Positions 1 to 64,000 of a stretch of 64,000 nucleotides of DNA are shown here, one piece after another. The DNA lies in assembly GCF_021729135.1 (NCBI RefSeq), contig NZ_JAJTWW010000016.1, positions 1-64,000 of the forward strand, written 5' to 3'. The first letter of the stretch is position 1. Every line of letters begins with the position of its first letter. The position numbers and the translations under genes were made by a program. The DNA is from Brevibacterium daeguense. GTDB taxonomy: Bacteria; Actinomycetota; Actinomycetes; Actinomycetales; Brevibacteriaceae. The notes under the pieces were generated by a model, which had not been told where the DNA came from, searched no databases, and saw only the letters and a list, made by a program, of their open reading frames with translations.

Positions 1-77
1 ATGCCGCCCTGGACGATGGGATGATCGATGCCGAGCAGATCGGTGAAACGTGTCGAGAGCACGTGGCCTCCTGGTGA
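1..77 (+). CDS. C-terminal end of an unidentified protein (5' partial)
   Basis: An open frame enters from the left edge at base 3 and ends at TGA 75-77, encoding about 24 residues ending in EHVASW. Third codon positions are mostly G or C, as expected for coding DNA here. The fragment is too short to identify. It ends about 30 bp before the first copy of the regulon palindrome. Confidence 0.45.
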   Translation, partial: AALDDGMIDAEQIGETCREHVASW

Positions 78-107
78 TCGAGTGTGAAGAAGCAAAGGGA
101 CTTTTCG

Positions 108-132
108 TTAAATCTATAGATATTAGATTAAA
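108..132. promoter_or_regulatory. TetR-type operator, copy 1
   Basis: Inverted repeat TTAAATCTA (108-116), 7-nt spacer, TAGATTAAA (124-132). It matches the consensus TTAATCTA-N7-TAGATTAA seen eight times in the first 12.6 kb. Its centre is 104 bp upstream of that of copy 2, and both precede the acyl-CoA ligase at 289. Assignment to the TetR protein at 11861-12511 is inferred. Confidence 0.75.
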
Positions 133-213
133 CCTGTCAACAGCTCCGCCCGACTCGGCCCGGCCTCACTACCCAGGAACTCGTCAGCGACCCGAAAGGG
201 AGCGGTCGTTGTC

Positions 214-235
214 AAATCTAAAACCTTTAGTCTAA
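214..235. promoter_or_regulatory. TetR-type operator, copy 2
   Basis: Half-sites AAATCTA (214-220) and TAGTCTAA (228-235) are separated by 7 nt. The right half deviates from TAGATTAA. The site ends 53 bp before the ATG of the acyl-CoA ligase at 289, where it would cover the promoter. With copy 1 it forms a two-site arrangement that could support cooperative or looping repression. Confidence 0.65.
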
Positions 236-288
236 TCTGGCGAAGTGCTGGGGCGCAGCGAAGCGCCCACTGACCCGACGGGGGAGAG

Positions 289-1809
289 ATGACCGTTTCA
301 TCGGCGTACGCCATTGAGCATTGGTCCCGCATCGTTCCTGATCAGCCCGCGATCGACTTCGAGGATGACGTCGTCACCTACAGAGACCTCAACAACTGGG
401 TCGATCGCACCGCGCATCTGCTCAGCGAGCGCGGGGTGGCACGCGGTGACCGGTTGGCGATCGCCGGCGGCAGCTGTCTGGAGTGGGCGGTGCTCAATCT
501 TGCGATCCACCGAGTGGGCGCCATCGTCGTACCCTTCAACATCCGCCTGACGCCCTCGGAGCTGGGTGTCCTTGTCGAAGAATGCACTCCGGCCTTCGTC
601 GCGTGTGATGACGAGCTGCGGCCGAGGCTCGAACAGGTGCATGCGAGCAATCCCACGTTCGAGTTGATCGACTTCGCCGACATCACAGGACTGCGCAGCG
701 GGACCTGCACGGCGTTCCCCCAGGTGGAGGTCGAGTGGGACGATCCCGTGACACTCGTCTTCACCTCGGGAACGACCGGGCGACCGAAGGCCGTCATCTA
801 CACCTACACCTCCTTGGCGGCCAGCATGTACGAGGTCTCGCTGCTGCACGACGTCCGCAAAAACGATCACCGTCCTTGGTTGGCGCTGCCCCTGTACACC
901 GCGATCGGGGTCATCTACAGTCTCGAGCGCACGATGCTCCACGGCGGCACTCTGATCCTGGACCGGAGCTTCCACCCCGAGAAGGCATTGCGGCGGATTC
1001 AGGACGCACGGGTGACCTTCATCGGGGCGCCCGCGATCGTCTACGACCAGATCGCCGATGCCCCGGACTTCGCTGACGCGGATCTGTCGTCCCTGCGCAA
1101 CACCGACGTCGGCGGCTCCCGGGTCGAAGGCGACACGATCCAGAAGTGGATGCGCCACGGCGTGGTCATTCGGCAGATGTACGGGCAGACCGAGATCGGC
1201 GGCTATGGCACCGTCAACAGCGACTCGCTCGCCGTTTCCCACCCCGAGTACTGCGGAGCCGGCGGAGTCTTCACGCGGATCCGCGTCGTCGATCCCGAGG
1301 GCAAGGACTGCGCGCCCGGCGAGATCGGCCAGATCCTGCTCCGTGGCCCCGGGATGACCCCGGGCTACTGGGGGCGACCCGAGGCGACCGCCAGGACGAT
1401 CATCGACGGCTGGATCCACACCGGAGACCTCGGACGCCTGGATCAGCAGGGCAACCTCACCTTCATCGACCGGATGAAGGACATGATCATCACCGGTGGG
1501 TTCAACGTCGCGCCGGTTGAGATCGAGACCGTGATCGAGCAGATCCCGGGCGTCCAGGAAGTGGCTGTGGTCGCGGTCCCGGATCCCAAGTTCCAGGAGA
1601 CGCCCGCCGCGCTAGTGCGGGCCGACCGCGAACTGAGCCCGGATGAGGTCGTGGCCCACTGCAGCGAGCACCTCGCCGACTACAAGATCCCCCGCTATGT
1701 CGTGATGGTCGACTCCCCACTCCCGCGCACCGCGACCGGGAAGCTGGAGAAGAGCGTGCTGCGAGCTGAAGCGTACAGCGTGCCGGAGCTCCATCCGAAG
1801 CTGCGCTGA
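289..1809 (+). CDS. Acyl-CoA ligase (AMP-binding, ANL family) 1
   Basis: A 506-residue adenylate-forming enzyme that would activate a carboxylic acid to its CoA thioester through an acyl-AMP. The P-loop FTSGTTGRPK lies near residue 157, YGQTE near 298, the ATP-ribose Asp in TGDLG near 379, the hinge DRMKDMIITGG follows, and the catalytic Lys is near 485 in TATGKLEK. Length and motif order are normal for the class. The ATG at 289 follows GGGGAGAG. Two regulon palindromes lie upstream at 108-132 and 214-235, so it is probably controlled with the other ligases and the Rieske oxygenase. It resembles ligases 2 and 3 of this window in layout. Substrate is unknown; aromatic, cyclic or branched acids are all possible. 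Confidence 0.9.
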   Translation: MTVSSAYAIEHWSRIVPDQPAIDFEDDVVTYRDLNNWVDRTAHLLSERGVARGDRLAIAGGSCLEWAVLNLAIHRVGAIVVPFNIRLTPSELGVLVEECTPAFVACDDELRPRLEQVHASNPTFELIDFADITGLRSGTCTAFPQVEVEWDDPVTLVFTSGTTGRPKAVIYTYTSLAASMYEVSLLHDVRKNDHRPWLALPLYTAIGVIYSLERTMLHGGTLILDRSFHPEKALRRIQDARVTFIGAPAIVYDQIADAPDFADADLSSLRNTDVGGSRVEGDTIQKWMRHGVVIRQMYGQTEIGGYGTVNSDSLAVSHPEYCGAGGVFTRIRVVDPEGKDCAPGEIGQILLRGPGMTPGYWGRPEATARTIIDGWIHTGDLGRLDQQGNLTFIDRMKDMIITGGFNVAPVEIETVIEQIPGVQEVAVVAVPDPKFQETPAALVRADRELSPDEVVAHCSEHLADYKIPRYVVMVDSPLPRTATGKLEKSVLRAEAYSVPELHPKLR

Positions 1810-1822
1810 GGCAGCGGCGGTA

Positions 1823-2434
1823 TCAGCGCGGATCTTCCCGGATCTGAACCCAGAGGCCCTGGCACTCGGTCAGCACCGTGCCGTCCAGGCACAGCTCGGA
1901 GCTGAGGAAGAGCTTCCTCCCCTCGACCCTCTTCACCCTGGCGAACACCTCGACCTCGGTGTCGACGGGAACTCCGGCTCGATAGTCGATGGTCAGATGC
2001 GCAGTCCGGGCGAAGGGCTTGCCGCTGGTCGTGGCCAGTCGCCCCATGATCTCGTCGAAGACCAACGGCAGCGCACCTCCATGCACGGTGCGGACACCGG
2101 CGTGGAAGCGGCTGAACGTCACTCGGCCGCGCGCGCTCGTCCCGTCGACGTCGTCGATATACAGCGGAGGGGCCAGCGCCTGCGCTCGTCCCGGCTCGTC
2201 CCACAGTCGGCCGGCCAGCTGTTCGCTGTCGGGAACTCCCTCGCCGAGCAGCTCGGCCGCCTCGCTCAGCAGCGCGGCCGCCCGGCGCGCCGCCGACTCC
2301 GACGGCCGGCTGCGGGTCACCGCCTCCTGTGCGTCGCGCAGCGCGTCGACCAGGGCGTTGAACGACCGGCGCTCGGCCGGTGACGCGATCGACAGGTCCG
2401 CATAGGACGGCAGCAGCCGCGAGTCCGCACTCAT
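1823..2434 (-). CDS. Hotdog-fold acyl-CoA thioesterase (PaaI/4HBT-like)
   Basis: A 203-residue protein whose C-terminal half is a 4HBT hotdog domain, with VHGGALPLVFDEIMG carrying the usual HGG-x-hydrophobic-x(3)-D/E helix. The N-terminal 70 or so residues are helical and less conserved. It probably hydrolyses acyl-CoA thioesters and so could release CoA from products of the neighbouring ligases. The ATG at 2434 was chosen over longer upstream frames because the residues in between are Cys/Arg-rich and unlike the family. It is convergent with acyl-CoA ligase 1, with a 13-bp gap. No regulon palindrome was seen at its own start. Confidence 0.75.
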   Translation of the reverse strand: MSADSRLLPSYADLSIASPAERRSFNALVDALRDAQEAVTRSRPSESAARRAAALLSEAAELLGEGVPDSEQLAGRLWDEPGRAQALAPPLYIDDVDGTSARGRVTFSRFHAGVRTVHGGALPLVFDEIMGRLATTSGKPFARTAHLTIDYRAGVPVDTEVEVFARVKRVEGRKLFLSSELCLDGTVLTECQGLWVQIREDPR

Positions 2435-2506
2435 CTCAGTTCCATTCCGTTTCTCATCTTCGGTCGCCCGACCGCAGCACCACTGCTCCTGCCGACACAA
2501 TACGGT

Positions 2507-2549
2507 TGCCCGCAGGACTGCACGCGAAGATGCGCGAGTCCTGCGGGCA
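2507..2549 (-). terminator. Stem-loop terminator downstream of the TRAP solute-binding gene
   Basis: Perfect 13-bp stem TGCCCGCAGGACT (2507-2519) / AGTCCTGCGGGCA (2537-2549) with a 17-nt loop that can itself pair. It lies 26 bp past the stop of the gene ending at 2575. There is no long U-tract, which is common in high-GC actinobacteria. Confidence 0.65.
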
Positions 2550-2574
2550 GCGAGTGGTCGGTCGGCGGCGGCCG

Positions 2575-3870
2575 TCAGCCGGCAGTCGGACGATGCGGGA
2601 GGAAGAGCTCCTCGTACACCTTCTCGGAGAAGGGGTCCAGATCAACCGAGTCCGCGTCGAACCACGTGTCGAAGTCGCCCATTCCGCCATCATCGGTGTA
2701 CCCGAGCTCTTCGGCGACAGCGAACCACCTGTCGTAGGCGTCACTGAGGGCGCCGGGGGCGTCCTCCGGCACCAGGCCGCTCTCCATCTGCTCCTCGATC
2801 AGCTTCGTCGACGCGTCGCCCAGATCAGCCTGCAATTCCGGTGACATCTCGTGGAACCCGCCGCCCGCGTCGCGGATCTGGCTGGCGGAATCGGCGAGTG
2901 ACTGGAAGTCGGCAGAGCGCGAATCCCGGAACTGCTGCCCGGCGGTGTCGAACAGCAGCTGCTTGGCAGCCAGGGGCAGGGTGTCGTAGACCGAGCCGAC
3001 CGCGATCGTCGAGGGTCCGCGGGCGATGCTCACCTCGGTCGGGTAGTTGATGTGCGGAGCGGCATCGGCGATGCCGGTGAGCGAGATCCCGAGGTAGGGG
3101 AACAATGTGCATTCGATCGTGTTCCGCTGGAGAGCTTCGAATACCTCGCTGATGGTCATCGTCGTCGGTGACGCGCCCATCCCTTCGATCTGCGCCATGT
3201 GAGTGGCCGAGGATCCCCTGACGAGCGCGCCGTCCCAATCGGACGGCTCGGTGAGCTCCGACTTGCACACCGCCGCCTGCTGTCCGGTGGGTTCGATCGG
3301 CAGGATCGGATGCAGGGAGTTCTCCTCCAGCTCCGCCAGGACCTCGGGCGAGTCCCACCACAGCTCGCTCATCGCAGCAGTCGCAGCGAGCTCGCCGACC
3401 AGGGGCGTGCCTTCCAGCTGCGTGGTCGTCGTCACCATGGCGTTGTACTTCGGGAACTCGTTGGGGTAGTACACGATCGGCACATTCGCCACGTCGACCC
3501 GCCCGTCGACCATCGCGTCGGGCAGCTCCTCGAAGGGGGCCACTGCCTGGCCCCAGACGATGTCGATGGTGATCTTTCCATCGGAGAGCTCCTCGACGGT
3601 CTCCGCGAAGGCGGTCTCCCTCTGCGAGGAGGCCTCGTTCGGTGACTGGGCTGCCGGCTGGAAGGTCAGCGTCACCGGCTCCATATCCGCGAAAGCCGCC
3701 TTGATCTCCTCATCGGAGGCACCGAATTCATAGCCCGCATCCGTGCCCCCGCCGGAGGGCGCTGCACTGCCTGCGCTTCCGGCGCACCCGGCGGCGATCA
3801 CTGCCAGTGCGGTGAAGCCGGCAGCTCCGGCGCTGCGTCGGATCGCGCTCGTTCTTCTGCTCTGTCGCAT
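2575..3870 (-). CDS. TRAP-type solute-binding lipoprotein (DctP-like) 1
   Basis: A 431-residue precursor with an Arg-rich N-terminus, a hydrophobic signal segment and a lipobox (VIAAGC) near residue 28, followed by a Gly/Ser-rich linker. It should therefore be anchored outside the membrane. The body resembles TRAP DctP receptors that bind organic acids: an early MEPVTLTFQP strand, GKITIDIVWGQA, and ALQRNTIECTLFPY near residue 250. No DctQ or DctM membrane subunit is present in the window. A paralogue lies at 16572-17870, so the two bracket the catabolic region. The ATG at 3870 places the signal peptide correctly; an in-frame ATG at 3912 is also possible. Substrate is unknown, but the context suggests the acid activated by the local CoA ligases. 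Confidence 0.8.
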   Translation of the reverse strand: MRQSRRTSAIRRSAGAAGFTALAVIAAGCAGSAGSAAPSGGGTDAGYEFGASDEEIKAAFADMEPVTLTFQPAAQSPNEASSQRETAFAETVEELSDGKITIDIVWGQAVAPFEELPDAMVDGRVDVANVPIVYYPNEFPKYNAMVTTTTQLEGTPLVGELAATAAMSELWWDSPEVLAELEENSLHPILPIEPTGQQAAVCKSELTEPSDWDGALVRGSSATHMAQIEGMGASPTTMTISEVFEALQRNTIECTLFPYLGISLTGIADAAPHINYPTEVSIARGPSTIAVGSVYDTLPLAAKQLLFDTAGQQFRDSRSADFQSLADSASQIRDAGGGFHEMSPELQADLGDASTKLIEEQMESGLVPEDAPGALSDAYDRWFAVAEELGYTDDGGMGDFDTWFDADSVDLDPFSEKVYEELFLPHRPTAG

Positions 3871-3928
3871 GACCTGTTCTCTCTTCCTTGAGAAGTTCTC
3901 GGCCGGTCTCATCCTTGAGAGCGACCTC

Positions 3929-3950
3929 CCTTCGGCGTCTTCGCCGAAGG
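3929..3950 (-). terminator. Second hairpin after acyl-CoA ligase 2
   Basis: Stem CCTTCGGCG (3929-3937) / CGCCGAAGG (3942-3950) with a 4-nt loop. It lies 63 bp beyond the stop of the ligase at 4014 and upstream of the TRAP gene. Together with the hairpin at 3973-4010 it probably separates the two units. Confidence 0.5.
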
Positions 3951-3972
3951 AATATGTGGGCTGTCTGCGCCC

Positions 3973-4010
3973 AGCGGTGGCTGAAAGCCGTGCGGCTTTC
4001 GGCCACCGCT
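3973..4010 (-). terminator. Strong stem-loop terminator of acyl-CoA ligase 2
   Basis: An 18-bp stem, AGCGGTGGC(T)GAAAGCCG at 3973-3990 pairing with 3993-4010, with one wobble position. It begins 3 bp after the ligase stop codon, which makes transcription termination the likely role. Confidence 0.7.
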
Positions 4011-4013
4011 CGG

Positions 4014-5528
4014 TCAGCGCACCTTTTCGAACTGCCCCGGGACATCCGCGTATTCGTCGCGGATTTCGAGCTTGGCGAGCTTTCCGCTGGGCAGCCGCGG
4101 CAGCGGCTCGTCGCGGATGATCACATAGCGCGGCAGTTTGTAATCCGCGAGCACCGCCTCGCAGTGAGCGACCACATCGGCCTCGCGCACATCACCATCG
4201 ACGGTGATGATCGCAGCCGGAGTCTCTCCGAACTTGGCGTCCGGGGCTGCGATCACGACCACTTCGAGGACGCCCGGGATCTCTGCGATGACCTGCTCGA
4301 TTTCGATCGGAGAGATGTTGATTCCCCCTGAGATGATGATGTCCTTGATCCGGTCGACGAAGGTCAGCCGGCCCTCTTCGTCCCGCACTCCCAGGTCGTT
4401 GGTGCACAGCCAGCCGTCCTTGAGGACCTCGGCGGTGGTCTCCGGGTCACCGTAGTAGCCGGGGGTGATGCCGGGTCCGCGCAGCAGGATCTCGCCCTGC
4501 TGTCCCGGCGCGCATTCGTCCCCGTTCGCATCGACGACCCGGACATCGGTGAAGACGGAGCCGATGCCGCAGGAATCCGGATGATCGCCGCTCTCCCGAG
4601 CGAGGGTGGCGGTCGACACTCCGCCGGCTTCGCTGCATCCGTAGATCTGCCGCAGCCGCACTCCCTTGGCGGCGTACTTCTCCAGCATCGGGATGGGGAC
4701 AGCCGCACCTCCGACCCAGGCCGTCTTCAGGCTTACCAGCGATGCGCGTTCGAACTCGGGCGCCCGCGACAGCGCTTCCCATAGGAACGGCACACCGAAG
4801 AGCGCCGTCACCGCGTGCTCGTCGATCAGCCGGAGTGCCCGCGCGGGGTCGATCGTGCGCTCGATGATCAGCGTCCCGCCGAGCACGGTGGAAGTCAGCA
4901 GACCGGTGACCAGCCCGGGGGTGAAAGCGAGCGGCAGCAGCAGGAGCGAGGTCGCGCCGGTGCCGAATCCCGCTTCGGTCAGGGTGGTCTCGAAGACGAT
5001 GCCCATGAGCGAGCGGTTGGTCAGCATCGCCCCCTTGGGAGTGCCCGTCGAGCCGCTGGTGAAGATGACTGCGACCATGTCCTCCTCGTCCGTCTCCACG
5101 ACGAAGTCGTCGGGCGCCCCCGAACGCAGCGCAGCCATCTCATCCAGGGTGAAGGTTCGAAGTGCGGGTACCAGGTCGGCGACCTCGGCGAATTCCTCGG
5201 CGCTGCTGTCGGCGATCAGAGCCACACTGTCTGCCGAGTCGAGGACCTTGGCGACCTCGGCCGAGGTCAGTCGAGGATTCTGCGGGACGACGACCGCCCC
5301 GGCCTTGATGATGCCGAGAGCCGTCACCGCCCAGATGTGGGAGTTCCCTGCCTTGAGAGCCACGCGGTCGCCCTTGGCGACCCCGCCCTCGTGCAGGCGC
5401 CTCGCGATGCGCGAGCTCCATGTGTCGACCAGCTGGTAGTTGAGGCGATCGTCCTCGAAGATGAGCGCGTCGCGCTCTCCGGCGGTCTGCGACCACCAGC
5501 GCAGAGCCGATTGAACTGTCATTGCCAT
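4014..5528 (-). CDS. Acyl-CoA ligase (AMP-binding, ANL family) 2
   Basis: A 504-residue adenylate-forming ligase. Motifs: P-loop FTSGSTGTPKG near residue 155, YGCSEAGG near 300, hinge DRIKDIIISGG, and catalytic Lys near 483 in PSGKLAK. The usual TGD triad reads TND; the Asp that contacts ATP ribose is kept, so activity is expected. The ATG at 5528 lies about 10 nt from GGAG; a second ATG two codons later would serve equally well. Two overlapping regulon palindromes (5626-5671) precede it by about 100 bp. It ends in a strong terminator and is separated from ligase 3 by 320 bp, so it is probably transcribed alone. Substrate is unknown. Confidence 0.9.
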   Translation of the reverse strand: MAMTVQSALRWWSQTAGERDALIFEDDRLNYQLVDTWSSRIARRLHEGGVAKGDRVALKAGNSHIWAVTALGIIKAGAVVVPQNPRLTSAEVAKVLDSADSVALIADSSAEEFAEVADLVPALRTFTLDEMAALRSGAPDDFVVETDEEDMVAVIFTSGSTGTPKGAMLTNRSLMGIVFETTLTEAGFGTGATSLLLLPLAFTPGLVTGLLTSTVLGGTLIIERTIDPARALRLIDEHAVTALFGVPFLWEALSRAPEFERASLVSLKTAWVGGAAVPIPMLEKYAAKGVRLRQIYGCSEAGGVSTATLARESGDHPDSCGIGSVFTDVRVVDANGDECAPGQQGEILLRGPGITPGYYGDPETTAEVLKDGWLCTNDLGVRDEEGRLTFVDRIKDIIISGGINISPIEIEQVIAEIPGVLEVVVIAAPDAKFGETPAAIITVDGDVREADVVAHCEAVLADYKLPRYVIIRDEPLPRLPSGKLAKLEIRDEYADVPGQFEKVR

Positions 5529-5625
5529 GAAGTCACACTCCGTCGTGTCCGGGTTCTTGTTGTACAGGTGGAGGCAGCTGGAGCGCTGCGCGCAGTCTTC
5601 CGACCAGAAGAGTCAGGTTCGGATC

Positions 5626-5651
5626 TTAAACCTACACCGAGTAGGTTTTAA
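5626..5651. promoter_or_regulatory. TetR-type operator, copy 3
   Basis: TTAAACCTA (5626-5634), 7-nt spacer, TAGGTTTTAA (5642-5651). The inner CC/GG change is symmetric, so the palindrome is kept while the sequence differs from the consensus T. It partly overlaps copy 4; the centres are 22 bp apart, about two helical turns. Confidence 0.7.
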
Positions 5652-5671
5652 ATCTATGTGTTGTAGATTAG
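5648..5671. promoter_or_regulatory. TetR-type operator, copy 4
   Basis: TTAAATCTA (5648-5656), spacer TGTGTTG, TAGATTAG (5664-5671). It is a close match to the regulon consensus and is likely to control acyl-CoA ligase 2, which starts at 5528 on the minus strand. Confidence 0.75.
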
Positions 5672-5800
5672 CGAGCCTGCCGGCTCCGGTCAACGCGATT
5701 CTGTGAGGATTTCGATCATTCGTTCAGGATTCAAGCGACGCCGGGCTATCCCGGTCGCAGCGCGAGCGGGGCGGGCACACCGGCGGGCATACTTCGGGCC

Positions 5801-5838
5801 GGGAAGGGCCCGAGCACAGCCGAACCTCGGGCCCTCCC
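5801..5838 (-). terminator. Stem-loop after acyl-CoA ligase 3
   Basis: GGGAAGGGCCCGAG (5801-5814) pairs with CTCGGGCCCTCCC (5826-5838) apart from one bulged A, with a loop of about 11 nt. It begins 10 bp past the stop at 5849. No U-tract follows. Confidence 0.55.
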
Positions 5839-5848
5839 GACGCCTCGA

Positions 5849-7360
5849 TCAGCCCTGGGCGCTGAGGCTGAAGTGGTCCCGAATGATGCGCCGAGCGATC
5901 TTCCCGCTGGCCATCCGCGGCAGCGGCTCACCGGAGATGATGAAGTTCTTCGGTCGCTTGTAGCTGGCGAGCTTCCCTTCGATCGCCTGCGCGAGCATCT
6001 CCTCCGTCAGGCCGTCGGACCCGTGCACGATCGCTGTCGGCGTCTCGCCGAAGCGCTCGTCCGGAGTGGCGATCACGCAGACCTCGATGACGCCCGGCAC
6101 CGCCGCGATCGCGTTCTCGATCTCGGCCGGCGCGATGTTGTATCCCCCCGAGATGATCAGATCCTTGAGCCGATCCACGATCTGCAGATTGCCGGTCTCA
6201 TCGAGGCGGCCGAGGTCGCCGGAATGGAACCAGCCGTCCCGGAAGGCCTCCCTTGTCGCCTCCTCGTTCTCCCAGTAGCCCGAGATCACCAGCGGCCCTT
6301 TGACGAGGATCTCGCCGAGCTCACCAGGATCGCAGTCCGTGCCATCAGGGCGGACCACGCGATGCGTGGTGTACAGGGTGCCGCGGCCGCAGAACTCGGG
6401 CTTGTCCATCGCGTCTGCGACCGAGTTCACCGTCGACAGGCCGCTCGCCTCGGTCATACCGTACGACTGACGCAGGGAGACCCCTTTGGCCAGCCACGAC
6501 TTGAGCACCTCGGGCGAGCAGCGCGCCCCGGCGATCGTCACGTACTGCAGCGCGGACAGGTCCGCCTCGGCGAACTCGGGCTGCGCCATCATCGCCTCGA
6601 ACAGCAGCGGCACGCCCATCATCATCTCGATCTTGTCGTCGGCGAGGCGTCGCAGCGTGTTCTTCGGATCGAACCCCTTCTCGTAGTAGAGCGTCGCCCC
6701 GCGGTTGAGCGCCTGCAGGATATGGAACGGCAGTCCGGGAGCCCCGGACATGCCGAGCACATACAGCCACCGAGTGCCGGGACCGAGCACGGAGTTCGTC
6801 CGCGCATTCTCATTGATCATGTTCTGCAGGCTGTCATGGGTGTAGACCGCAGCCTTCGGGCGCGCACTCGTCCCGCTGGTGAAGATCAGGACGGCCGGGG
6901 AGGCGGAATCGACTTCCGGTCGCGCGAACTGCTGGTGCCCGTGCAGCCGCGGTCGCAGGTCGTTGAACTCCGCAAGGCGAGCAACCGGCACGCCGGCGAG
7001 TGCCCCCGTCTGCTCCGCCTGCTTCACGTGAGAATCGGCATGGAGGATGAGCGAGGCGCTGGTCCTGGTCACCATGTATTCGAGCTCTTGGGCGACGAAC
7101 CGCTCATTGAGCGGCACGACGACTGCACCGGCCTTCAGCGCACCGACACCGGCGACGACCCACTCCAGGCTGTTGGTGCCGAGGATCCCGACCCGCTGCC
7201 CCATCTCCAGACCCAGGCCCCGGAGATGGTGAGCGGCGTTGTCGGTCCATTCGTCGATCTCCCGGAAGCTGACGACGTCCTGTCCGTCGTAGACGATGGC
7301 AGGTGCGTCGGGAGTCAGCCGAGTCCACCCGGCCAGCGCGTCGGTGATGAGTGGGTTCAT
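5849..7360 (-). CDS. Acyl-CoA ligase (AMP-binding, ANL family) 3
   Basis: A 503-residue adenylate-forming ligase. The P-loop reads FTSGTSARPKAA near residue 165, where the usual TTG is replaced by TSA; this is a mild departure from the family pattern. YGMTEASG is near 305, SGDLGRL near 380, the hinge is DRLKDLIISGG, and the catalytic Lys is near 487 in MASGKIARR. The ATG at 7360 is preceded by AACGAGGAG at good spacing. An operator copy (7528-7550) lies about 170 bp upstream on a long leader. It is divergent from the DUF35/thiolase operon. Substrate is unknown; the P-loop change suggests a different preference from ligases 1 and 2. Confidence 0.9.
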   Translation of the reverse strand: MNPLITDALAGWTRLTPDAPAIVYDGQDVVSFREIDEWTDNAAHHLRGLGLEMGQRVGILGTNSLEWVVAGVGALKAGAVVVPLNERFVAQELEYMVTRTSASLILHADSHVKQAEQTGALAGVPVARLAEFNDLRPRLHGHQQFARPEVDSASPAVLIFTSGTSARPKAAVYTHDSLQNMINENARTNSVLGPGTRWLYVLGMSGAPGLPFHILQALNRGATLYYEKGFDPKNTLRRLADDKIEMMMGVPLLFEAMMAQPEFAEADLSALQYVTIAGARCSPEVLKSWLAKGVSLRQSYGMTEASGLSTVNSVADAMDKPEFCGRGTLYTTHRVVRPDGTDCDPGELGEILVKGPLVISGYWENEEATREAFRDGWFHSGDLGRLDETGNLQIVDRLKDLIISGGYNIAPAEIENAIAAVPGVIEVCVIATPDERFGETPTAIVHGSDGLTEEMLAQAIEGKLASYKRPKNFIISGEPLPRMASGKIARRIIRDHFSLSAQG

Positions 7361-7527
7361 GTGTGTACTCCTCGTTGAGTGTGCTGACCCTTGCAGGGGC
7401 CGGGGCCGAACCGGTGTGCTTCCGCCAGACCGCGTGAAGCGCGTACGTCCTCACAATGCGCCCCGGCAGCCTCGCCGATCTCTCGATCCACTTCTGAGTC
7501 ATCACGAGGCCGAACCGTCCGCCCTCG

Positions 7528-7550
7528 TTAAACTATGAGCTTTAGATTAT
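7528..7550. promoter_or_regulatory. TetR-type operator, copy 5
   Basis: TTAAACTA (7528-7535), spacer TGAGCTT, TAGATTAT (7543-7550). It lies in the leader of acyl-CoA ligase 3. The right half contains TAGATT, which resembles a -10 hexamer, so binding could directly block RNA polymerase. Confidence 0.7.
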
Positions 7551-7772
7551 GGAGTCGGCCCCCGTCGGTCAAGAACTCTTCACTGCAATTCTCCGCCAGT
7601 CCACGGACCGCCTTCCGCCACCGGCCGCCGCTTCACGGACCGCTCGCCGATCATCACTTCCCGGATCACGCGCAACTCCCGGACCACCGCAGCCACCGAG
7701 TGGTCCGTCAGCGCCGGGCTCCGCGATTGACTCTGGTGATGCCGAGAGAGCTGATATACGCTCCCCTTAACG

Positions 7773-7793
7773 TTATCTAACGTCTTTAGATTG
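7773..7793. promoter_or_regulatory. TetR-type operator, copy 6
   Basis: TTATCTA (7773-7779), spacer ACGTCTT, TAGATTG (7787-7793). It abuts the ribosome-binding site GGAG and ends 9 bp before the ATG of the DUF35 gene. The promoter must lie upstream or overlap the site, so binding could block initiation or early elongation. Confidence 0.72.
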
Positions 7794-7802
7794 GAGAACC
7801 GG

Positions 7803-8285
7803 ATGTCTGCAGTGTTCACGCAGGAGAAGTTCCGAGGCGGAATCGCCGCCGATGACAAGTACTGGGAAGCCCTGGCCGACGGCGAGTTCCGGCTGTGCCG
7901 GTGCGCCCAGTGCGGCACGTGGATGGTCCCGGCTCACTACCGGTGCGGCGCCTGCGGCTCCTGGGAGCAGGTTTGGCCGCTGGTCGAACCGCTGGGCACG
8001 ATCTACTCATGGACCCGCACGCGCATGGCCTTCCCCCGGACCGAGGCGCGAGCTGACGACGTGCCCTTCGTCACCGCGCTCGTGGAAGTCGATGGGACAG
8101 ACGGTGCACGGATCTTCGGGATCGTCGTTGACACCGGCACAGCACCGCACATCGGTGACCGAGTCCGCGGCGAGATCCGACCGGGCACCGAGAAGAGCTT
8201 CGGCTACCCCACGATCGAATGGCAGCTGGTCGATGCACCGACCCCAGCACCGGGCGCAGGATCCACCGAGGGGGCACGGGCATGA
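7803..8285 (+). CDS. DUF35/OB-fold zinc-ribbon protein, thiolase partner
   Basis: A 160-residue protein with an N-terminal rubredoxin-like zinc ribbon, two Cys-x2-Cys pairs in CAQC and CGAC near residues 34-52, followed by an OB-fold acyl-CoA-binding region (GTIYSWTRT, DVPFVTALVEVDG). This is the DUF35 layout. Known DUF35 proteins pair with thiolase-like enzymes, including Ltp2 retro-aldolases of steroid side-chain degradation. The ATG at 7803 was chosen because GGAG lies 6 nt upstream; a TTG at 7791 would sit inside the operator. Its stop overlaps the thiolase start (ATGA), so the two are translationally coupled. Confidence 0.85.
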   Translation: MSAVFTQEKFRGGIAADDKYWEALADGEFRLCRCAQCGTWMVPAHYRCGACGSWEQVWPLVEPLGTIYSWTRTRMAFPRTEARADDVPFVTALVEVDGTDGARIFGIVVDTGTAPHIGDRVRGEIRPGTEKSFGYPTIEWQLVDAPTPAPGAGSTEGARA

Positions 8286-9442
8286 GCACTCTTCGCGGCA
8301 GCACCGCAGTTGCAGGCATCGGCATCACCCCGCACCACAAGCGAGGCACAGGCGGACCCGCTCTCAAGCTCGCCCTCGAGGCGATCGTCGCCGCCGCTGA
8401 AGACGCCGGCATCAGCCCCGCCGACATCGACGGCTTCGTCAGCTACGGTTCGGAGCGCAGCGAGGGCCAGAAGATGATGCCGGCCCTGGGGACCAAGGAA
8501 CTCCGGTTTGCGGCGTTGGCATGGAGTCACGGGGGCGGAATCCCCGGAGCCCTGAACATCGCCGCGAGCGCGATCGCCACAGGGCAGGCCGAAACCGTCG
8601 TGGTCTATCGCTCCCTGTCCGAGTACGACGGCGCGCGGTTGCAGGTGGACGTCGCGCAGAACGACACCGCAGCGCAATTCCTGGTCAACGGCCTCGACTC
8701 CCCCATCCAGATGTGCGCGATCAACACCACGAGGCTGATCGAGGGCGAAGGAGTGCCGGCCGAGACGCTCAAGGCCATGGCCCAGGCGGGCTACCACCAT
8801 GCGCAGCAGAACCCCGCTGCCGTCGGTCACGGCGTGCAGCTCACCGCCGAGAAGTACGAGAACTCCCGTTGGATCAGCGAGCCGTATCGTCTGTTCGACA
8901 GCTCCCGGGAGAATGACGGGGCGGCGGCGGTGATCCTGATGTCCGCCGAACGGGCCAGGGACCTCACCGAAAAGCCGGCATTCCTGCTCTCCGCACCGCT
9001 GGGCACACCTGCCGGCTGGGGCCCGCTCGAGGGCAATCAGAACCCCCTGTGGTCGTCCGGGTTCTCGTCCGTCGCCAAGCGGCTTTGGGCCGAATCGGGC
9101 TACGGACCGCAGGACGTCGATGTCGCCCAGATCTATGAGAACACCACCGGGATGGGGGTCGCGGCCATCATCGACCACGGCTTCTGCACGCTGGATGAGG
9201 CCGGGGAATTCATCACCTTCGACAATCTCATCGCTCCCGACGGCCGGCTGCCCATCAACACCGCCGGCGGAAACCTCGCCGAGGGCTTCATCCACGGTAT
9301 GGGGCTGGTCGTCGAAGCAGTCCGGCAGATCCGCGGCACCTCCACCAACCAGGTCCGCGGCTGCTCGTTGTCGCTGATGACCGGAGGTCCCGGCGACGCC
9401 GTGGTCTCCTCAGCCCTGCTGGGGACGGAAGAAACGCTCTAG
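8282..9442 (+). CDS. Thiolase-like protein of the SCP2/Ltp2 type
   Basis: A 386-residue member of the lipid-transfer/thiolase superfamily, expected to form a complex with the DUF35 protein encoded just upstream. The site where degradative thiolases carry the acylated Cys reads WSHGGGIPGALNIA near residues 80-93, with no Cys. This is typical of Ltp2-like enzymes, which cleave a beta-hydroxyacyl-CoA by retro-aldol chemistry. A Tyr in QIYENTTG (about 284) and a His in GFIHGMG (about 338) lie in the conserved C-terminal thiolase motifs. The start at 8282 overlaps the upstream stop. It is likely part of the regulon governed by the palindrome at 7773-7793. A true thiolase role cannot be excluded. 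Confidence 0.85.
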   Translation: MSTLRGSTAVAGIGITPHHKRGTGGPALKLALEAIVAAAEDAGISPADIDGFVSYGSERSEGQKMMPALGTKELRFAALAWSHGGGIPGALNIAASAIATGQAETVVVYRSLSEYDGARLQVDVAQNDTAAQFLVNGLDSPIQMCAINTTRLIEGEGVPAETLKAMAQAGYHHAQQNPAAVGHGVQLTAEKYENSRWISEPYRLFDSSRENDGAAAVILMSAERARDLTEKPAFLLSAPLGTPAGWGPLEGNQNPLWSSGFSSVAKRLWAESGYGPQDVDVAQIYENTTGMGVAAIIDHGFCTLDEAGEFITFDNLIAPDGRLPINTAGGNLAEGFIHGMGLVVEAVRQIRGTSTNQVRGCSLSLMTGGPGDAVVSSALLGTEETL

Positions 9443-9511
9443 CCATCCAGGCGCCCACCGCAGATTGCGAGAGGACGCCGGTTCTGCGGAGCGCCCGAGG
9501 GACTTGCCACG

Positions 9512-9534
9512 TTAATCTATAGCCGTTAGATTAA
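9512..9534. promoter_or_regulatory. TetR-type operator, copy 7 (perfect palindrome)
   Basis: TTAATCTA (9512-9519), spacer TAGCCGT, TAGATTAA (9527-9534). The 8-bp arms are perfectly symmetric, so this copy defines the consensus. It ends 43 bp before the ATG of the Rieske oxygenase. Confidence 0.8.
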
Positions 9535-9577
9535 GAGGCGAAGCAGCACCATACAGTCACAAGGAAGTGAGGTCGCC

Positions 9578-10819
9578 ATGTCGTTCGACACGATCGAATA
9601 CAACAAGCGAGTGCGGCGCGCGCTCGAACACGTCCGCAATTCGACCACCGACCATTACCCGGAGATCCGGCGCTTCGAAGCGGAGGATTTCACCGACCCC
9701 GCCCGCGCCAAGCTCGAGCGCGATCGCGTTTTCGGAGCAGTCCCCTCGATCGCGTGCCACAGCTCGGAGATCGCGAAGCCCAATGACTTCGTGACCATCC
9801 GCATGCCCCGGAACAACATCATCGTGGTGCGGCAGAAGGACGGCTCCGTCAAGTCCTTCGTCAACGCGTGCCGCCACCGCGGCTCACTCGTCGAGGCTCA
9901 GCCCTCCGGACGCGCTCGCCTGTTCTCGTGCCCGTACCACAGGTGGTCCTACGACACCGACGGCAAGCTGCGCGAGATCACCAAGGCCAACACCTTCGGA
10001 GAGGTCGACCGTGAGAAGCAGGGCCTCATCGAGATCCCGACCGAGGAGCGCCACGGCTTCGTCTGGGTCGTCGACCGCTTCGGCGCCGCGATCGACGTGG
10101 CAGCATGGCTCGGCGAAGAAGTGGATCGCATCCTCGCCGGATTCGAGCTCGACAAGCTTCTGAACGTGAAGTCCGGCGCATTCGAGTACGAGATCAACTG
10201 GAAGATCACTCAGGACGCCTTCCTCGACGCATACCACATCCAGTACGCCCACCCGAACACCGCCGCGAAGCACGTCCACACCAACGCGATCGCGGTGCAG
10301 GATTTCGGCCGCCACGCATCCTCGACGACCGCGCGGAAGACCATCGATCGATGGCTGGAGGAGGATCCGGGAGATATGGACCTCACCCCGTTCGTCACCG
10401 AGGCCTACTTCCTGATGCCCAATTCGACTCTTCTGCGCCAGCCCGATCACTTCGAACTGCTGACCTTCCGACCGGATCGGGAGAACCCCGAGCGCTCGAC
10501 GATGGAGATGCGCGTGCTCGCCCCCAGCCTCGAGGACAGCGGGTGGACCGAGGAACGCTGGAACAAGGTGTGGGACAAGAACTGGAAGATCCTCATCGAT
10601 GTCATCCAGCAAGAGGACATCCCGATCCTGTCGGGTGCCCAGAAGGCCATGCAGAGCGACGATGCCGGCACAATGCTCCTTGGCCACAACGAGTACATCA
10701 ATCACGTCTTCCATCGGGAACTCGCCAAGCTGGTGGCGACGGAGCCGAAGGGCATCAAGCGGGCGGAGGATACGTCCGTCTCTGCGACCGCCCAGCCCCA
10801 GCCGGTTGCCGGAGGCTGA
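9578..10819 (+). CDS. Rieske non-haem iron oxygenase, alpha subunit
   Basis: A 413-residue ring-hydroxylating-type oxygenase. The N-terminal Rieske [2Fe-2S] motif is Cys98-x-His100-x17-Cys118-x2-His121. The mononuclear iron site in DAFLDAYHIQYAH supplies His220 and His225, with Asp213/Asp217 next to them. The C-terminal VIQQEDIPILSG resembles the conserved end of this family. No beta subunit follows, so it is probably an alpha-only enzyme fed by the FMN/[2Fe-2S] reductase at 12632. RBS AAGGAAGTGAGG precedes the ATG, and a perfect regulon palindrome lies upstream. Substrate is unknown; alpha-only members include aromatic demethylases and quaternary-amine oxygenases. Confidence 0.92.
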   Translation: MSFDTIEYNKRVRRALEHVRNSTTDHYPEIRRFEAEDFTDPARAKLERDRVFGAVPSIACHSSEIAKPNDFVTIRMPRNNIIVVRQKDGSVKSFVNACRHRGSLVEAQPSGRARLFSCPYHRWSYDTDGKLREITKANTFGEVDREKQGLIEIPTEERHGFVWVVDRFGAAIDVAAWLGEEVDRILAGFELDKLLNVKSGAFEYEINWKITQDAFLDAYHIQYAHPNTAAKHVHTNAIAVQDFGRHASSTTARKTIDRWLEEDPGDMDLTPFVTEAYFLMPNSTLLRQPDHFELLTFRPDRENPERSTMEMRVLAPSLEDSGWTEERWNKVWDKNWKILIDVIQQEDIPILSGAQKAMQSDDAGTMLLGHNEYINHVFHRELAKLVATEPKGIKRAEDTSVSATAQPQPVAGG

Positions 10820-10820
10820 C

Positions 10821-11828
10821 ATGGCGATGATCGAATGGGCATGGTGCAGCGAGCTCTCCCGTGATGCGGACGCCGAGGTCCGGCAGCTCCTCGAGTCCGC
10901 CGAGGACTACGACCGCGAGCAGGGATTCTCCGTCGTCGACTACCGGGCGCTGCAGAACGACCTGGCTGATCCGGCCTCGCCCAACAAGGTGATGCTCGTC
11001 CACTACATCCCCTCGGAGCAGGCCGAGCGGGAACGCGACGACGTGCAGCGCACGCTCGCCGCAGTGCTCAGGGCCGAGATGTCGGAGGAGGGCGCTGCCC
11101 GGGTGTCGTACACGGTCGCACCGCACCTCCGATCCTTGGGAGTGACCACGCTGCTTGTCGAGGAGATCGGTCTGCCCGGTCAGGACGGCAGCGCGTGGAG
11201 CGCGGCGGGAATCAGGGAAGTGACTGCCTGGGCGCGCGGCAATCACCCGGCGGCCGACCGGCTGACTTCCCGCTTCGGGATTCCCGCGACGGACGAGGTG
11301 TGGCGACTCTTCCGGGAGCTCAAGGAGGAGGACCGCTCGCTTCCTGCGCACGAGTTCACCTTCCGGCCGGCCGCCGGCGACGTTGATCGCGCTTCGGTCC
11401 TCGACTACGAGAACCATGTCGAGGACACGCAGCGCCCGGCAATCGGACTGTCCCAGGACGTCAGCCGTCCGGATCGTCGCGTCCTGCTGGTCGAGGACAC
11501 CGCCGGAGCCATTGTCGGAGCGGCGGCCATCGACCTGCGGACGACTTCCGATCTTGTCATCGGGCGCTGGGCGGACATCACCTATGCGAGCACCGATCCG
11601 ACCGCGGACGAGCGGCTCATCCTGTGGTTGCTCGACGCCGCGGTGAAGGAGGCCCGCACCCTTCCGATGGACACCCTCATCCTCCACGTCGACCCGGACG
11701 ACGAGGACCTGGTGCACGCGGTCCGCCTGCTCGGATTCGTCCACGAACGGACCGATGTCGCCTATCGGGCAGGAGTCGGCGCGGATTCGTCACAGGAGGA
11801 GCGCCTGCCCTCGCTGCCGACGGTCTGA
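10821..11828 (+). CDS. Double GNAT-like acyltransferase
   Basis: A 335-residue protein reading like two GNAT-like halves. Residues 60-160 hold RVSYTVAPHLRSLGVTTLLVEE and residues 180-320 hold VLLVEDTAGAIVGAAAID and ADITYASTDPTADERL. It may transfer an acyl group or have lost catalysis. Mycothiol synthase is another two-GNAT protein, but key motifs could not be matched. The ATG lies 1 bp after the Rieske gene stop and its GGAGG is within the Rieske coding end, so the two are co-translated. The link to the Rieske step suggests a role in substrate handling, but this is inference. Confidence 0.7.
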   Translation: MAMIEWAWCSELSRDADAEVRQLLESAEDYDREQGFSVVDYRALQNDLADPASPNKVMLVHYIPSEQAERERDDVQRTLAAVLRAEMSEEGAARVSYTVAPHLRSLGVTTLLVEEIGLPGQDGSAWSAAGIREVTAWARGNHPAADRLTSRFGIPATDEVWRLFRELKEEDRSLPAHEFTFRPAAGDVDRASVLDYENHVEDTQRPAIGLSQDVSRPDRRVLLVEDTAGAIVGAAAIDLRTTSDLVIGRWADITYASTDPTADERLILWLLDAAVKEARTLPMDTLILHVDPDDEDLVHAVRLLGFVHERTDVAYRAGVGADSSQEERLPSLPTV

Positions 11829-11860
11829 ACCTCACTCCAGATTCGCGGGCGGGGCCGGAA

Positions 11861-12511
11861 TCAGCCGACTCGGAAGAGTTCGCCGGATTCCAGTCCCGCC
11901 CGCGCCATCGTTCCCACGATGAAGCTGCGGGCCTGCTCGCGCAGGAAGTCCTCGGAGTCGCGGAAGCTGTGGTCGAGAATCGATCTGAGCGTCGGGTACT
12001 TGTCCTCGTCGAGGTGCCCGAACCCGAGGTCGTCGGTGTCGGTGCCGCTCACAGTGCCCATCAAGGCAGAGGCAGTCGCCAAGCTCTCCACCCCGTCCAG
12101 CAGGAGCAGCACGAGTTCCTGCGGAATCCCGGCGTTCGACAGGATCGTCGCGCCCTTCTCATACAGGGAGGCGATCAAGCGCCGCGGAGTGTGGGAGACA
12201 AGCACGGCGGCGGCGTGGGGATGGGCCATCACGGCACGCCGGTAGCCGATGGCCATCTCCACCATCCAGTTCGCCCAGTCGTCGTCCTGCGCGAAGTTCG
12301 GAGGCTCGGCCTGCCTGATGACGGCTCGCGCCACCCCGGACAGGAGCTCAGACTTATCCGTGAAGTGGTAGTAGAGCGAAGCGGTCTTGACGCCCAGCCG
12401 CCGGGCGAGAGCCGGCATGCTGAACTTCTCCAGACCACTCTCGTCGATCATCGCCAGCGCCTCATCAACGATGCCCTTGCGCTGCAGAATCGGCGTCGAT
12501 GGACGTCCCAT
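11861..12511 (-). CDS. TetR-family repressor, probable master of the regulon
   Basis: A 216-residue TetR regulator. The N-terminal helix-turn-helix spans residues 10-55, with LARRLGVKTASLYYHF as the recognition region. The C-terminal ligand domain is helical. It is divergent from the reductase gene, and a palindrome at 12592-12612 lies between them, consistent with autoregulation. The same palindrome occurs in front of the ligases, the DUF35/thiolase pair and the Rieske gene, so it probably represses all of them until an acyl-CoA or free acid binds. The ATG at 12511 follows GAGAGGAG. Confidence 0.88.
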   Translation of the reverse strand: MGRPSTPILQRKGIVDEALAMIDESGLEKFSMPALARRLGVKTASLYYHFTDKSELLSGVARAVIRQAEPPNFAQDDDWANWMVEMAIGYRRAVMAHPHAAAVLVSHTPRRLIASLYEKGATILSNAGIPQELVLLLLDGVESLATASALMGTVSGTDTDDLGFGHLDEDKYPTLRSILDHSFRDSEDFLREQARSFIVGTMARAGLESGELFRVG

Positions 12512-12591
12512 ACCGCTCCTCTCATGGACGGTGGCGAGTTCTGTCTCGTATCGACTGGGGACTTGTTCGTCGACTGCCAGACAGGTCTACA

Positions 12592-12612
12592 ATAACTAAA
12601 GTCTATAGATAA
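12592..12612. promoter_or_regulatory. TetR-type operator, copy 8 (tetR/reductase divergon)
   Basis: ATAACTA (12592-12598), 7-nt spacer, TAGATAA (12606-12612). It lies 19 bp before the reductase ATG and about 80 bp before the tetR start, so one site could control both directions. Confidence 0.72.
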
Positions 12613-12631
12613 AATCTCTGGAAAGCCGCTC

Positions 12632-13591
12632 ATGACTGCTCAGACATTCGAACTTACCATCACCGATCTGCACCGACTCAAGCGGAACGTGCTCTGGGTG
12701 ACCCTGAGCCCGCGGGAAGGCTTCGAGCTTCCGCACTGGTCCCCGGGCGCGCACATCGGAGTGCACCTGACGGACGACCTCATCCGCCAGTATTCGCTGT
12801 GCGGCGACAGCGACGACCAGACCGTCTATCGCATCGCCGTCCAGCTCGAACCGGAGTCACGCGGGGGATCGCAGTTCATCCACGAGAACTGGAAGCTCGG
12901 CCAGGCCGTCACGGTGGAGGCACCGCGCAACAACTTCGAGCTGGTCGAGGCCCCCAGCTATCTCTTCATCGCCGGCGGCATCGGCATCACTCCCCTGCTG
13001 CCGATGATCAAGAAGGCCGAAGACGAAGGCCGGATATGGGCCCTGAGCTACCGGGGCCGCTCGCGCCAGGACATGCCGTTCGCGAACTCACTCGTCAGGA
13101 ACCTGGGCGACAACGTCACGATCCTCGCCAGCGACGAGGGCAACCGCCTGTCCGTCAAGGAGATCGTCGGGGAGCCGGTGCCGGGACGCGCAATCTACTG
13201 CTGCGGGCCGACAGCAATGCTCGACGACGCCGAGGCACTGGCCCGCAGCAGCAGCCTGGCGCCGGACGAGACGATGCACCTGGAGCGATTCGTCAACGCC
13301 CATGCCGTCCCGGATGACGGGGACCACGAGTTCGACGTCGAGCTGGCGCAGTCCGGGCGCACACTCACCGTACCCGCCGACAAGACGGTGATCGACACCC
13401 TCGAGGAGGCCGGCGTCGACGTGTCGTACTCATGCCGCGAGGGCACCTGCGGCACGTGCGAGACCGAGGTGCTCGAGGGCGAGGTCGACCACCGCGACTC
13501 CATCCTCGACGATGATGAGAAGGCCGCGAACGACTGCATGTTCATCTGCGTCTCGCGGTGCAAGGGGAAGAGGCTCGTGCTCGACCTGTAG
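12632..13591 (+). CDS. Phthalate-dioxygenase-reductase-type oxidoreductase
   Basis: A 319-residue one-protein electron-transfer chain. The N-terminal flavin-binding barrel carries RQYSLCGD near residue 50. The NAD-binding domain has FIAGGIGITPLLPMI near residue 110 and YCCGPTAMLDDAE near 190. The C-terminal plant-type [2Fe-2S] ferredoxin has Cys268, Cys273, Cys276 and Cys306 (C-x4-C-x2-C-x29-C). This order matches class IA reductases that pass electrons from NADH to Rieske oxygenases. It should serve the Rieske oxygenase at 9578. A regulon palindrome sits 19 bp upstream. Ligase 4, the acyl-CoA dehydrogenase and TRAP protein 2 follow on the same strand. Confidence 0.92.
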   Translation: MTAQTFELTITDLHRLKRNVLWVTLSPREGFELPHWSPGAHIGVHLTDDLIRQYSLCGDSDDQTVYRIAVQLEPESRGGSQFIHENWKLGQAVTVEAPRNNFELVEAPSYLFIAGGIGITPLLPMIKKAEDEGRIWALSYRGRSRQDMPFANSLVRNLGDNVTILASDEGNRLSVKEIVGEPVPGRAIYCCGPTAMLDDAEALARSSSLAPDETMHLERFVNAHAVPDDGDHEFDVELAQSGRTLTVPADKTVIDTLEEAGVDVSYSCREGTCGTCETEVLEGEVDHRDSILDDDEKAANDCMFICVSRCKGKRLVLDL

Positions 13592-13741
13592 GAGCTCGAC
13601 AAGGAGCGACAGCGCGACCTGCAGCAGCTCGTGCTCGTCTTGGCGGGGAAGAAGAAAACTCGTCTCAGCCATTGCCTCCGACGTCCCCGCCTTCTAATGT
13701 CGCCTTATCGATCGTTTGAATGCCGCGAAGATGGGGCCCGC

Positions 13742-15295
13742 ATGCTGCACAGTGAATTGACTTATGCCCGCATCGCCAACAGGGCGGTGCGCTGCTTCGC
13801 TCCGCGGACTGCTGTGATCGACGGGGGCTATTCGGCGACGTATGAGCAGCACTTCTCCCGCGTGGCGTCGCTCATCGCTGAGCTCGAAGAGCGCGGCATC
13901 CGGCGCTACGGCGTTCTCGCCTACAACGGGCACGAGTTCCTGGAGCTGTGGCACGCCGCCCTGTGCGGCCCGGGAACCATCGCTCCCCTGAACTTCCGCC
14001 TGGCTGCCCACGAGCTGCGTCAGATCATCTCCGACTCCGGAATGGACGCCCTGCTCGTCGACAGCTCCTGGCGACAGCTCGGGGCCGAGGCGGCGGAGGG
14101 CACGGGAGTCCCCCTCGTCGACATCCGCGAGATCTGCGGGACGGTCGTCCGGGACGGCACGGACGGCACCGCCGCGGGCGAGCCGAAGGGCTCCCCGGTC
14201 CGCTTCGACGAGCCCCCTGAGGACGGGATCGCAGCGCTGATGTACACCGGCGGGACCACCGGCACCCCGAAGGCCGCGGTCCTGAGCAACCGCGCGATGG
14301 TCCTCAACCTCCACCACATGGACAGGCTGCTCGACACCGGTCCGGACATGCGGTTCCTGCTGCACAGCCCGATGTTCCACGGCGGTCCAGTCTACGGCGT
14401 GATGAATCCGCTGGGCGCGGGCGGCTCCGTCGTCCTGATTCCGAAGTTCGACGTCGACGACTTCGGCGACGCGCTGCTGACGACCGGGGCCAACGCCACT
14501 CAGATGGGTCCGACCATGCTTCGGATGCTCCTCAATCGCTACTCCGACGACCTCACGCCGCTGCGGTGCCTTCGCACCCTGCTCTACGGCACCGCCCCCA
14601 TCACCCGCGGTCTGGTCGAGGAGGTGCTCGAGAAGCTGCCCGACCTCCGGCTGAACAACGGCTACGGCATGACGGAGGCCACCTCTGCACTGACGATCCT
14701 CACCCACCACCAGCACGTCGCCGACGGCCTCAAGCGCGTCGACTCCGTGGGGCGGCCGTTCCCCGGGGTCGACATCAGGATCGTCGGGCTGGACGGCCGG
14801 GAGTGCGCCGCGGACCAGGTCGGGGAGATCCAGGTGCGGGCGGGCAATCTGATGGACGAGTACTGGAACCGTCCGGAGCTCACCGAGAAGGCCTTCGACG
14901 GCGGCTGGTACCACTCCGGGGATCTCGGCTTCCTCGACGACGAGGGATTCCTCTACGTCGTCGACCGGCTGGGGGACATGATCATCTCCGGCGGGGAGAA
15001 CGTCTACTCCGCAGAAGTCGAGAACGTGCTGTCGCGACATCCCGCCGTCAGCCAGGTCGCAGTGATCGGCAGGGCCGACGAAACCTGGGGTGAGCGCGTT
15101 CATGCGGTGATCGTCCTCCATCCCGGCGTCGTCGCCACGCCCGAGGAGCTCGACAGCTTCTGCCGACCACATCTTGCCGGCTACAAGATCCCCCGCTCCT
15201 GGCAGTTCCGGGACGAGCCGCTGCCGGTCTCCGGCGTCATGAAGATCAACAAACGCGCACTTAAGGAAGAGAGCTCCCTCGATGTCGAGGCCTGA
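13742..15295 (+). CDS. Acyl-CoA ligase (AMP-binding, ANL family) 4
   Basis: A 517-residue ligase. The P-loop is MYTGGTTGTPKAA near residue 165, YGMTEATS near 310, SGDLGFLDD near 400 and the hinge is DRLGDMIISGGENVYSAEVE. The Lys in GVMKINK near residue 501 is the probable catalytic one. It is more like fatty/cinnamic acyl-CoA ligases than ligases 1-3. The ATG at 13742 was chosen because homology to the family begins just after it. An in-frame ATG at 13697 would add an Arg-rich stretch. It lies 150 bp after the reductase and overlaps the acyl-CoA dehydrogenase by 14 bp, so it is probably in one operon. Confidence 0.88.
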   Translation: MLHSELTYARIANRAVRCFAPRTAVIDGGYSATYEQHFSRVASLIAELEERGIRRYGVLAYNGHEFLELWHAALCGPGTIAPLNFRLAAHELRQIISDSGMDALLVDSSWRQLGAEAAEGTGVPLVDIREICGTVVRDGTDGTAAGEPKGSPVRFDEPPEDGIAALMYTGGTTGTPKAAVLSNRAMVLNLHHMDRLLDTGPDMRFLLHSPMFHGGPVYGVMNPLGAGGSVVLIPKFDVDDFGDALLTTGANATQMGPTMLRMLLNRYSDDLTPLRCLRTLLYGTAPITRGLVEEVLEKLPDLRLNNGYGMTEATSALTILTHHQHVADGLKRVDSVGRPFPGVDIRIVGLDGRECAADQVGEIQVRAGNLMDEYWNRPELTEKAFDGGWYHSGDLGFLDDEGFLYVVDRLGDMIISGGENVYSAEVENVLSRHPAVSQVAVIGRADETWGERVHAVIVLHPGVVATPEELDSFCRPHLAGYKIPRSWQFRDEPLPVSGVMKINKRALKEESSLDVEA

Positions 15296-16493
15296 CACCC
15301 GAAGCACCCGGAGCACCCGGAGCACCACTGATTCGACCGTCACGATGACCGACCTCGGAACCACCGCCCCCGCTGCGTTCGATCTGGAGCAGCACCGGGC
15401 CGACGCCGAGGCGATCCGCCGGTTCGCCGCCGATGTCCTCGAGCCGATCGCTGAGTCCGGTGACGCTCCCCAGACCACCGGTCCCATGCTCGCGGCGCTG
15501 ACGGAGTTCGGGCTCATGGACCGAATCCTGCCGAGGAACGGCCAGACCTACTCGATCGGGTCGGCCCTCGACATCTGCCGCATCCGCAACGCCCTGGCGT
15601 ACGGCTCGCCGGCGGCCGACTCGGTCTTCACCATGCAGGGCCTGGCCAGCTTCGCCCTGGTCTCGGCCGGCAGCGACGACCAGCGCCGCCGATGGCTCGA
15701 ACCGGTGCGGACCGGCGCTGCCGTGGCGGCCTTCGCGCTCACCGAACCGGACGTCGGCTCCGATGCCGCGGCCCTCGGCCTCACCGCCACCCGGCAGGGC
15801 GACGGATGGGTGCTGCGCGGCACGAAGACCTGGATCACCAACGCGCAGTCGGCCGACGTGTTCATCACCTTCGCCCGGTCTGCCGATGTCCCGGGCAGCA
15901 AGGGCGTGTCCGCCTTCCTGGTCCCGGCGGATTCCCCCGGGCTGACCGTCACTCCGATCGAGATGATCAGCCCGCATCCGATCGGACGGGTCGACTTCGC
16001 CGACGTCGCGGTCCCGGCCACGGCGCTCATCGGAGAGCCCGAGCGCGGCTTCGCCACGGCGATGAAGACCTTCGACGTGTTCAGGCCCGGTGTCGGCGCC
16101 GCAGCCCTCGGCATGGCGCAGCGCGCGTTCGACGAGACCGTGGAACGCGTCAAGACGCGGAAGGCGTTCGGCGGTACCCTCTTCGACAAGCAGGCAGTCC
16201 GGCATGCGCTGGCCCGCGCCGCCGTCGACCTCGAAGCCGGCATGCTGCTCGTCGAGGAGGCCGGCCGCAAGTACGACTCCGCCTCCCCCGACCGCACGCA
16301 GGCAGCCGCCACGGCCAAGTACTTCGCGACGGAAGCCGCCCAGCGGATCGTGGATGCTGCAGTGCAGTTCCACGGCGCACAGGGGCTGGCACGCGGGCAC
16401 GTCGTCGAATCCCTGTACCGCGAGGTGCGGGCGACTCGCATCTACGAAGGCGCCAGCGAGGTCCAGCTCGACATCATCAGCAGACGGCTCTGA
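15282..16493 (+). CDS. Acyl-CoA dehydrogenase
   Basis: A 403-residue flavoprotein dehydrogenase of the acyl-CoA dehydrogenase family, predicted to form a 2,3-double bond in the CoA thioester made by the neighbouring ligase. FAD-binding FALTEPDVGSDAA is near residue 150, RKAFGGTLFDKQA near 297, and IYEGASEVQ near 388 includes the Glu commonly used as base. The first 20 residues repeat TRS because of a short CGGAGCACC DNA repeat; an alternative ATG at 15345 would remove this. The 15282 start is supported by GGAAGAGAG 10 bp upstream. Confidence 0.9.
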   Translation: MSRPDTRSTRSTRSTTDSTVTMTDLGTTAPAAFDLEQHRADAEAIRRFAADVLEPIAESGDAPQTTGPMLAALTEFGLMDRILPRNGQTYSIGSALDICRIRNALAYGSPAADSVFTMQGLASFALVSAGSDDQRRRWLEPVRTGAAVAAFALTEPDVGSDAAALGLTATRQGDGWVLRGTKTWITNAQSADVFITFARSADVPGSKGVSAFLVPADSPGLTVTPIEMISPHPIGRVDFADVAVPATALIGEPERGFATAMKTFDVFRPGVGAAALGMAQRAFDETVERVKTRKAFGGTLFDKQAVRHALARAAVDLEAGMLLVEEAGRKYDSASPDRTQAAATAKYFATEAAQRIVDAAVQFHGAQGLARGHVVESLYREVRATRIYEGASEVQLDIISRRL

Positions 16494-16571
16494 GCGCCCA
16501 CTGCTCCCCGCTTCTGCTCTTCAGACCCCGAACCCACAGATGTGTTCGGCCCACCCGGTGAAAGGAACACC

Positions 16572-17870
16572 ATGGGAACATCACGCGTGCGCAGAATCTC
16601 TTCGCGCACTCGCACTCGCAGCACTGCCCTGATCGCGACGGCGAGCGCGGCTGTCCTCGGCATGTCGGCCTGTGCCGGCGGCGTCTCCGACGGCTCGGAT
16701 GCCGACGCCGGGACCGGAGTGGAGGCGCGCGCCGACTTCTCCGCCTACCAGGAGGCGCTGGCCGACATGGAGCCCGTGACCCTGACCTATCAGCCCTCCG
16801 CGCAATCGGCCGACGCGATGGATGCCTACCGCGATGTCGACTTCAAGGAGAACGTCGAAGAGGCCTCCGGCGGCAAGATCACGATCGACATCGTCCACGC
16901 GCAGGCGATCGCGGGCTACCCCGAGATCCCGGATGCCCTGACCGACGGGCGCATCGACCTCGCCTACACCCTGCCGCTCTACGATCCCTCGCGCTTCCCG
17001 GTGAACTCGGCCCTGGTCGCCGGCTCGTCCCTGACCGGAGCCTCGCCGCGGGCCGAGGAGCTCGCCGCCAACGCCGCGATGCTCGATGTCGCGTGGAACA
17101 CCCCGGAACTGCTCGAGGAGATGGAAGCCAACGGGATCGAGCCGCTCATTCCGTTCAACGCTGACGGCACCGTCTTCTCGATGTGTGCCGAACCGGGGAA
17201 CTCGGCCGAGGACTGGGACGGACGCCAGGTGCGCATCTCGTCAGCCGCTCAGGAGAAGCAGCTGCCCGCGATGAAGGCCTCACCGGTGTCGCTGGAGTAC
17301 CTCGAGACGTATGAGGCACTGCAGCGGAAGACGGTCGACTGCACCCTGTCGGCCGCCCTGCCCGCGTACAACGTCGGATTCCTCGAAGTCGCCCCCCACA
17401 TCTCCTACTCGGAGAAGGCATCATTCGCCCGCGGCGCAGGAGCCATCGTCGCCGGCGCCGGATACCAGGAGCTGCCGCTGGCCGCGCGCCAGCTGATCTT
17501 CGATCAGATGGCAGAGGTCTTCATGCACTCCCGGCGGTCCAACATCAACGCCAACGCTGAGGCCGCGAAGGTCGCGCTCGAGAAGGGCGGCGGCTTCGAG
17601 AACATCGATGAGCAGACGGAACAGGCGCTGATCGAGGTGTCCAACGGCCTCGCCGTCGAACAGGTCGAAGCAGGCCTGGTGAGCGAGGGATTCGACCAGC
17701 AGATCACCGACGCTCTCGACAAGTGGCGTGGCGTCGTCGACGAGATGGGCCTGGCGGACGAGGGCGGATTCGAGGACCTCAGCGAATGGCACGACGACGA
17801 ATCGGTCGACCTGATGCCCTTCTCGGAGCGCGTCTACGAGGAGGTCATGAAGGAGCACCGTCCGCAGTAG
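16572..17870 (+). CDS. TRAP-type solute-binding lipoprotein (DctP-like) 2
   Basis: A 432-residue precursor with signal segment and lipobox (LGMSAC), followed by a Gly/Asp-rich linker. The body shares clear patterns with TRAP protein 1, including MEPVTLTYQPSAQS, GKITIDIVHAQA, EALQRKTVDCTLS and the C-terminal FSERVYEEVMKEHRP. The two are paralogues with different ligand-contact regions. No DctQM permease is nearby. The ATG at 16572 follows GAAAGGAAC. It follows the acyl-CoA dehydrogenase with a 78-bp gap and is probably the last gene of that unit, since a stem-loop follows at 17932. Confidence 0.82.
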   Translation: MGTSRVRRISSRTRTRSTALIATASAAVLGMSACAGGVSDGSDADAGTGVEARADFSAYQEALADMEPVTLTYQPSAQSADAMDAYRDVDFKENVEEASGGKITIDIVHAQAIAGYPEIPDALTDGRIDLAYTLPLYDPSRFPVNSALVAGSSLTGASPRAEELAANAAMLDVAWNTPELLEEMEANGIEPLIPFNADGTVFSMCAEPGNSAEDWDGRQVRISSAAQEKQLPAMKASPVSLEYLETYEALQRKTVDCTLSAALPAYNVGFLEVAPHISYSEKASFARGAGAIVAGAGYQELPLAARQLIFDQMAEVFMHSRRSNINANAEAAKVALEKGGGFENIDEQTEQALIEVSNGLAVEQVEAGLVSEGFDQQITDALDKWRGVVDEMGLADEGGFEDLSEWHDDESVDLMPFSERVYEEVMKEHRPQ

Positions 17871-17931
17871 GGGCGCGAACCTGCCGGTCGAGCACGAGCG
17901 ACAGCGCTGTCGCCCGGCAGACAACCGCAGT

Positions 17932-17981
17932 GTCTCCCCGGTCCCATTGCCGTCGCCGTCCGGCAATGGGAACCTGGAGAC
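17932..17981 (+). terminator. Nested stem-loop terminator after TRAP protein 2
   Basis: CCCATTGCCG (17943-17952) / CGGCAATGGG (17961-17970) with an 8-nt loop. The stem is extended outward by GTCTCC (17932-17937) / GGAGAC (17976-17981). It lies 62 bp past the stop and ends the catabolic region. Confidence 0.7.
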
Positions 17982-18026
17982 CTCAGGCCAGGGCCACCAC
18001 CTGAGCCAGTTCGGAAGGACACGTCG

Positions 18027-18602
18027 ATGGCACAGCTCATCTCGACCCTCTTCATCACCGCCGACAACATCCCGGAGATCGACTTCGCCTGGCACATGCC
18101 CTACTTCGACGAGCACATGAGCCGTGCCGTCGACGAGGACTACCGCACCAGCGACGTCCTGCTGTTCGGCCGTCACACGTACGACAGCTTCGCCGGCGCA
18201 TGGCCCGAGCGCGAGGCGGCGGGTGGTGAGGATGCGGCGTTCGCCAAGCGGCTGGGCGACACCCGCAAGGTCGTGGTCTCGCATCAGCCCCTCGAGTTCT
18301 CCTGGCGCAACTCCGAGCAGCTGGCAGGCGAGCTGGTCCCGGCGGTCGGCGCGCTCAAGGCCGACCCGAACGTGCGCGGCATTCTCATTCCGGGGTCGAT
18401 CTCGGTCGTCCATCAGCTGCTGGCAGTGGGGCTGATCGACGAGCTCCGCCTGCTCGTGCATCCGGTCGCGGCGCGCAAGGGCCGCAGGCTGTTCGACGAG
18501 GGCGAGCCGCCGTACCACTTCGCCGTCATCAGGGCGGAGGTGTTCCCGAGCGGCGTCATCCGAGTCATCTATTCGCCGACCCCTCCGCCAGTCGTCCGGT
18601 GA
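18027..18602 (+). CDS. RibD C-terminal/dihydrofolate-reductase-like protein
   Basis: A 191-residue single-domain protein of the RibD_C/DHFR-like group. The pattern DVLLFGRHTYDSFAGAWP near residue 45 and LIDELRLLVHPVAARKGRRLF near 140 are typical. These are NADPH-dependent reductases or of unknown function; most annotations call them dihydrofolate reductase family proteins. The ATG follows GGAAGGAC. Its 3' end overlaps the end of hutH by 38 bp, tail to tail. No functional link to the hut genes can be claimed. Confidence 0.8.
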   Translation: MAQLISTLFITADNIPEIDFAWHMPYFDEHMSRAVDEDYRTSDVLLFGRHTYDSFAGAWPEREAAGGEDAAFAKRLGDTRKVVVSHQPLEFSWRNSEQLAGELVPAVGALKADPNVRGILIPGSISVVHQLLAVGLIDELRLLVHPVAARKGRRLFDEGEPPYHFAVIRAEVFPSGVIRVIYSPTPPPVVR

Positions 18603-20235
18603 GCACCGCGCCGTCGGTGTCGACGAGCGTGTGCTGGAGCGGGCGGACCGCCTCGGCAGCGGCAACCAGCCGGCCGTCGACCACCCGGGCGACGGCCTCG
18701 GCGAGTTCGGGCGACTGGAAGCGGTCGGGGCCGGGACCCGGCACGGCTGTGCGCAGCTCGGCCACCAGCGCCGAGGTGACCGGCCCCGGCGCCTCCTCGC
18801 GCAGGTCCGCGGCACGGGCGGCGGCGCTGTACTCGATGCCGAGCACGCGGGCGAGGCCGGTGACCGACCTCCGCAGCTTGCGCGCGGCGGTCCAACCCAT
18901 CGAGACGTGGTCCTCCTGCATCGCCGACGACGGGATCGAGTCGACCGAAGCGGGAGTCGCCTGCCGCTTCATCTCGGAGACGATGCCCGCCTGCGAGTAG
19001 TGCGCGATCATCAAGCCCGAGTCCACGCCGGGGTCCGCGGCGAGGAACGGCGGCAGGCCCTGGCTCCGAGCAACATCCATGAACCGGTCGGTGCGGCGCT
19101 CGGCGATCGAGGCGACATCCGCGGCGACGATCGCCAGGAAGTCCAGGGCATAGGCGAGCGGCGCGCCGTGGAAATTGCCGTTCGAGGACACCGAGCCGTC
19201 GTCGAGCACGACCGGATTGTCGATTGCGGCGCGCAGTTCGCGGGCAGCGGTCCGGGCTGCGAAGGCGGCGGTGTCGCGGGCGGCGCCGGTGACCTGTGGG
19301 GCGCAGCGCAGCGAGTACGCATCCTGCACCAGGTGCGTGGAGTCCTTGTGCGCAGCGACCATGGGCGAGCCCGCGAGCGCCTCCCGCATGTTCGCCGCGC
19401 TGGCGGCCTGCCCCGGATGAGGCCGCAGCGGCTCGTGCAGGTCGGGCATGAACACTCGGTCGGTGCCGCGCTGGGCCTCGACGCTCATCGCCGCGGTGAG
19501 GTCGGCGGCGGTGAAGAGGTTCTCGAGGTCGAACAGCGCCAGGATCAGCATGCCGAGCATGCCGTCGGTGCCGTTGACGAGCGCCAGCCCCTCCTTCTCC
19601 GCGAGCACTAGTGGCGTGATGTCGGCGGCGGCGAGCGCCTCGGCGGCCGGCATTTCGAACTCCCCTCCCGAGGCGCCCGCGGCAGCGTGGGAAGCGCCGC
19701 TTGCAGCGGCGTCGTCTCCCGGGCCCGAGGCGCCTCGCACCAGCACCGGGCCCTCCCCCATCGCGGCGAGCGCGCAGGCCGACAGCGGTGCGAGGTCGCC
19801 CGAGCACCCGAGCGATCCGAACTCGTGGACGACCGGGGTGATGCCCGCGTTGAGCATCGCGACATAGGTGTCGAGCACCTCGGCGCGCACGCCCGTCCGC
19901 CCGGTGGCCATGGTGCGAGCGCGCAGCAGCATGAGCGCGCGGACGACCTCGCGCTCGACCGGTTCGCCGACGCCTGCCGCGTGGGAGCGGATGAGCGATC
20001 TCTGCAGCTGGGTGCGGAGCTCGGCAGGGACCTGACGCTGGGCAAGAGCGCCGAAGCCGGTGGACACGCCATACACCGGTCGATTCGCGTGTGCGAGGGC
20101 GTCGACGGCCCGGCGGGAGGCCGCCACCGCCGCACGCACGTCGTCCGGGACGCGGACCCGAGCCTCATGACGGGCGACGGCGACGATGTCGGCGAAGGTC
20201 AGGGAATCTGGGCGCAGGTCGATGGGGACGCTCAT
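18565..20235 (-). CDS. hutH: Histidine ammonia-lyase
   Basis: A 556-residue lyase that removes ammonia from L-histidine to give urocanate. The cofactor-forming loop reads GSLGCSGDLAPLS with Cys144-Ser145-Gly146 where most enzymes have Ala-Ser-Gly; the Ser and Gly needed for cyclisation remain. Tyr55 in RPVYGVSTGFGALA matches the active-site Tyr. A stretch of about 35 residues rich in Gly, Ala and Ser near residue 170 (GASGPGDDAAASGASHAA) looks like a lineage insertion. The ATG at 20235 has GAGAAGG upstream, 12 bp after hutI, so the genes are co-transcribed as hutU-hutI-hutH. Confidence 0.95.
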   Translation of the reverse strand: MSVPIDLRPDSLTFADIVAVARHEARVRVPDDVRAAVAASRRAVDALAHANRPVYGVSTGFGALAQRQVPAELRTQLQRSLIRSHAAGVGEPVEREVVRALMLLRARTMATGRTGVRAEVLDTYVAMLNAGITPVVHEFGSLGCSGDLAPLSACALAAMGEGPVLVRGASGPGDDAAASGASHAAAGASGGEFEMPAAEALAAADITPLVLAEKEGLALVNGTDGMLGMLILALFDLENLFTAADLTAAMSVEAQRGTDRVFMPDLHEPLRPHPGQAASAANMREALAGSPMVAAHKDSTHLVQDAYSLRCAPQVTGAARDTAAFAARTAARELRAAIDNPVVLDDGSVSSNGNFHGAPLAYALDFLAIVAADVASIAERRTDRFMDVARSQGLPPFLAADPGVDSGLMIAHYSQAGIVSEMKRQATPASVDSIPSSAMQEDHVSMGWTAARKLRRSVTGLARVLGIEYSAAARAADLREEAPGPVTSALVAELRTAVPGPGPDRFQSPELAEAVARVVDGRLVAAAEAVRPLQHTLVDTDGAVLTGRLAEGSANR

Positions 20236-20247
20236 GATGGGACCTTC

Positions 20248-21561
20248 TCAGCTCGCAGGTTGATTCGCCGCGATCTGCTCGCCGGCGCGGTACACCTTGG
20301 CGATCAGCTGCACCCCGGGCCGATAGGCCAGGTGCCGGTAGGACGGGGCGTCGAGAATGCTGAAGTCAGCCCGGGCGCCGACGGTCAGCCGCCCGATGTC
20401 CGCGCGGTCGAGGGCCCTTGCCCCGCCGGCGGTGGCCGCCCACACGGCCTGGTCGACGGTGAAGCGCATGTCGCGGACGGCCACGGCGATGCAGAACGGG
20501 ATCGAGTTGGTGAAGCAGGACCCGGGATTGCAGTCGCTCGCTATCGCCACCGTGGCCCCGGCCGCGAAGTACCGGCGCGCATCCGGGTACGGCTGCCGGG
20601 TGGAGAATTCGACGCCGGGGAGCAGGGTGACGACTGTGCCGGCCGCGGCGAGCGCGGCGAGGTCCTCGTCCGAGGCGAAGGTCGCGTGGTCGGCGCTGAC
20701 GCAGCCGGTGCGGGCGGCCAGCTGCAGCGCCCCGCCCGCGGTGAGCTGGTTCGCGTGCAGGCGTGGTCGCAGGCCGTGGCCCTTGCCGGCCGTGATGATC
20801 CGCTCCGCCTGCTCGACGGTGAATGCGCCTTCCTCGCAGAACACGTCGATCCACTTCGCCTGACCGGCGGCCGCGGGGATGATCTCCTCGATGACGAGGT
20901 CGACGTAGCCGTCCGGGTTGTCCAGGTACTCCGGGGGCACCACGTGGGCGGCCATGAGCGTTGACTCCTCGGTGTGACGGTTGATGATCCGCAGCGCGCG
21001 CAGCTCGTCGTCGAGGGTGAGCCCGTAACCGGTCTTGATCTCGAAGGTGGTGGTGCCCGAGCGCTCGGCTTCCCCGAGGAGCCGGACGAGGTTGGCCTCG
21101 AGCTCCTCCTCGCTCGCCTCCCGGGTAGCGGCCACCGTCGTGGCGATGCCACCTGCGGAATAGGGTTCTCCCGCCACCCGGGCGGCGAACTCCGCGGACC
21201 GGTCGCCGGCGAACACGAGGTGGTTGTGGCTGTCGACGAAACCCGGGATCACGGCGCGGCCTCCTGCGGAGATGTGGCGGACGCGAGGGGAGGCCGGATG
21301 TCCGGAATCGGCAGACGAGGCCTGGCCGCTGTCAGCCGGGACCGGCGGGACTCCTGGGACACCCGGGACAGCCGGGACAGCCTGAGAGTCGGCGACCGCC
21401 TCGGCGGGCAGGCGGGCCATCGGAAGCTCGGTCTGGGGCCCGGCCCAGATGACGCGGCCGCCCTCGATCAGCAGCGCCGCATCCCGGATCACGCCCAGGA
21501 GATCGGGTCGCGCGGGATCGTTTGTGACGAGTTCGGCGATCTCGGTGACGAGCAGTCTCAT
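20248..21561 (-). CDS. hutI: Imidazolonepropionase
   Basis: A 437-residue amidohydrolase that opens the imidazolone ring to N-formimidoyl-glutamate. [17 protein letters not shown] supplies the metal-binding His-x-His, [11 protein letters not shown] is in the barrel, and [15 protein letters not shown] holds the late conserved Asp region. Near residue 70 there is a low-complexity insertion rich in Pro and Ser ([17 protein letters not shown]). The ATG at 21561 is preceded by GAGAGGTG. It lies 14 bp downstream of hutU. Confidence 0.94.
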
Positions 21562-21575
21562 CCGGCTCACACCTC

Positions 21576-23381
21576 TCACTCCGCCGGCTCCGCGTAGTCG
21601 GCCTCGACGTAGTCCGCCTCGACCTCGTCGACATTTCGGACGTCGACTGCCACCTCCCGGTCGGCTGCAGGCCGCACGTCGAGCTCCGGGTCCATCGGGA
21701 TCCGCACCCCCCGCTCGGCCGCCACCTCCCGCGCCCGGTAGTACCCCGCGTCCACGTGCCGGATGATGCCGGTGCCCGGATCGTTCGTGAGCAGCCGGGC
21801 GAGCTTGCGGGCGGCCAGCTCGGAGCCGTCGGCCACCGACACCTGACCGGCGTGGATCGACCGGCCCATCCCCACCCCGCCGCCGTGGTGGATGGACACC
21901 CAGGTGGCGCCGGAGGAGGTGCTGACCAGCGCGTTGAGCAGCGGCCAGTCCGCCACCGCGTCGGTGCCGTCGAGCATCCCCTCGGTCTCCCGATACGGAC
22001 TGGCGACCGAGCCGGAGTCGAGGTGATCGCGGCCGATGACGATCGTCGCCGAGACCTTCCCCTCGGCGACGAGCTGGTTGAACAGCAGTCCCGCCTTCTC
22101 CCGCTCGCGGTAGCCCAGCCAGCAGATCCGGGCGGGCAGGCCCTCGAACTCGACGTGCTCCGCCGCCGCGTCGAGCCAGCGGTGCAGGGACTCGTTCTCC
22201 GGGAACAGTTCCTTGAGAGCGGCGTCGGTGACCGCGATGTCGGCCGGGTCGCCTGACAGGGCGACCCACCGGAACGGCCCCATGCCCTCGCAGAACAGTG
22301 GTCGGACGTAGGCCGGCACGAAGCCGGGGAATTCGAAGGCGCGCTCGTACCCGGCCTTGCGTGCCTCGTCGCGGATCGAATTGCCGTAGTCGAACACCTC
22401 GGCACCGCGGTCCTGGAATCCGACCATCGTCGCCACGTGCGTGGCCATCGATTCCTCGGCCCGGAGGGTGAACTTCTCCGGATCCTCCTCCGCCTCGGTC
22501 CGCCAGTCCTCGAACGCCACCCCGAGCGGCAGATAGGACAGCGGGTCGTGCGCAGAGGTCTGGTCGGTGACGATGTCGACTTCTGCCGCCTCGGGCCGGC
22601 CGAGGAGGGCGGGGAGGACCTCCGCGGCGTTGCCGACGAGCCCCACCGACAGCGGACGCCCTGCCCGCTTGGCCTCGATGACCCGGGCCAGGGCGCGCTC
22701 GAGATCATCGGCCACCTCGTCGAGGTAGCGCTTGGCCGCCCGCCGGTCGAGCCGGCGCCTGTCGACGTCCACGATGAGGCAGGTGCCCCCGTTGAGCGTG
22801 ACCGCGAGCGGCTGCGCCCCGCCCATTCCGCCGCAGCCGGCGGTGACGGTGAGCGTGCCGGCCAGGGTGCCGCTGAAGCGCTTGCGCGCGACGGCGGCGA
22901 AGGTCTCATAGGTGCCCTGCAGGATGCCCTGGGTGGCGATGTAGATCCAGGAGCCGGCTGTCATCTGCCCGTACATCATCAGGCCCTCGGCCTCGAGCTT
23001 GCGGAAGTGCTCCCAGTTCGCCCAGTCGCCCACCAGGTTCGAGTTGGCGATGAGCACCCGAGGCGCCCACTCGTGGGTGCGCAGCACGCCCACCGGCTTG
23101 CCGGACTGGATGAGCAGCGTCTCGTCGTCCTCGAGGTCGTCGAGAGTGCGGACGATCGCGTCGAAGGCCTCCCACGACCGGGCGGCCCGGCCGGTGCCGC
23201 CGTAGACGACCAGATCGGCCGGTGATTCGGCGACCTCCGGGTCGAGGTTGTTCATGAGCATCCGCTTGGCGGCTTCGGTCTGCCAGGACTTGGCGGTGAT
23301 CTCCGTGCCGCGTGGGGCGCGGACGGTACGGTCCGGATCGTGGCGGGTGAAGGACTGCTGGGCGGGCGACGACATCGTCAT
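21576..23381 (-). CDS. hutU: Urocanate hydratase
   Basis: A 601-residue urocanase converting urocanate to imidazolonepropionate with tightly bound NAD+. Diagnostic motifs are [12 protein letters not shown] near residue 58, the NAD-binding [18 protein letters not shown] near 180, and [15 protein letters not shown] near 410 with the active-site Cys. The ATG at 23381 has GGAG 7 nt upstream; a second ATG two codons later is possible. It is slightly longer than typical 555-residue enzymes, mostly at the C-terminus ([16 protein letters not shown]). It is divergent from hutG across 258 bp that should hold both promoters. Confidence 0.95.
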
Positions 23382-23639
23382 GGCAGCTCCTGCGCTGGGC
23401 CGGCACCTGGGGCGGGGCTCCCCTCGTTGGGCTCCACGCGGTCGGCCGGAAGTGGTAGGGCTCCCATTGTGTCCGACGCAGCGGACGCGGGTCGAGGGCC
23501 ACGGCGGCTCTCCCGCCGGATCGGAGCCGGCACGAACCCAAGGAGCCGGCAGCAGGCAGCCGCGCAGCACGGTTGCAGGTGGACACCGAAGCCCCGAAGA
23601 TGGGAAGTCCCGGGCCGATGACGACGTGGAGACCATCCG

Positions 23640-24641
23640 ATGAACCGCAGGACTGCTTGGACCGGCCGCGACGACGGGCCCGGTCCCGCACACCGTCGCT
23701 TCTGGTCGACGATCACCGACTCGTCCTCGGATCCCGTCGATGCCGCGCTGATCGGGTTCGCCAGCGAGGAAGGGGTGCTGCGCAATCAGGGTCGAGCCGG
23801 TGCCGTCGCCGGTCCCGCGGCAATTCGCGAGGCGCTGGCCTCGTTGGCCGTGCACCGGCCCCTCAGAGTTCTCGACGCGGGCGACGTGCTCGTCGAGAAT
23901 CACGACCTGGAGGGCGGCCAGGCCGAACTCGGCCGCCGGCTCGCCGAGCTCCGGACTGGTCGCGTTCAGAGGCCCGGCCGGTCACCGGATCCCGGCGCCA
24001 GCTCCCCTGATCACCCGCCCGGCGGCCCCCGCCCGCTCACCGGCGTGCTCGGCGGCGGTCACGAGACCGCGTGGGGCAGCTACCTCGGGCTGGCCGGCGA
24101 GTTCGCCGATCGTCGCCTGGGCATCCTCAACCTCGATGCCCATTTCGATCTCCGGCAGGCGGTGGCCCCCAGCTCGGGAACGCCGTTCCTGCAGATCGCC
24201 CTCGACCGCATGGTCCGCGGCGCGAGCTTCGACTACTCGGTGATCGGCATCAGCGAGCCGAACAACACGACGGCTCTGTTCGACACCGCCCGCCAGCTCC
24301 AGGCGACATGGCTGCGCGACATCGACGCGCAGACCGTTCCCGAGGCGGTCGCCCACGTCGACGAGTTCGTCGCCCGGGTCGACGACCTCTACCTGACCAT
24401 CGACCTCGACGTGATGCCGGCGGCGCAGGCACCGGGCGTGAGCGCGCCGGCAGGACTCGGGGTGCCGGCACATGTGATCCTGGCGGCCGCCTCGGCGGCG
24501 GCCCGCTCCGGCAAGCTGCGCCATTTCGACATCGTGGAGCTCAACCCGAGCTGCGACATCGACGGGCGGACGGCGCGGATCGCCGCCCGCCTGGTGAACG
24601 AGATCCTGACCACGGCTGCCGGCAGACCAGCCGGACCCTAG
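23640..24641 (+). CDS. hutG: Formimidoylglutamase
   Basis: A 333-residue ureohydrolase that hydrolyses N-formimidoyl-L-glutamate to glutamate and formamide. The binuclear manganese ligands lie in GGGHE near residue 140, NLDAHFDLR near 165 and [18 protein letters not shown] near 255. A Pro-rich stretch between residues 110 and 130 is unusual. The ATG at 23640 follows GGAGACC. It ends 10 bp before the end of the convergent permease gene. With hutH, hutI and hutU this completes the pathway to glutamate. Confidence 0.92.
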
Positions 24642-24651
24642 ACGCAGACCC

Positions 24652-26118
24652 TCACGCGTCGCGTTCGACGCCTGCGGCCGCCAGCTCCGGGCCGCGCTGC
24701 GCTGCCCGGTCCGGGGCCAGCACGCCGAGGACGAACACGCAGACCAGGACCGCTCCGCACACCACGGCAGCCGTCATGCCGCCGACCATCAGCGGGAAGT
24801 TCCACAGCGAGATCGCCAGCACGACGGACAGCCCTGCCGCGCCGAGGATCGTCGCCCACCGGACTCCGGCCGACAACGGCACGGCGTGCGGCGAGGCGAC
24901 CCGTGCCTCGGCGGCGGACCATGCGTCCATGACTCGGACCCCGCGACTGCGCCGGTCAGAGCCGTAGACGAGGACCGCCACGCTGGTCAGCGCCATCATG
25001 AGGATCACGCCGACCGCTCCGGCGCCCGAATACCACGTGTAGATCTGGGTCACCGGATCCAGCTGCGCGAGCGCGGACACGACGACCACCCCGGTGGTCA
25101 CAGCACTGGTCCACAGCGACGCGCGCGAGGGAGCGAGGTGTTCGGGGTGCACCTCGGCGAGGCCGGCCGGCAGCACGCCGCGCTGGCCGAGGGTGAACAG
25201 GTATCGGGTGACGATGTTGTGGAACGACAGCATGCAGGCGAACATGCTGGTGACCACGAGCACCTGGACGACGTCGGCGAAGATCGGGGCGACGACGCTG
25301 CCGGCGAGCGCGATCACGATGCTGTCAGGGTTCTCGCCGGCCGCGGCGACCGCCTGGTCCTCCCCGATTCCGGCGATGACCAGCCACGACGAGAGGATGT
25401 AGAGAACACCCACCGAGGTGACGGCGATGTAGGTCGCGCGGGGCACGGTCCGCTCCGGGTCGCGTGCCTCGTTGCGGAACACCGCCGTCGCCTCGAAGCC
25501 GAAGAACCCGAGGAATGCGAACAGCAGCCCGAGTCCCGGCGCTCCCGACAGCGCCTCGGCGGGGTTGAACGGCGCGGCGGTCAGCTCCCGGCCGGACAGC
25601 AGCACGCCCACGTCGATGGCGACCACGGCGACCACTTCGAGGACGAGGATGATGCCCAGGACCTTCGCGGACAGGTCGATGCGCCGGCAGCCGAGCAGGC
25701 CGACGATGAGCAGCATGATCCCGGAGACCAGCCACCACGGCAGCTGCACGCCGGTGACCAGCTCGAGGAGGTTGCCGGCCTGTACGCCCAGGTAGCAGGT
25801 CATCGACACGGTGAGCAGCACATAGGACATGAGCGCGATCGCGGCGGTGCCCCGGCCGGCCCGCCGGCCCAGTCCGCGGTCGACATAGGAGTAGAACGCT
25901 CCGGCGTCGGGGACGTGCGGGGTCATCCAGGTGTAGCCGGCCGAGAAGAGCAGCAGGATGACTGTCGCGGCGAGGATCAGCAGCGGGGCGCCCACGGAGC
26001 CCGATTCCATCAGGATGATCGGGAAGTTCGCGGCGACGACGGTGATCGGGGCGGCGGCCGCGATCACCATGAAGACGATCCCGGTGACCCCGAGATCGCG
26101 CTTGAGAGCGGTGTTCAC
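24652..26118 (-). CDS. APC-family amino-acid permease, probable histidine/urocanate importer
   Basis: A 488-residue integral membrane protein with about 12 hydrophobic segments, beginning GVTGIVFMVIAAAAPITVVAANFP, the conserved first helix of APC transporters. FGFFGFEATAVFRNEARDPERTVPRATY, near residue 210, is the conserved helix 6 to helix 7 region. The GTG at 26118 follows AAGGAAC at good spacing. Placement beside hutG suggests import of histidine or urocanate, but the substrate is inferred from context only. Confidence 0.85.
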   Translation of the reverse strand: MNTALKRDLGVTGIVFMVIAAAAPITVVAANFPIILMESGSVGAPLLILAATVILLLFSAGYTWMTPHVPDAGAFYSYVDRGLGRRAGRGTAAIALMSYVLLTVSMTCYLGVQAGNLLELVTGVQLPWWLVSGIMLLIVGLLGCRRIDLSAKVLGIILVLEVVAVVAIDVGVLLSGRELTAAPFNPAEALSGAPGLGLLFAFLGFFGFEATAVFRNEARDPERTVPRATYIAVTSVGVLYILSSWLVIAGIGEDQAVAAAGENPDSIVIALAGSVVAPIFADVVQVLVVTSMFACMLSFHNIVTRYLFTLGQRGVLPAGLAEVHPEHLAPSRASLWTSAVTTGVVVVSALAQLDPVTQIYTWYSGAGAVGVILMMALTSVAVLVYGSDRRSRGVRVMDAWSAAEARVASPHAVPLSAGVRWATILGAAGLSVVLAISLWNFPLMVGGMTAAVVCGAVLVCVFVLGVLAPDRAAQRGPELAAAGVERDA

Positions 26119-26450
26119 ATGTGTTCCTTAGACGACGGAATGCCGGCAGCCCGGGAGGGCCTCGGCATGACGAAGGAATTGTAGTGCGCCGGAATTCGGG
26201 GGATTTCGGCGGGCCTCGCCCGGCTCACCCGTCCCGGCCGCGTTCGGTCACGGCGCCCGGTTCCGTTCGCTCAAGGTGCCCTGCTGAACCGTTCGCCCGT
26301 CCGATCGGCCCTTCGCATCGCGACGCCCCCTCCCGGCCGAGGCGAATGCAGGCTAACGTGACACCCAGGACTTCCGTTCACACTGGCCGAGCGACAACAC
26401 CGGCGGCGACCGCGTGCGGTCCCGGTCAACCCAGCTGAAAGGCACACCTC
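26119..26450. other. 332-bp divergent intergenic region
   Basis: It separates the permease (minus) from the SDR/DUF2867 gene (plus). A short inverted repeat with ATGCCG/CGGCAT arms lies near 26140-26168. No operator matching the 1-13 kb regulon, no tRNA and no credible coding sequence is visible. Confidence 0.5.
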
Positions 26451-28013
26451 GTGACTCCACACCGCCGCACCGTCCTCGTCACCGGAGCGACCGGCTACGT
26501 GGGTGGGCGCCTGATCCCGCAGCTGCTCGCCGCCGGCCACCGGGTCCGCGCCCTCGTCCGCTCCCCCGAGAAGCTGGCACCGCTCGACTGGGCGGACCGG
26601 ATCGAGATCGCGAAAGGCAGCCTCGACGACTTCGACACCGTGCGCGGCGCGTGCGAAGGAGTCGACGCCGTCTACTACCTGGTCCATTCGATGAGCGACT
26701 CCCGGGACTTCGCCGAACGGGAGAAGTCGATGGCGGAGACGACCGCCCGGGCCGTCGAGGAGGCCGGGGTGCGCCGGATCATCTACCTCGGCGGCCTCCA
26801 CCCGGATGACGTCGAGCTGTCGGTGCACATGCGCTCGCGTGCCGCTGTCGGCGAGGTGTTCCTCGACTCCACGGTCCCCGCGGCGGTCTTCGAGGCCGGC
26901 ATCATCATCGGCTCCGGTTCGGCATCCTTCGAGATGATCCGGCACCTCGCCGCGGTGCTGCCGGCCATGCCCGCCCCCAGCTGGGTGACCAATCGGATCG
27001 AGCCCCTCTTCATCCGCGACCTGCTCCACTATCTGGTCGCGGCCCTCGACCTGCCGGAGGACATCAATGAGCGCCTCCCGCTGGGGTGCGGGGAGGTCAT
27101 GACCTACGCCGAGGCGATGAGCCGGGCGTCCACCGAACTCGGCCTGCCGAGGCGCCCCGTCGTCGCGCTGCCGCTGCCGGCCCAGCTGCTGGCCGGGTAT
27201 TGGGTGAGCCTGGTGACTCCGCTGCCGCACGGGCTCGCGGTGCCGCTGGTCCAGTCCCTCCAGGACGACGCGGTGCGCAGCAGCCACCACGTCGACCAGC
27301 TCATCGATCCCCCGCCGGACGGACCCACCGGATACAGCAGAGCGATCGCGCAGGTGCTGGAGGCGGAAAACCGCCTCCTGCCGGACACCGCGATCCCGCT
27401 GCCCGACGGCTCTCCCCTCGCCGCCACTCCGACTCCCACTCCCCGGACCACGCATGGCCCCTCGCCCACCGATCCCCCATGGGCGGGGCCCACGGTGTTC
27501 CACTCCCAGCGCACACGCGTGGTGCAGGCGGACCAGGGCGAGCTGCGGCAGGCCGCCGAGGCGATCGTCACCGGACTCAAGCGCTGGTCCTTGGAGAAGC
27601 GCGAGCCCACCCGGCGGCTGCTGACCCGGCGCCGTGGGGAGCGGTTCGGGTCGGCGTGGCTGGACATCCGCCTCGGCGACGGGAATCCATCGGGTCCCTC
27701 GGATGTGCCGCGCGACTCGCATTTCCCGGACAACCCGGATGGGCTGCGCGACTCGGATGCGCCGACCGAGGAGAGGGCGAGTCGCGCCGCAACTCGCCTC
27801 ACCCAGACGACTGTCTTCGCCCCGCGCGGTCTGCTGGGCGTGATCGCCTGGCACGCGTCCTCACCGGTGCGGGCGCTGAACAGCGCGCGAATGATCAGCA
27901 GGGTGCTGAGAAGCGGCACGCCTCGGGGCCGGGTTCAGCTCACTCGAAGACCGTCCGCGGTGCCGGCTGGCCGATCGACGCGACCAGATCGCCGGCCAGT
28001 TCCCGCACCTTGA
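26451..28013 (+). CDS. NAD(P)-binding SDR with a DUF2867-like C-terminal domain
   Basis: A 520-residue two-domain protein. The N-terminal Rossmann domain carries VLVTGATGYVGGRLIPQLL and behaves like an atypical extended SDR. The C-terminal part, from about residue 345, resembles DUF2867, ending with FAPRGLLGVIAWHASSPVRALN near residue 470. The last 40 residues are Arg/Pro-rich and overlap the 3' end of the GAF-ANTAR gene by 74 bp, so part of the tail may be read-through of a drifted stop. The linker at 320-345 is rich in Pro and Thr. The GTG at 26451 follows GAAAGGCAC. Substrate is unknown. Confidence 0.8.
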   Translation: MTPHRRTVLVTGATGYVGGRLIPQLLAAGHRVRALVRSPEKLAPLDWADRIEIAKGSLDDFDTVRGACEGVDAVYYLVHSMSDSRDFAEREKSMAETTARAVEEAGVRRIIYLGGLHPDDVELSVHMRSRAAVGEVFLDSTVPAAVFEAGIIIGSGSASFEMIRHLAAVLPAMPAPSWVTNRIEPLFIRDLLHYLVAALDLPEDINERLPLGCGEVMTYAEAMSRASTELGLPRRPVVALPLPAQLLAGYWVSLVTPLPHGLAVPLVQSLQDDAVRSSHHVDQLIDPPPDGPTGYSRAIAQVLEAENRLLPDTAIPLPDGSPLAATPTPTPRTTHGPSPTDPPWAGPTVFHSQRTRVVQADQGELRQAAEAIVTGLKRWSLEKREPTRRLLTRRRGERFGSAWLDIRLGDGNPSGPSDVPRDSHFPDNPDGLRDSDAPTEERASRAATRLTQTTVFAPRGLLGVIAWHASSPVRALNSARMISRVLRSGTPRGRVQLTRRPSAVPAGRSTRPDRRPVPAP

Positions 28014-28668
28014 TGTTCCGGTTGCTGGCGGCGCGCTGCAGGATGGCGAATGCATCGTCCTGGCTGCAGCGGTTCTGGCTCATCAGGATCCCGACCGCCA
28101 CGTCGATGACCGTGCGCGACTCCATCGCCCGGCGCCGGTGCTCAGCCTCCTCCGCGAGCTCAGCCACTCGGACCGCGACCCGCAGGGCCTTCGACGCCAA
28201 GGCTGCGTACCGCTGGGCCACCTCCACGGCGGCTTCGTCGAAGCATCCGGCGTGGTGGGAGTAGAAGTTGAGCGCGGCGGTGGCCGAACCCTCCAGTTGC
28301 AGCGGGACCCCCAGAATGCTGCGCAGACCGCGCTCCCGGACCGCTTCGACGTACACCGGCCAGCGGTGCTCGGATTCGACATCCGACACGCGGGTCACGG
28401 TCTGGGTCCGCATGGCATCGACGCAGGGACCTTCGTCGATGCCCGTCTGCAGCTCCTCGAGGCCTCTGGCCTTCTCGTCGCTGCTGCCGACCACGATCAT
28501 CCGGTCGTTGCGCTGCAGGATGATGCCGGCGACGACGTCATGGCCTAACGAAAGGTGTGCGACCGAGAGCTGAGTGAGCTGATTGAGGAAGCCCGGCATA
28601 TCGCTTTCGCTGGCCAGCAGCTCATAGAGATGATCTGCGGGCGAAGCGAGATCGTCCGTTGGTTCCAC
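27940..28668 (-). CDS. GAF-ANTAR RNA-binding regulator
   Basis: A 242-residue regulator. A GAF sensor domain spans roughly residues 40-150 (ILQRNDRMIVVGSSDEKA to LNFYSHHAG), followed by a C-terminal ANTAR domain at 170-230 containing SRTVIDVAVGILMSQNRCSQDDAF. ANTAR proteins bind paired hairpins in nascent RNA and prevent termination. The GTG at 28668 is preceded by AAGGAAGAC. Its target RNA is not evident here. The 3' end overlaps the SDR/DUF2867 gene tail. Confidence 0.88.
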   Translation of the reverse strand: MEPTDDLASPADHLYELLASESDMPGFLNQLTQLSVAHLSLGHDVVAGIILQRNDRMIVVGSSDEKARGLEELQTGIDEGPCVDAMRTQTVTRVSDVESEHRWPVYVEAVRERGLRSILGVPLQLEGSATAALNFYSHHAGCFDEAAVEVAQRYAALASKALRVAVRVAELAEEAEHRRRAMESRTVIDVAVGILMSQNRCSQDDAFAILQRAASNRNIKVRELAGDLVASIGQPAPRTVFE

Positions 28669-28935
28669 GTTGTCTTCCTTGCGTGAGGGGACCGAATGGC
28701 CGGCCGGAAGCCCTGCTTGTCCTCGGTACCATACTGCTTTCCGGACCGCCGTGCCCGACACCGCGGTTGACCAGCCGTTCTCCCGGCGGCTACAGTCGGG
28801 GTTCGAGTTCAGAAGCGGCTCCTCACCCTTTCCTATGGGAGTTGTCTTGAGCTCTGCATTTTCCGCGGAACTGCTGTCCGCCGCTTCACCTGAGCCCCTG
28901 AGCTTCTTCACACCGGTCGACCGAGGAGGAGCCTG

Positions 28936-29496
28936 ATGGATCGCGACGCCGCTCTCGGCCGGATCCTTCGCTCGCTCCAGGATCTCGCCGAGGTATCCCT
29001 CGACATCGACGCTTTCGCGGACTCGCGCTACTCCGAGCTGTTCGAGGAGCACGGGGTCAGCGTTCCCCCGGAAGCCGCCGACGACCTGGGCCAGTGGCAG
29101 GAGGTGGCCGTCGGGATCACCCACCTGGCCCAGGAGCTCCGGACCGCGGTCAAGCGCGGAGACAACGACCTGCTCTTCACTCTGGGAGTCACGGCATCGG
29201 TCCGCAATCACGAAGTCGCACAGGCCCAAGCCGAGGGCAGAGCCCCCGAGGCGCCCACCGCCGGGGACGATTCCGCTGCCGAGCACGCCGTCTACGCCTG
29301 GTACAGCCCCGAGGATCAGTGGTGCTTCCTGGTGCCGGAGCTGGGGATCTGCGAGCGACAGCACCTGCAGCCGGGGGCGATCTCGACCTTCGCCCGGCGC
29401 GCTGTCGAAGACGCGACCGGTCACGAGGCACGGGTCGTCGTCCACGAGCTGCCGACCCCGCCGATCGTCGACCGGGACCGCCCCGACGCGCGGTGA
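28936..29496 (+). CDS. Hypothetical protein with a possible HicB-like C-terminal half
   Basis: A 186-residue protein. The first 95 residues are helical and charged and were not recognised. The second half (VYAWYSPEDQWCFLVPELGI, then TFARRAVEDATG) has the rhythm of HicB-like antitoxin folds in which a strand pair is followed by a helix. This resemblance is a visual inference. A strong RBS, GAGGAGGAG, precedes the ATG. No HicA-like partner was seen beside it. Confidence 0.65.
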   Translation: MDRDAALGRILRSLQDLAEVSLDIDAFADSRYSELFEEHGVSVPPEAADDLGQWQEVAVGITHLAQELRTAVKRGDNDLLFTLGVTASVRNHEVAQAQAEGRAPEAPTAGDDSAAEHAVYAWYSPEDQWCFLVPELGICERQHLQPGAISTFARRAVEDATGHEARVVVHELPTPPIVDRDRPDAR

Positions 29497-29511
29497 CCGG
29501 CGCGGCCCGGG

Positions 29512-30153
29512 TCAGGAATCGCTGACCGTGAACCGGGTCTTCACGTGCTGCGGATTCTCGATCTCGTCGAGGATGGCGACCGCCATGGTGCCCGACGTGG
29601 TATGTGACGTGCCGTCCGAGGCAAAGATGATCTCGTCGGTGCCAAGCACCGGAGTGCTCGCCTCGCCGGGAGAGAATTCGGCCTGCGGCGACACCCCCAC
29701 CCAGTCGACCTCTTCCACGCGACGCAGATACTCGAGCTGCTTGAGTTGATTCTCCGGGATGGAAATCCAGGCTTCGGCACCAGGGGCCTGACGGATGTCG
29801 TCGACGAAGAGGTGCTTGTCCTCGCCGGTGGTCAGCGAGCCCGCGCCCAGGATGAACACCAGTCGCGGCTTCGACTCGCCTGCGGAATTCACCAGCAGCT
29901 GCGTGAGCTCGACGTGCTGGTGGGCCTGGTCAGGACTCGTGCCGAAGGCGTTGACAACCACGTCGAAGTCGGCGAGGTCGTCGGCGGTGAGCTCGAACGC
30001 ATCCCGCTGGAGCACCTCGGCCGCTGTGCCAAGTTTCTCGGCTGCCTTCTGACGGTTCTGCACGAGCGCGATGACTTCGTGATCACGTCGGACTGCCTCG
30101 CGATAGATGTCCGATCCAGCCTTGCCGGTTGCTCCGATGATGCCGATGCGCAT
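29512..30153 (-). CDS. NAD(P)-binding atypical SDR (YwnB-like)
   Basis: A 213-residue Rossmann-fold protein. The N-terminal RIGIIGATGKAGSDIYREA holds the GxxGxxG nucleotide-binding motif. The pattern DVVVNAFGTSPDQAHQHV near residue 85 and LVFILGAGSL near 120 fit the NAD(P)H-binding subfamily of atypical SDRs, often annotated as NAD(P)-dependent oxidoreductase. The canonical Tyr-x3-Lys pair was not seen. The ATG at 30153 follows GGGAGTCG. It is transcribed convergently with the 28936 gene. Substrate is unknown. Confidence 0.82.
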   Translation of the reverse strand: MRIGIIGATGKAGSDIYREAVRRDHEVIALVQNRQKAAEKLGTAAEVLQRDAFELTADDLADFDVVVNAFGTSPDQAHQHVELTQLLVNSAGESKPRLVFILGAGSLTTGEDKHLFVDDIRQAPGAEAWISIPENQLKQLEYLRRVEEVDWVGVSPQAEFSPGEASTPVLGTDEIIFASDGTSHTTSGTMAVAILDEIENPQHVKTRFTVSDS

Positions 30154-30321
30154 GGTGCGACTCCCGTTCCGACCCGCTCAGGCCGAACCGGGACTGAGCG
30201 GATCCTCGAACTCTGCAGTTGACGATCGAACAACGCGGGAGAGCGCTCCAGGATTCCCGTATCGGATTCCTACCGGTTCAGAACATCTTCGGCAGGACGA
30301 GGGCGCGACCAGCACTCCCGC

Positions 30322-32736
30322 CTACCGCCCCAGCAGATCGAGGCCGGCCCGAACGATCGACGCCTCGTCGATGCCGTGCAGCTTGTAGGCCTCCTGCACC
30401 GAGGACGCCTGCCCGAAGGACGTCACGCCGAGGTTGATGGTCCGGTCGCCGCGGATGCCCGCCAGGAATGCCAGCGTGTGGGGGTGGCCGTCGAGCACCG
30501 TGACAAGAGGTGCGGGTGAGTCGGGCGGGAAGAGCGCCTCGGCGATGGCCGACCGCTGTCCTGCCGCGACCCGGTGCCGCTCCTGCACCGACCGGAACAG
30601 CAGGTCGGGGCTGGTCAGGCACACCACTCCGGCGCGGATGCCGAAGGATTCGAGCTTCCGGGCCGCGCCGACGACCTCGGTCATCATCGCGCCCACCCCG
30701 ACGAGGGTGACCTGGTCCTCCGACGCCGGATGGTCGCTGATCCGGTAGCCGCCGGCCACCACCTGCTCGCGGCGCCGCTCCAGCAGCACGGGATCCTCCG
30801 GAAGCCCGGCGATCGACTGGTCGACGGGCCGGGTGGACAGCCGGAAGTATGCCGAATGGCCATCGGGGCGGCCGATCGCGCGCATCGCCTCGAGCATCGT
30901 CCATTCCAGGTCCTGGGCGAATGCCGGCTCCCAGGACACGAGCTCCGGGACCTCCAGCGTCACCGACGGGGTGTTGAACGACTGATGCGCCCCGCCTTCG
31001 GGCGCGAGGCTCACGCCGGACGGGGTACCGATCATGATCGATTGCCCGCCGGCGTACATCCCGAAGTGCCACGGCTCCAGCGCCCGGTTGATGAACGGGT
31101 CGTACATCACGCCGATCGGGATCAGCGGCTGACCCCAGCGGCTGAACGTGCTGCCGAGCTCCCCGGCGAGGCTGACGAGGTTGACCTCGGCGATCCCGAG
31201 CTCGATGTGCTGGCCGCCGGAGACCTCCTGCCACTTGAGCACCCGCTCGCGGTCGTCGGAGAACCAGTCGTGCCGCCCGGCCAGCGACCACACTCCGGTC
31301 TTGTTGATCCAGCCGCCCAGGTTCGTCGACGTCGCCACGTCCGGGCTGACCGTGACCACCCGGTCGGCGATCTCGGGTGCACCGCGTTTGAGGTCGGACA
31401 GGAACCGGCCCAACGTGGCCTGCGTGGAGGTGACGGCCTTGTGCGACCAGCCGAGCGCCTCGGGAACCCCCTCGATCCGGGTCTGCTCGATCGGCTGCCG
31501 GCGCAGCCGCTCGCGGGTGGCGGCGCACAGCTGACCGGCCGGAGTGTCATCCGGGAACCGCTGCCACGGGTCCTCCAGGGACATGCCGGAGATCTCCGCG
31601 AGCTCGTGCATCTGCGATTCGGTGAGCTGGGCGGCGTGGTTGTTCGGGTGACCCTCGGTCGCCAGGCCGCGGCCCTTGATGGTGTAGGCGAAGATCACGG
31701 TCGGGCGGGTGTCGTCGATCCGGTCGAACGTCGCCATCAGCTGGGAGATGTCGTGTCCGCCCAGGTCGCGGACCACCTCGGCCAGCTCCCGAGGTGTCAG
31801 CGATTCCACGAGTGCGCGCAGTCCCGACTCCTCGGCGTCGGCGACGCCGGCCAGCACGCGCTCGGGCACCTCGTCCGGGTGGGAGCGCAGGATCCGCTGG
31901 TACTCCTCATTGGGCATGTCGGTCATCCGCTGCTCGAAGGCCGCGCCGCCGGGCCCGGCGAACAGCTGCTGGATGCGCGCACCCCACTTGCAGGTCAGCA
32001 CCTGCCAGTCGGCGGCGGCGAACATGCCCTGGAGGCGCGCGATCTGCTTGTCCGGGATGATCCGGTCCAGCGACTGCCGGTTGAGGTCGACGATCCACAC
32101 CGCCTCGCCGAGCTGGCGGACCTCCGGGTCGATGATCGCCTCCCAGACTGCGCCCTCGTCCATCTCCGCATCACCGAGCAGCGAGTAGAAGCGGCCGGCG
32201 TCGGGCGCCTGCGGGAAGTGCTCCTTGAGGTAGCGGTGCGAGAGCGCGGCCCACAGCGGGGCGGTCGCGCCGATGCCGACGGAGCCGGTGGAGAAGTCGA
32301 CCGTGTCCGGGTCCTTCGACCGCGACGGGTACGGCTGCAGGCCGCCCTTGGAGCGCAGGGTGGTGAGGTACTTCTCGTCGAGGTCGCCGAGCAGGTAGTT
32401 GATCGCGTGGAGCGCCGGGGACGCGTGCGGCTTCACCGACACCCGGTCGGCGGCGGTGAGCTGCGAGAACCACAGCGCCGTCATGATGCCGGCCATCGAG
32501 GCGCTCGAGGACTGGTGCCCACCGACCTTGACCCCGTCGGGGTTCTCCCGCCCGCGGTTAGCGGCGTCGATGATCGCCGTCGACAGCCACAGCACCCGCT
32601 GCGCGATCTGATCGAGCACCGACTCGTCCGGGGAGGCGGTCGCGGTCAGCGGGCGCGAGTTCACGCTCGGCGGGCTGGCCTGCACCGCGGTCTCGAACTG
32701 CCCGGTCTCCCGCTCGTCGTGGTGCGAAGTCGTCAT
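30322..32736 (-). CDS. Thiamine-diphosphate 2-oxoacid dehydrogenase E1 (AceE/MdeB-type)
   Basis: An 804-residue transketolase-like E1. The ThDP site shows GGHQSSSAS near residue 73 and GDAEMDEGAVWEAI near 190; a second domain holds SPDVATSTNLGGW near 480. The arrangement matches homodimeric E1 enzymes such as AceE and the 2-oxobutyrate-specific MdeB. It is about 80-100 residues shorter than typical AceE (about 885-910). No E2 lipoyl protein or E3 gene lies next to it, so it may borrow these or act independently. The ATG at 32736 follows GAGGAGC. It is divergent from an enoyl-CoA hydratase. Confidence 0.85.
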   Translation of the reverse strand: MTTSHHDERETGQFETAVQASPPSVNSRPLTATASPDESVLDQIAQRVLWLSTAIIDAANRGRENPDGVKVGGHQSSSASMAGIMTALWFSQLTAADRVSVKPHASPALHAINYLLGDLDEKYLTTLRSKGGLQPYPSRSKDPDTVDFSTGSVGIGATAPLWAALSHRYLKEHFPQAPDAGRFYSLLGDAEMDEGAVWEAIIDPEVRQLGEAVWIVDLNRQSLDRIIPDKQIARLQGMFAAADWQVLTCKWGARIQQLFAGPGGAAFEQRMTDMPNEEYQRILRSHPDEVPERVLAGVADAEESGLRALVESLTPRELAEVVRDLGGHDISQLMATFDRIDDTRPTVIFAYTIKGRGLATEGHPNNHAAQLTESQMHELAEISGMSLEDPWQRFPDDTPAGQLCAATRERLRRQPIEQTRIEGVPEALGWSHKAVTSTQATLGRFLSDLKRGAPEIADRVVTVSPDVATSTNLGGWINKTGVWSLAGRHDWFSDDRERVLKWQEVSGGQHIELGIAEVNLVSLAGELGSTFSRWGQPLIPIGVMYDPFINRALEPWHFGMYAGGQSIMIGTPSGVSLAPEGGAHQSFNTPSVTLEVPELVSWEPAFAQDLEWTMLEAMRAIGRPDGHSAYFRLSTRPVDQSIAGLPEDPVLLERRREQVVAGGYRISDHPASEDQVTLVGVGAMMTEVVGAARKLESFGIRAGVVCLTSPDLLFRSVQERHRVAAGQRSAIAEALFPPDSPAPLVTVLDGHPHTLAFLAGIRGDRTINLGVTSFGQASSVQEAYKLHGIDEASIVRAGLDLLGR

Positions 32737-32905
32737 TGATGCTCCTCGGAATCCTGGCCGGCCGCAGCTCAGTGGACCGTTCATCCGCTCACGCTACTGC
32801 AGATGCAGGGATTTGGATGGCCAGAGCGCCTGTGACGGTAAAGGTGAGCATGGGATTGTGGAGGACGGACCACCCGCCACACAGTCGAGCAGAAGAGAGC
32901 ACGAA

Positions 32906-33637
32906 TTGATCACCGAGTCTCGCACGGACGAAGGCATCCTCACCGTCACCATCGACAACCCGACCAAGGCAAACTCCCTGTCCGCCGATATGCTCGAGCG
33001 CCTGGTTGCGGCTTTCACCGCTGCTTCGAGCGACCCGAGCCTCCGAGCCGTGCTGCTCACCGCGGCTGGAAACAGGGGTTTCTCCGCCGGCATGGACACT
33101 GCGCAGTTCGAGCACTCGAGCTCGACCCGCGCCTACGAGACGATCTCGCTGCTGGGACGGGTGTGCGAGGCGATCAAGGACTGCGACGTGCCGGTCGCCG
33201 CCGCGATCCGCGGCTACTGCGTCGGCGGGGCACTCGAGATTGCTGCCGCGGCCGACTTCCGGGTGGGCGGGGTGAGCTCGTGGTACTCGATGCCCGAGGT
33301 GCGCATCGGCATCCCCTCGGTGCTGGACGCGGCGAACCTCCACCGTGTCATGGGCTGGACCAAGGCCAGCGAGCTGATCCTCACCGCCAATCGCTTCAGT
33401 GCCGAAGACATGGACAAGTGCGGGTTCCTCAATGCGCTGGTCGAGGACGCGGAAGTCGAGGAGCGCGCGCTCGGCTACCTGCGCGACACGATGGAGTCCG
33501 ACCGCGCGGTGATCGCCCAGCAGAAACGACTGTTCCGGACCTGGAAGAACTCCTTCGAGCGCGAGGCGATCGCCGACAGCAAGAAGGAGTTCGCTCTGGC
33601 CTTCGCACGGAAGAGTGATCCTGGCACGGAAGAATGA
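32906..33637 (+). CDS. Enoyl-CoA hydratase/isomerase family protein 1
   Basis: A 243-residue crotonase-fold protein. The oxyanion-hole strands are RGFSAGMDTAQ near residue 55 and GYCVGGALEIAAAADFRVGG near 105. The start is uncertain: a TTG at 32906 after GAAGAGAG gives the usual domain length, while upstream GTG or TTG codons would add 16-31 unrelated residues. The end, SDPGTEE, falls inside a 19-bp tandem DNA repeat (33617-33662). Substrate is unknown. Confidence 0.8.
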   Translation: MITESRTDEGILTVTIDNPTKANSLSADMLERLVAAFTAASSDPSLRAVLLTAAGNRGFSAGMDTAQFEHSSSTRAYETISLLGRVCEAIKDCDVPVAAAIRGYCVGGALEIAAAADFRVGGVSSWYSMPEVRIGIPSVLDAANLHRVMGWTKASELILTANRFSAEDMDKCGFLNALVEDAEVEERALGYLRDTMESDRAVIAQQKRLFRTWKNSFEREAIADSKKEFALAFARKSDPGTEE

Positions 33638-33662
33638 TCCTGGCACGGAAGAATGATCCTGG
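33617..33662. repeat. 19-bp tandem repeat at the end of enoyl-CoA hydratase 1
   Basis: The unit GATCCTGGCACGGAAGAAT occurs at 33617-33635 and 33636-33654, and its first 8 bases recur at 33655-33662. The hydratase stop codon lies across the repeat junction, so repeat expansion changes the C-terminus and the gap to the next gene. Confidence 0.85.
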
Positions 33663-33709
33663 ATCCGCGTCAAATACAGCCGATCCATGACGAGAAGGGA
33701 TATCGATCG

Positions 33710-34540
33710 TTGATTCCACAGCCACAGTCGACAGATGACAGCTTCGTGTTCATCGATTGCGACCTGAACCGTGATTCAGGGGCCGCAGCAATAGTGCTCA
33801 ACAGACCGGAGAAGCGAAACGCCATCAACTTCTCGGTGATCCAGGAGCTGATTTCCGCGATTGAGGGATTCAATGCTCTGCCCGGCGTTTCCTCAATCAC
33901 CATCACCGGCCGCGGAAAGGGATTCTGCGCTGGAGACGACATTGCAGGCATGGGAACCGACGAACACCCGTTGCCGGATGATCCTGTTGCTCGTGCAGGT
34001 CAAGGCTATGTCCGATTGATCAGGTCAGTGTGGACCAGCAGAAAACCTGTGATCGCAGACGTTCACGGGTTCGCCGCCGGTGCTGGTGCGATGCTGATGC
34101 TGGCTGCCGACATCATCTGCGTCGACCCGGACACGACGGTGTCATTTCCTTTCACGAAGCTGGGTATCACGGCAGGATCGTTGGTGGACCATCTCGGGAT
34201 TCCCTTCCACCTCGCCAACTTGCTCCTGTACACCGGCTCGTCCCTGGGAGCATCGGACCTGGCACGGCTGGGCATCGCTGGATTTGTCGGTGACCCAGAC
34301 GAACGTCGCCGCTGGGTCACTGAGACCCAACAGAGCATCAGTCGGGTGTCTCCCTCGGCAGTCCAGGCCATCAAGACAGCTCGGCGGTCTTCGCAGACGA
34401 GAACCGACTCCGCGCTGGTCAGAGAGCAGCTCCTGCTGGCCGCCGGCTATGGCCACTCCGACTACATGGAGGGAAAAAGGGCGTTCCTCGAAAAGCGCTC
34501 GCCGAACTTCCTCGAGGCGCATTCCTACGAATCCGACTGA
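33710..34540 (+). CDS. Enoyl-CoA hydratase/isomerase family protein 2
   Basis: A 276-residue crotonase-fold protein. AAIVLNRPEKRNAIN near residue 28, the oxyanion strand KGFCAGDDIAGMG near 72 and GFAAGAGAMLMLAADII near 122 are typical of the superfamily. The TTG at 33710 follows GAGAAGGGA; an ATG at 33653 is possible but would start inside the tandem repeat. The codon pattern is visibly less GC-rich than in the preceding genes. It ends 170 bp before the flavin reductase. A role with the monooxygenase genes is inferred from proximity only. Confidence 0.85.
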   Translation: MIPQPQSTDDSFVFIDCDLNRDSGAAAIVLNRPEKRNAINFSVIQELISAIEGFNALPGVSSITITGRGKGFCAGDDIAGMGTDEHPLPDDPVARAGQGYVRLIRSVWTSRKPVIADVHGFAAGAGAMLMLAADIICVDPDTTVSFPFTKLGITAGSLVDHLGIPFHLANLLLYTGSSLGASDLARLGIAGFVGDPDERRRWVTETQQSISRVSPSAVQAIKTARRSSQTRTDSALVREQLLLAAGYGHSDYMEGKRAFLEKRSPNFLEAHSYESD

Positions 34541-34546
34541 GCTTGG

Positions 34547-34580
34547 TCGATTTCTGGGCGGTCTCGATTTCTGGGCGGTC
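34547..34580. repeat. 17-bp tandem duplication upstream of the flavin reductase
   Basis: TCGATTTCTGGGCGGTC is present twice in direct succession at 34547-34563 and 34564-34580. It ends 18 bp before the activator box at 34599. It may be slippage or an extra activator-binding element. Confidence 0.85.
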
Positions 34581-34598
34581 TTTCCGTGAGCAGTCAAA

Positions 34599-34619
34599 AG
34601 TGTCCCATTCTGGACCACC
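34599..34619 (+). promoter_or_regulatory. Activator box of the flavin reductase promoter
   Basis: AGTGTCCCA-TT-CTG followed by GACCACC; it has partial dyad symmetry (GTGTCC/GGACCAC). A closely matching box lies at 38303-38323 on the minus strand upstream of the luciferase-like monooxygenase. The AcoR-like protein between the two genes is the likely binder (inference). Confidence 0.7.
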
Positions 34620-34639
34620 TCCGTTCCCAGCCCGCGCCG

Positions 34640-34645
34640 CATACT
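34640..34645 (+). promoter_or_regulatory. CATACT -10 element of the flavin reductase promoter
   Basis: CATACT begins 41 bp after the start of the activator box at 34599. The monooxygenase promoter has the same hexamer at the same distance. No clear -35 is visible at 17 bp, consistent with activator dependence. No TGGCAC-N5-TTGC (sigma54) pattern is present. Confidence 0.6.
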
Positions 34646-34710
34646 CGTCATGAACGTCGCGGTCCTGGTGTGGATCGGGATGACCGCTGCACATGGAAGG
34701 GGTGCCAACA

Positions 34711-35220
34711 ATGTCGGAATACAAGGACGTATCGCCGCAACGGATGCGCGAGGTGATGGGCAGCTTCTGCTCTGGGGTGACCGTGGTCGCGACGCAGACT
34801 GAAGACGGACCGGTCGGCTTCACGTGTCAGTCATTCACCTCGCTGTCGCTGGAGCCGGCGCTGATCACCTTCAACCCGTCGCGCACCTCGACGTCGTGGC
34901 CGCGGATTCGGGAGGTGGGACGGTTCTGCGTCAATATCCTGGGTGGAAAGCACCAGGAGCTCTCCGGCGGTTTCGCCCGGTCGGGTGCGGACAAGTTCGC
35001 CGGAGTCGCCCATGAACCCACTCCTCTGGGCAATCTCCGCCTCGTGGGTGCTCTCGCATGGATCGACTGCACGCTGCATGCCGAATATGACGGCGGTGAC
35101 CACACGATTGTGGTGGGCCAAGTGCAGGCGATGGAGGCGGCCCAGCACATTGATCCGCTGCTGTTCTATCGAGGAAGGTACGCCGCACTGGCCGCTGCTA
35201 TCGAGCTTGCCGCGTCGTGA
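34711..35220 (+). CDS. Flavin reductase of a two-component monooxygenase (HpaC-like)
   Basis: A 169-residue NAD(P)H:flavin reductase domain protein. FCSGVTVVATQTEDGPVGFTC near residue 20, SLEPALITFNPSRTS near 48 and VGRFCVNILGGKHQELS near 68 are typical of the FMN-binding split-barrel reductases that hand reduced flavin to partner monooxygenases. The ATG at 34711 has AAGGGG upstream. The partner is probably the luciferase-like monooxygenase at 37060, since both promoters share one activator box. It ends 3 bp before the end of the convergent regulator gene. Confidence 0.88.
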   Translation: MSEYKDVSPQRMREVMGSFCSGVTVVATQTEDGPVGFTCQSFTSLSLEPALITFNPSRTSTSWPRIREVGRFCVNILGGKHQELSGGFARSGADKFAGVAHEPTPLGNLRLVGALAWIDCTLHAEYDGGDHTIVVGQVQAMEAAQHIDPLLFYRGRYAALAAAIELAAS

Positions 35221-35223
35221 TCG

Positions 35224-36957
35224 TCAGCCCAGCACCTTGTATCGCTTCATCTTCCGGTACAGGGTGCTGCGGCTGATGCCCAGATAGTCTGCAGCGCGGC
35301 ACTTGTTGCCGCCGAAATTGTGCAATGCGTCGACGATGGACTGCCGTTCCAGCGCTTCCAGATGCGTCAGGCTCGAAGCATGGACCGGGTCGGTCAGGAA
35401 ATCGGGCAGCATCTCAGAAGTGATCCGCAGACCATCACTTGCGTCACCCTCGGCGACGCGCAGATGCGCGGTCACCGCGTCGACGACCGTGGCGAAGGTG
35501 CGGAAGTTATCGGCCCACCGGATGTGCCGGACGAGGTGCACTGCTGCAGGAGACAGCACGACTGGCTTCCCGACCTGGGCGCTGAGGGCTTCGGTGAGGA
35601 GATGCGGGAGAAGTTCCCGCAGGCGATCCAAGGAAACGGTCACGACCTGCACTGCACCGGTGACATCGCTCGCCGTCTCGCTGATGGCGACTTCTGGTGC
35701 CGGCTTCCCGAGGCGGTGAGCGTGCTCCCGGAGCGCCTGAGCAATCCGCCGCCGGCCGGTGTTGGGTTCGCCCCACACGACAACTCGGTCTGCACGGGCT
35801 GCGCGCTGGATATCGGAGCGGATCAAGGAGAACGGTGCCGTTGAGAGGAATCGGTCGAAATCGGCATCGTGAGCCTCGGCCTCCGGAGTACTGGGTGGAG
35901 TGTGCGGCCCTTCGGGCTGCCTCAGATCCACCCCACCAGCAGTCGGGGCGTGGTCGTGAGCTCCGGACTCGCGTGTGTCGACGGGGATGAGCCGGCAGAG
36001 CAGAATGCGTGTGCCTTCGCGGGAAGGGCCGGTGATGCTGACCGGAGTCTCGACGACGTCGGCGTGAACATCGAATTCGCCGCTGGACAACGTCATTCGC
36101 CCGACGAAGGGATCACGGTTCAGCGTGGTGCGCAATTCTCGCAGCCGGAACAGGTCCTGAGGTGTCAGCAGGAACGTCGCGGCGTTGTTGAGCAACGTGG
36201 TGTGGTCGTCGGTCACCATCCCGGGCACGATCTCGTGCTTGATCTCCTGATTGAAGATGCTCTGGGCCGGATCGTCCATGTTCACCACAAGCCGTCGGAT
36301 CCGGTTCTCGATCTCGGTCGTGGCCTGCTTCAGCAGAGGCAGCGACAGATCATGCGCGTGCCCAGATGGCAGCACCAGTGACAATGAACCCAGGGTCCGG
36401 TTGTGCACCGGGCTGATCACCGGCACTGCGGCACACGTGAGGGTGTGCAGCCCATCGAGAAAATGCTCGGTCCCGGAGATGACGACCGGGCGACGCTCCT
36501 CGATCGAGGTGCCCAGCCCGTTCGTGCCGAGCGTGTCTTCCGAATAGACGAAGCCCTCTCCGGCGTTCATCGAATCCAGGCGGGCACGGACCCAGCCGTC
36601 AGTTCCGCGGCGTGCGATGATCCTGCCCCGTTCATCGCAGAGGATGAGCGCGGCAGGGGCGTCTGCAAGCAGTTTGGTGAGCTGATCGAGCACTCCGCCG
36701 GCCGACAGCGCCAGTGGTGATTCCGCGTCAAAGGAATCGTCATAGGCATCCGGAACCGATTCCGGCCGGATCCCGGCGCTCACGGTGCGACGCCAGGACC
36801 GTTGGACCACGTCGCGGATCCCGGCAGGACTCTGCCGAGCAGCGAGGAGCCCCCGCTCGAGAAGCTCAGCCCGGAAGCTCAACAGCGCGTCTGTCCGTTC
36901 TCGACCAGTCGGATCTGCGGCGCTGCCCGCGGCATGGTTCGTCTTCATAGTCTTCAT
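35224..36957 (-). CDS. AcoR/NtrC-like activator with degenerate AAA+ domain
   Basis: A 577-residue regulator. An N-terminal GAF-type sensory region (EGFVYSEDTLGTNGLGTSIE near residue 130) is followed by a central region where the enhancer-binding ATPase should be. There the Walker A is degraded to GEPNTGRRR near residue 400, and no GAFTGA loop for contacting sigma54 is visible. The C-terminus is a Fis-type helix-turn-helix (NKCRAADYLGISRSTLYRKM). Actinobacteria generally lack sigma54, so activation must be through sigma70-type polymerase. The ATG at 36957 was chosen because an upstream GTG (37017) lies inside a strong hairpin. Probable targets are the promoters at 34599 and 38323. Confidence 0.82.
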   Translation of the reverse strand: MKTMKTNHAAGSAADPTGRERTDALLSFRAELLERGLLAARQSPAGIRDVVQRSWRRTVSAGIRPESVPDAYDDSFDAESPLALSAGGVLDQLTKLLADAPAALILCDERGRIIARRGTDGWVRARLDSMNAGEGFVYSEDTLGTNGLGTSIEERRPVVISGTEHFLDGLHTLTCAAVPVISPVHNRTLGSLSLVLPSGHAHDLSLPLLKQATTEIENRIRRLVVNMDDPAQSIFNQEIKHEIVPGMVTDDHTTLLNNAATFLLTPQDLFRLRELRTTLNRDPFVGRMTLSSGEFDVHADVVETPVSITGPSREGTRILLCRLIPVDTRESGAHDHAPTAGGVDLRQPEGPHTPPSTPEAEAHDADFDRFLSTAPFSLIRSDIQRAARADRVVVWGEPNTGRRRIAQALREHAHRLGKPAPEVAISETASDVTGAVQVVTVSLDRLRELLPHLLTEALSAQVGKPVVLSPAAVHLVRHIRWADNFRTFATVVDAVTAHLRVAEGDASDGLRITSEMLPDFLTDPVHASSLTHLEALERQSIVDALHNFGGNKCRAADYLGISRSTLYRKMKRYKVLG

Positions 36958-36980
36958 TGACCACCGCCCTGTTGCTCGAA

Positions 36981-37021
36981 GGGTGTGCCGATCGTACTCG
37001 AAGAGTCCGATCGGCACACCC
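36981..37021 (-). terminator. 41-bp near-perfect hairpin between monooxygenase and regulator genes
   Basis: GGGTGTGCCGATCG (36981-36994) mirrors CGATCGGCACACCC (37008-37021); inside, ACTC (36996-36999) pairs with GAGT (37003-37006) around a 3-nt centre. Only one arm position is mismatched. It lies 38 bp past the monooxygenase stop and 23 bp before the regulator ATG, so it may be a terminator, an attenuator, or an operator for autoregulation. Confidence 0.75.
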
Positions 37022-37059
37022 CTGATGCGACTGCTGACAGCTGCCTCGGATCTGCGTCG

Positions 37060-38208
37060 CTACTTCCTCTCGGCGAAGTGCTTATCGGTCGCGGCCTGCA
37101 CTGCCTTCTCCACTCGGTCACCGAGCTCAGCCCACTGGTCGATCGACCGCTGCTCCGCAGCCCTGAGGCGGGTGGCTCGATTCTGGAACTGGGGCTTCAC
37201 ATGCTGAGCGAACAATTCATAGCTACGCCTGGTGGCAGCCGGATCAGCCCACTCGGCGTGCTGGATCAGATATGATCCGAAGCCGCCGTTGGACTGGGCC
37301 ACCAGCCGCTCGATCTGTTCGATGGCATCATCCGGGGTGCCGATCACCCCGAGACCGGATTCGGTCACCCACGCCAGACGTTCCTCGAAGGTTCGCCCTG
37401 CCGCTCGGAAGTGGGGAACCGCCAGCACGTCCTGCGTGTACGCACACCAACTCTCAAGACCGAAGCGGACATTCTCGATCGCCTGTTCCCGGGTCTCCGC
37501 AATATGCATCGGTCCGACCAGGCGCCACCGCGATCGGTCGGCAGTGGTGCCGAACTCCGCGGCGCGCTCCTCCATCACGTCCCAATGTGAAGCCAGCACA
37601 TCGAAGCCGGCCTTGGCCGTGGCGCCGATCGAGAGCAACGACAGACCGTGCTTGCCCGCGATCCGCGGACCCGTCGGCGAGGAGATCGCCGCGACTGCCA
37701 CCTCGAGCTCGTCGTTGAAGGGCGAATACTGAGTCTGAGCGTTTCGCAGGCGATAACGCGGAGTGTCAGCAGTGACTGCCTCACCGGCCAACAGCCGCAT
37801 CAGCACGTCCGTGTCCTCCTCCAGGGCTCCCCGCTGCTCCTCGATCTCCAGCCCGATCATCGTGGCATCCTGCGGCAGCGCCCCCGGACCCAGGCCCAGA
37901 ATGAAGCGGCCACGCGTGAGGTGATCGAGGAACAGTGCGCTGTCAGCGACATGGAAAGGGTTGTGATACGGCAACGAGAGAACGCCGGTCGCAAACTTGA
38001 TATTGCGAGTCTGCGGCGCCAGATGAGCGATGAACATCATCGGATCCGGAACGAGCTCATTGCCGGACGAGTGGTGCTCTCCAATCCACACCTCGTCGTA
38101 GCCGAGCTTGTCGAGCAGCTGGACCACCTCGATGTCACGGACGTACGCAGACGTGGGATCCTGACCGGCCGGGGTATGGAAGGGGGCCATGAAAATGCCG
38201 AACTTCAT
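37060..38208 (-). CDS. Luciferase-like flavin-dependent monooxygenase
   Basis: A 382-residue (beta/alpha)8 protein of the bacterial luciferase-like family. KFGIFMAPFHTPAG at the start, LGYDEVWIGEHHSSG near residue 42, PLGGG-type region HLTRGRFILGLGPGALP near 115 and VIGTPDDAIEQIERL near 305 are characteristic. It would use reduced FMN (or F420) to oxygenate an unknown organic substrate. A flavin reductase with the same promoter layout is encoded at 34711. The ATG at 38208 matches the family's usual N-terminus; a longer frame upstream is not supported. Confidence 0.9.
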   Translation of the reverse strand: MKFGIFMAPFHTPAGQDPTSAYVRDIEVVQLLDKLGYDEVWIGEHHSSGNELVPDPMMFIAHLAPQTRNIKFATGVLSLPYHNPFHVADSALFLDHLTRGRFILGLGPGALPQDATMIGLEIEEQRGALEEDTDVLMRLLAGEAVTADTPRYRLRNAQTQYSPFNDELEVAVAAISSPTGPRIAGKHGLSLLSIGATAKAGFDVLASHWDVMEERAAEFGTTADRSRWRLVGPMHIAETREQAIENVRFGLESWCAYTQDVLAVPHFRAAGRTFEERLAWVTESGLGVIGTPDDAIEQIERLVAQSNGGFGSYLIQHAEWADPAATRRSYELFAQHVKPQFQNRATRLRAAEQRSIDQWAELGDRVEKAVQAATDKHFAERK

Positions 38209-38276
38209 ATTAGCCACCGGGGCTCTCCTTCGAGTCGATGCAACGTTGGCGCACCATTGCGCCACTGGTAGCACTC

Positions 38277-38282
38277 AGTATG
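38277..38282 (-). promoter_or_regulatory. CATACT -10 element of the monooxygenase promoter
   Basis: CATACT on the minus strand (38282 down to 38277). It begins 41 bp downstream of the start of the activator box at 38323, the same distance and hexamer as upstream of the flavin reductase. Confidence 0.6.
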
Positions 38283-38302
38283 GGAGAAATCTCCTGGTTC
38301 CA

Positions 38303-38323
38303 GATGTGTCAGTTTGGGACACT
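38303..38323 (-). promoter_or_regulatory. Activator box of the monooxygenase promoter
   Basis: On the minus strand AGTGTCCCA-AA-CTG then ACACATC; the core GTGTC-N7-GACAC is a perfect dyad. It lies 115 bp before the monooxygenase ATG; the paired box lies 112 bp before the flavin reductase ATG. Confidence 0.72.
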
Positions 38324-38454
38324 CCCGCCCCAAGCAGCCGGCGTCGACTTCGGCGGTGATTTCACTGCTCGCTTCAACTGGCGTTTCCGGTCATGACTCC
38401 CGGCAGTACCGTTGTGGCGTGGCTTCAGCGAAGGGGCGGCCGCAGGTCGTGCGA

Positions 38455-38907
38455 ATGTTTCCAGACTACGCCGGCACCGTTCTATGGCTTGGTGACCCCG
38501 TTGCGTACGGCTCTTCCGGCCTTACCGACGGGCTGATTCGCGACCTGAAAGCTTGGGAGCAGTGCTACTACGACGCGTTGACCCCTGACCTGGAATGGAG
38601 ATCGGCAGAACTGGCCCGCCAGTACACAGAGGAAGGCAACCAGTTGGCTGCGCGTGTGGCAGATGAACTGGGAGACGGATACGAAGTCGAGTTCCGATCC
38701 TTTGAGCCGGGCGCTGGGCGCCGCCGGTTCCATGGGACAGGAGCTGCGCTCAACGCCCGGGCCGCTGCCGCTTTCGCTGAACTCGCAGCCACCCTGAAAG
38801 CGGAGCAGGAGCAATCTGGCGGCGACGACGGCTACGCTTTCGCGCCTGTGTCCGGCAACATCTTCAAGCCGCCACGGGGACGAGTTGATCGTGGTTCTGA
38901 GAGCTGA
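38455..38907 (+). CDS. Hypothetical protein, conserved-looking
   Basis: A 150-residue soluble protein beginning MFPDYAGTVLWLGDPVAYG, rich in Trp and acidic residues, with a helical region RSAELARQYTEEGNQLAARVADELG near residue 50. The family was not recognised. The ATG at 38455 was chosen because sequence upstream in the same frame is Arg/Ser-rich and covers the monooxygenase promoter region; a GTG at 38419 is possible. Confidence 0.55.
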   Translation: MFPDYAGTVLWLGDPVAYGSSGLTDGLIRDLKAWEQCYYDALTPDLEWRSAELARQYTEEGNQLAARVADELGDGYEVEFRSFEPGAGRRRFHGTGAALNARAAAAFAELAATLKAEQEQSGGDDGYAFAPVSGNIFKPPRGRVDRGSES

Positions 38908-38950
38908 TGGGGGCAGGGGTCGCACACAGGTGTGAGGTCTTCCGGTGTTC

Positions 38951-39211
38951 TCAGGCGGCGTACCGCGCGTCGGCGCGCTCCAGGGCCTGGTACGTCGCCC
39001 GGAAGGCCTCGCAGACGTCTTCGGGGACGGCATAGTTCCGGGTCAGGGTCCGCAGTTCGTTGAACAGTTCAGCGGTGCGCGGGTCGGTGTTTGACTGCTG
39101 GAGCGTGAGCGTGATTTCTCGCACGCGGGTGAGCTCAGGGTGATGTGCTCCGTGGACGCGTTCGATGATGGGCGCGAGTTGGGCTGCTTGCGCCAGATTC
39201 TGGTCGGTCAC
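38951..39211 (-). CDS. Small hypothetical protein
   Basis: An 86-residue, mostly helical protein (ELTRVREITLTLQQSNTDPR, then ADARYAA at the end). The GTG at 39211 has a good AAAGGAACG ribosome site. No signal peptide or membrane segment. The family was not recognised. It lies downstream of, and on the same strand as, the methyltransferase. Confidence 0.6.
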   Translation of the reverse strand: MTDQNLAQAAQLAPIIERVHGAHHPELTRVREITLTLQQSNTDPRTAELFNELRTLTRNYAVPEDVCEAFRATYQALERADARYAA

Positions 39212-39292
39212 TGGTCGTTCCTTTCGAGATGGCGATATCAGAGAGCTGCTTTGTGCGTCGGGATTGTCGTTGACGAAGATCCGTGGCGGAGA

Positions 39293-39877
39293 TCACGACG
39301 CCCTGGCGGTGACGGTCGCGTGAGGACGCCGCGGGTGCCACTGCTGGGCGGTCACCTCGAACCCGGCACCCTTGAGCGCGTGGACCAGGGACGTCATCGG
39401 CCAGCGGTAGGCCGTCGCGGCTGGGTGCTGGAACGCCTCGATCCGAGGGCCGGAGAAGAATGAGGCGAGCAGTGAGCCGCCGTCATTGAGGACGCCGCGC
39501 AGGGTGGACAGTGCTGTCGGGAGCTCGTCGGGGCGCAGGTGGATGAGGGAGTACCACGCCAGGATCCCGGACCAGCGCTCGTCGGTGCCCTCGAGGTCGG
39601 CGAGGGAGGCGTGCCGGAACGGCACGGTGGGATGTGCGCGGCGGGCGAGTTCGACGAACCGGTCGACCGGTTCGAGTCCTTCGACGTCGTGCCCCAGGGC
39701 GGCGAGGTGACCGGTCCAGCGGCCGGTACCGGCGCCGACGTCGAGGATCGGGCCGGAGACGGTCCTGGCCCAGGGCTCGATCACGGCGCGGTCGGGGTCC
39801 TGGGGGGACACCTCGGTCCCGAGCACGCCGGCAAGCCTGGTCGCGTTGGTGCGGTATGCCTGTACAACTTCGTCCAT
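39293..39877 (-). CDS. Class I SAM-dependent methyltransferase
   Basis: A 194-residue methyltransferase. Motif [20 protein letters not shown] lies near residue 42, followed by [15 protein letters not shown] with the acidic residue after beta-2, and [17 protein letters not shown] near 103. The substrate cannot be told. The ATG at 39877 follows GGAGGC; a longer in-frame start is not supported by an RBS. Its context beside a ZIP-like protein gives no clear link. Confidence 0.85.
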
Positions 39878-39967
39878 CAGTGCCTCCGTCAAACGAGTCG
39901 ATCCAGCCGTAGGGGTCAGCAGGTCGGCGCGGGGACTGCGCCCCGCTCCGACCAATGGCCATCCCCA

Positions 39968-40783
39968 TCACATGAGCATCATGAGGATGAGGAACAGCAG
40001 GAAGCCGGCGGCTGCCATCGCGATGGTGCCCGTGCTCTCCTTGATCTCGTAGGCTTCGACGAGCAGCTCCGCGACCGCGGTGAACAACAGGGCAGCGGCA
40101 CCGAAGGCGAGGCCGGTGACCAGCAGCGGGGCGGAGACCCCGGCGAAGACGAGGGCGCCCAGGACGGCGCCGAGCGGCATCATGACCGCCACGAAGGCGC
40201 CCACACCGATCGCCGAGCCGACCGACCCGCCGCCGGCACGCGTGGACCCGGCGATAGAGGCAGCGACGAACAACAACTCGATCGACAGCGCGACCGCGAT
40301 CAGGAGAGCCGCGCCACCGCCGGCCGACAGTGCCACGCCGATGATGGCGCCGTCGATGAGGACAACGACGGCAAGCGCGATGGCCAGGCGCAGGTTCACA
40401 CCGGTGGCCGCCTTGGTCTGCACGCCACCGTGACCGTGCTCCTCACCATGGGCGGGGCCGTGTTCCTCACCATGGGCGGGGCCGTGTTCCTCGCCGTGGG
40501 CGTGGCCGTGCCCGAACCGCGTCAGCAGCGCGCGCAGCGCCAGCATGAACGCCGTGCCCAGCACAAAGCCGAATATCAGCGGCCAGCCGGCACCCAGGTG
40601 CAGCGCCTCCGGAAGCAGATCCAGTGTCGCCGCGGCAATGATCAGACCCGCAGCGAAGTGCTGGACATAACTCGTCAGTGTCGAAGTCTGACTGCGCGTC
40701 GCGACAGCCGCGACCACCGCGCCGACAAGACCCGCCACCAATCCGATCGTGCCGAGTCCAAGTGCTTGCCCGAACACATCCAT
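39968..40783 (-). CDS. ZIP-like membrane protein with His-rich loop
   Basis: A 271-residue protein with about eight hydrophobic segments. A cytoplasmic-type loop near residue 95 holds repeated HGEEHGPA units, typical of metal-binding loops in ZIP carriers. Helix 2 has HFAAGLIIAAATLDLLPEAL, a ZIP-like pattern. Helix 4, where ZIPs usually have HNxxEG, reads LIDGAIIGVAL, so the classical metal site is altered. The ATG at 40783 follows GGGAGGG. Divalent metal transport is possible but not proven. Confidence 0.7.
   Translation of the reverse strand: MDVFGQALGLGTIGLVAGLVGAVVAAVATRSQTSTLTSYVQHFAAGLIIAAATLDLLPEALHLGAGWPLIFGFVLGTAFMLALRALLTRFGHGHAHGEEHGPAHGEEHGPAHGEEHGHGGVQTKAATGVNLRLAIALAVVVLIDGAIIGVALSAGGGAALLIAVALSIELLFVAASIAGSTRAGGGSVGSAIGVGAFVAVMMPLGAVLGALVFAGVSAPLLVTGLAFGAAALLFTAVAELLVEAYEIKESTGTIAMAAAGFLLFLILMMLM
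40440..40507. repeat. 24-bp tandem repeat encoding the His-rich loop
   Basis: The unit CTCACCATGGGCGGGGCC plus GTGTTC is present twice and again in part. It encodes repeated His-Gly-Glu-Glu-His-Gly-Pro-Ala. Since the unit is a multiple of three, copy-number change would lengthen the loop without a frameshift. Confidence 0.75.
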
Positions 40784-40989
40784 TGCTGTTCCCTCCCGGA
40801 ATATCTGCTTACGTTGAGCGAGCCGGTCTGTCTCGGCCCTTCCACTTTCGAACATATGACATGGCAGGAATTCCGTAATTGATCTGGATCAAGAAGCGGA
40901 GCGGGAAGCTGAGAACTGCCGGGCTCGCGGACCAGGGAATCGAGAGTGTGCACCGAAGCAGAAGGCGAACCCCAACCAGACACAAGAAC

Positions 40990-41021
40990 GGGGCCGGCAG
41001 ATCCGAAGATCCACCGGCCCC
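40990..41021 (-). terminator. Stem-loop terminator of the mycoredoxin gene
   Basis: GGGGCCGG (40990-40997) pairs with CCGGCCCC (41014-41021), with a weaker inner GATC-containing stem. It lies 35 bp past the gene stop, and on the minus strand GTTCTTGTG follows, a moderate U-rich tail. Confidence 0.65.
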
Positions 41022-41055
41022 GGCCCGAGCGGAAATCAGCTCGAAGCTCGAGTCA

Positions 41056-41343
41056 TCAGTTCCGCAGCTCGGCGAGCTTGGCCTTCACCGCCGCCTGCGA
41101 CGGGTTGGTCTGCGTGCTCCCGTCGGAGAACAACAGGGTCGGCACGGTCTGATTGCCGCCGTTGGCCTCTTCCACGATCGCGGCCCCGCCGTCCACTTCC
41201 TCGATGTTGACCTCGGTGTAATTGATGCCGGCCTGGTCGAGCTGCGGCTTCAGCCGCTTGCAGTATCCGCACCAGGTGGTGGTGAACATGGTGACCTCAC
41301 CGGCCTCCGGCAGGAACTGATCGACAGTCGTGGGGGTGCTCAT
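41056..41343 (-). CDS. mrx1: Mycoredoxin/glutaredoxin-like protein
   Basis: A 95-residue thioredoxin-fold protein. The active site CGYC in TTWCGYCKRLKPQL near residue 24 is the motif of mycoredoxin, which reduces mixed disulfides with mycothiol. TVPTLLFSDGS near residue 66 supplies the cis-Pro loop. The ATG at 41343 has GAGGAGC upstream; longer frames are not supported. It is divergent from a DUF1801 gene. Confidence 0.85.
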   Translation of the reverse strand: MSTPTTVDQFLPEAGEVTMFTTTWCGYCKRLKPQLDQAGINYTEVNIEEVDGGAAIVEEANGGNQTVPTLLFSDGSTQTNPSQAAVKAKLAELRN

Positions 41344-41543
41344 AGGGCTCCTCTTCGCTCTTTCGCAATGATTCCGGGGTCGCACTGCATGCGGTCGGCC
41401 CGCAGGTGCACCTGTCATGGGAACCCCGCGAGCGCCTCGGCTATTCCGCAGCCGCCTCTCCAGTCGGACCCCCCGACTGATCCTCAGCTGTCCCCCAATC
41501 GAAGCCCCCGCCAACCCGCTCCCGGTGGTGCGACAATCTCCAC

Positions 41544-41963
41544 ATGGCTGACTCCATCTCCACCCACCCCACCGATGTCGATCCGCGCGAGTACATCGAT
41601 TCGCTCGAGACGCCTCGGCGCCGGGTTCACGGTCACCTGCTGCTCGACATCTTCTCCGAGGTCACCGGTGCGAACCCCGTGATGTGGGGCCCGACGATGA
41701 TCGGCTACGGCTCCTACGACTACACCTACGACAGCGGCTGGTCGGGCACCTACTTCCGCTCCGGCTTCAGCCCGCGCAAGGCGGCGCTCTCGCTCTACGG
41801 CCTCCCGCCCGAATCGGCCGCGCCGGAGCTGTGGGCGAAGTTCGGCAAGCACCGCCGAGGCGCCTCCTGCGTCTACGTGAACAAGCCGGAGGACATCGAC
41901 CTGGATGTGCTGCGCGAACTCATCGCGATCGGCTGGAACACGGACCCGACCGGCACGGACTGA
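41544..41963 (+). CDS. DUF1801 family protein
   Basis: A 139-residue small cytosolic protein. The pattern VMWGPTMIGYGSYDY near residue 46, GFSPRKAALSLYGLP near 73 and GKHRRGASCVYVNKPEDI near 100 match the DUF1801 (YdhG-like) family, whose role is unknown. Its 3' end is 74 bp before the D-serine-dehydratase-like gene. Confidence 0.82.
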   Translation: MADSISTHPTDVDPREYIDSLETPRRRVHGHLLLDIFSEVTGANPVMWGPTMIGYGSYDYTYDSGWSGTYFRSGFSPRKAALSLYGLPPESAAPELWAKFGKHRRGASCVYVNKPEDIDLDVLRELIAIGWNTDPTGTD

Positions 41964-42037
41964 TCGCGACCGGAGCACACCGCGTTATGGGCGCGCTGAC
42001 CTGGACAGCCCCGTCGGGCCGCGGCCTACGATGGAAT

Positions 42038-43450
42038 ATGGCTACCCAGCATTCCGAGACCGCCGGCAGCGCAGCCGGACCAGCCGGCGCTTCCGCACAC
42101 CCCACCACCGGCGCCAACCAGGAGCTCCCGCGCGGCGGGCCTGAGCACTCCCGGCTGCCCACCGCAGCGACCGTGATCCTCGGGCCCCAGCACAAGTCGA
42201 TTCCGCCGGCGCTCTGGGGCCGGCCCGGTTCTCAGGTCGGCACCGAGCGCCTGCCGCTGTCGACCTTCCCTACTCCCCTGTTCACGCTGTCGGACACCGC
42301 GATCAGCCGCAACCTGGAGCTGATGAGCCGCTACGCCCGCGACTCCGGGGTGCTGCTGGCCCCGCACGGCAAGACGACGATGTCCCCGGACCTGTGGCAC
42401 CGCCAGCTCGACGCCGGCTGCTGGGGCATCAGCGTTGCAACCCCCTGGCAGGCGCAGATCGCCCGGCACGCCGGTGTCCAGACGATCGTCCTCGCCAATA
42501 CTCTGCTCGACCCCACCGGCATCGCCTGGGTCGCCCAGGAGATGCGCGCCGACCGCGGCTTCCGCTTCGTCTGCTGGGTCGACTCCCCCGCAGGAGTGCA
42601 GCTGCTCGACCGGGTGCTGACCGACGCCGGAGCCGAGCGGCCTCTCGAGGTGATCGTCGAGGTGGGCGGCCCCGACGGCAGGGCCGGCGTCCGCTCCCAG
42701 CACGACGGGATCGCCGTCGCCGAGGCGGTCGCCGCCTCCCGGCACCTCCGGCTCCTGGGTGTGGGCGGGTATGAGGGGGTCTTCGCCCACGATCGGAGCG
42801 CTGACGACGTTCAGCGGGTCACGGACTATCTCGCCGGCGTCACCGAGCTGCACGCCCAGCTGGTCGGCCAAGGCCTCTACCCGGGGCAGGCGCTGCTCAC
42901 CGCCGGCGGCAGCATGTACTTCGACCTCGTCGTGGACGCCTTCACGGACGCCGCCCGCACCGCCACCGCGCAGGGCGTGTCCACGAGCGTGCTCCTGCGT
43001 TCGGGTGCGTACCTGATCCATGACAGCGGGACGTACGACGAGGTGTCGGCTCTGGGATCTCTCCACGCCGCCGAGGCGCTCGCTCCGGGAATGCACGTGT
43101 TCTCGCGGGTGCTCTCCCGGCCCGAGCCGGGCCTGGCGATCCTCGATGCCGGCAAGCGCGACGTGCCCTTCGACTACGGCCTGCCGGTCCCGCTCCGGGT
43201 GCTCGGCGATGCATCACCTGAGACCGAGCAGGCGCTGGCCGCGGCGACCATGAGGACGCTCAACGACCAGCACCTGTTCCTCGACCTGCCGGCGGGCACC
43301 TCGGCGGCGGCGCTCCCGGTCGGAGCGGTGGTGCAGCTGGGACTGTCGCATCCGTGCACCGCCTTCGACAAGTGGCGGCTGGTGACCACCGTCGACGACG
43401 CGACGAGCGAGGAGCCGCACGTGACTGGCTTCCTCCCGACCTACTTCTGA
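42038..43450 (+). CDS. D-serine deaminase-like (DSD1-type, alanine-racemase fold) PLP protein
   Basis: A 470-residue PLP enzyme of the alanine-racemase-like barrel group that includes D-threonine aldolase and D-serine dehydratase. The PLP Lys is in LLAPHGKTTMSPDLWHRQLDAG near residue 110. The C-terminal barrel strand GLSHPCTAFDKWR near residue 445 has the His/Cys pair that binds zinc in DSD-type enzymes. The N-terminal 50 residues are Ala/Gly-rich. The ATG at 42038 has a weak RBS. It overlaps the convergent alanine symporter gene by 10 bp at the stop codons. A role in D-amino-acid use is plausible. Confidence 0.82.
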   Translation: MATQHSETAGSAAGPAGASAHPTTGANQELPRGGPEHSRLPTAATVILGPQHKSIPPALWGRPGSQVGTERLPLSTFPTPLFTLSDTAISRNLELMSRYARDSGVLLAPHGKTTMSPDLWHRQLDAGCWGISVATPWQAQIARHAGVQTIVLANTLLDPTGIAWVAQEMRADRGFRFVCWVDSPAGVQLLDRVLTDAGAERPLEVIVEVGGPDGRAGVRSQHDGIAVAEAVAASRHLRLLGVGGYEGVFAHDRSADDVQRVTDYLAGVTELHAQLVGQGLYPGQALLTAGGSMYFDLVVDAFTDAARTATAQGVSTSVLLRSGAYLIHDSGTYDEVSALGSLHAAEALAPGMHVFSRVLSRPEPGLAILDAGKRDVPFDYGLPVPLRVLGDASPETEQALAAATMRTLNDQHLFLDLPAGTSAAALPVGAVVQLGLSHPCTAFDKWRLVTTVDDATSEEPHVTGFLPTYF

Positions 43451-45150
43451 GGGGCAGCCGACGAACCGCCGCCACCGGCGGACAGGCGGTCGCGCTGCGC
43501 CTTGCGGAAGCTGCGGCGGATCGTCGTCCGCTTGGCCCACGCCTTCGCACGCCGCTTCTCCTCGGAGGCGATCTGCTCGGGCGTCGGCTCATGGTCGCGC
43601 AGGCCGACCTGCAGATGCTCGGGCACCTGCTGAATCGTTCCGGTGTCGACCTTGACCTTGTGGCGCAGGATCTCCATCCGCAAGATCTTCGACAGGAAGT
43701 AGATCCCGAGCAGGTTCGGCACGCTCATGAGGAAGAACATCGCATCGGAGAACGCGATGACGCTGTCGAGAGTGATCGAGGCGCCGATCACGACTGCGAT
43801 GACCCAGATCACCTGGAAGGCTTTCTGCGCGCGGCGGGACTCGCCCGTCAGGAAGCCGATCGCCTTCTGCCCGTAGTAGGCATACGACAGGATCGTCGAG
43901 AAGCCGAACAGCACAACCGAGATCGTCAGCAGGATCGGGAACCACGACGACACCGTGGCGAAGGCGTCCGCGGTCAGCGAGACACCGGCCGCGGTGGAGC
44001 CGTCACCGGCATCCGCGTCGTAGAGGCCGGTCGTGATGATCGCCAGCGCGGTCATGGTGCAGATGATCACGGAGTCGATGAGCGGCTCCCACATCGCGGT
44101 GAATCCCTCGGTCGCGGGCTTGGTGGTCTTCACGGCCGAGTGGGCCATCGCAGCGCTGCCGACGCCGGCGGCGTTGGAGAACAGCGCACGCTGGATGCCG
44201 ACGATCGCCACACCGATGACACCGCCGGTCACGCCCTCGCCCGTGAAGGCACCGGCGAACATCAGACCGAAGGCTCCCGGGATCGCGGTGAAGTTGACGC
44301 CGAGGATGACCAGCACCGACCCCACGTAGAGAAGTGCCATGAGCGGGGTGATGGCCGAGGTCCACACGGCGATCTTCTTGATCCCGCCGAGGATGACGAG
44401 GGCCGCCACGGACGCGATGATCACGCCGATCAGCCAGAGCTTGTCGGCGAAGAAGCTGCTCTCGCCGCCGGTCGCGGTGACGATGATCGCCGCAGCCTGA
44501 TTCGACTGGAACAGATTGCCGGCGCCGAAGACGCCGACCACCGTGGCGATCGCATAGAAGTAGGCGAGGAACTTGCCCAGCCGGGGCCGTCCGATCTCCC
44601 TCAGACCGTCGCGCAGGTAGTACATCGGACCGCCCGAGGTGGTCCCGTCGTCGGCGATCTGCCGGTACTTCACGCCCAGCGTCGCCTCGGCCATCTTGAC
44701 CGTCATGGAGAAGAAGCCGAAGATGATGATCCACAGCGCGGCACCCGGGCCGCCCACGGTGATGGCCACTGCGACACCGGCGATGTTGCCCAGCCCGACC
44801 GTGCCGGACAGCTCCGTGGCGAGCGCCTGGAACGACGACACCTCACCGGGGTCGGTCTTGCGGGTGAACTTCCCGCGGATGATCGCGATCGAGTGCTTCA
44901 GGCCGGTGATCGGCTGGAACCGCAGATACACCGTCAGGAACACCGCGGCGGCGACCAGCCAGACCACGATGATCGGCAGTTCGGCCCCGAACACGGGGAT
45001 GCCGAAGAAGACGACGGTCGAGAGGATGTCGGCGATCGGGGCGAAGACTGCCTCGACGGTCCGGTCGATTGCGGAGACCGGCTCGGCGGCCTGGGCGGAG
45101 ATCAGTTCCGCTGCGGATGGACGTGGGGCGAGTGGTGACTCGATATTCAT
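43441..45150 (-). CDS. Alanine or glycine:cation symporter (AGCS)
   Basis: A 569-residue membrane protein with about eleven hydrophobic segments. LSGTVGLGNIAGVAVAITVGGPGAALWI near residue 115 is the AGCS signature, and GVKYRQ follows. It would import alanine, glycine or related amino acids with Na+ or H+. The Gly/Lys/Arg-rich C-terminal tail is cytoplasmic. Placement against the DSD-type enzyme suggests a D- or L-alanine/serine uptake function, but that is inference. Confidence 0.88.
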   Translation of the reverse strand: MNIESPLAPRPSAAELISAQAAEPVSAIDRTVEAVFAPIADILSTVVFFGIPVFGAELPIIVVWLVAAAVFLTVYLRFQPITGLKHSIAIIRGKFTRKTDPGEVSSFQALATELSGTVGLGNIAGVAVAITVGGPGAALWIIIFGFFSMTVKMAEATLGVKYRQIADDGTTSGGPMYYLRDGLREIGRPRLGKFLAYFYAIATVVGVFGAGNLFQSNQAAAIIVTATGGESSFFADKLWLIGVIIASVAALVILGGIKKIAVWTSAITPLMALLYVGSVLVILGVNFTAIPGAFGLMFAGAFTGEGVTGGVIGVAIVGIQRALFSNAAGVGSAAMAHSAVKTTKPATEGFTAMWEPLIDSVIICTMTALAIITTGLYDADAGDGSTAAGVSLTADAFATVSSWFPILLTISVVLFGFSTILSYAYYGQKAIGFLTGESRRAQKAFQVIWVIAVVIGASITLDSVIAFSDAMFFLMSVPNLLGIYFLSKILRMEILRHKVKVDTGTIQQVPEHLQVGLRDHEPTPEQIASEEKRRAKAWAKRTTIRRSFRKAQRDRLSAGGGGSSAAPQK

Positions 45151-45460
45151 ATGTCCCGGCGCGACATAGCTGTACCACCGGAGGGTCGGTCCGGTTCGGC
45201 GCCGTGCGGCACCTTAGCAAGTCGGTATGTGCTCAGCGACCGATCAGACAACGCCCAGCGTGCTTGCCCTCTCACTCAGCTGCGCGCTCCCGGAGCGCCC
45301 GGACCGCCGGTCGGCCAGCATCCCCACGGGATCGGCGGGTTCGGAGTGACTCCATCACCGAGGCTGGATACGTTGAGCCGTCTCTCAGGGAAAAGGTCGG
45401 AGCGACAGCCCTCTGAATGACTTCAGGCCCCGGATTCCTCCGGGGCCTGAAGCCGCAGTG
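45151..45460. other. 310-bp region upstream of the AGCS gene
   Basis: It holds the promoter side of the AGCS gene and the tRNA-Leu terminator hairpin (45422-45451). No other RNA gene or reading frame with a credible start was found. Confidence 0.5.
45422..45451 (-). terminator. tRNA-Leu terminator stem-loop
   Basis: Perfect 13-bp stem TTCAGGCCCCGGA (45422-45434) / TCCGGGGCCTGAA (45439-45451) with a 4-nt loop, 9 bp after the mature tRNA end. Confidence 0.75.
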
Positions 45461-45544
<84 letters not shown>

Positions 45545-45642
45545 AAGCGACAATAGAAGACTCTAACAGCAGCTGCACGGCGCAACAAAATCGAGTCGGC
45601 AGCCCGCCTCGAGCTCACGGCCCGCCCCCACGCGCTGACCGC

Positions 45643-45702
45643 CTGCCGGGACGTTCTGCCGGGAAGTTCTGCCGGGAAGTTCTGCTGGGACTTTCCGCCG
45701 GG
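45643..45702. repeat. 13-bp imperfect tandem repeat upstream of fhaA
   Basis: Units CTGCCGGGACGTT, CTGCCGGGAAGTT, CTGCCGGGAAGTT and CTGCTGGGACTTT followed by CCGCCGGG. It is not coding. It lies about 135-195 bp before the fhaA start, so it could affect transcription of the whole fhaA-pknB block. Confidence 0.8.
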
Positions 45703-45836
45703 TCACCAGGGAGAATCTCGCTCGACATGTGTTCCGAAGTCGCTACCGTTAGCATGGAGTGTTGGCAACGACTGCAAGTCGGACAGATGCGCGGCGGATC
45801 TCCGCTGCCGGAACTACGGCCCGAAGGAGGCGAACC

Positions 45837-46673
45837 ATGGGCGTACTCGACCGCTTCGAGAAGGGCATCGAGCGCGTGGTCAACGGCGCCTTCGCCAAGG
45901 CATTCCGGTCGCAGGTGGAGCCCGTCGAGCTCGCCGGCGCCCTCCGCAAGGAGGCGGACACCCGCGCCGCGGTGGTCTCCCGCGGGCGCACGCTGACCGC
46001 GAACAGCTTCATCATCGAGCTCTCGCAGCACGACTACGAGCGCCTCCAGCCGATCGAGGCCGAACTTCGCGCCGACCTCCGACAGGTCGTCGGCGATCAC
46101 GCGGTCGATCAGGGCTACAGCTTCGTCGGGCCGGTCATCGTGGCCCTCGAGGCCGCCGAGGACCTCGACACCGGCATGTACCGGGTCCGCGCAGCCACCA
46201 AGCGACCCGACGGCTCACCGGCCGCCCAGCCGCCCAGCCGTGGCGGCTACGACCCACCGTCGCGGGCCAATCCCGTCGTCCCCGAGGCCTACGCCCACAC
46301 CCAGACCAGCCCGCGCCGAGTCGTCTCCCCGGCCGCCGGCGAACCTCCGGCGCGCGCTCCGCGTCGCCCGCCGGTCGACCTCCTGCCCACGATCGAGGTG
46401 GGCGGAGTTCCGCACCGCCTCTCCCAGGGCACGACCGTCTTCGGCCGCTCCTCCAACAGCGCCGACATCGTCCTCGACGACCCGGGGGTCTCCCGTCGTC
46501 ACTTCGAGATCACCGTCTCCGGCGACCAGGCCGTCCTCACCGATCTCGGTTCCACCAACGGAACCTTGATCAACGGCCGCCGCGTCACCGCAGTCACACT
46601 GACGGACGGGGTCGCCGTCACCGCCGGGGACACCACTGTCATCTTCCGCGAAGCCGAAATGGGAGGCCGATGA
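45837..46673 (+). CDS. fhaA: FHA-domain protein FhaA (DUF3662-FHA)
   Basis: A 278-residue protein. The N-terminal DUF3662 domain (GVLDRFEKGIERVVNGAFAKAF to about residue 115) is followed by a Pro-rich linker and a C-terminal FHA domain containing FGRSSNSADIVLDD and SRRHFEITVSG, which binds phosphothreonine. In mycobacteria FhaA binds phosphorylated MviN and regulates peptidoglycan synthesis at the poles. The ATG at 45837 has an ideal RBS, GAAGGAGG. Its stop overlaps fhaB by ATGA. First gene of the cluster. Confidence 0.93.
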   Translation: MGVLDRFEKGIERVVNGAFAKAFRSQVEPVELAGALRKEADTRAAVVSRGRTLTANSFIIELSQHDYERLQPIEAELRADLRQVVGDHAVDQGYSFVGPVIVALEAAEDLDTGMYRVRAATKRPDGSPAAQPPSRGGYDPPSRANPVVPEAYAHTQTSPRRVVSPAAGEPPARAPRRPPVDLLPTIEVGGVPHRLSQGTTVFGRSSNSADIVLDDPGVSRRHFEITVSGDQAVLTDLGSTNGTLINGRRVTAVTLTDGVAVTAGDTTVIFREAEMGGR

Positions 46674-47209
46674 GCGAGTTCACCGTCATGGTGCTGCGGT
46701 TTGCGTTCTTCGCATTGCTGTGGCTCTTCGTCTTCCTCATCGCCGGTGTGCTGCGTCAGGACCTCTTCGGACCGCGCCGTCGCTCGAATCGAGCGCAGCG
46801 CCGCCGAGGCGCCCGCGGCAGGCAGCCGGCACCGGCACCGGCACCGGCACCGGCACCGGGCGCAGCGCAGCCCCTGCCCGCTCCCATCCCGGCAGCCTCG
46901 CCTCCCCCGGCCCCGCAGGCGCCTCGGGAGCTGTACATCACGTCGGGTCCGCTCACCGGGATGGTGGTCGCCCTGCGCGGCGGGCCGATCACGCTGGGCC
47001 GCTCCGGTGACAACACCGTCGTCCTCGACGACGATTTCGCCTCGAGCCATCACGCGCGGATCCTGCCCAGCCAGGGACAGTGGTACGTCGAGGATCTGGG
47101 CTCGACCAACGGCACGTTCATCAACCAGCAGCGACTGACCGCGGCTGTGCCGCTGCGCATCGGCACCCCCGTGACCATCGGCCAGACGACCATGGAGCTG
47201 CGTCCGTGA
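46670..47209 (+). CDS. fhaB: Membrane-anchored FHA protein FhaB
   Basis: A 179-residue protein with an N-terminal transmembrane helix (MVLRFAFFALLWLFVFLIAGVL), a basic then Pro/Ala-rich linker and a C-terminal FHA domain: TLGRSGDNTVVLDDDFASSHHARI and DLGSTNGTFIN. The linker contains a five-fold 6-bp repeat (46826-46855) coding for Pro-Ala. It couples to fhaA by ATGA and to pstP by GTGA overlaps. FhaB is known to be phosphorylated by PknB and PknA and linked to septation. Confidence 0.92.
   Translation: MSEFTVMVLRFAFFALLWLFVFLIAGVLRQDLFGPRRRSNRAQRRRGARGRQPAPAPAPAPAPGAAQPLPAPIPAASPPPAPQAPRELYITSGPLTGMVVALRGGPITLGRSGDNTVVLDDDFASSHHARILPSQGQWYVEDLGSTNGTFINQQRLTAAVPLRIGTPVTIGQTTMELRP
46826..46855. 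repeat. CCGGCA hexanucleotide repeat in fhaB
   Basis: Five exact copies of CCGGCA in the linker-coding part. Each copy adds Pro-Ala; copy-number change would keep the frame. Confidence 0.85.
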
Positions 47210-48882
47210 GCACCGAGAACATCATGCTGCGATCGGCGGCCCGCTCCAACACCGGCCTGGTCCGCAAGAACAACCAGGACTCCGGCTACGCGGGAGCGAA
47301 CTTCCTGCTGGTCGCCGACGGGATGGGCGGACACGCGGGCGGCGATGTCGCCTCGGCGATCGCCGTGGCCCGGCTGGCCGAGCTCGACCGCCCCGATCAG
47401 GGCCAGGACACCCTCGACGTCCTCCGCTCGACCATCCTCGACGCCAACGAGCGGATCGCCAACTGCGTGATCGAGCAGCCGGAGCTCGCGGGCATGGGCA
47501 CTACCGTGACCGCGCTGCTGCGCACCGGCAATCGGCTGGCGCTGGCCCACATCGGCGACTCCCGGGCCTACCTCGTGCGGGACGGCGAGGTCACCCTCGT
47601 CACGCACGACCACACCTTCGTCCAGATGCTCGTCGACGAGGGCCGCATCACCGAGGAGGAGGCGGAATCCCACCCGCAGCGCTCCGTCGTGATGCGGGTG
47701 CTCGGCGACGTCGGCGCCTCCCCCGAGCTCGACCTCTCGCTGCGCGACACCCGGATCGGTGATCGCTGGATGCTGTGCTCGGACGGCCTCACCGGATTCG
47801 CCGCGTCCGCCGACATCCGGGAGACGTTGACCTCGATCGCGGACCCGGACGCGTGCTGCGAGCGGCTCGTCGACCTCGCGCTGGCCGGCGGCGGTGCCGA
47901 CAACATCACGGTGGTGATCGGCGACGTCGTCGAAGCCGATGAGAGCGTCCTGTCCGGGGCCGCGGCCCTCGGCGAGGAGGTCGGCTCCGTCCGGATCAAC
48001 CCCCAGTACTCGATGCTCGGCCGGTCCGAGGTGCCGACCGAGGCGGTCCCCACCGGTCCGCTCGACGTCGTCACCGCCTCCGACGAGGCCGACACCGCAG
48101 AGCTCACCACTGCCGCGGACGCCGCCGCGGAGCCCCGGGCCAGGACCCGCCGAGGCGACCGGGCGGAGCACCGCGAACGCTCGCGACGGGCCGAGGACGC
48201 CGAACAGGTGGACACGCAGCCGCTGCCCCCCGGCTATCACGGCCGGACGACCGACGCCTCGGGGGCCGACACCGCCGCAGCCGGTGCCGCCGGTGCCACT
48301 GCCACGACGACCGCACCCGGCGAGCGCACGTCGGCCGACCACGCCTCCGCCACCGGTCGGACGGCCCAGGAGGACTACGACGACGAGTTCGGCGGCTGGG
48401 GCGAGGAGCCCACCCCCCGCCGGCGCCGCCCGATCGTGACCCTGGTCATCACGCTGCTGGTGCTCGGCGCCATCGCGCTGGCCGGCGTGATCAGCTGGAA
48501 CTTCATCCGCAGCCAGTACTACGTAGGCGCGGAGACCGGAGTCGTCGCGATCTACCGCGGAATCCCGCAGACCTTCGGGCCGATCGACCTCGGCACCCTC
48601 GAGGAGACCACCGACGTCCAGGTCGACCAGCTGTCGACCTTCTCGCAGAAGCGCCTCGAGGAGACCATCCCCGCCGGCAGCCGCGAGGCCGCCGCCGACG
48701 TCGTCACCACCCTGCGCCAGGAGGCGGAGTCCAACGCCCGCGCAGCCGACCTGCAGGGCGGCGCCGCAGACGCCACCCGATCGCCCGACCCCGCGCCGCC
48801 GGCGCCGGAATCCGGCGAGAGACCCACGCCCGACGAGCAGTCGCTGCGAGCGCCTGCTGCCGGCGCGGAGGCGCGCCGATGA
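47206..48882 (+). CDS. pstP: PP2C-type Ser/Thr phosphatase PstP
   Basis: A 558-residue metal-dependent phosphatase. The cytoplasmic catalytic domain shows RKNNQDSGY near residue 18, VADGMGGHAGGD near 37, GDSRAYLVRDG near 115, CSDGLTG near 190 and GGADNITVVIGD near 230. An acidic/Ala-rich linker leads to one transmembrane helix (IVTLVITLLVLGAIALAGVI) near residue 415 and an external tail. It opposes PknA/PknB. The GTG start overlaps fhaB's stop; its end overlaps rodA by ATGA. Confidence 0.94.
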   Translation: MSTENIMLRSAARSNTGLVRKNNQDSGYAGANFLLVADGMGGHAGGDVASAIAVARLAELDRPDQGQDTLDVLRSTILDANERIANCVIEQPELAGMGTTVTALLRTGNRLALAHIGDSRAYLVRDGEVTLVTHDHTFVQMLVDEGRITEEEAESHPQRSVVMRVLGDVGASPELDLSLRDTRIGDRWMLCSDGLTGFAASADIRETLTSIADPDACCERLVDLALAGGGADNITVVIGDVVEADESVLSGAAALGEEVGSVRINPQYSMLGRSEVPTEAVPTGPLDVVTASDEADTAELTTAADAAAEPRARTRRGDRAEHRERSRRAEDAEQVDTQPLPPGYHGRTTDASGADTAAAGAAGATATTTAPGERTSADHASATGRTAQEDYDDEFGGWGEEPTPRRRRPIVTLVITLLVLGAIALAGVISWNFIRSQYYVGAETGVVAIYRGIPQTFGPIDLGTLEETTDVQVDQLSTFSQKRLEETIPAGSREAAADVVTTLRQEAESNARAADLQGGAADATRSPDPAPPAPESGERPTPDEQSLRAPAAGAEARR

Positions 48883-50495
48883 CCTACTCACCCGAGCTCG
48901 CTCCGGCGCAGAGCCCGAGCGAGCAGCCTGAGGCGCGGGGTCCGCGCACCTATCGCATCGCCGAGCTGCTGCTGATCCTGCTCGCCGTCGTGATCTCCGC
49001 CGGCGCCTATGCGCTGGTGGGTCTGGGCGTCCGGGACACCGTGCCGGGCAATGTCTACGGCTACACCATCTGGCTGGCCGTCCTCGGCCTGGGCCTGCAC
49101 GTCGTGACCTGGTGGCGGGCCAAATACGCCGACCCCATCCTGGTTCCGGTGGCGATCCTGCTCAACGGCCTCGGCCTGGCGATGATCTACCGGATCGACC
49201 TGGCCAAGGAGTCCTCGACCGCCACCTCGCAGCTGGTCTGGATGACGCTGGGCACTGTGCTCGCCGCGCTCGTGGTGTTCTTCGTCCGCGACCACCGGCT
49301 GCTGCGCCGCCTGACCTACACGTGCGGCCTGGCCGCCATCGTGCTGCTCCTGCTGCCCCTGATCCCGGGCCTGGGCACCACCATCAACGGCGCCCGGATC
49401 TGGATCCGCCTGGGCCCCTTCTCGTTCCAGCCCGGTGAGATCGCCAAGATCCTGCTGGCCGTGTTCTTCGCCGGCTACCTCGTCAGCTTCCGCGACCAGC
49501 TGGTGCTCGCCGGCCCCAAGATCCTCGGCATCCGGTTCCCGCGCCTGCGCGACCTCGGCCCGATCATCATCGCCTGGGTCGCCAGCGTCGGCATCCTCGT
49601 GTTCCAGCGCGATCTGGGCACCTCGCTGCTGTTCTTCGGGCTGTTCGTCGCCATGCTCTACGTGGCCACCAACAAGAAGACCTGGATCTTCCTCGGACTG
49701 GGCATGTTCGCGCTCGGCGCCGTCGCCGCGTCCTTCATGTTCAGCCACGTCCAGCAGCGCATCGACGGCTGGCTGGGCGCGCTGACGCCTGAGGAGTACA
49801 ACAAGTCCCCGGGCGGCTCCTACCAGCTCGTGCAGGGCATGTTCGGCATGTCCAGCGGCGGCCTCACCGGCACCGGGCTGGGCGAGGGCCGACCTCAGGT
49901 GGTGCCTTACTCCGAGTCGGACTTCATCTACGCCTCGCTCGGCGAGGAGCTGGGCATGGTGGGACTGTTCGCCATCCTCATGCTGTACGTCATCCTGTTC
50001 GAGCGTGGCATGAAGATCTCCTCCCGCGTCCGCGACGGCTTCGGCAAGCTGCTGACCGCGGGCCTGACCTTCACGATCGCGCTCCAGGTGTTCATCGTCA
50101 TCGGCGGCGTCACCCGGGTCATCCCGCTCACCGGCCTGACCACCCCGTTCCTGGCCGCCGGCGGCTCCTCGCTGATCGCGAACTGGATCATCATCGGCCT
50201 GCTGCTGCGGATCTCCGACGCCGCCAGGAGGCCCGCGGAGGAGTTCCAGACCGGCGTCCTCACGGTCGTCGCCGACGACTCCGACGACCCCGAGTCCCAC
50301 AACCGCACCGCACGGCTGGGCAGGCGTCGCGACACAGCGGAGGACGCCGAGGCGCCCATCCCGTGGGGCGACGCGCCCGCCCGGCAGGACAGCGGCGCCC
50401 AACAGCCCGGCCCCCGCATCTCGCAGGACGACGCCCCGACCACTGCACAGCCGCCCATCCGCCCCACCCGGCCTCCAGGAGGTGAACAGCGATGA
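48879..50495 (+). CDS. rodA: SEDS peptidoglycan polymerase RodA/FtsW
   Basis: A 538-residue SEDS-family glycosyltransferase with about ten hydrophobic segments. The polymerising Asp lies in the conserved region GARIWIRLGPFSFQPGEIAK, and the C-terminal GGLTGTGLGEGRPQVVPYSESDFIY motif is diagnostic. It pairs with the transpeptidase PbpA, encoded next. The C-terminus has a 60-residue Pro/Ala/Asp tail. Translationally coupled with pstP and pbpA. Confidence 0.93.
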   Translation: MTYSPELAPAQSPSEQPEARGPRTYRIAELLLILLAVVISAGAYALVGLGVRDTVPGNVYGYTIWLAVLGLGLHVVTWWRAKYADPILVPVAILLNGLGLAMIYRIDLAKESSTATSQLVWMTLGTVLAALVVFFVRDHRLLRRLTYTCGLAAIVLLLLPLIPGLGTTINGARIWIRLGPFSFQPGEIAKILLAVFFAGYLVSFRDQLVLAGPKILGIRFPRLRDLGPIIIAWVASVGILVFQRDLGTSLLFFGLFVAMLYVATNKKTWIFLGLGMFALGAVAASFMFSHVQQRIDGWLGALTPEEYNKSPGGSYQLVQGMFGMSSGGLTGTGLGEGRPQVVPYSESDFIYASLGEELGMVGLFAILMLYVILFERGMKISSRVRDGFGKLLTAGLTFTIALQVFIVIGGVTRVIPLTGLTTPFLAAGGSSLIANWIIIGLLLRISDAARRPAEEFQTGVLTVVADDSDDPESHNRTARLGRRRDTAEDAEAPIPWGDAPARQDSGAQQPGPRISQDDAPTTAQPPIRPTRPPGGEQR

Positions 50496-51958
50496 ACAAG
50501 CCCCTGCGCCACGTCGCCCTCGTCGGCTTCGTGATGTTCGCCCTGCTGTTCGGCTCGACGAGCTGGATCCAGTACTTCCAGGCGGAGAACCTGCGCGAGC
50601 ACGAGCTCAACAACCGCACCCTCATCGAGGAGCTCTCCCGCGAGCGCGGGCCGATCCTCGTCGACGGCACGCCGATCGCCTACTCCGTGCCGGTCGACGA
50701 CGTCTACGAATTCCAGCGCACCTACGGCGCCGACGGCATGTCCCCGGAGATGTACGCGAACATCACCGGCTTCTTCTCGGTGACCAATGGCGCGACCAAC
50801 CTCGAGAAGACGGAGAACAGCCTGCTCGCCGGCACCGATGACGCGCTGTTCTACGACAAGATCACCAACTGGCTCACGGGCCGCCAGCCGATGGGCGCCG
50901 CGATCGAGATCACCGTCGACCCCGCCGCGCAGAAGGCCGCATGGGATGCGCTCGGCGGGCAGAAGGGCGCTGCCGTGGCGCTCGACCCGAAGACCGGCGA
51001 CGTGCTCGCGATGGTCTCCACCCCGGGCTGGGATCCCAACGCGCTGGCCACCCACGACCACAGCGCGGCCCAGGACGCCTACGACCGGCTCATCGCCGAC
51101 GAGGACAACCCGGCCTACAACCGCGCCATCGGCGGCAATCTCTACCCGCCGGGCTCGACGTTCAAGATCGTCACCGCGGCCGCCGCGCTCGAGTCCGGGG
51201 AGTACGAACCGGACACCATGCTCGACGGCCCGGCGGAGCTCGACCTGCCCCAGACCACCGCGACCATCCGCAACTCCGGCGGCGGCGCCTGCGGCAGCGG
51301 GACGATCTCGCTGGCGGATTCGCTGCGCATCTCCTGCAACACCTCCTTCGCCGACCTCGGCATGACCCTGGGCCAGGACGCGATGGAGACCCAGGCCCGG
51401 GAGTTCGGCTTCGGCGAGGACATGGAGATCCCGCTGCGCGTCAGTGCCTCGAGCTTCCCCGCCGACACCAATCCGCCGCAGCTCGCACAGTCCGCCCTCG
51501 GCCAGTTCGAGGTCCGCTCCACCCCGCTGCAGATGGCCATGGTCTCCGCGGCGATCGCCAACGACGGGAAGCTCATGCACCCCCAGCTCATTGACCAGGT
51601 GCGCAATGCCCGCACACTCGACCTCATCGAAGAGCCGTCCCCGCGCGAGTTCTCGCGACCGGTCAGCGGTGAGACCGCTCAGGAGCTGACTGACATGATG
51701 GTCAGCGTCGTCACCGACGGCACGGGCTCGGCCGGACAGATCCCCGGGATCGACGTCGCGGCCAAGACCGGCACCGCGCAGCACGCCGAGGGCGCGGCAC
51801 CCCACGCCTGGTACACATCCTTCGCTCCGGCGGACGACCCGCAGGTCGCGGTCGCCGTCGTCGTCGAGAGCGGCGGCCGGGCCGGCAGCGAGGCCTATGG
51901 CGGCAGCACGGCCGGACCGATCGCGAAAGCAGTCATGGAAGCGGTGATCAAGGAATGA
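50492..51958 (+). CDS. pbpA: Class B penicillin-binding protein PbpA
   Basis: A 488-residue transpeptidase. A signal/anchor segment ([18 protein letters not shown]) leads to the dimerisation region, then the catalytic domain. The active-site Ser is in [14 protein letters not shown] near residue 225, the SxN motif is [10 protein letters not shown] near 280 and KTGTAQHAE near 430. It cross-links peptidoglycan made by the SEDS protein before it. It overlaps rodA and pknA by ATGA. Confidence 0.94.
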
Positions 51959-53813
51959 GGCCCAACGCAGGAACCTTGCTGGGCAACCGGTACGAGCTCA
52001 CCAGCCGGATCGCGATCGGCGGCATGGGTGAGGTGTGGCGCGGACGCGACACCGTGCTCGCGCGCGAGATCGCCGCGAAGATCATGAAAGAGGAGTATCT
52101 GAGCGATCAGACGTTCCTCGACCGGTTCCGCGCCGAGGCCCGCAGCATGGGAGCCGTGTCAGATCCGGGCATCGCCGGGGTCTTCGACTACGGCGAGGAG
52201 AACGGCTCGCCGTACCTCGTGATGGAGTACGTGCCCGGCGAGGCGCTGTCGGCGATCCTCGACCGCAACGGCGGCATGCCCGAGCGGGACGTGCTCGACA
52301 TCGGCGCGCAGGCGGCGCAGGCGCTCAACGCCGCCCACCGCGCCGGCGTGGTCCACCGCGACGTCAAGCCCGGCAACATCCTCGTCACCCCCGATTTCCG
52401 GGTCAAGATCACCGACTTCGGCATCGCCCGCGTCGCCGATCAGGCCCCGCTGACCCGCACCGGCCAGGTCATGGGCACAGCCCAGTACCTGGCGCCGGAG
52501 CAGGCCACCGGCAAGGGCTCCACACCCAAGTCCGACCTCTACTCGCTCGGCATCATCATGTACGAGGCGCTGGCCGGGGAGCGTCCCTTCACCGGGGAAT
52601 CCCAGGTGGAGATCGCCATCGCGCAGGTCAACCGCGAGCACCCACCGCTGCCGGACACGATCTCCGAGCCCGTGCGGCGCCTCGTCGACTCGATGCTCGC
52701 CAAGGATCCGGATGCCCGGCCCGACAACGGGCAGGCCGTCGCCACGGCTGCCCGCGCGCTGATGGCCGGGGACGTCGCGGCGGCCGAGGCGGCGGTCCCC
52801 CAGATGGCGGCCGGTGCCACTGCGACCGAGGCGGTCACCCGCGTCTTCAACCAGTCCGACGACTCCTCCACCCGGGTGATGCCGGCGGCGGCAGCCGGCG
52901 CCGCAGGTGGTGCCGCGGCCGGAGCGCTGGCAGGCGCACACGGCGCGCAGGCGGCCGAGGGCGGGGCCGACGGCTACCACGACCCGACACTGGCGGCCAC
53001 TGCCGAGGGCAACGGCGACGACGAGCTCACCGCGCCGGCGGACCGGAAGCCCAAGGGCCCGAAGATCGCCGTCGGCATCCTCGTGGTCCTCGCCCTGGTC
53101 GGGCTCGGCTGGGTCCTGTGGCTGTTCCTGGGCCCCCAGCTCGACCCCGCGCCGGTCGAGACGACCTCCTCCTCGCCGTCGGAGACCGCGGAGACGATCA
53201 CCATCGATCCGGACGACTACATCGGTCTGAGCGAGAGCTCCGCGACCCGGAACCTCGAACGCCTGGGTCTGGAGGTCGAGACCGTCACCGTCGACTCCGA
53301 GCGCGCCTCGGGAACCGTCGCCGATGTCCGCGAGGGCAGCAACGGCTACGAGTTCTCCGAGGGCGACACCGTCACCCTCGAAGTCTCCGGCGGACCCGCC
53401 GAGGCGCCCGTCGAGGAGCCCGCGCCGGATCAGCAGCCCGAGCCCGACCAGGGCGATGGCGACACCGCACCGCAGCCCCAGCCTCCGGGCGGCGACACCG
53501 ACACCGGAGACGGCGGCGACACCGGCGGCGGTGGCAGCACCGGCGACGGCGGCGGCCAGGACACCGCTCCCGACGGCAACGACGGCCAGGACGGCGGCCA
53601 GGACGGCGGCCAGAACGAGCCTCCCGCCGACGACGGCGACAATCCCGCCGACGGCGCGCAGAGCGGCCAGGGCGAGAACCCCGGCCGCGGCCAGGGCGGC
53701 GGCAGCACCGGCGGCGCTCTCGGCCAGGTCCCCGACCCCCAGAACCAGAGCAGACTGATGAGCGGCGGCGGGAGCCTCGATGAGCATGCCGCCGCCCCCG
53801 ATGGAGAGAATAG

Positions 53814-53817
<4 letters not shown>
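51955..53817 (+). CDS. pknA: Ser/Thr protein kinase PknA with an extracellular PASTA-like domain
   Basis: A 620-residue receptor kinase. The kinase domain (residues 10-270) has Gly-rich [12 protein letters not shown], Lys in AAKIM, catalytic [11 protein letters not shown] near 136, DFGIAR near 154 and [11 protein letters not shown]. After an Ala/Gly-rich linker comes one transmembrane helix ([19 protein letters not shown]). Outside is one PASTA-like unit ([20 protein letters not shown]) and a long Gly/Asp/Gln-rich tail. Corynebacterial and mycobacterial PknA usually lacks PASTA units. It overlaps pbpA and pknB by ATGA. Confidence 0.9.
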
Positions 53818-55805
<1,988 letters not shown>

Positions 55806-55819
55806 GCCATAATCGCACT

Positions 55820-56749
55820 GTGCAGTCGTCCCCCCTCGTAATCCCCCATCCCCCCGCCCCGGCCGCCCGCGCCACCGAGCTCGCTCCCGGACGTGCCGAC
55901 GACCCCGGCGAGCAGCCGCTGCCGTGGTCGGTGGTCGTCTACATCGACCTGGTCCTGTTCGACGCGGCCGCGCTGTGGAAGGCCGTCAGCCGGCAGGTGC
56001 TGTCCGACTACCGCGTCGAGACCCCCGACCGGCTGCCCGATGCCCTCGTCCTCGCCCTCAGCACCGGCGATCTGCAGCAGATCAGCACTGCGCTGACCGA
56101 CGCCGTGAGCGCCCGCACCGGCACCCGGGTGACCGCAGAGCTCATGCGGCTGCGGATCCACAGCCATCTGATCCGGGCGCTCGACGGGATGACCCTGCAC
56201 CCGTCGGCCCGCACGTTCCTGCATCGGGCGCTGAGCTCGGGGGCGAAGGTCGCCTTCCTGTCGTCGATGCCGCGCAGCTGGGTGCGCCGGCTCTGCGAGG
56301 TCATGGTGCTGCCGCGCCCGCATCTGCTGCTCACCGGCGACGAGGTCTGCAGAGGGCGGCCCGACCCCTACGGGTACCTGCTCGCCGTCCACCAGCTGGG
56401 GATTCCCGCGCGCTACGGCGTCGCGGTCGACAGCGGAGCAGACGGGATCAAGGCGGCGATGGCGGCCGGCTACAAGGTCATCGCGCTGGTGCCCAAGGAC
56501 ATGACCGGCGGCTCGGGACGGCTGCGGCTGGTCGGCGACCTGGCGGAGATCGACCTCGGCGCGGTCCGCTCGGCGCTGCTGCGCACGTGGCAGCAGGAGC
56601 TGGCGGAGAAGTCCGCGGAGGAGTCCCGCGGGCTCAGCCCCGCAGGTCCGCCGAGGCGATCGGCGAGCGGCCGTGAGCGGCCCGTGCCGCCTCGGGCATC
56701 CCGCACTGGGCGAGGAAGTTCCCGAGCATCTGATAGCCGTCCTGGGTGA
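55820..56749 (+). CDS. HAD-like protein with degenerate first motif
   Basis: A 309-residue haloacid-dehalogenase-fold protein. Motif I is VVYIDLVLFDAA, where the usual DxD reads D-L-V, removing the second Asp that acts as acid/base. Motif II AFLSSMPRSW, motif III region GRPDPYGYLLA and motif IV VAVDSGADGIKAAMAAGYK are present. It may not be a phosphatase in the classical sense. The GTG at 55820 has no strong RBS. The C-terminal 35 residues overlap the convergent pabA gene and may be read-through. It follows pknB by 14 bp. Confidence 0.7.
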   Translation: MQSSPLVIPHPPAPAARATELAPGRADDPGEQPLPWSVVVYIDLVLFDAAALWKAVSRQVLSDYRVETPDRLPDALVLALSTGDLQQISTALTDAVSARTGTRVTAELMRLRIHSHLIRALDGMTLHPSARTFLHRALSSGAKVAFLSSMPRSWVRRLCEVMVLPRPHLLLTGDEVCRGRPDPYGYLLAVHQLGIPARYGVAVDSGADGIKAAMAAGYKVIALVPKDMTGGSGRLRLVGDLAEIDLGAVRSALLRTWQQELAEKSAEESRGLSPAGPPRRSASGRERPVPPRASRTGRGSSRASDSRPG

Positions 56750-57290
56750 GGACGGACTCGGGGTGGAACTGGACCCCGGCCAGCGGTGCGCTGCGATGGG
56801 CGATGCCCATGATCACGCCGTCCACCGTCTGCGCGGTGACTTCGAAGGCGTCGGTCGGCACTGTCGAGTCGACCACCGCGAGCGAGTGGTAGCGGGTGGC
56901 GATCAGCGGGTTGCGGCAGCCGGCGAAGATCCCGTCCCCGGTGTGGGTGAGCTCCGAGGTCTTGCCGTGCATGAGGGTGGGCGAGTGATCGACGGTGGCG
57001 CCGAACACCGCTGCGAGCGTCTGGTGTCCCAGGCACACGCCGAACAGCGGCAGCGAGCGCTCGGCGCAGTGGCGGACGATGTCGGGGCAGATCCCCGAGC
57101 CGGCCGGTGTGCCGGGGCCTGGTGAGAGCAGCACCCCGTCGAAGTCGGCGAGGCGGGCCGGAAGCTCGGCGGCTGTGAGGTCGTCGTTGCGCAGGACGGT
57201 CGTCTCCGCCCCGAGCTCGCGCAGGTACCCGACGAGGGTGTAGACGAAGCTGTCGTAGTTGTCGATCACCAGGATCCGCGCCGCGGTCAT
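56634..57290 (-). CDS. pabA: Glutamine amidotransferase component (PabA/TrpG)
   Basis: A 218-residue class I glutamine amidotransferase. DNYDSFVYTLVGYLRELG near residue 10, GPGTPAGSG near 58, nucleophile Cys in FGVCLGHQTLAA near 85 and His-x-Glu in QFHPESVLTQDGYQMLGNF near 185 are all present. It supplies ammonia for p-aminobenzoate and/or anthranilate. The chorismate-binding partner is not in the window. The TCAT overlap on the minus strand couples it to the small upstream membrane protein. In mycobacteria the same position holds trpG. Confidence 0.9.
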   Translation of the reverse strand: MTAARILVIDNYDSFVYTLVGYLRELGAETTVLRNDDLTAAELPARLADFDGVLLSPGPGTPAGSGICPDIVRHCAERSLPLFGVCLGHQTLAAVFGATVDHSPTLMHGKTSELTHTGDGIFAGCRNPLIATRYHSLAVVDSTVPTDAFEVTAQTVDGVIMGIAHRSAPLAGVQFHPESVLTQDGYQMLGNFLAQCGMPEAARAAHGRSPIASADLRG

Positions 57291-57460
57291 GCCGGGCCTC
57301 CGTCGTCTGTCACGGTTGCCTCGTTGAAGGGCATGTAGGGGGCGACCGCGGGGAACACGAACTCCATGAGCAGGAACACCGCCGCGGCGATGAGCACCAG
57401 GGCGAACAGCAGCTTGACGAACCAGTTGCCGGGCAGGTGCCGCCAGATGAAGCCGTACAT
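57287..57460 (-). CDS. Small single-pass membrane protein
   Basis: A 57-residue protein with MYGFIWRHLPGNWFVKLL then a hydrophobic helix (LFALVLIAAAVFLLMEFVF) and a short acidic tail. Its start and stop codons overlap srtE and pabA (ATGA type), so it is conserved in the operon. Homologues in this position are known in related actinobacteria but have no assigned role that I can confirm. Confidence 0.75.
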   Translation of the reverse strand: MYGFIWRHLPGNWFVKLLFALVLIAAAVFLLMEFVFPAVAPYMPFNEATVTDDGGPA

Positions 57461-58569
57461 CAGGCCTCCCCTCCCGTGGCCTTGGCGAAGGCCGGTGATT
57501 CGCTGATGCTCTCCGGGGCACCCTCGGCGGCGGGCTGCCAGTCCGTGAGCTCGGCGTACGCGATGTAGCGCTCCCGCGCGGAGAACATCGGGTTGCATGC
57601 GGTCAGGGTGAGGATCCGGTCCTTGCCCTTGAACTCGGGCATCGACGGCACGGGGGCGATCACCTCGGTGGCGTCGGGCAGCACGATGTCGAAGTTGCGG
57701 AACGTGTAGGTGTAGTAGCCGTCGGCGGTCTGCACGACGATCTCATCGCCCGGCCGCAGCTCCGCGATGAGGTTGAGCGGCTTCCCGTACGTCACCCGGT
57801 GGCCGGCGAGGGCGAAGTTGCCGACCTCACCGGGCATCGCGGCGTTCGGGTAGCGGCCCAGGCCCATCCGGTTGAGGACGGGCTCCATCGACACGCCCTC
57901 GGCGATCGTGCGGTAGTAGTCCTCGCCGAACCGCGGGATGTACATGATGCCGAAGGCGGTGTTCATGTCCACCGGCTCGGCCACGACCGGGGTCTCCGGA
58001 TCGGGCGGCAGCTCGTTGCGGGGGTTCTCCGCCCACTCGCTCGTGAGCTGGTCGGCAAGATAGGCGTTGTCCTCATTGGCCTCGATGTCGGTCCACCACA
58101 GCTGCCAGACGACGAACAGGATGAGGATGAGGCCGGCCGTGATGCACAGTTCGCCGAAGCCGCGCACGGCGGCCCGCACCGGGCCGAGCGGCTCCCTCTC
58201 CTGCCGCTGCCGGGTTGACTGCTCGTTCCCCGGCTGCCTTGGCGCCTCCTCGCCGCTGTGCGGCTGGGCGAAGGCGGCCGCCACTGCCGCGCGCGGATCC
58301 GACGCGGACGACGGGGAGCCGGCGGGCTGGGACCGGGTGGAGCGGGAGTCGAAGGTGCGGGGGGTGGGCTGGGCAGCGGCCGAGAATGAGCCGACCGCCT
58401 GCACCGGCTGCGTCGCCGGCCCGGTGATGTCACGGAAGGCTGATCTGCGCTCGGCAGGGCGGATCACCGGTCGCTCGCTCGTCGGGGAGGCCGCGGCCGA
58501 GGCGTCGGGCGCCTCGCCGGCGGCACGCTCGTTGGCGATCCGCTCCCTGCGCGACATCGGTTGGTCCAC
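57460..58569 (-). CDS. srtE: Class E sortase
   Basis: A 369-residue sortase. A Pro/Ala/Ser-rich cytoplasmic N-terminus leads to a transmembrane helix (FGELCITAGLILILFVVWQLWW) near residue 155, then the sortase domain with His in FALAGHRVTYG near 260, Cys in TLTACNPMFSARERYIAY near 325, and the downstream Arg. The TLTAC and LAGHR signatures fit class E. It would anchor surface proteins. A GTG at 58569 overlaps the TAG of the DUF881 gene by one base. An ATG at 58557 is possible. Confidence 0.9.
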   Translation of the reverse strand: MDQPMSRRERIANERAAGEAPDASAAASPTSERPVIRPAERRSAFRDITGPATQPVQAVGSFSAAAQPTPRTFDSRSTRSQPAGSPSSASDPRAAVAAAFAQPHSGEEAPRQPGNEQSTRQRQEREPLGPVRAAVRGFGELCITAGLILILFVVWQLWWTDIEANEDNAYLADQLTSEWAENPRNELPPDPETPVVAEPVDMNTAFGIMYIPRFGEDYYRTIAEGVSMEPVLNRMGLGRYPNAAMPGEVGNFALAGHRVTYGKPLNLIAELRPGDEIVVQTADGYYTYTFRNFDIVLPDATEVIAPVPSMPEFKGKDRILTLTACNPMFSARERYIAYAELTDWQPAAEGAPESISESPAFAKATGGEA

Positions 58570-59285
58570 TACTGCTTCACCTTCGCCTGATCGACGTCGA
58601 GCGCATCCTCGTACGCGCTGAGCGTGACCGATCCCGCCTCGACTTTCCAGCCCAATCCTAGACGGTCGACGTACTCCCGGAAGACGGACAGGGCCGGCGA
58701 CTCGTCGAGCGCCCGCTGCAGCTCGGCCGGATCCCCGACGGCGCTGATGGTGTACGGCGGAGAGTAGACGCGGGAGTTGACGCGCAGCGTGTTTCCCACG
58801 CACCGGACCGAGGAGGTCGCCACGATGCGCTGGTCCTGCACGGTGACCCCTTCGGCTCCGCCCCGCCACAGCGCGTTGATGACGGCTTCGAGGTCCTGCT
58901 GGTGGATGAGGATGTCGTTCGGGGTGGTGCCCTCGATCTCGAGCGCCTCCCGGGGGCCGTCGTCCAGCGTCACGGTGACACCGTCCCCGCTGATCTCCGC
59001 AGTCGAGGCGGCAGCGGCGAGCTCATCGGCCCGGGACCGGGCCTGCTGGGCCTCGATGTCTCCGCCCGCCGCGGCCTCCTCCAGCTCTTCGATGGACGTC
59101 CGGCGCTCGGAGACGATGCGCTGCAGGTCCTCGCCGCGATCGGAGCGCTGCTCGATGATGTCCTGGAGGGAGGAATCCTCGTTGCGCAGCTGAGTGCCGC
59201 GCGCTTCGAGCGCCGACGTGGTCATGAGGAGTCCGCACAGCACCAGCACGACGAGGACCGACAGGCGGGAGACGAGCGTGGACAT
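58569..59285 (-). CDS. DUF881 family membrane protein
   Basis: A 238-residue protein with an N-terminal anchor (LSVLVVLVLCGLLMTTSAL), a coiled-coil region rich in Glu/Arg/Gln (residues 40-95) and a C-terminal DUF881 domain including GDGVTVTLDDGPREAL, WRGGAEGVTVQDQRI and SPPYTISAVGD. The family is related to YlxW/YlxX-type division-associated proteins; function is undefined. The mycobacterial cluster has an equivalent gene (Rv0012) between crgA and trpG. The ATG at 59285 follows GAAGGGC. Confidence 0.86.
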   Translation of the reverse strand: MSTLVSRLSVLVVLVLCGLLMTTSALEARGTQLRNEDSSLQDIIEQRSDRGEDLQRIVSERRTSIEELEEAAAGGDIEAQQARSRADELAAAASTAEISGDGVTVTLDDGPREALEIEGTTPNDILIHQQDLEAVINALWRGGAEGVTVQDQRIVATSSVRCVGNTLRVNSRVYSPPYTISAVGDPAELQRALDESPALSVFREYVDRLGLGWKVEAGSVTLSAYEDALDVDQAKVKQ

Positions 59286-59430
59286 GGCGGTGCCCTTCGG
59301 GTATGCACGCGGGCGGGCGGTGCGAGTAGACTTCAGGTGATTGTCCTGCAGACCAATGTACCGACCGGCGCAATAGGACCCCAACTCGCGCGCGAGTTGT
59401 GCGGCCCCGGCCCGGCATCAGAGGAGAAAT

Positions 59431-60015
59431 GTGGCCAAGTCGAGCCGCCCGAACAGAACTCACCGGACTTCGCGGAATGCCGCGGCCGCGTCCAGCGCCG
59501 AGGCGACCGAGGATCTGACGACCGCACCGACCGAGTCGGAGGAGACGGCGGACGGCGCAGAGGCTGCCGCAGCCAAGGCCGGCGCCACGGAGAAGGCCGA
59601 GGCTACGGAGAAGGCCGACGCCGGCGCCACGAAGGATGCCGGCAGCGAGAAGGACACGGGCGCGGAGAAGAAGCCCGACGCGAAGAAGAAGCCCGAGGCC
59701 AAGGCCGCGGGCGGCCGCAGGGCGGGAGCGAAGGCCTCGGCCAAGCGCGACTCCCGCTCCGGCAATCCCGCCAAGCGGTCGACCTCGCGCACGACCTCCA
59801 CGTACACCTCGGAGTCGAGCCAGCAGACCATCAAGCCCAACCCGCGCTGGTTCGTGCCGGTGATGGTGGGCATCCTCCTGCTCGGCCTGGCCTGGCTGGT
59901 CGTCTTCTACGTCACCTCCGGCAACTGGCCGGTCGAGGCGTGGGGCAACTGGAACCTCGTCGCCGGATTCGCGATCCTCGTGGCGGGCCTCGTGATGTCC
60001 ACGCGCTGGCGATGA
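59431..60015 (+). CDS. crgA: Cell division protein CrgA with long charged N-terminus
   Basis: A 194-residue protein. The C-terminal 70 residues hold two transmembrane helices (WFVPVMVGILLLGLAWLVVFYV and LVAGFAILVAGLVMS) separated by NWPVEAWGNWN, matching CrgA, which interacts with FtsZ-recruited proteins and PBPs. The first 120 residues are Ala/Glu/Lys-rich with TEKAEATEKADAGATKD-type repeats, much longer than the 90-residue mycobacterial CrgA. The GTG at 59431 has GAGGAGAAAT. It is divergent from the DUF881 gene. Confidence 0.9.
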   Translation: MAKSSRPNRTHRTSRNAAAASSAEATEDLTTAPTESEETADGAEAAAAKAGATEKAEATEKADAGATKDAGSEKDTGAEKKPDAKKKPEAKAAGGRRAGAKASAKRDSRSGNPAKRSTSRTTSTYTSESSQQTIKPNPRWFVPVMVGILLLGLAWLVVFYVTSGNWPVEAWGNWNLVAGFAILVAGLVMSTRWR

Positions 60016-60136
60016 CAGGTCGCACCGGACCAGGGATCACACCGCCCGCGGGACCGGCGAAGGCACCAGCGGCGAAGGCTCCGACCGCACCGGCCGCGCA
60101 GCGATCCGCCCGACCTGCAACGAAGATCCTGCTCGG

Positions 60137-60787
60137 ATGAGCCGCCAGGGCAGCTTCCGGCTGCTGGCGAACCGACCGCTGCCGATCCGGCTGCTGGCGC
60201 TCTACCTCGGGCTCGTGCTCTACGGCTTCTCCGCCGGCCTGATGATCGCCGCGGGCCTGGGCAACATGCCCTGGGACGTCCTGCACCAGGGCATCGCGAA
60301 TCACCTCCCGCTCTCCGTCGGCGTCGTGGTCGTGGGCATGTCCCTGCTGGTCCTGCTGGCGTGGATCCCGCTCAAGCAGCGGCCCGGGCTCGGCACGATC
60401 TCCAACGCGGTGCTGGTCGGAGTGTTCATCGACCTGACGCTGCTGGTCGTCTCCCCGCCGGAGGCACTGTGGCTGCGCATCCTCCTGATGCTCTCGGGCA
60501 TCGTCCTCAATGGCGTGGCGACGGTGCTCTACATCATCCCGAACTTCGGTCCGGGCCCGCGCGACGGGCTGATGACCGGTCTGGTCGAGCGCACCGGCAG
60601 GTCGATCACCCTCGTCCGGTCCAGCATCGAGATCGCCGTGATGGCGGTCGGCTGGGCGCTCGGCGGAGTGTTCTTCGTCGGCACTCTGCTCTACGCCTTC
60701 GGGATCGGGCCGGTGACGGGGATATTCCTGCGAATAGCGGAACGTCTGCTCGGACCGGCCGATCCGATGAGCAGTGAAAACACATGA
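60137..60787 (+). CDS. YczE-like integral membrane protein
   Basis: A 216-residue protein with about five or six transmembrane segments. It opens with LLALYLGLVLYGFSAGLMIAAGLGNMPWDVLHQG, the pattern of the YczE/YyaS family of unknown transporters, and later has IIPNFGPGPRDGLMTGLVERTGR. The ATG at 60137 lacks a strong RBS. It ends 11 bp before the end of the convergent rhomboid gene. Function is not known. Confidence 0.8.
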   Translation: MSRQGSFRLLANRPLPIRLLALYLGLVLYGFSAGLMIAAGLGNMPWDVLHQGIANHLPLSVGVVVVGMSLLVLLAWIPLKQRPGLGTISNAVLVGVFIDLTLLVVSPPEALWLRILLMLSGIVLNGVATVLYIIPNFGPGPRDGLMTGLVERTGRSITLVRSSIEIAVMAVGWALGGVFFVGTLLYAFGIGPVTGIFLRIAERLLGPADPMSSENT

Positions 60788-60798
60788 CTGTCAGTTTT

Positions 60799-61524
60799 CT
60801 ACAGTGTGGACAACACCTGTGGAAAACTCGCCACGCTGATGATCTTCCACAGATAGAGCCCCGCCAGCGCGAACAGCACCACGAGCGAACCGAGCGCGAA
60901 CACGGCAGGGCGCAGGCGCCTCGGCGGCAGCAGCGCAGCACAGCCGAGCAGCGCACCGGTGATCAGCCCGCCGAGGTGCGACTCCCACGAGATGCTGGGT
61001 TCCACCAGCAGAAACGCCGCGTTGAGCAGCACGAGCACGACCACGCCGCCGATGTTGCGATTGAGTTCCCGGGTGGGCGCCAGCAGCACGCCGACCAGCC
61101 CGAACACCGCGCCCGAGGCGCCGATGTGCACGGTGAACCACGAGACGTCGGCAGGGTTCGCCACGAGGAGCACGCACACCGCCCCGCCCAGGGCGCTGAG
61201 CACATAGGTGACCAGCAGCCGGGCCGGGCCCAGTGCGCGCTCGACGAAGGTGCCGAAGAAGTACAGGGCGAGCATGTTGAACGCCAGATGCACCGGCGAG
61301 GGCTGCAGATGGACGAGCGCATGGGTCAGCACCCGCCACGGCTGCTCCGCCGCGAGCGCCGGCACGAAGCCGAACCGCTCGACCAGGTGCAGGGGCGGGA
61401 TGTACTGCAACACGAAGGCCCCGACCGTCACAGCGATCAGGGCCAGTGTCATCCAGGCCCGAGGCGGCCGCCAGTCAGCTGGGACCGGCGCGGGCGCCTC
61501 GGGCCGGGTGGGGTGGTCCGACAT
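60799..61524 (-). CDS. Rhomboid-family intramembrane serine protease
   Basis: A 241-residue protein with about six transmembrane helices. The catalytic Ser is in HIGASGAVFGLVG near residue 135 and the His in SWESHLGGLITG near 188; HLAFNMLALYFFG near 80 is the conserved helix 2 region. These are the rhomboid dyad motifs. Substrate is unknown. It begins with a TGATG overlap with the cyclophilin stop, so the two are co-translated. The DNA near its 3' end carries DnaA-box-like sequences. Confidence 0.92.
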   Translation of the reverse strand: MSDHPTRPEAPAPVPADWRPPRAWMTLALIAVTVGAFVLQYIPPLHLVERFGFVPALAAEQPWRVLTHALVHLQPSPVHLAFNMLALYFFGTFVERALGPARLLVTYVLSALGGAVCVLLVANPADVSWFTVHIGASGAVFGLVGVLLAPTRELNRNIGGVVVLVLLNAAFLLVEPSISWESHLGGLITGALLGCAALLPPRRLRPAVFALGSLVVLFALAGLYLWKIISVASFPQVLSTL

Positions 61525-62066
61525 CAGGAGGCGGGCAGGACCTCGACGGAGTCGATGACCACGGGCTCGACCGGGCGGTCACCGGGTGCGGTGCGCACGG
61601 CCTCGATCGCGTCGACGACCTTCTTGGAGGCGTCGTCGGCGACCTCGCCGAAGATCGTGTGGTTGCCGTTGAGCCATGGGGTGGCCACGGTGCTGATGAA
61701 GAACTGCGAGCCGTTGGTGCCGCGTCCCATCTGCTTGCCGGCGTTGGCCATCGCGAGCAGGTAGGGCTTGTCGAACTGGAGCTCCGGGTGGATCTCGTCG
61801 TCGAACGTGTAGCCGGGGCCGCCGCTGCCGGTGCCGAGCGGGTCGCCGCCCTGGATCATGAACTGCGGGATGATCCGGTGGAAGGTCAGTCCGTCGAAGA
61901 ACGGACGCTTGACCTGCTCCTTGGTCTTCGGGTCGGTGAACTCGCGCTCACCGGTGGCCAGCTCGGTGAAGTTGGCAACCGTCTTCGGCGCGTGGTGGCC
62001 GAACAGGTTGAGGGTGACATCGCCGTGGTTGGTGTGCAGGATCGCCTGCTGAGTTGCTATCGTCAT
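61524..62066 (-). CDS. ppiA: Peptidyl-prolyl cis-trans isomerase, cyclophilin type
   Basis: A 180-residue cyclophilin. TVANFTELATG near residue 26, FFDGLTFHRIIPQFMIQGGDP near 52, NAGKQMGRGTNGSQFFIS near 100 and WLNGNHTIFGEV near 126 carry the active-site Arg, Phe, Gln and His. It catalyses proline isomerisation, in the cytoplasm given the lack of a signal peptide. The ATG at 62066 was chosen; an ATG at 62075 would add three residues. It sits next to the rhomboid gene, as in other actinobacteria. Confidence 0.93.
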   Translation of the reverse strand: MTIATQQAILHTNHGDVTLNLFGHHAPKTVANFTELATGEREFTDPKTKEQVKRPFFDGLTFHRIIPQFMIQGGDPLGTGSGGPGYTFDDEIHPELQFDKPYLLAMANAGKQMGRGTNGSQFFISTVATPWLNGNHTIFGEVADDASKKVVDAIEAVRTAPGDRPVEPVVIDSVEVLPAS

Positions 62067-62325
62067 GCCCCTCATTCTTCCACGACAAGCTGAGGCGCGC
62101 GGACCGGGCGCCGTCCGACCGAGGTGCTCGGACCGGTGCCCTTGGACTGAGGTACTCGACCCGTCCGCAGTCTGAGACCTCACTGAGAGAACCCTCAGAC
62201 AATTGCGCGGCAGGGACGGTTTCGGCAGTGTGCGTTACCAGTAGACTGTCCATGACGAAGCCGGAGGCATTCGACGATGTCGCCGTACAAATCGACTAAC
62301 GGCACCGCCGTTTCGGAGGGTGAAG

Positions 62326-63174
62326 ATGTTCAAGAAGAAGACCCAGCCCAAGACTCTCAAGGAAGAAGTCAGCGACGTCACACACGCCGTCGGCGACATC
62401 ATCCGCGCACGTTCGGCCGATGCAGTCGAGGCCACCGCCCCTTACTTCGAGAAGGCCAGCGCCGCAGTCGCTGCCGGGGGCGCCGCCGCTGCTCCCGTGC
62501 TGCACGGTGCCAGCAAGAAGATCCAGTCCACTGCCGATCAGATTCGTCCGCAGTTCGACCAGCTCAACACCCAGATGCGTGATCAGGCCGGTGCCGCCAG
62601 GAACCGCTTCGACGAGCAGATCCGTCCGGAGATCGTCGGTCGTGTCGGTGGTGCCGCGACAGGTGCGGCGGGGCTGCTCGCCAGCACCAAGACTCCGAAG
62701 CTGATCGAAGAGCTGGCAGTGCGCGTCACCGGCGACAAGAAGGCGAAGAAGCACGCGATCAAGGCTCTGGCTCGCGCGGGCAAGGACTTCACCAAGACGG
62801 CGGACAGGGCTCGGGCCAAGAAGAAGCAGTCGGACGGCGGCGGATTCTCCACCGTGCTGATCTGGATCCTGGCCCTCGGCGGTCTGGCCGGCATCGCCTA
62901 CTTCGTATGGAAGAAGGCCCAGCCGGTCGACGATCCGTGGTCGACGCCGCTGCCGAGCAATCGCCCGGCCGACGCCCGCCCCGTCGGAACGACTCCCGCG
63001 TCCAAGCAGGGCGAGTCCGAGTCCACCTCGATCACCCCGAAGGTCTCCGAGACCGCTGTTCCGGCTGCCAAGGCGGTCACCGCCGACACCGACGCCTCCG
63101 CTGATCCGGATTCGGCCGACGCCCCGGAGAGCAACGTCAGCGGCGCTGCCGAGGGCGAGACCCCCAGGCACTGA
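62326..63174 (+). CDS. Membrane-anchored helical hypothetical protein
   Basis: A 282-residue protein. Residues 10-180 are Ala/Lys-rich and helical, resembling a coiled or amphipathic structure. One transmembrane helix (FSTVLIWILALGGLAGIAYFVW) near residue 185 is followed by a Pro/Ser/Asp-rich tail of about 75 residues. The N-terminal part recalls YtxH-like or cytoplasmic-membrane adaptor proteins, but no family was confirmed. The ATG at 62326 has GGAGGG. It lies divergent from ppiA, with a 259-bp gap. Confidence 0.7.
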   Translation: MFKKKTQPKTLKEEVSDVTHAVGDIIRARSADAVEATAPYFEKASAAVAAGGAAAAPVLHGASKKIQSTADQIRPQFDQLNTQMRDQAGAARNRFDEQIRPEIVGRVGGAATGAAGLLASTKTPKLIEELAVRVTGDKKAKKHAIKALARAGKDFTKTADRARAKKKQSDGGGFSTVLIWILALGGLAGIAYFVWKKAQPVDDPWSTPLPSNRPADARPVGTTPASKQGESESTSITPKVSETAVPAAKAVTADTDASADPDSADAPESNVSGAAEGETPRH

Positions 63175-63230
63175 TGCACTGAAGCACCCCGCCATACCTG
63201 ACGGCAGCGCGAAAGTGTGGCGGCTGAGGG

Positions 63231-63276
63231 GAAAGTGCGGAAGTGACGCGATATATCGTGTCGCTTCCGCACTTTC
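63231..63276. terminator. 46-bp palindrome acting as a probable bidirectional terminator
   Basis: GAAAGTGCGGAAGTGACGCG (63231-63250) and its mirror up to 63276 pair with only two G-U wobbles around a central CGATATATCG (63249-63258). It lies between two convergent genes, 57 bp past one stop and 81 bp past the other. Both strands would give a long hairpin. Confidence 0.7.
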
Positions 63277-63356
63277 GCGTTACCGGCCGAGTTGCCGCGC
63301 CGCCAGTACCGCCTTGCCGGCCGAGTTCCCGCGCTGCGCGGGCCACGTACGCCGCT

Positions 63357-64000
63357 TCAGCCGGCGGCGGGGGTGGTGGCCGGCACGGTCTGCGGCTCGG
63401 GGGCGCGCGCCCCGGGGTCGGTGTTCCGGGCGTAGACGACCGAGGCGTTGTACACCTTGTTCACGTAGTCGAGCGAGTTGTTGTAGCTCAGGATCGCCCG
63501 CTCCCAGCCGCCGGCCGTTCCCAGGTTGCCCGAGCTGCACAGATAGGACGCGGCCGTCATCGCGGCGTCGTCGATGTTGTTCGGATCCTTCTGGCCGTCG
63601 CCGTTGCCGTCCAAGCCGTGGCGCTTCCAGCTGTCGGGGATGAACTGCATCGGCCCGACGGCGCGATCGTATTCGGTATCGCCGTCGAGGCGGCCCTCGT
63701 CGCTGTCCGGGATGGTGGCCACGCCCATGCCGTTGAGCTGCAGACCCACGAGCGGCTCGCTGAGGTTGCCGTTCGCCTGCACGAACGCGTCCTGGTGGCG
63801 ACCATGGTTGCTCTCGACCGCGCCGATCGCGGCCAGGGTGTTCCATCCCAGATTGCAGTTCCTGCGGTTCTCCGCGGCCCAGGCACCGGCCGCGACGTAC
63901 GCCTGGAGCACCCGCTCGGGAATCCCGGTCTGCTGCGAGGCCTGGCGGAGCCAATCCGATTCAACCTGCGAGGGGTGCTCGGCAGAATCACCGGCAGCGG
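63357..64000 (-). CDS. Lytic transglycosylase (5' partial at the window end)
   Basis: An open frame of about 213 residues extends from the right edge to TGA at 63357. The sequence includes IPERVLQAYVAAGAWAAENR, then CNLGWNTLAAIGAVESNHGR with the catalytic Glu, and GPMQFIPDSWKRHGLDGNGDG, which form the SLT-type fold seen in actinobacterial transglycosylases. The later GWERAILSYNNSLDYVNKVY is the typical C-terminal helix. The upstream coding part (GDSAEHPSQVESDWLRQASQ) is outside any ATG within the window, so the true start is beyond base 64000. Confidence 0.88.
   Translation of the reverse strand, partial: AAGDSAEHPSQVESDWLRQASQQTGIPERVLQAYVAAGAWAAENRRNCNLGWNTLAAIGAVESNHGRHQDAFVQANGNLSEPLVGLQLNGMGVATIPDSDEGRLDGDTEYDRAVGPMQFIPDSWKRHGLDGNGDGQKDPNNIDDAAMTAASYLCSSGNLGTAGGWERAILSYNNSLDYVNKVYNASVVYARNTDPGARAPEPQTVPATTPAAG

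Follow-up and report, generated by a model that had tools for sequence, protein, structure and literature searches.

Genes at the locus

In the window, by which we mean the whole 64,000-nucleotide stretch analyzed here, a flavin reductase gene (PF01613, HsaB-like) occupies 34711-35220 on the forward strand. It is followed on the reverse strand by a regulator gene (35224-36957), whose product carries GAF and Fis-type HTH_8 domains and has no detected AAA+ domain, and by a luciferase-like (LLM) monooxygenase gene (PF00296; 37060-38208). The reductase and regulator genes are convergent and lie 3 bp apart (35220-35224). Between the monooxygenase stop and the regulator start sits a long, nearly perfect, GC-rich hairpin without a T-run (36976-37025, reverse strand), for which a 103-nt fold gives -49.1 kcal/mol and a z score of -4.73. 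No T-tailed terminators were found in the region, where shuffled sequences would yield 1.7. The hairpin is a possible terminator or attenuator limiting read-through. Since it overlaps the upstream GTG start at 37017, the ATG at 36957 is the likelier start of the regulator.

An LLM oxygenase and a flavin reductase are both present, as expected by domain content for a two-component LLM monooxygenase, and the two proteins are probably two halves of one oxygen-inserting enzyme. Neither reached any of the listed NCBIfam cut-offs. The nearest solved chain for the LLM protein is 3,6-diketocamphane monooxygenase (4uwm, E 2.6e-27, over residues 2-123 only); given this match and the recurrence of FMO-like (Baeyer-Villiger type) genes as targets of the regulator family, ketone oxidation would be a reasonable guess at the reaction. 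A genus search returned five LLM relatives, from 5 of 57 genomes and including a second copy in the window's own genome, and all five have a flavin reductase close by at 62-72% identity to that of the window. The second pair in the same genome (L093, G000:C34:366000-385000, at 8390-10319) is 50% (LLM) and 67% (reductase) identical to the first.

Elsewhere in the window, at 30322-32784 on the reverse strand, lies a gene for an 820-aa AceE-like 2-oxoacid dehydrogenase E1 homologue (229 bits against the aceE cut-off of 860). It adjoins two enoyl-CoA hydratase genes and possibly belongs to the same catabolic island.

Two operators at one distance from matching hexamers

The sequence-only reading had described an identical box placed 41 bp before a CATACT hexamer on both strands, and that description is exact, coordinates included: the spacing from AGTGTCCCA-NN-CTG to CATACT is 41 bp both at 34599 (forward) and at 38323 (reverse), and AGTGTCCCANNCTG is matched with 0 mismatches at 34599-34612 (forward) and 38310-38323 (reverse). 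What that reading overlooked is a wider repeat, of which the box forms the left portion. Each box opens a 21-bp imperfect inverted repeat, designated here as operator 1 (AGTGTCCCATTCTGGACCACC, 34599-34619, forward, PWM score 19.0) and operator 2 (AGTGTCCCAAACTGACACATC, 38303-38323, reverse, PWM score 23.9). The -10-like CATACT hexamers at 34640-34645 (forward) and 38277-38282 (reverse, beginning at 38282) stand at +41 from the starts of operators 1 and 2, respectively, and a +41 hexamer is also seen in the regulator family.

From the hexamers, transcription is predicted to start near 34652 (forward) and 38270 (reverse). The operator centers at 34609 and 38313 would then fall at about -43, over the -35 position, where the two promoters match TTGACA at only 0-2 of six positions. 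The usual position of a class II activator overlaps the -35 region. On sequence grounds, the marks of a class II promoter are present: a -35-overlapping site, a fixed spacing to the -10 element, and a poor -35 element. A scan for consensus promoters found 0 against 0.6 expected by chance, so that their absence says little.

The distances from box to start codon fared less well as an element of the shared layout. The values of 112 bp (ATG 34711) and 115 bp (ATG 38208) are correct as counted to those codons. The second is less secure, since the monooxygenase could start just as well at a GTG at 38217, which follows GGAG by 7 nt, and the distance would then be 106 bp; because of this alternative, the start distances carry little weight.

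How surprising the arrangement is depends on what is counted. Two exact copies of the box exist in the 3,555,487-base (3.56 Mb) assembly, both of them inside the window. With up to one mismatch it has 5 matches genome-wide against 11 for the backwards pattern, which is no enrichment, and a scan of the window with up to three mismatches gave 27 matches against 55 expected. The three other genome sites within one mismatch of the box (L003-L005) have no [TC]ANNNT at +41. Given the 5 matches against 11, the box alone is unremarkable; what stands out is that two exact copies each have the matching hexamer. The lack of enrichment at one mismatch would suit a chance coincidence, or the recent duplication of one promoter, as the source of the identical layout. 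Yet, apart from the operator arms and CATACT, the two promoter regions have little in common, and the offset is found again in other genomes; we regard such an origin as very improbable.

A regulator of enhancer-binding descent without detected sigma-54 machinery

At an E threshold of 0.001, Pfam recognizes only GAF and a C-terminal Fis-type HTH in the regulator, and no AAA+/sigma-54 interaction domain. The search for a sigma-54 gene was negative in the window genome (a 98% complete assembly; 0 of 1) and positive in 4 of 14 control genomes. Neither the detected domains nor the outcome of the sigma-54 search fits a sigma-54 enhancer-binding protein in the AcoR sense. NCBIfam returned weak enhancer-binding-protein matches only, all far under their cut-offs, the best being DhaR (93 bits against 551). 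With its N-terminal GAF domain, C-terminal Fis HTH, and palindrome of the family kind, the regulator falls instead with the actinobacterial MimR-type GAF/Fis-HTH proteins.

A family alignment of eight members (A1) has HTH_8 in all eight, GAF in six, an AAA lid in six, and the sigma-54 domain PF00158 in one. Its profile matches the ZraR, FleQ, and NtrC structure chains, and the solved DhaR chain 4lrx aligns with profile positions 34-237. These AAA lid and sigma-54 matches, together with the NtrC-type structures, point to enhancer-binding proteins as the ancestors of the family. One relative, a 405-aa protein encoded at 5893-7110 of the Rhodococcus sp. DN22 plasmid p1 locus (L114), is missing most of the middle AAA+ region in the alignment.

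The promoter travels with the regulator

No relative of the whole regulator-reductase-LLM arrangement was found in the genus, order, and phylum genomes searched. Likewise, searches of 57 genomes of the genus, 297 of the order, and 396 of the phylum reported no relative of the regulator with more than 39% identity; in the order and phylum, scoring was confined to the few best candidates from each genome. The idea that the box is an LLM-linked promoter was tried and rejected, the exact box occurring at 0 of 50 fetched LLM-relative loci (L007-L056). A second scan, with up to two mismatches and over a portion of these loci and of the LLM plasmid loci, placed no box before any LLM gene, nor is there one at that threshold before the LLM gene of the second pair in the window's own genome (L093). 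Since LLM relatives come without the box, the promoter appears to go with the regulator, not with the enzyme. A phylum search with the pattern GTGTTCCANNNTGGAACAC and one mismatch hit 4 of 396 genomes against 1 for the control, the pattern being too narrow, and a di-iron monooxygenase search at an overly strict E-value hit 0 of 201 genomes, an uninformative result.

The 41-bp geometry among regulator relatives

The spacing was examined at 57 loci with regulator relatives, drawn from actinobacterial genomes (including four same-genus loci) and four Rhodococcus plasmid loci. The offset of 41 was taken from the sequence-only reading of the window; the palindrome pattern was fixed after some sites were known, but without regard to the hexamer. 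Scored by GTGTNCCANNNTGGNACAC, 14 sites agree at 12-14 of 14 positions, where the reversed pattern yields 1; with 11 positions in agreement the 24 sites were barely above the 16 of the reversed control. A weighted, broader palindrome gave 26 sites against 0 for its reversed control.

Around these 26 palindromes, [TC]ANNNT stands at +41 in 19 of 52 oriented windows, against an average of 0.71 and a maximum of 4 at 69 other offsets. The hexamer is present on at least one side of 18 palindromes and absent from the other 8. The binomial P of 2e-22 for this peak overstates independence, the loci being related and including near-duplicates (L101/L102, L184/L188, and L163/L165). Outside the PWM training set the peak persists at 3/17, 3/20, and 5/46, against elsewhere means of 0.22, 0.22, and 0.58, in a test from which most strong hexamer-bearing sites had already been removed as training sites. 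At the weakest sites (PWM scores 6-10) the count at +41 is 5 of 113, barely above the elsewhere maximum of 4 (mean 1.37). The 52-window offset count and these outside-training-set PWM classes are the tests that do not select on the hexamer; the base composition of 20 family promoters is circular at hexamer positions 42 and 46, those promoters having been chosen by hexamer. Twelve further plasmid loci (4/28 at +41; elsewhere mean 0.54, maximum 3) point in the same direction as the main test and are weakly supportive, one of the four being close to a copy of L115. A recognizable site is missing at many regulator-family loci; the +41 rule, though strong, has exceptions.

The +41 hexamer usually points to a neighboring structural gene starting about 50-150 bp away, and at L111 and L115 it faces the regulator itself. 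A Pfam scan of 20 neighbor genes, two of them (at L159 and L161) from hexamer-less sites, recognized FMO-like oxygenases, aldehyde dehydrogenases, alpha/beta hydrolases, SDRs, an aromatic hydroxylase, a di-iron monooxygenase, LLM, hydantoinases, MFS, and a periplasmic binding protein; two genes had no Pfam match.

Several individual loci deserve mention. In L114, a single palindrome at 4735 lies between divergent genes with +41 hexamers on both sides (CATGAT and TACGTT), so that one operator possibly serves two promoters; the site at 5736 of L169 resembles it, with TACGGT on both sides. On Rhodococcus jostii RHA1 pRHL3 (L111), two operator-like sites near a family regulator have TACCGT and TACGGT at +41. 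That locus (6243-13929 and 18486-21650) also encodes an LLM protein 64% identical to the window's, with a mycofactocin-coupled SDR, F420-synthesis genes, and a flavin reductase.

The single preferred offset bears on the sign of regulation. A regulator acting as a repressor, with its palindrome blocking polymerase over the -35 region until inducer binds, would fit the palindromic form of the sites and their cover of the -35 position. Repression, however, would work without a fixed spacing, whereas the hexamer is concentrated at a single offset, and the -35 elements of the window's own promoters are poor. MimR and other characterized Fis-type regulators of catabolic clusters act as activators. 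Because of the one fixed spacing in particular, activation through polymerase contact is favored, and repression seems to us unlikely.

Operator type and the recognition helix

The two residues that follow LY in the HTH were used to class the recognition helices at 58 loci, the window included, and sites were sought within 1.5 kb of the regulator. Two operator types were compared: type A, GTGTNNCA-NNN-TGNNACAC, and type B, GTGTNCAG-NNN-CTGNACAC. With up to one mismatch, type A occurs at 13 of 35 loci of the R[K/R] class (reversed control 1) and type B at none, while type B occurs at 3 of 8 loci of the A[R/K]/SR class (control 0) and type A at none. Allowing two mismatches raises the matching type to 21 of 35 (control 5) and 5 of 8 (control 0), and the opposite type stays at 0 in both classes. 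Five loci of other helix classes have neither type, and ten loci were left unclassed. The table groups clades, so that its counts are not independent events. A search for added type B regulators matched 5 of 231 genomes and gave no new places.

Since operator type tracks the recognition-helix residue that follows LY, the pattern argues that the family regulators themselves would bind the palindromes. This matters for the window, where it could be supposed that a different protein binds the boxes and that the regulator lies between them by chance; binding by the regulator is there suggested by proximity, which is weak evidence alone. Against this supposition, like palindromes lie beside regulator relatives whose neighbors are mostly unrelated to the reductase and LLM genes, and the inner bases of the palindrome change with the recognition helix. 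We consider binding by a different protein quite unlikely, somewhat more so than repression.

A 40-bp variant at propane-monooxygenase promoters

The prm-type loci carry TCTCA-NNN-TGAGA palindromes. At L153, L156, L157, and L207, [TC]ANNNT was not found at exactly +41. Three prm-type promoters have instead TTNNNT at +40 with the palindrome: L157, L207 (Rhodococcus aetherivorans BW2 plasmid), and L208 (Rhodococcus sp. JS3073 plasmid), a feature spotted only after the four loci above had been checked for +41. At L153 and L156, which encode a related monooxygenase, the palindromes have neither hexamer. For the prmA promoter of Rhodococcus sp. BCP1, the promoter description gives a mapped start, a proposed -10 of TTGTAT, and a palindrome over the -35 region (PMC4428276). 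Should the spacing there equal that of L157, the BCP1 operator would be centered at about -43; the distance from hexamer to TTG start in L157 is about 5 bp shorter than that reported for BCP1.

A candidate mechanism and its reach

Taken together, the family palindromes with +41 hexamers, the poor -35 elements, the negative sigma-54 search, and the helix-linked operators make one activator at a fixed position, as the sequence-only reading had proposed, the best reading of the window. We put at roughly three in four the probability that the GAF/Fis-HTH regulator is a class II activator at both promoters, standing near -43 in place of a -35 element. A regulator dimer would bind each inverted repeat (34599-34619 and 38303-38323). 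With its center some 43 bp before the predicted start, the operator would cover the place of the lacking -35 hexamer, and the bound regulator would recruit a housekeeping-type RNA polymerase. The reductase and the LLM monooxygenase, although on opposite strands, would thereby be turned on together, probably in response to a catabolic substrate sensed by the GAF domain. Because the monooxygenase and regulator genes share a strand, transcription from the LLM promoter may also reach the regulator gene, giving positive feedback unless the hairpin stops it.

It is on balance probable that a wider pattern lies behind this locus: actinobacterial regulators of one clade, derived from sigma-54 enhancer-binding proteins and with the AAA+ domain decayed or lost, would have been remade as class II activators of ordinary promoters. 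They would share one operator-to-(-10) geometry, of 41 bp or, in the propane-monooxygenase branch, 40 bp, and would follow at least two operator codes, determined by the residue after LY. Family regulators sit by actinobacterial clusters handling ketones, alkanes, and other compounds, and if the pattern is true the regulons of many catabolic clusters should be readable from sequence. With such a constant geometry and an operator code open to reading, targets could be predicted and biosensors designed. The family would also help in studying the change of an ATP-driven activator into a recruiting one. Titles and abstract openings in the open-licence literature contained no description that we found of the operator, of the 41-bp spacing, or of a mode of action for these regulators that dispenses with sigma-54; within that scope, the window is one instance of a promoter geometry for which no description was found.

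Relation to known systems

For the smo genes of Mycobacterium chubuense NBB4, the published account states that control by the nearby AcoR-like regulator has yet to be confirmed by experiment (PMC8784404). On the enzyme side, the window pair is like 3,6-diketocamphane monooxygenase and luciferase, the two-component FMNH2 enzymes, in combining an LLM-family protein with a separate reductase; it differs in that the window LLM protein and reductase lie below the listed NCBIfam cut-offs.

The regulator resembles DhaR and AcoR in having a GAF domain and a Fis HTH. AcoR proper is a sigma-54 activator, whereas the window protein has no detected AAA+ domain and its genome no detected sigma-54 gene. 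An evolutionary analogy may be found in TyrR-like proteins and other sigma-70-acting descendants of enhancer-binding proteins, which share with the present family an NtrC-like ancestry and independence of sigma-54; the TyrR arrangement of operator and promoter differs from that of the window.

A Fis-type regulator also belongs to the prmABCD/mimABCD propane monooxygenase, MimR being that of mycobacteria. In Rhodococcus sp. BCP1, as in the window, a Fis-family regulator adjoins a monooxygenase cluster, and the passage on its promoter compares the palindrome to the Fis site of E. coli, with no operator for the family and no rule on spacing stated (PMC4428276). The prm-type promoters nonetheless differ from those of the window in the element that follows the operator, TTNNNT at +40 in three promoters as against [TC]ANNNT at +41.
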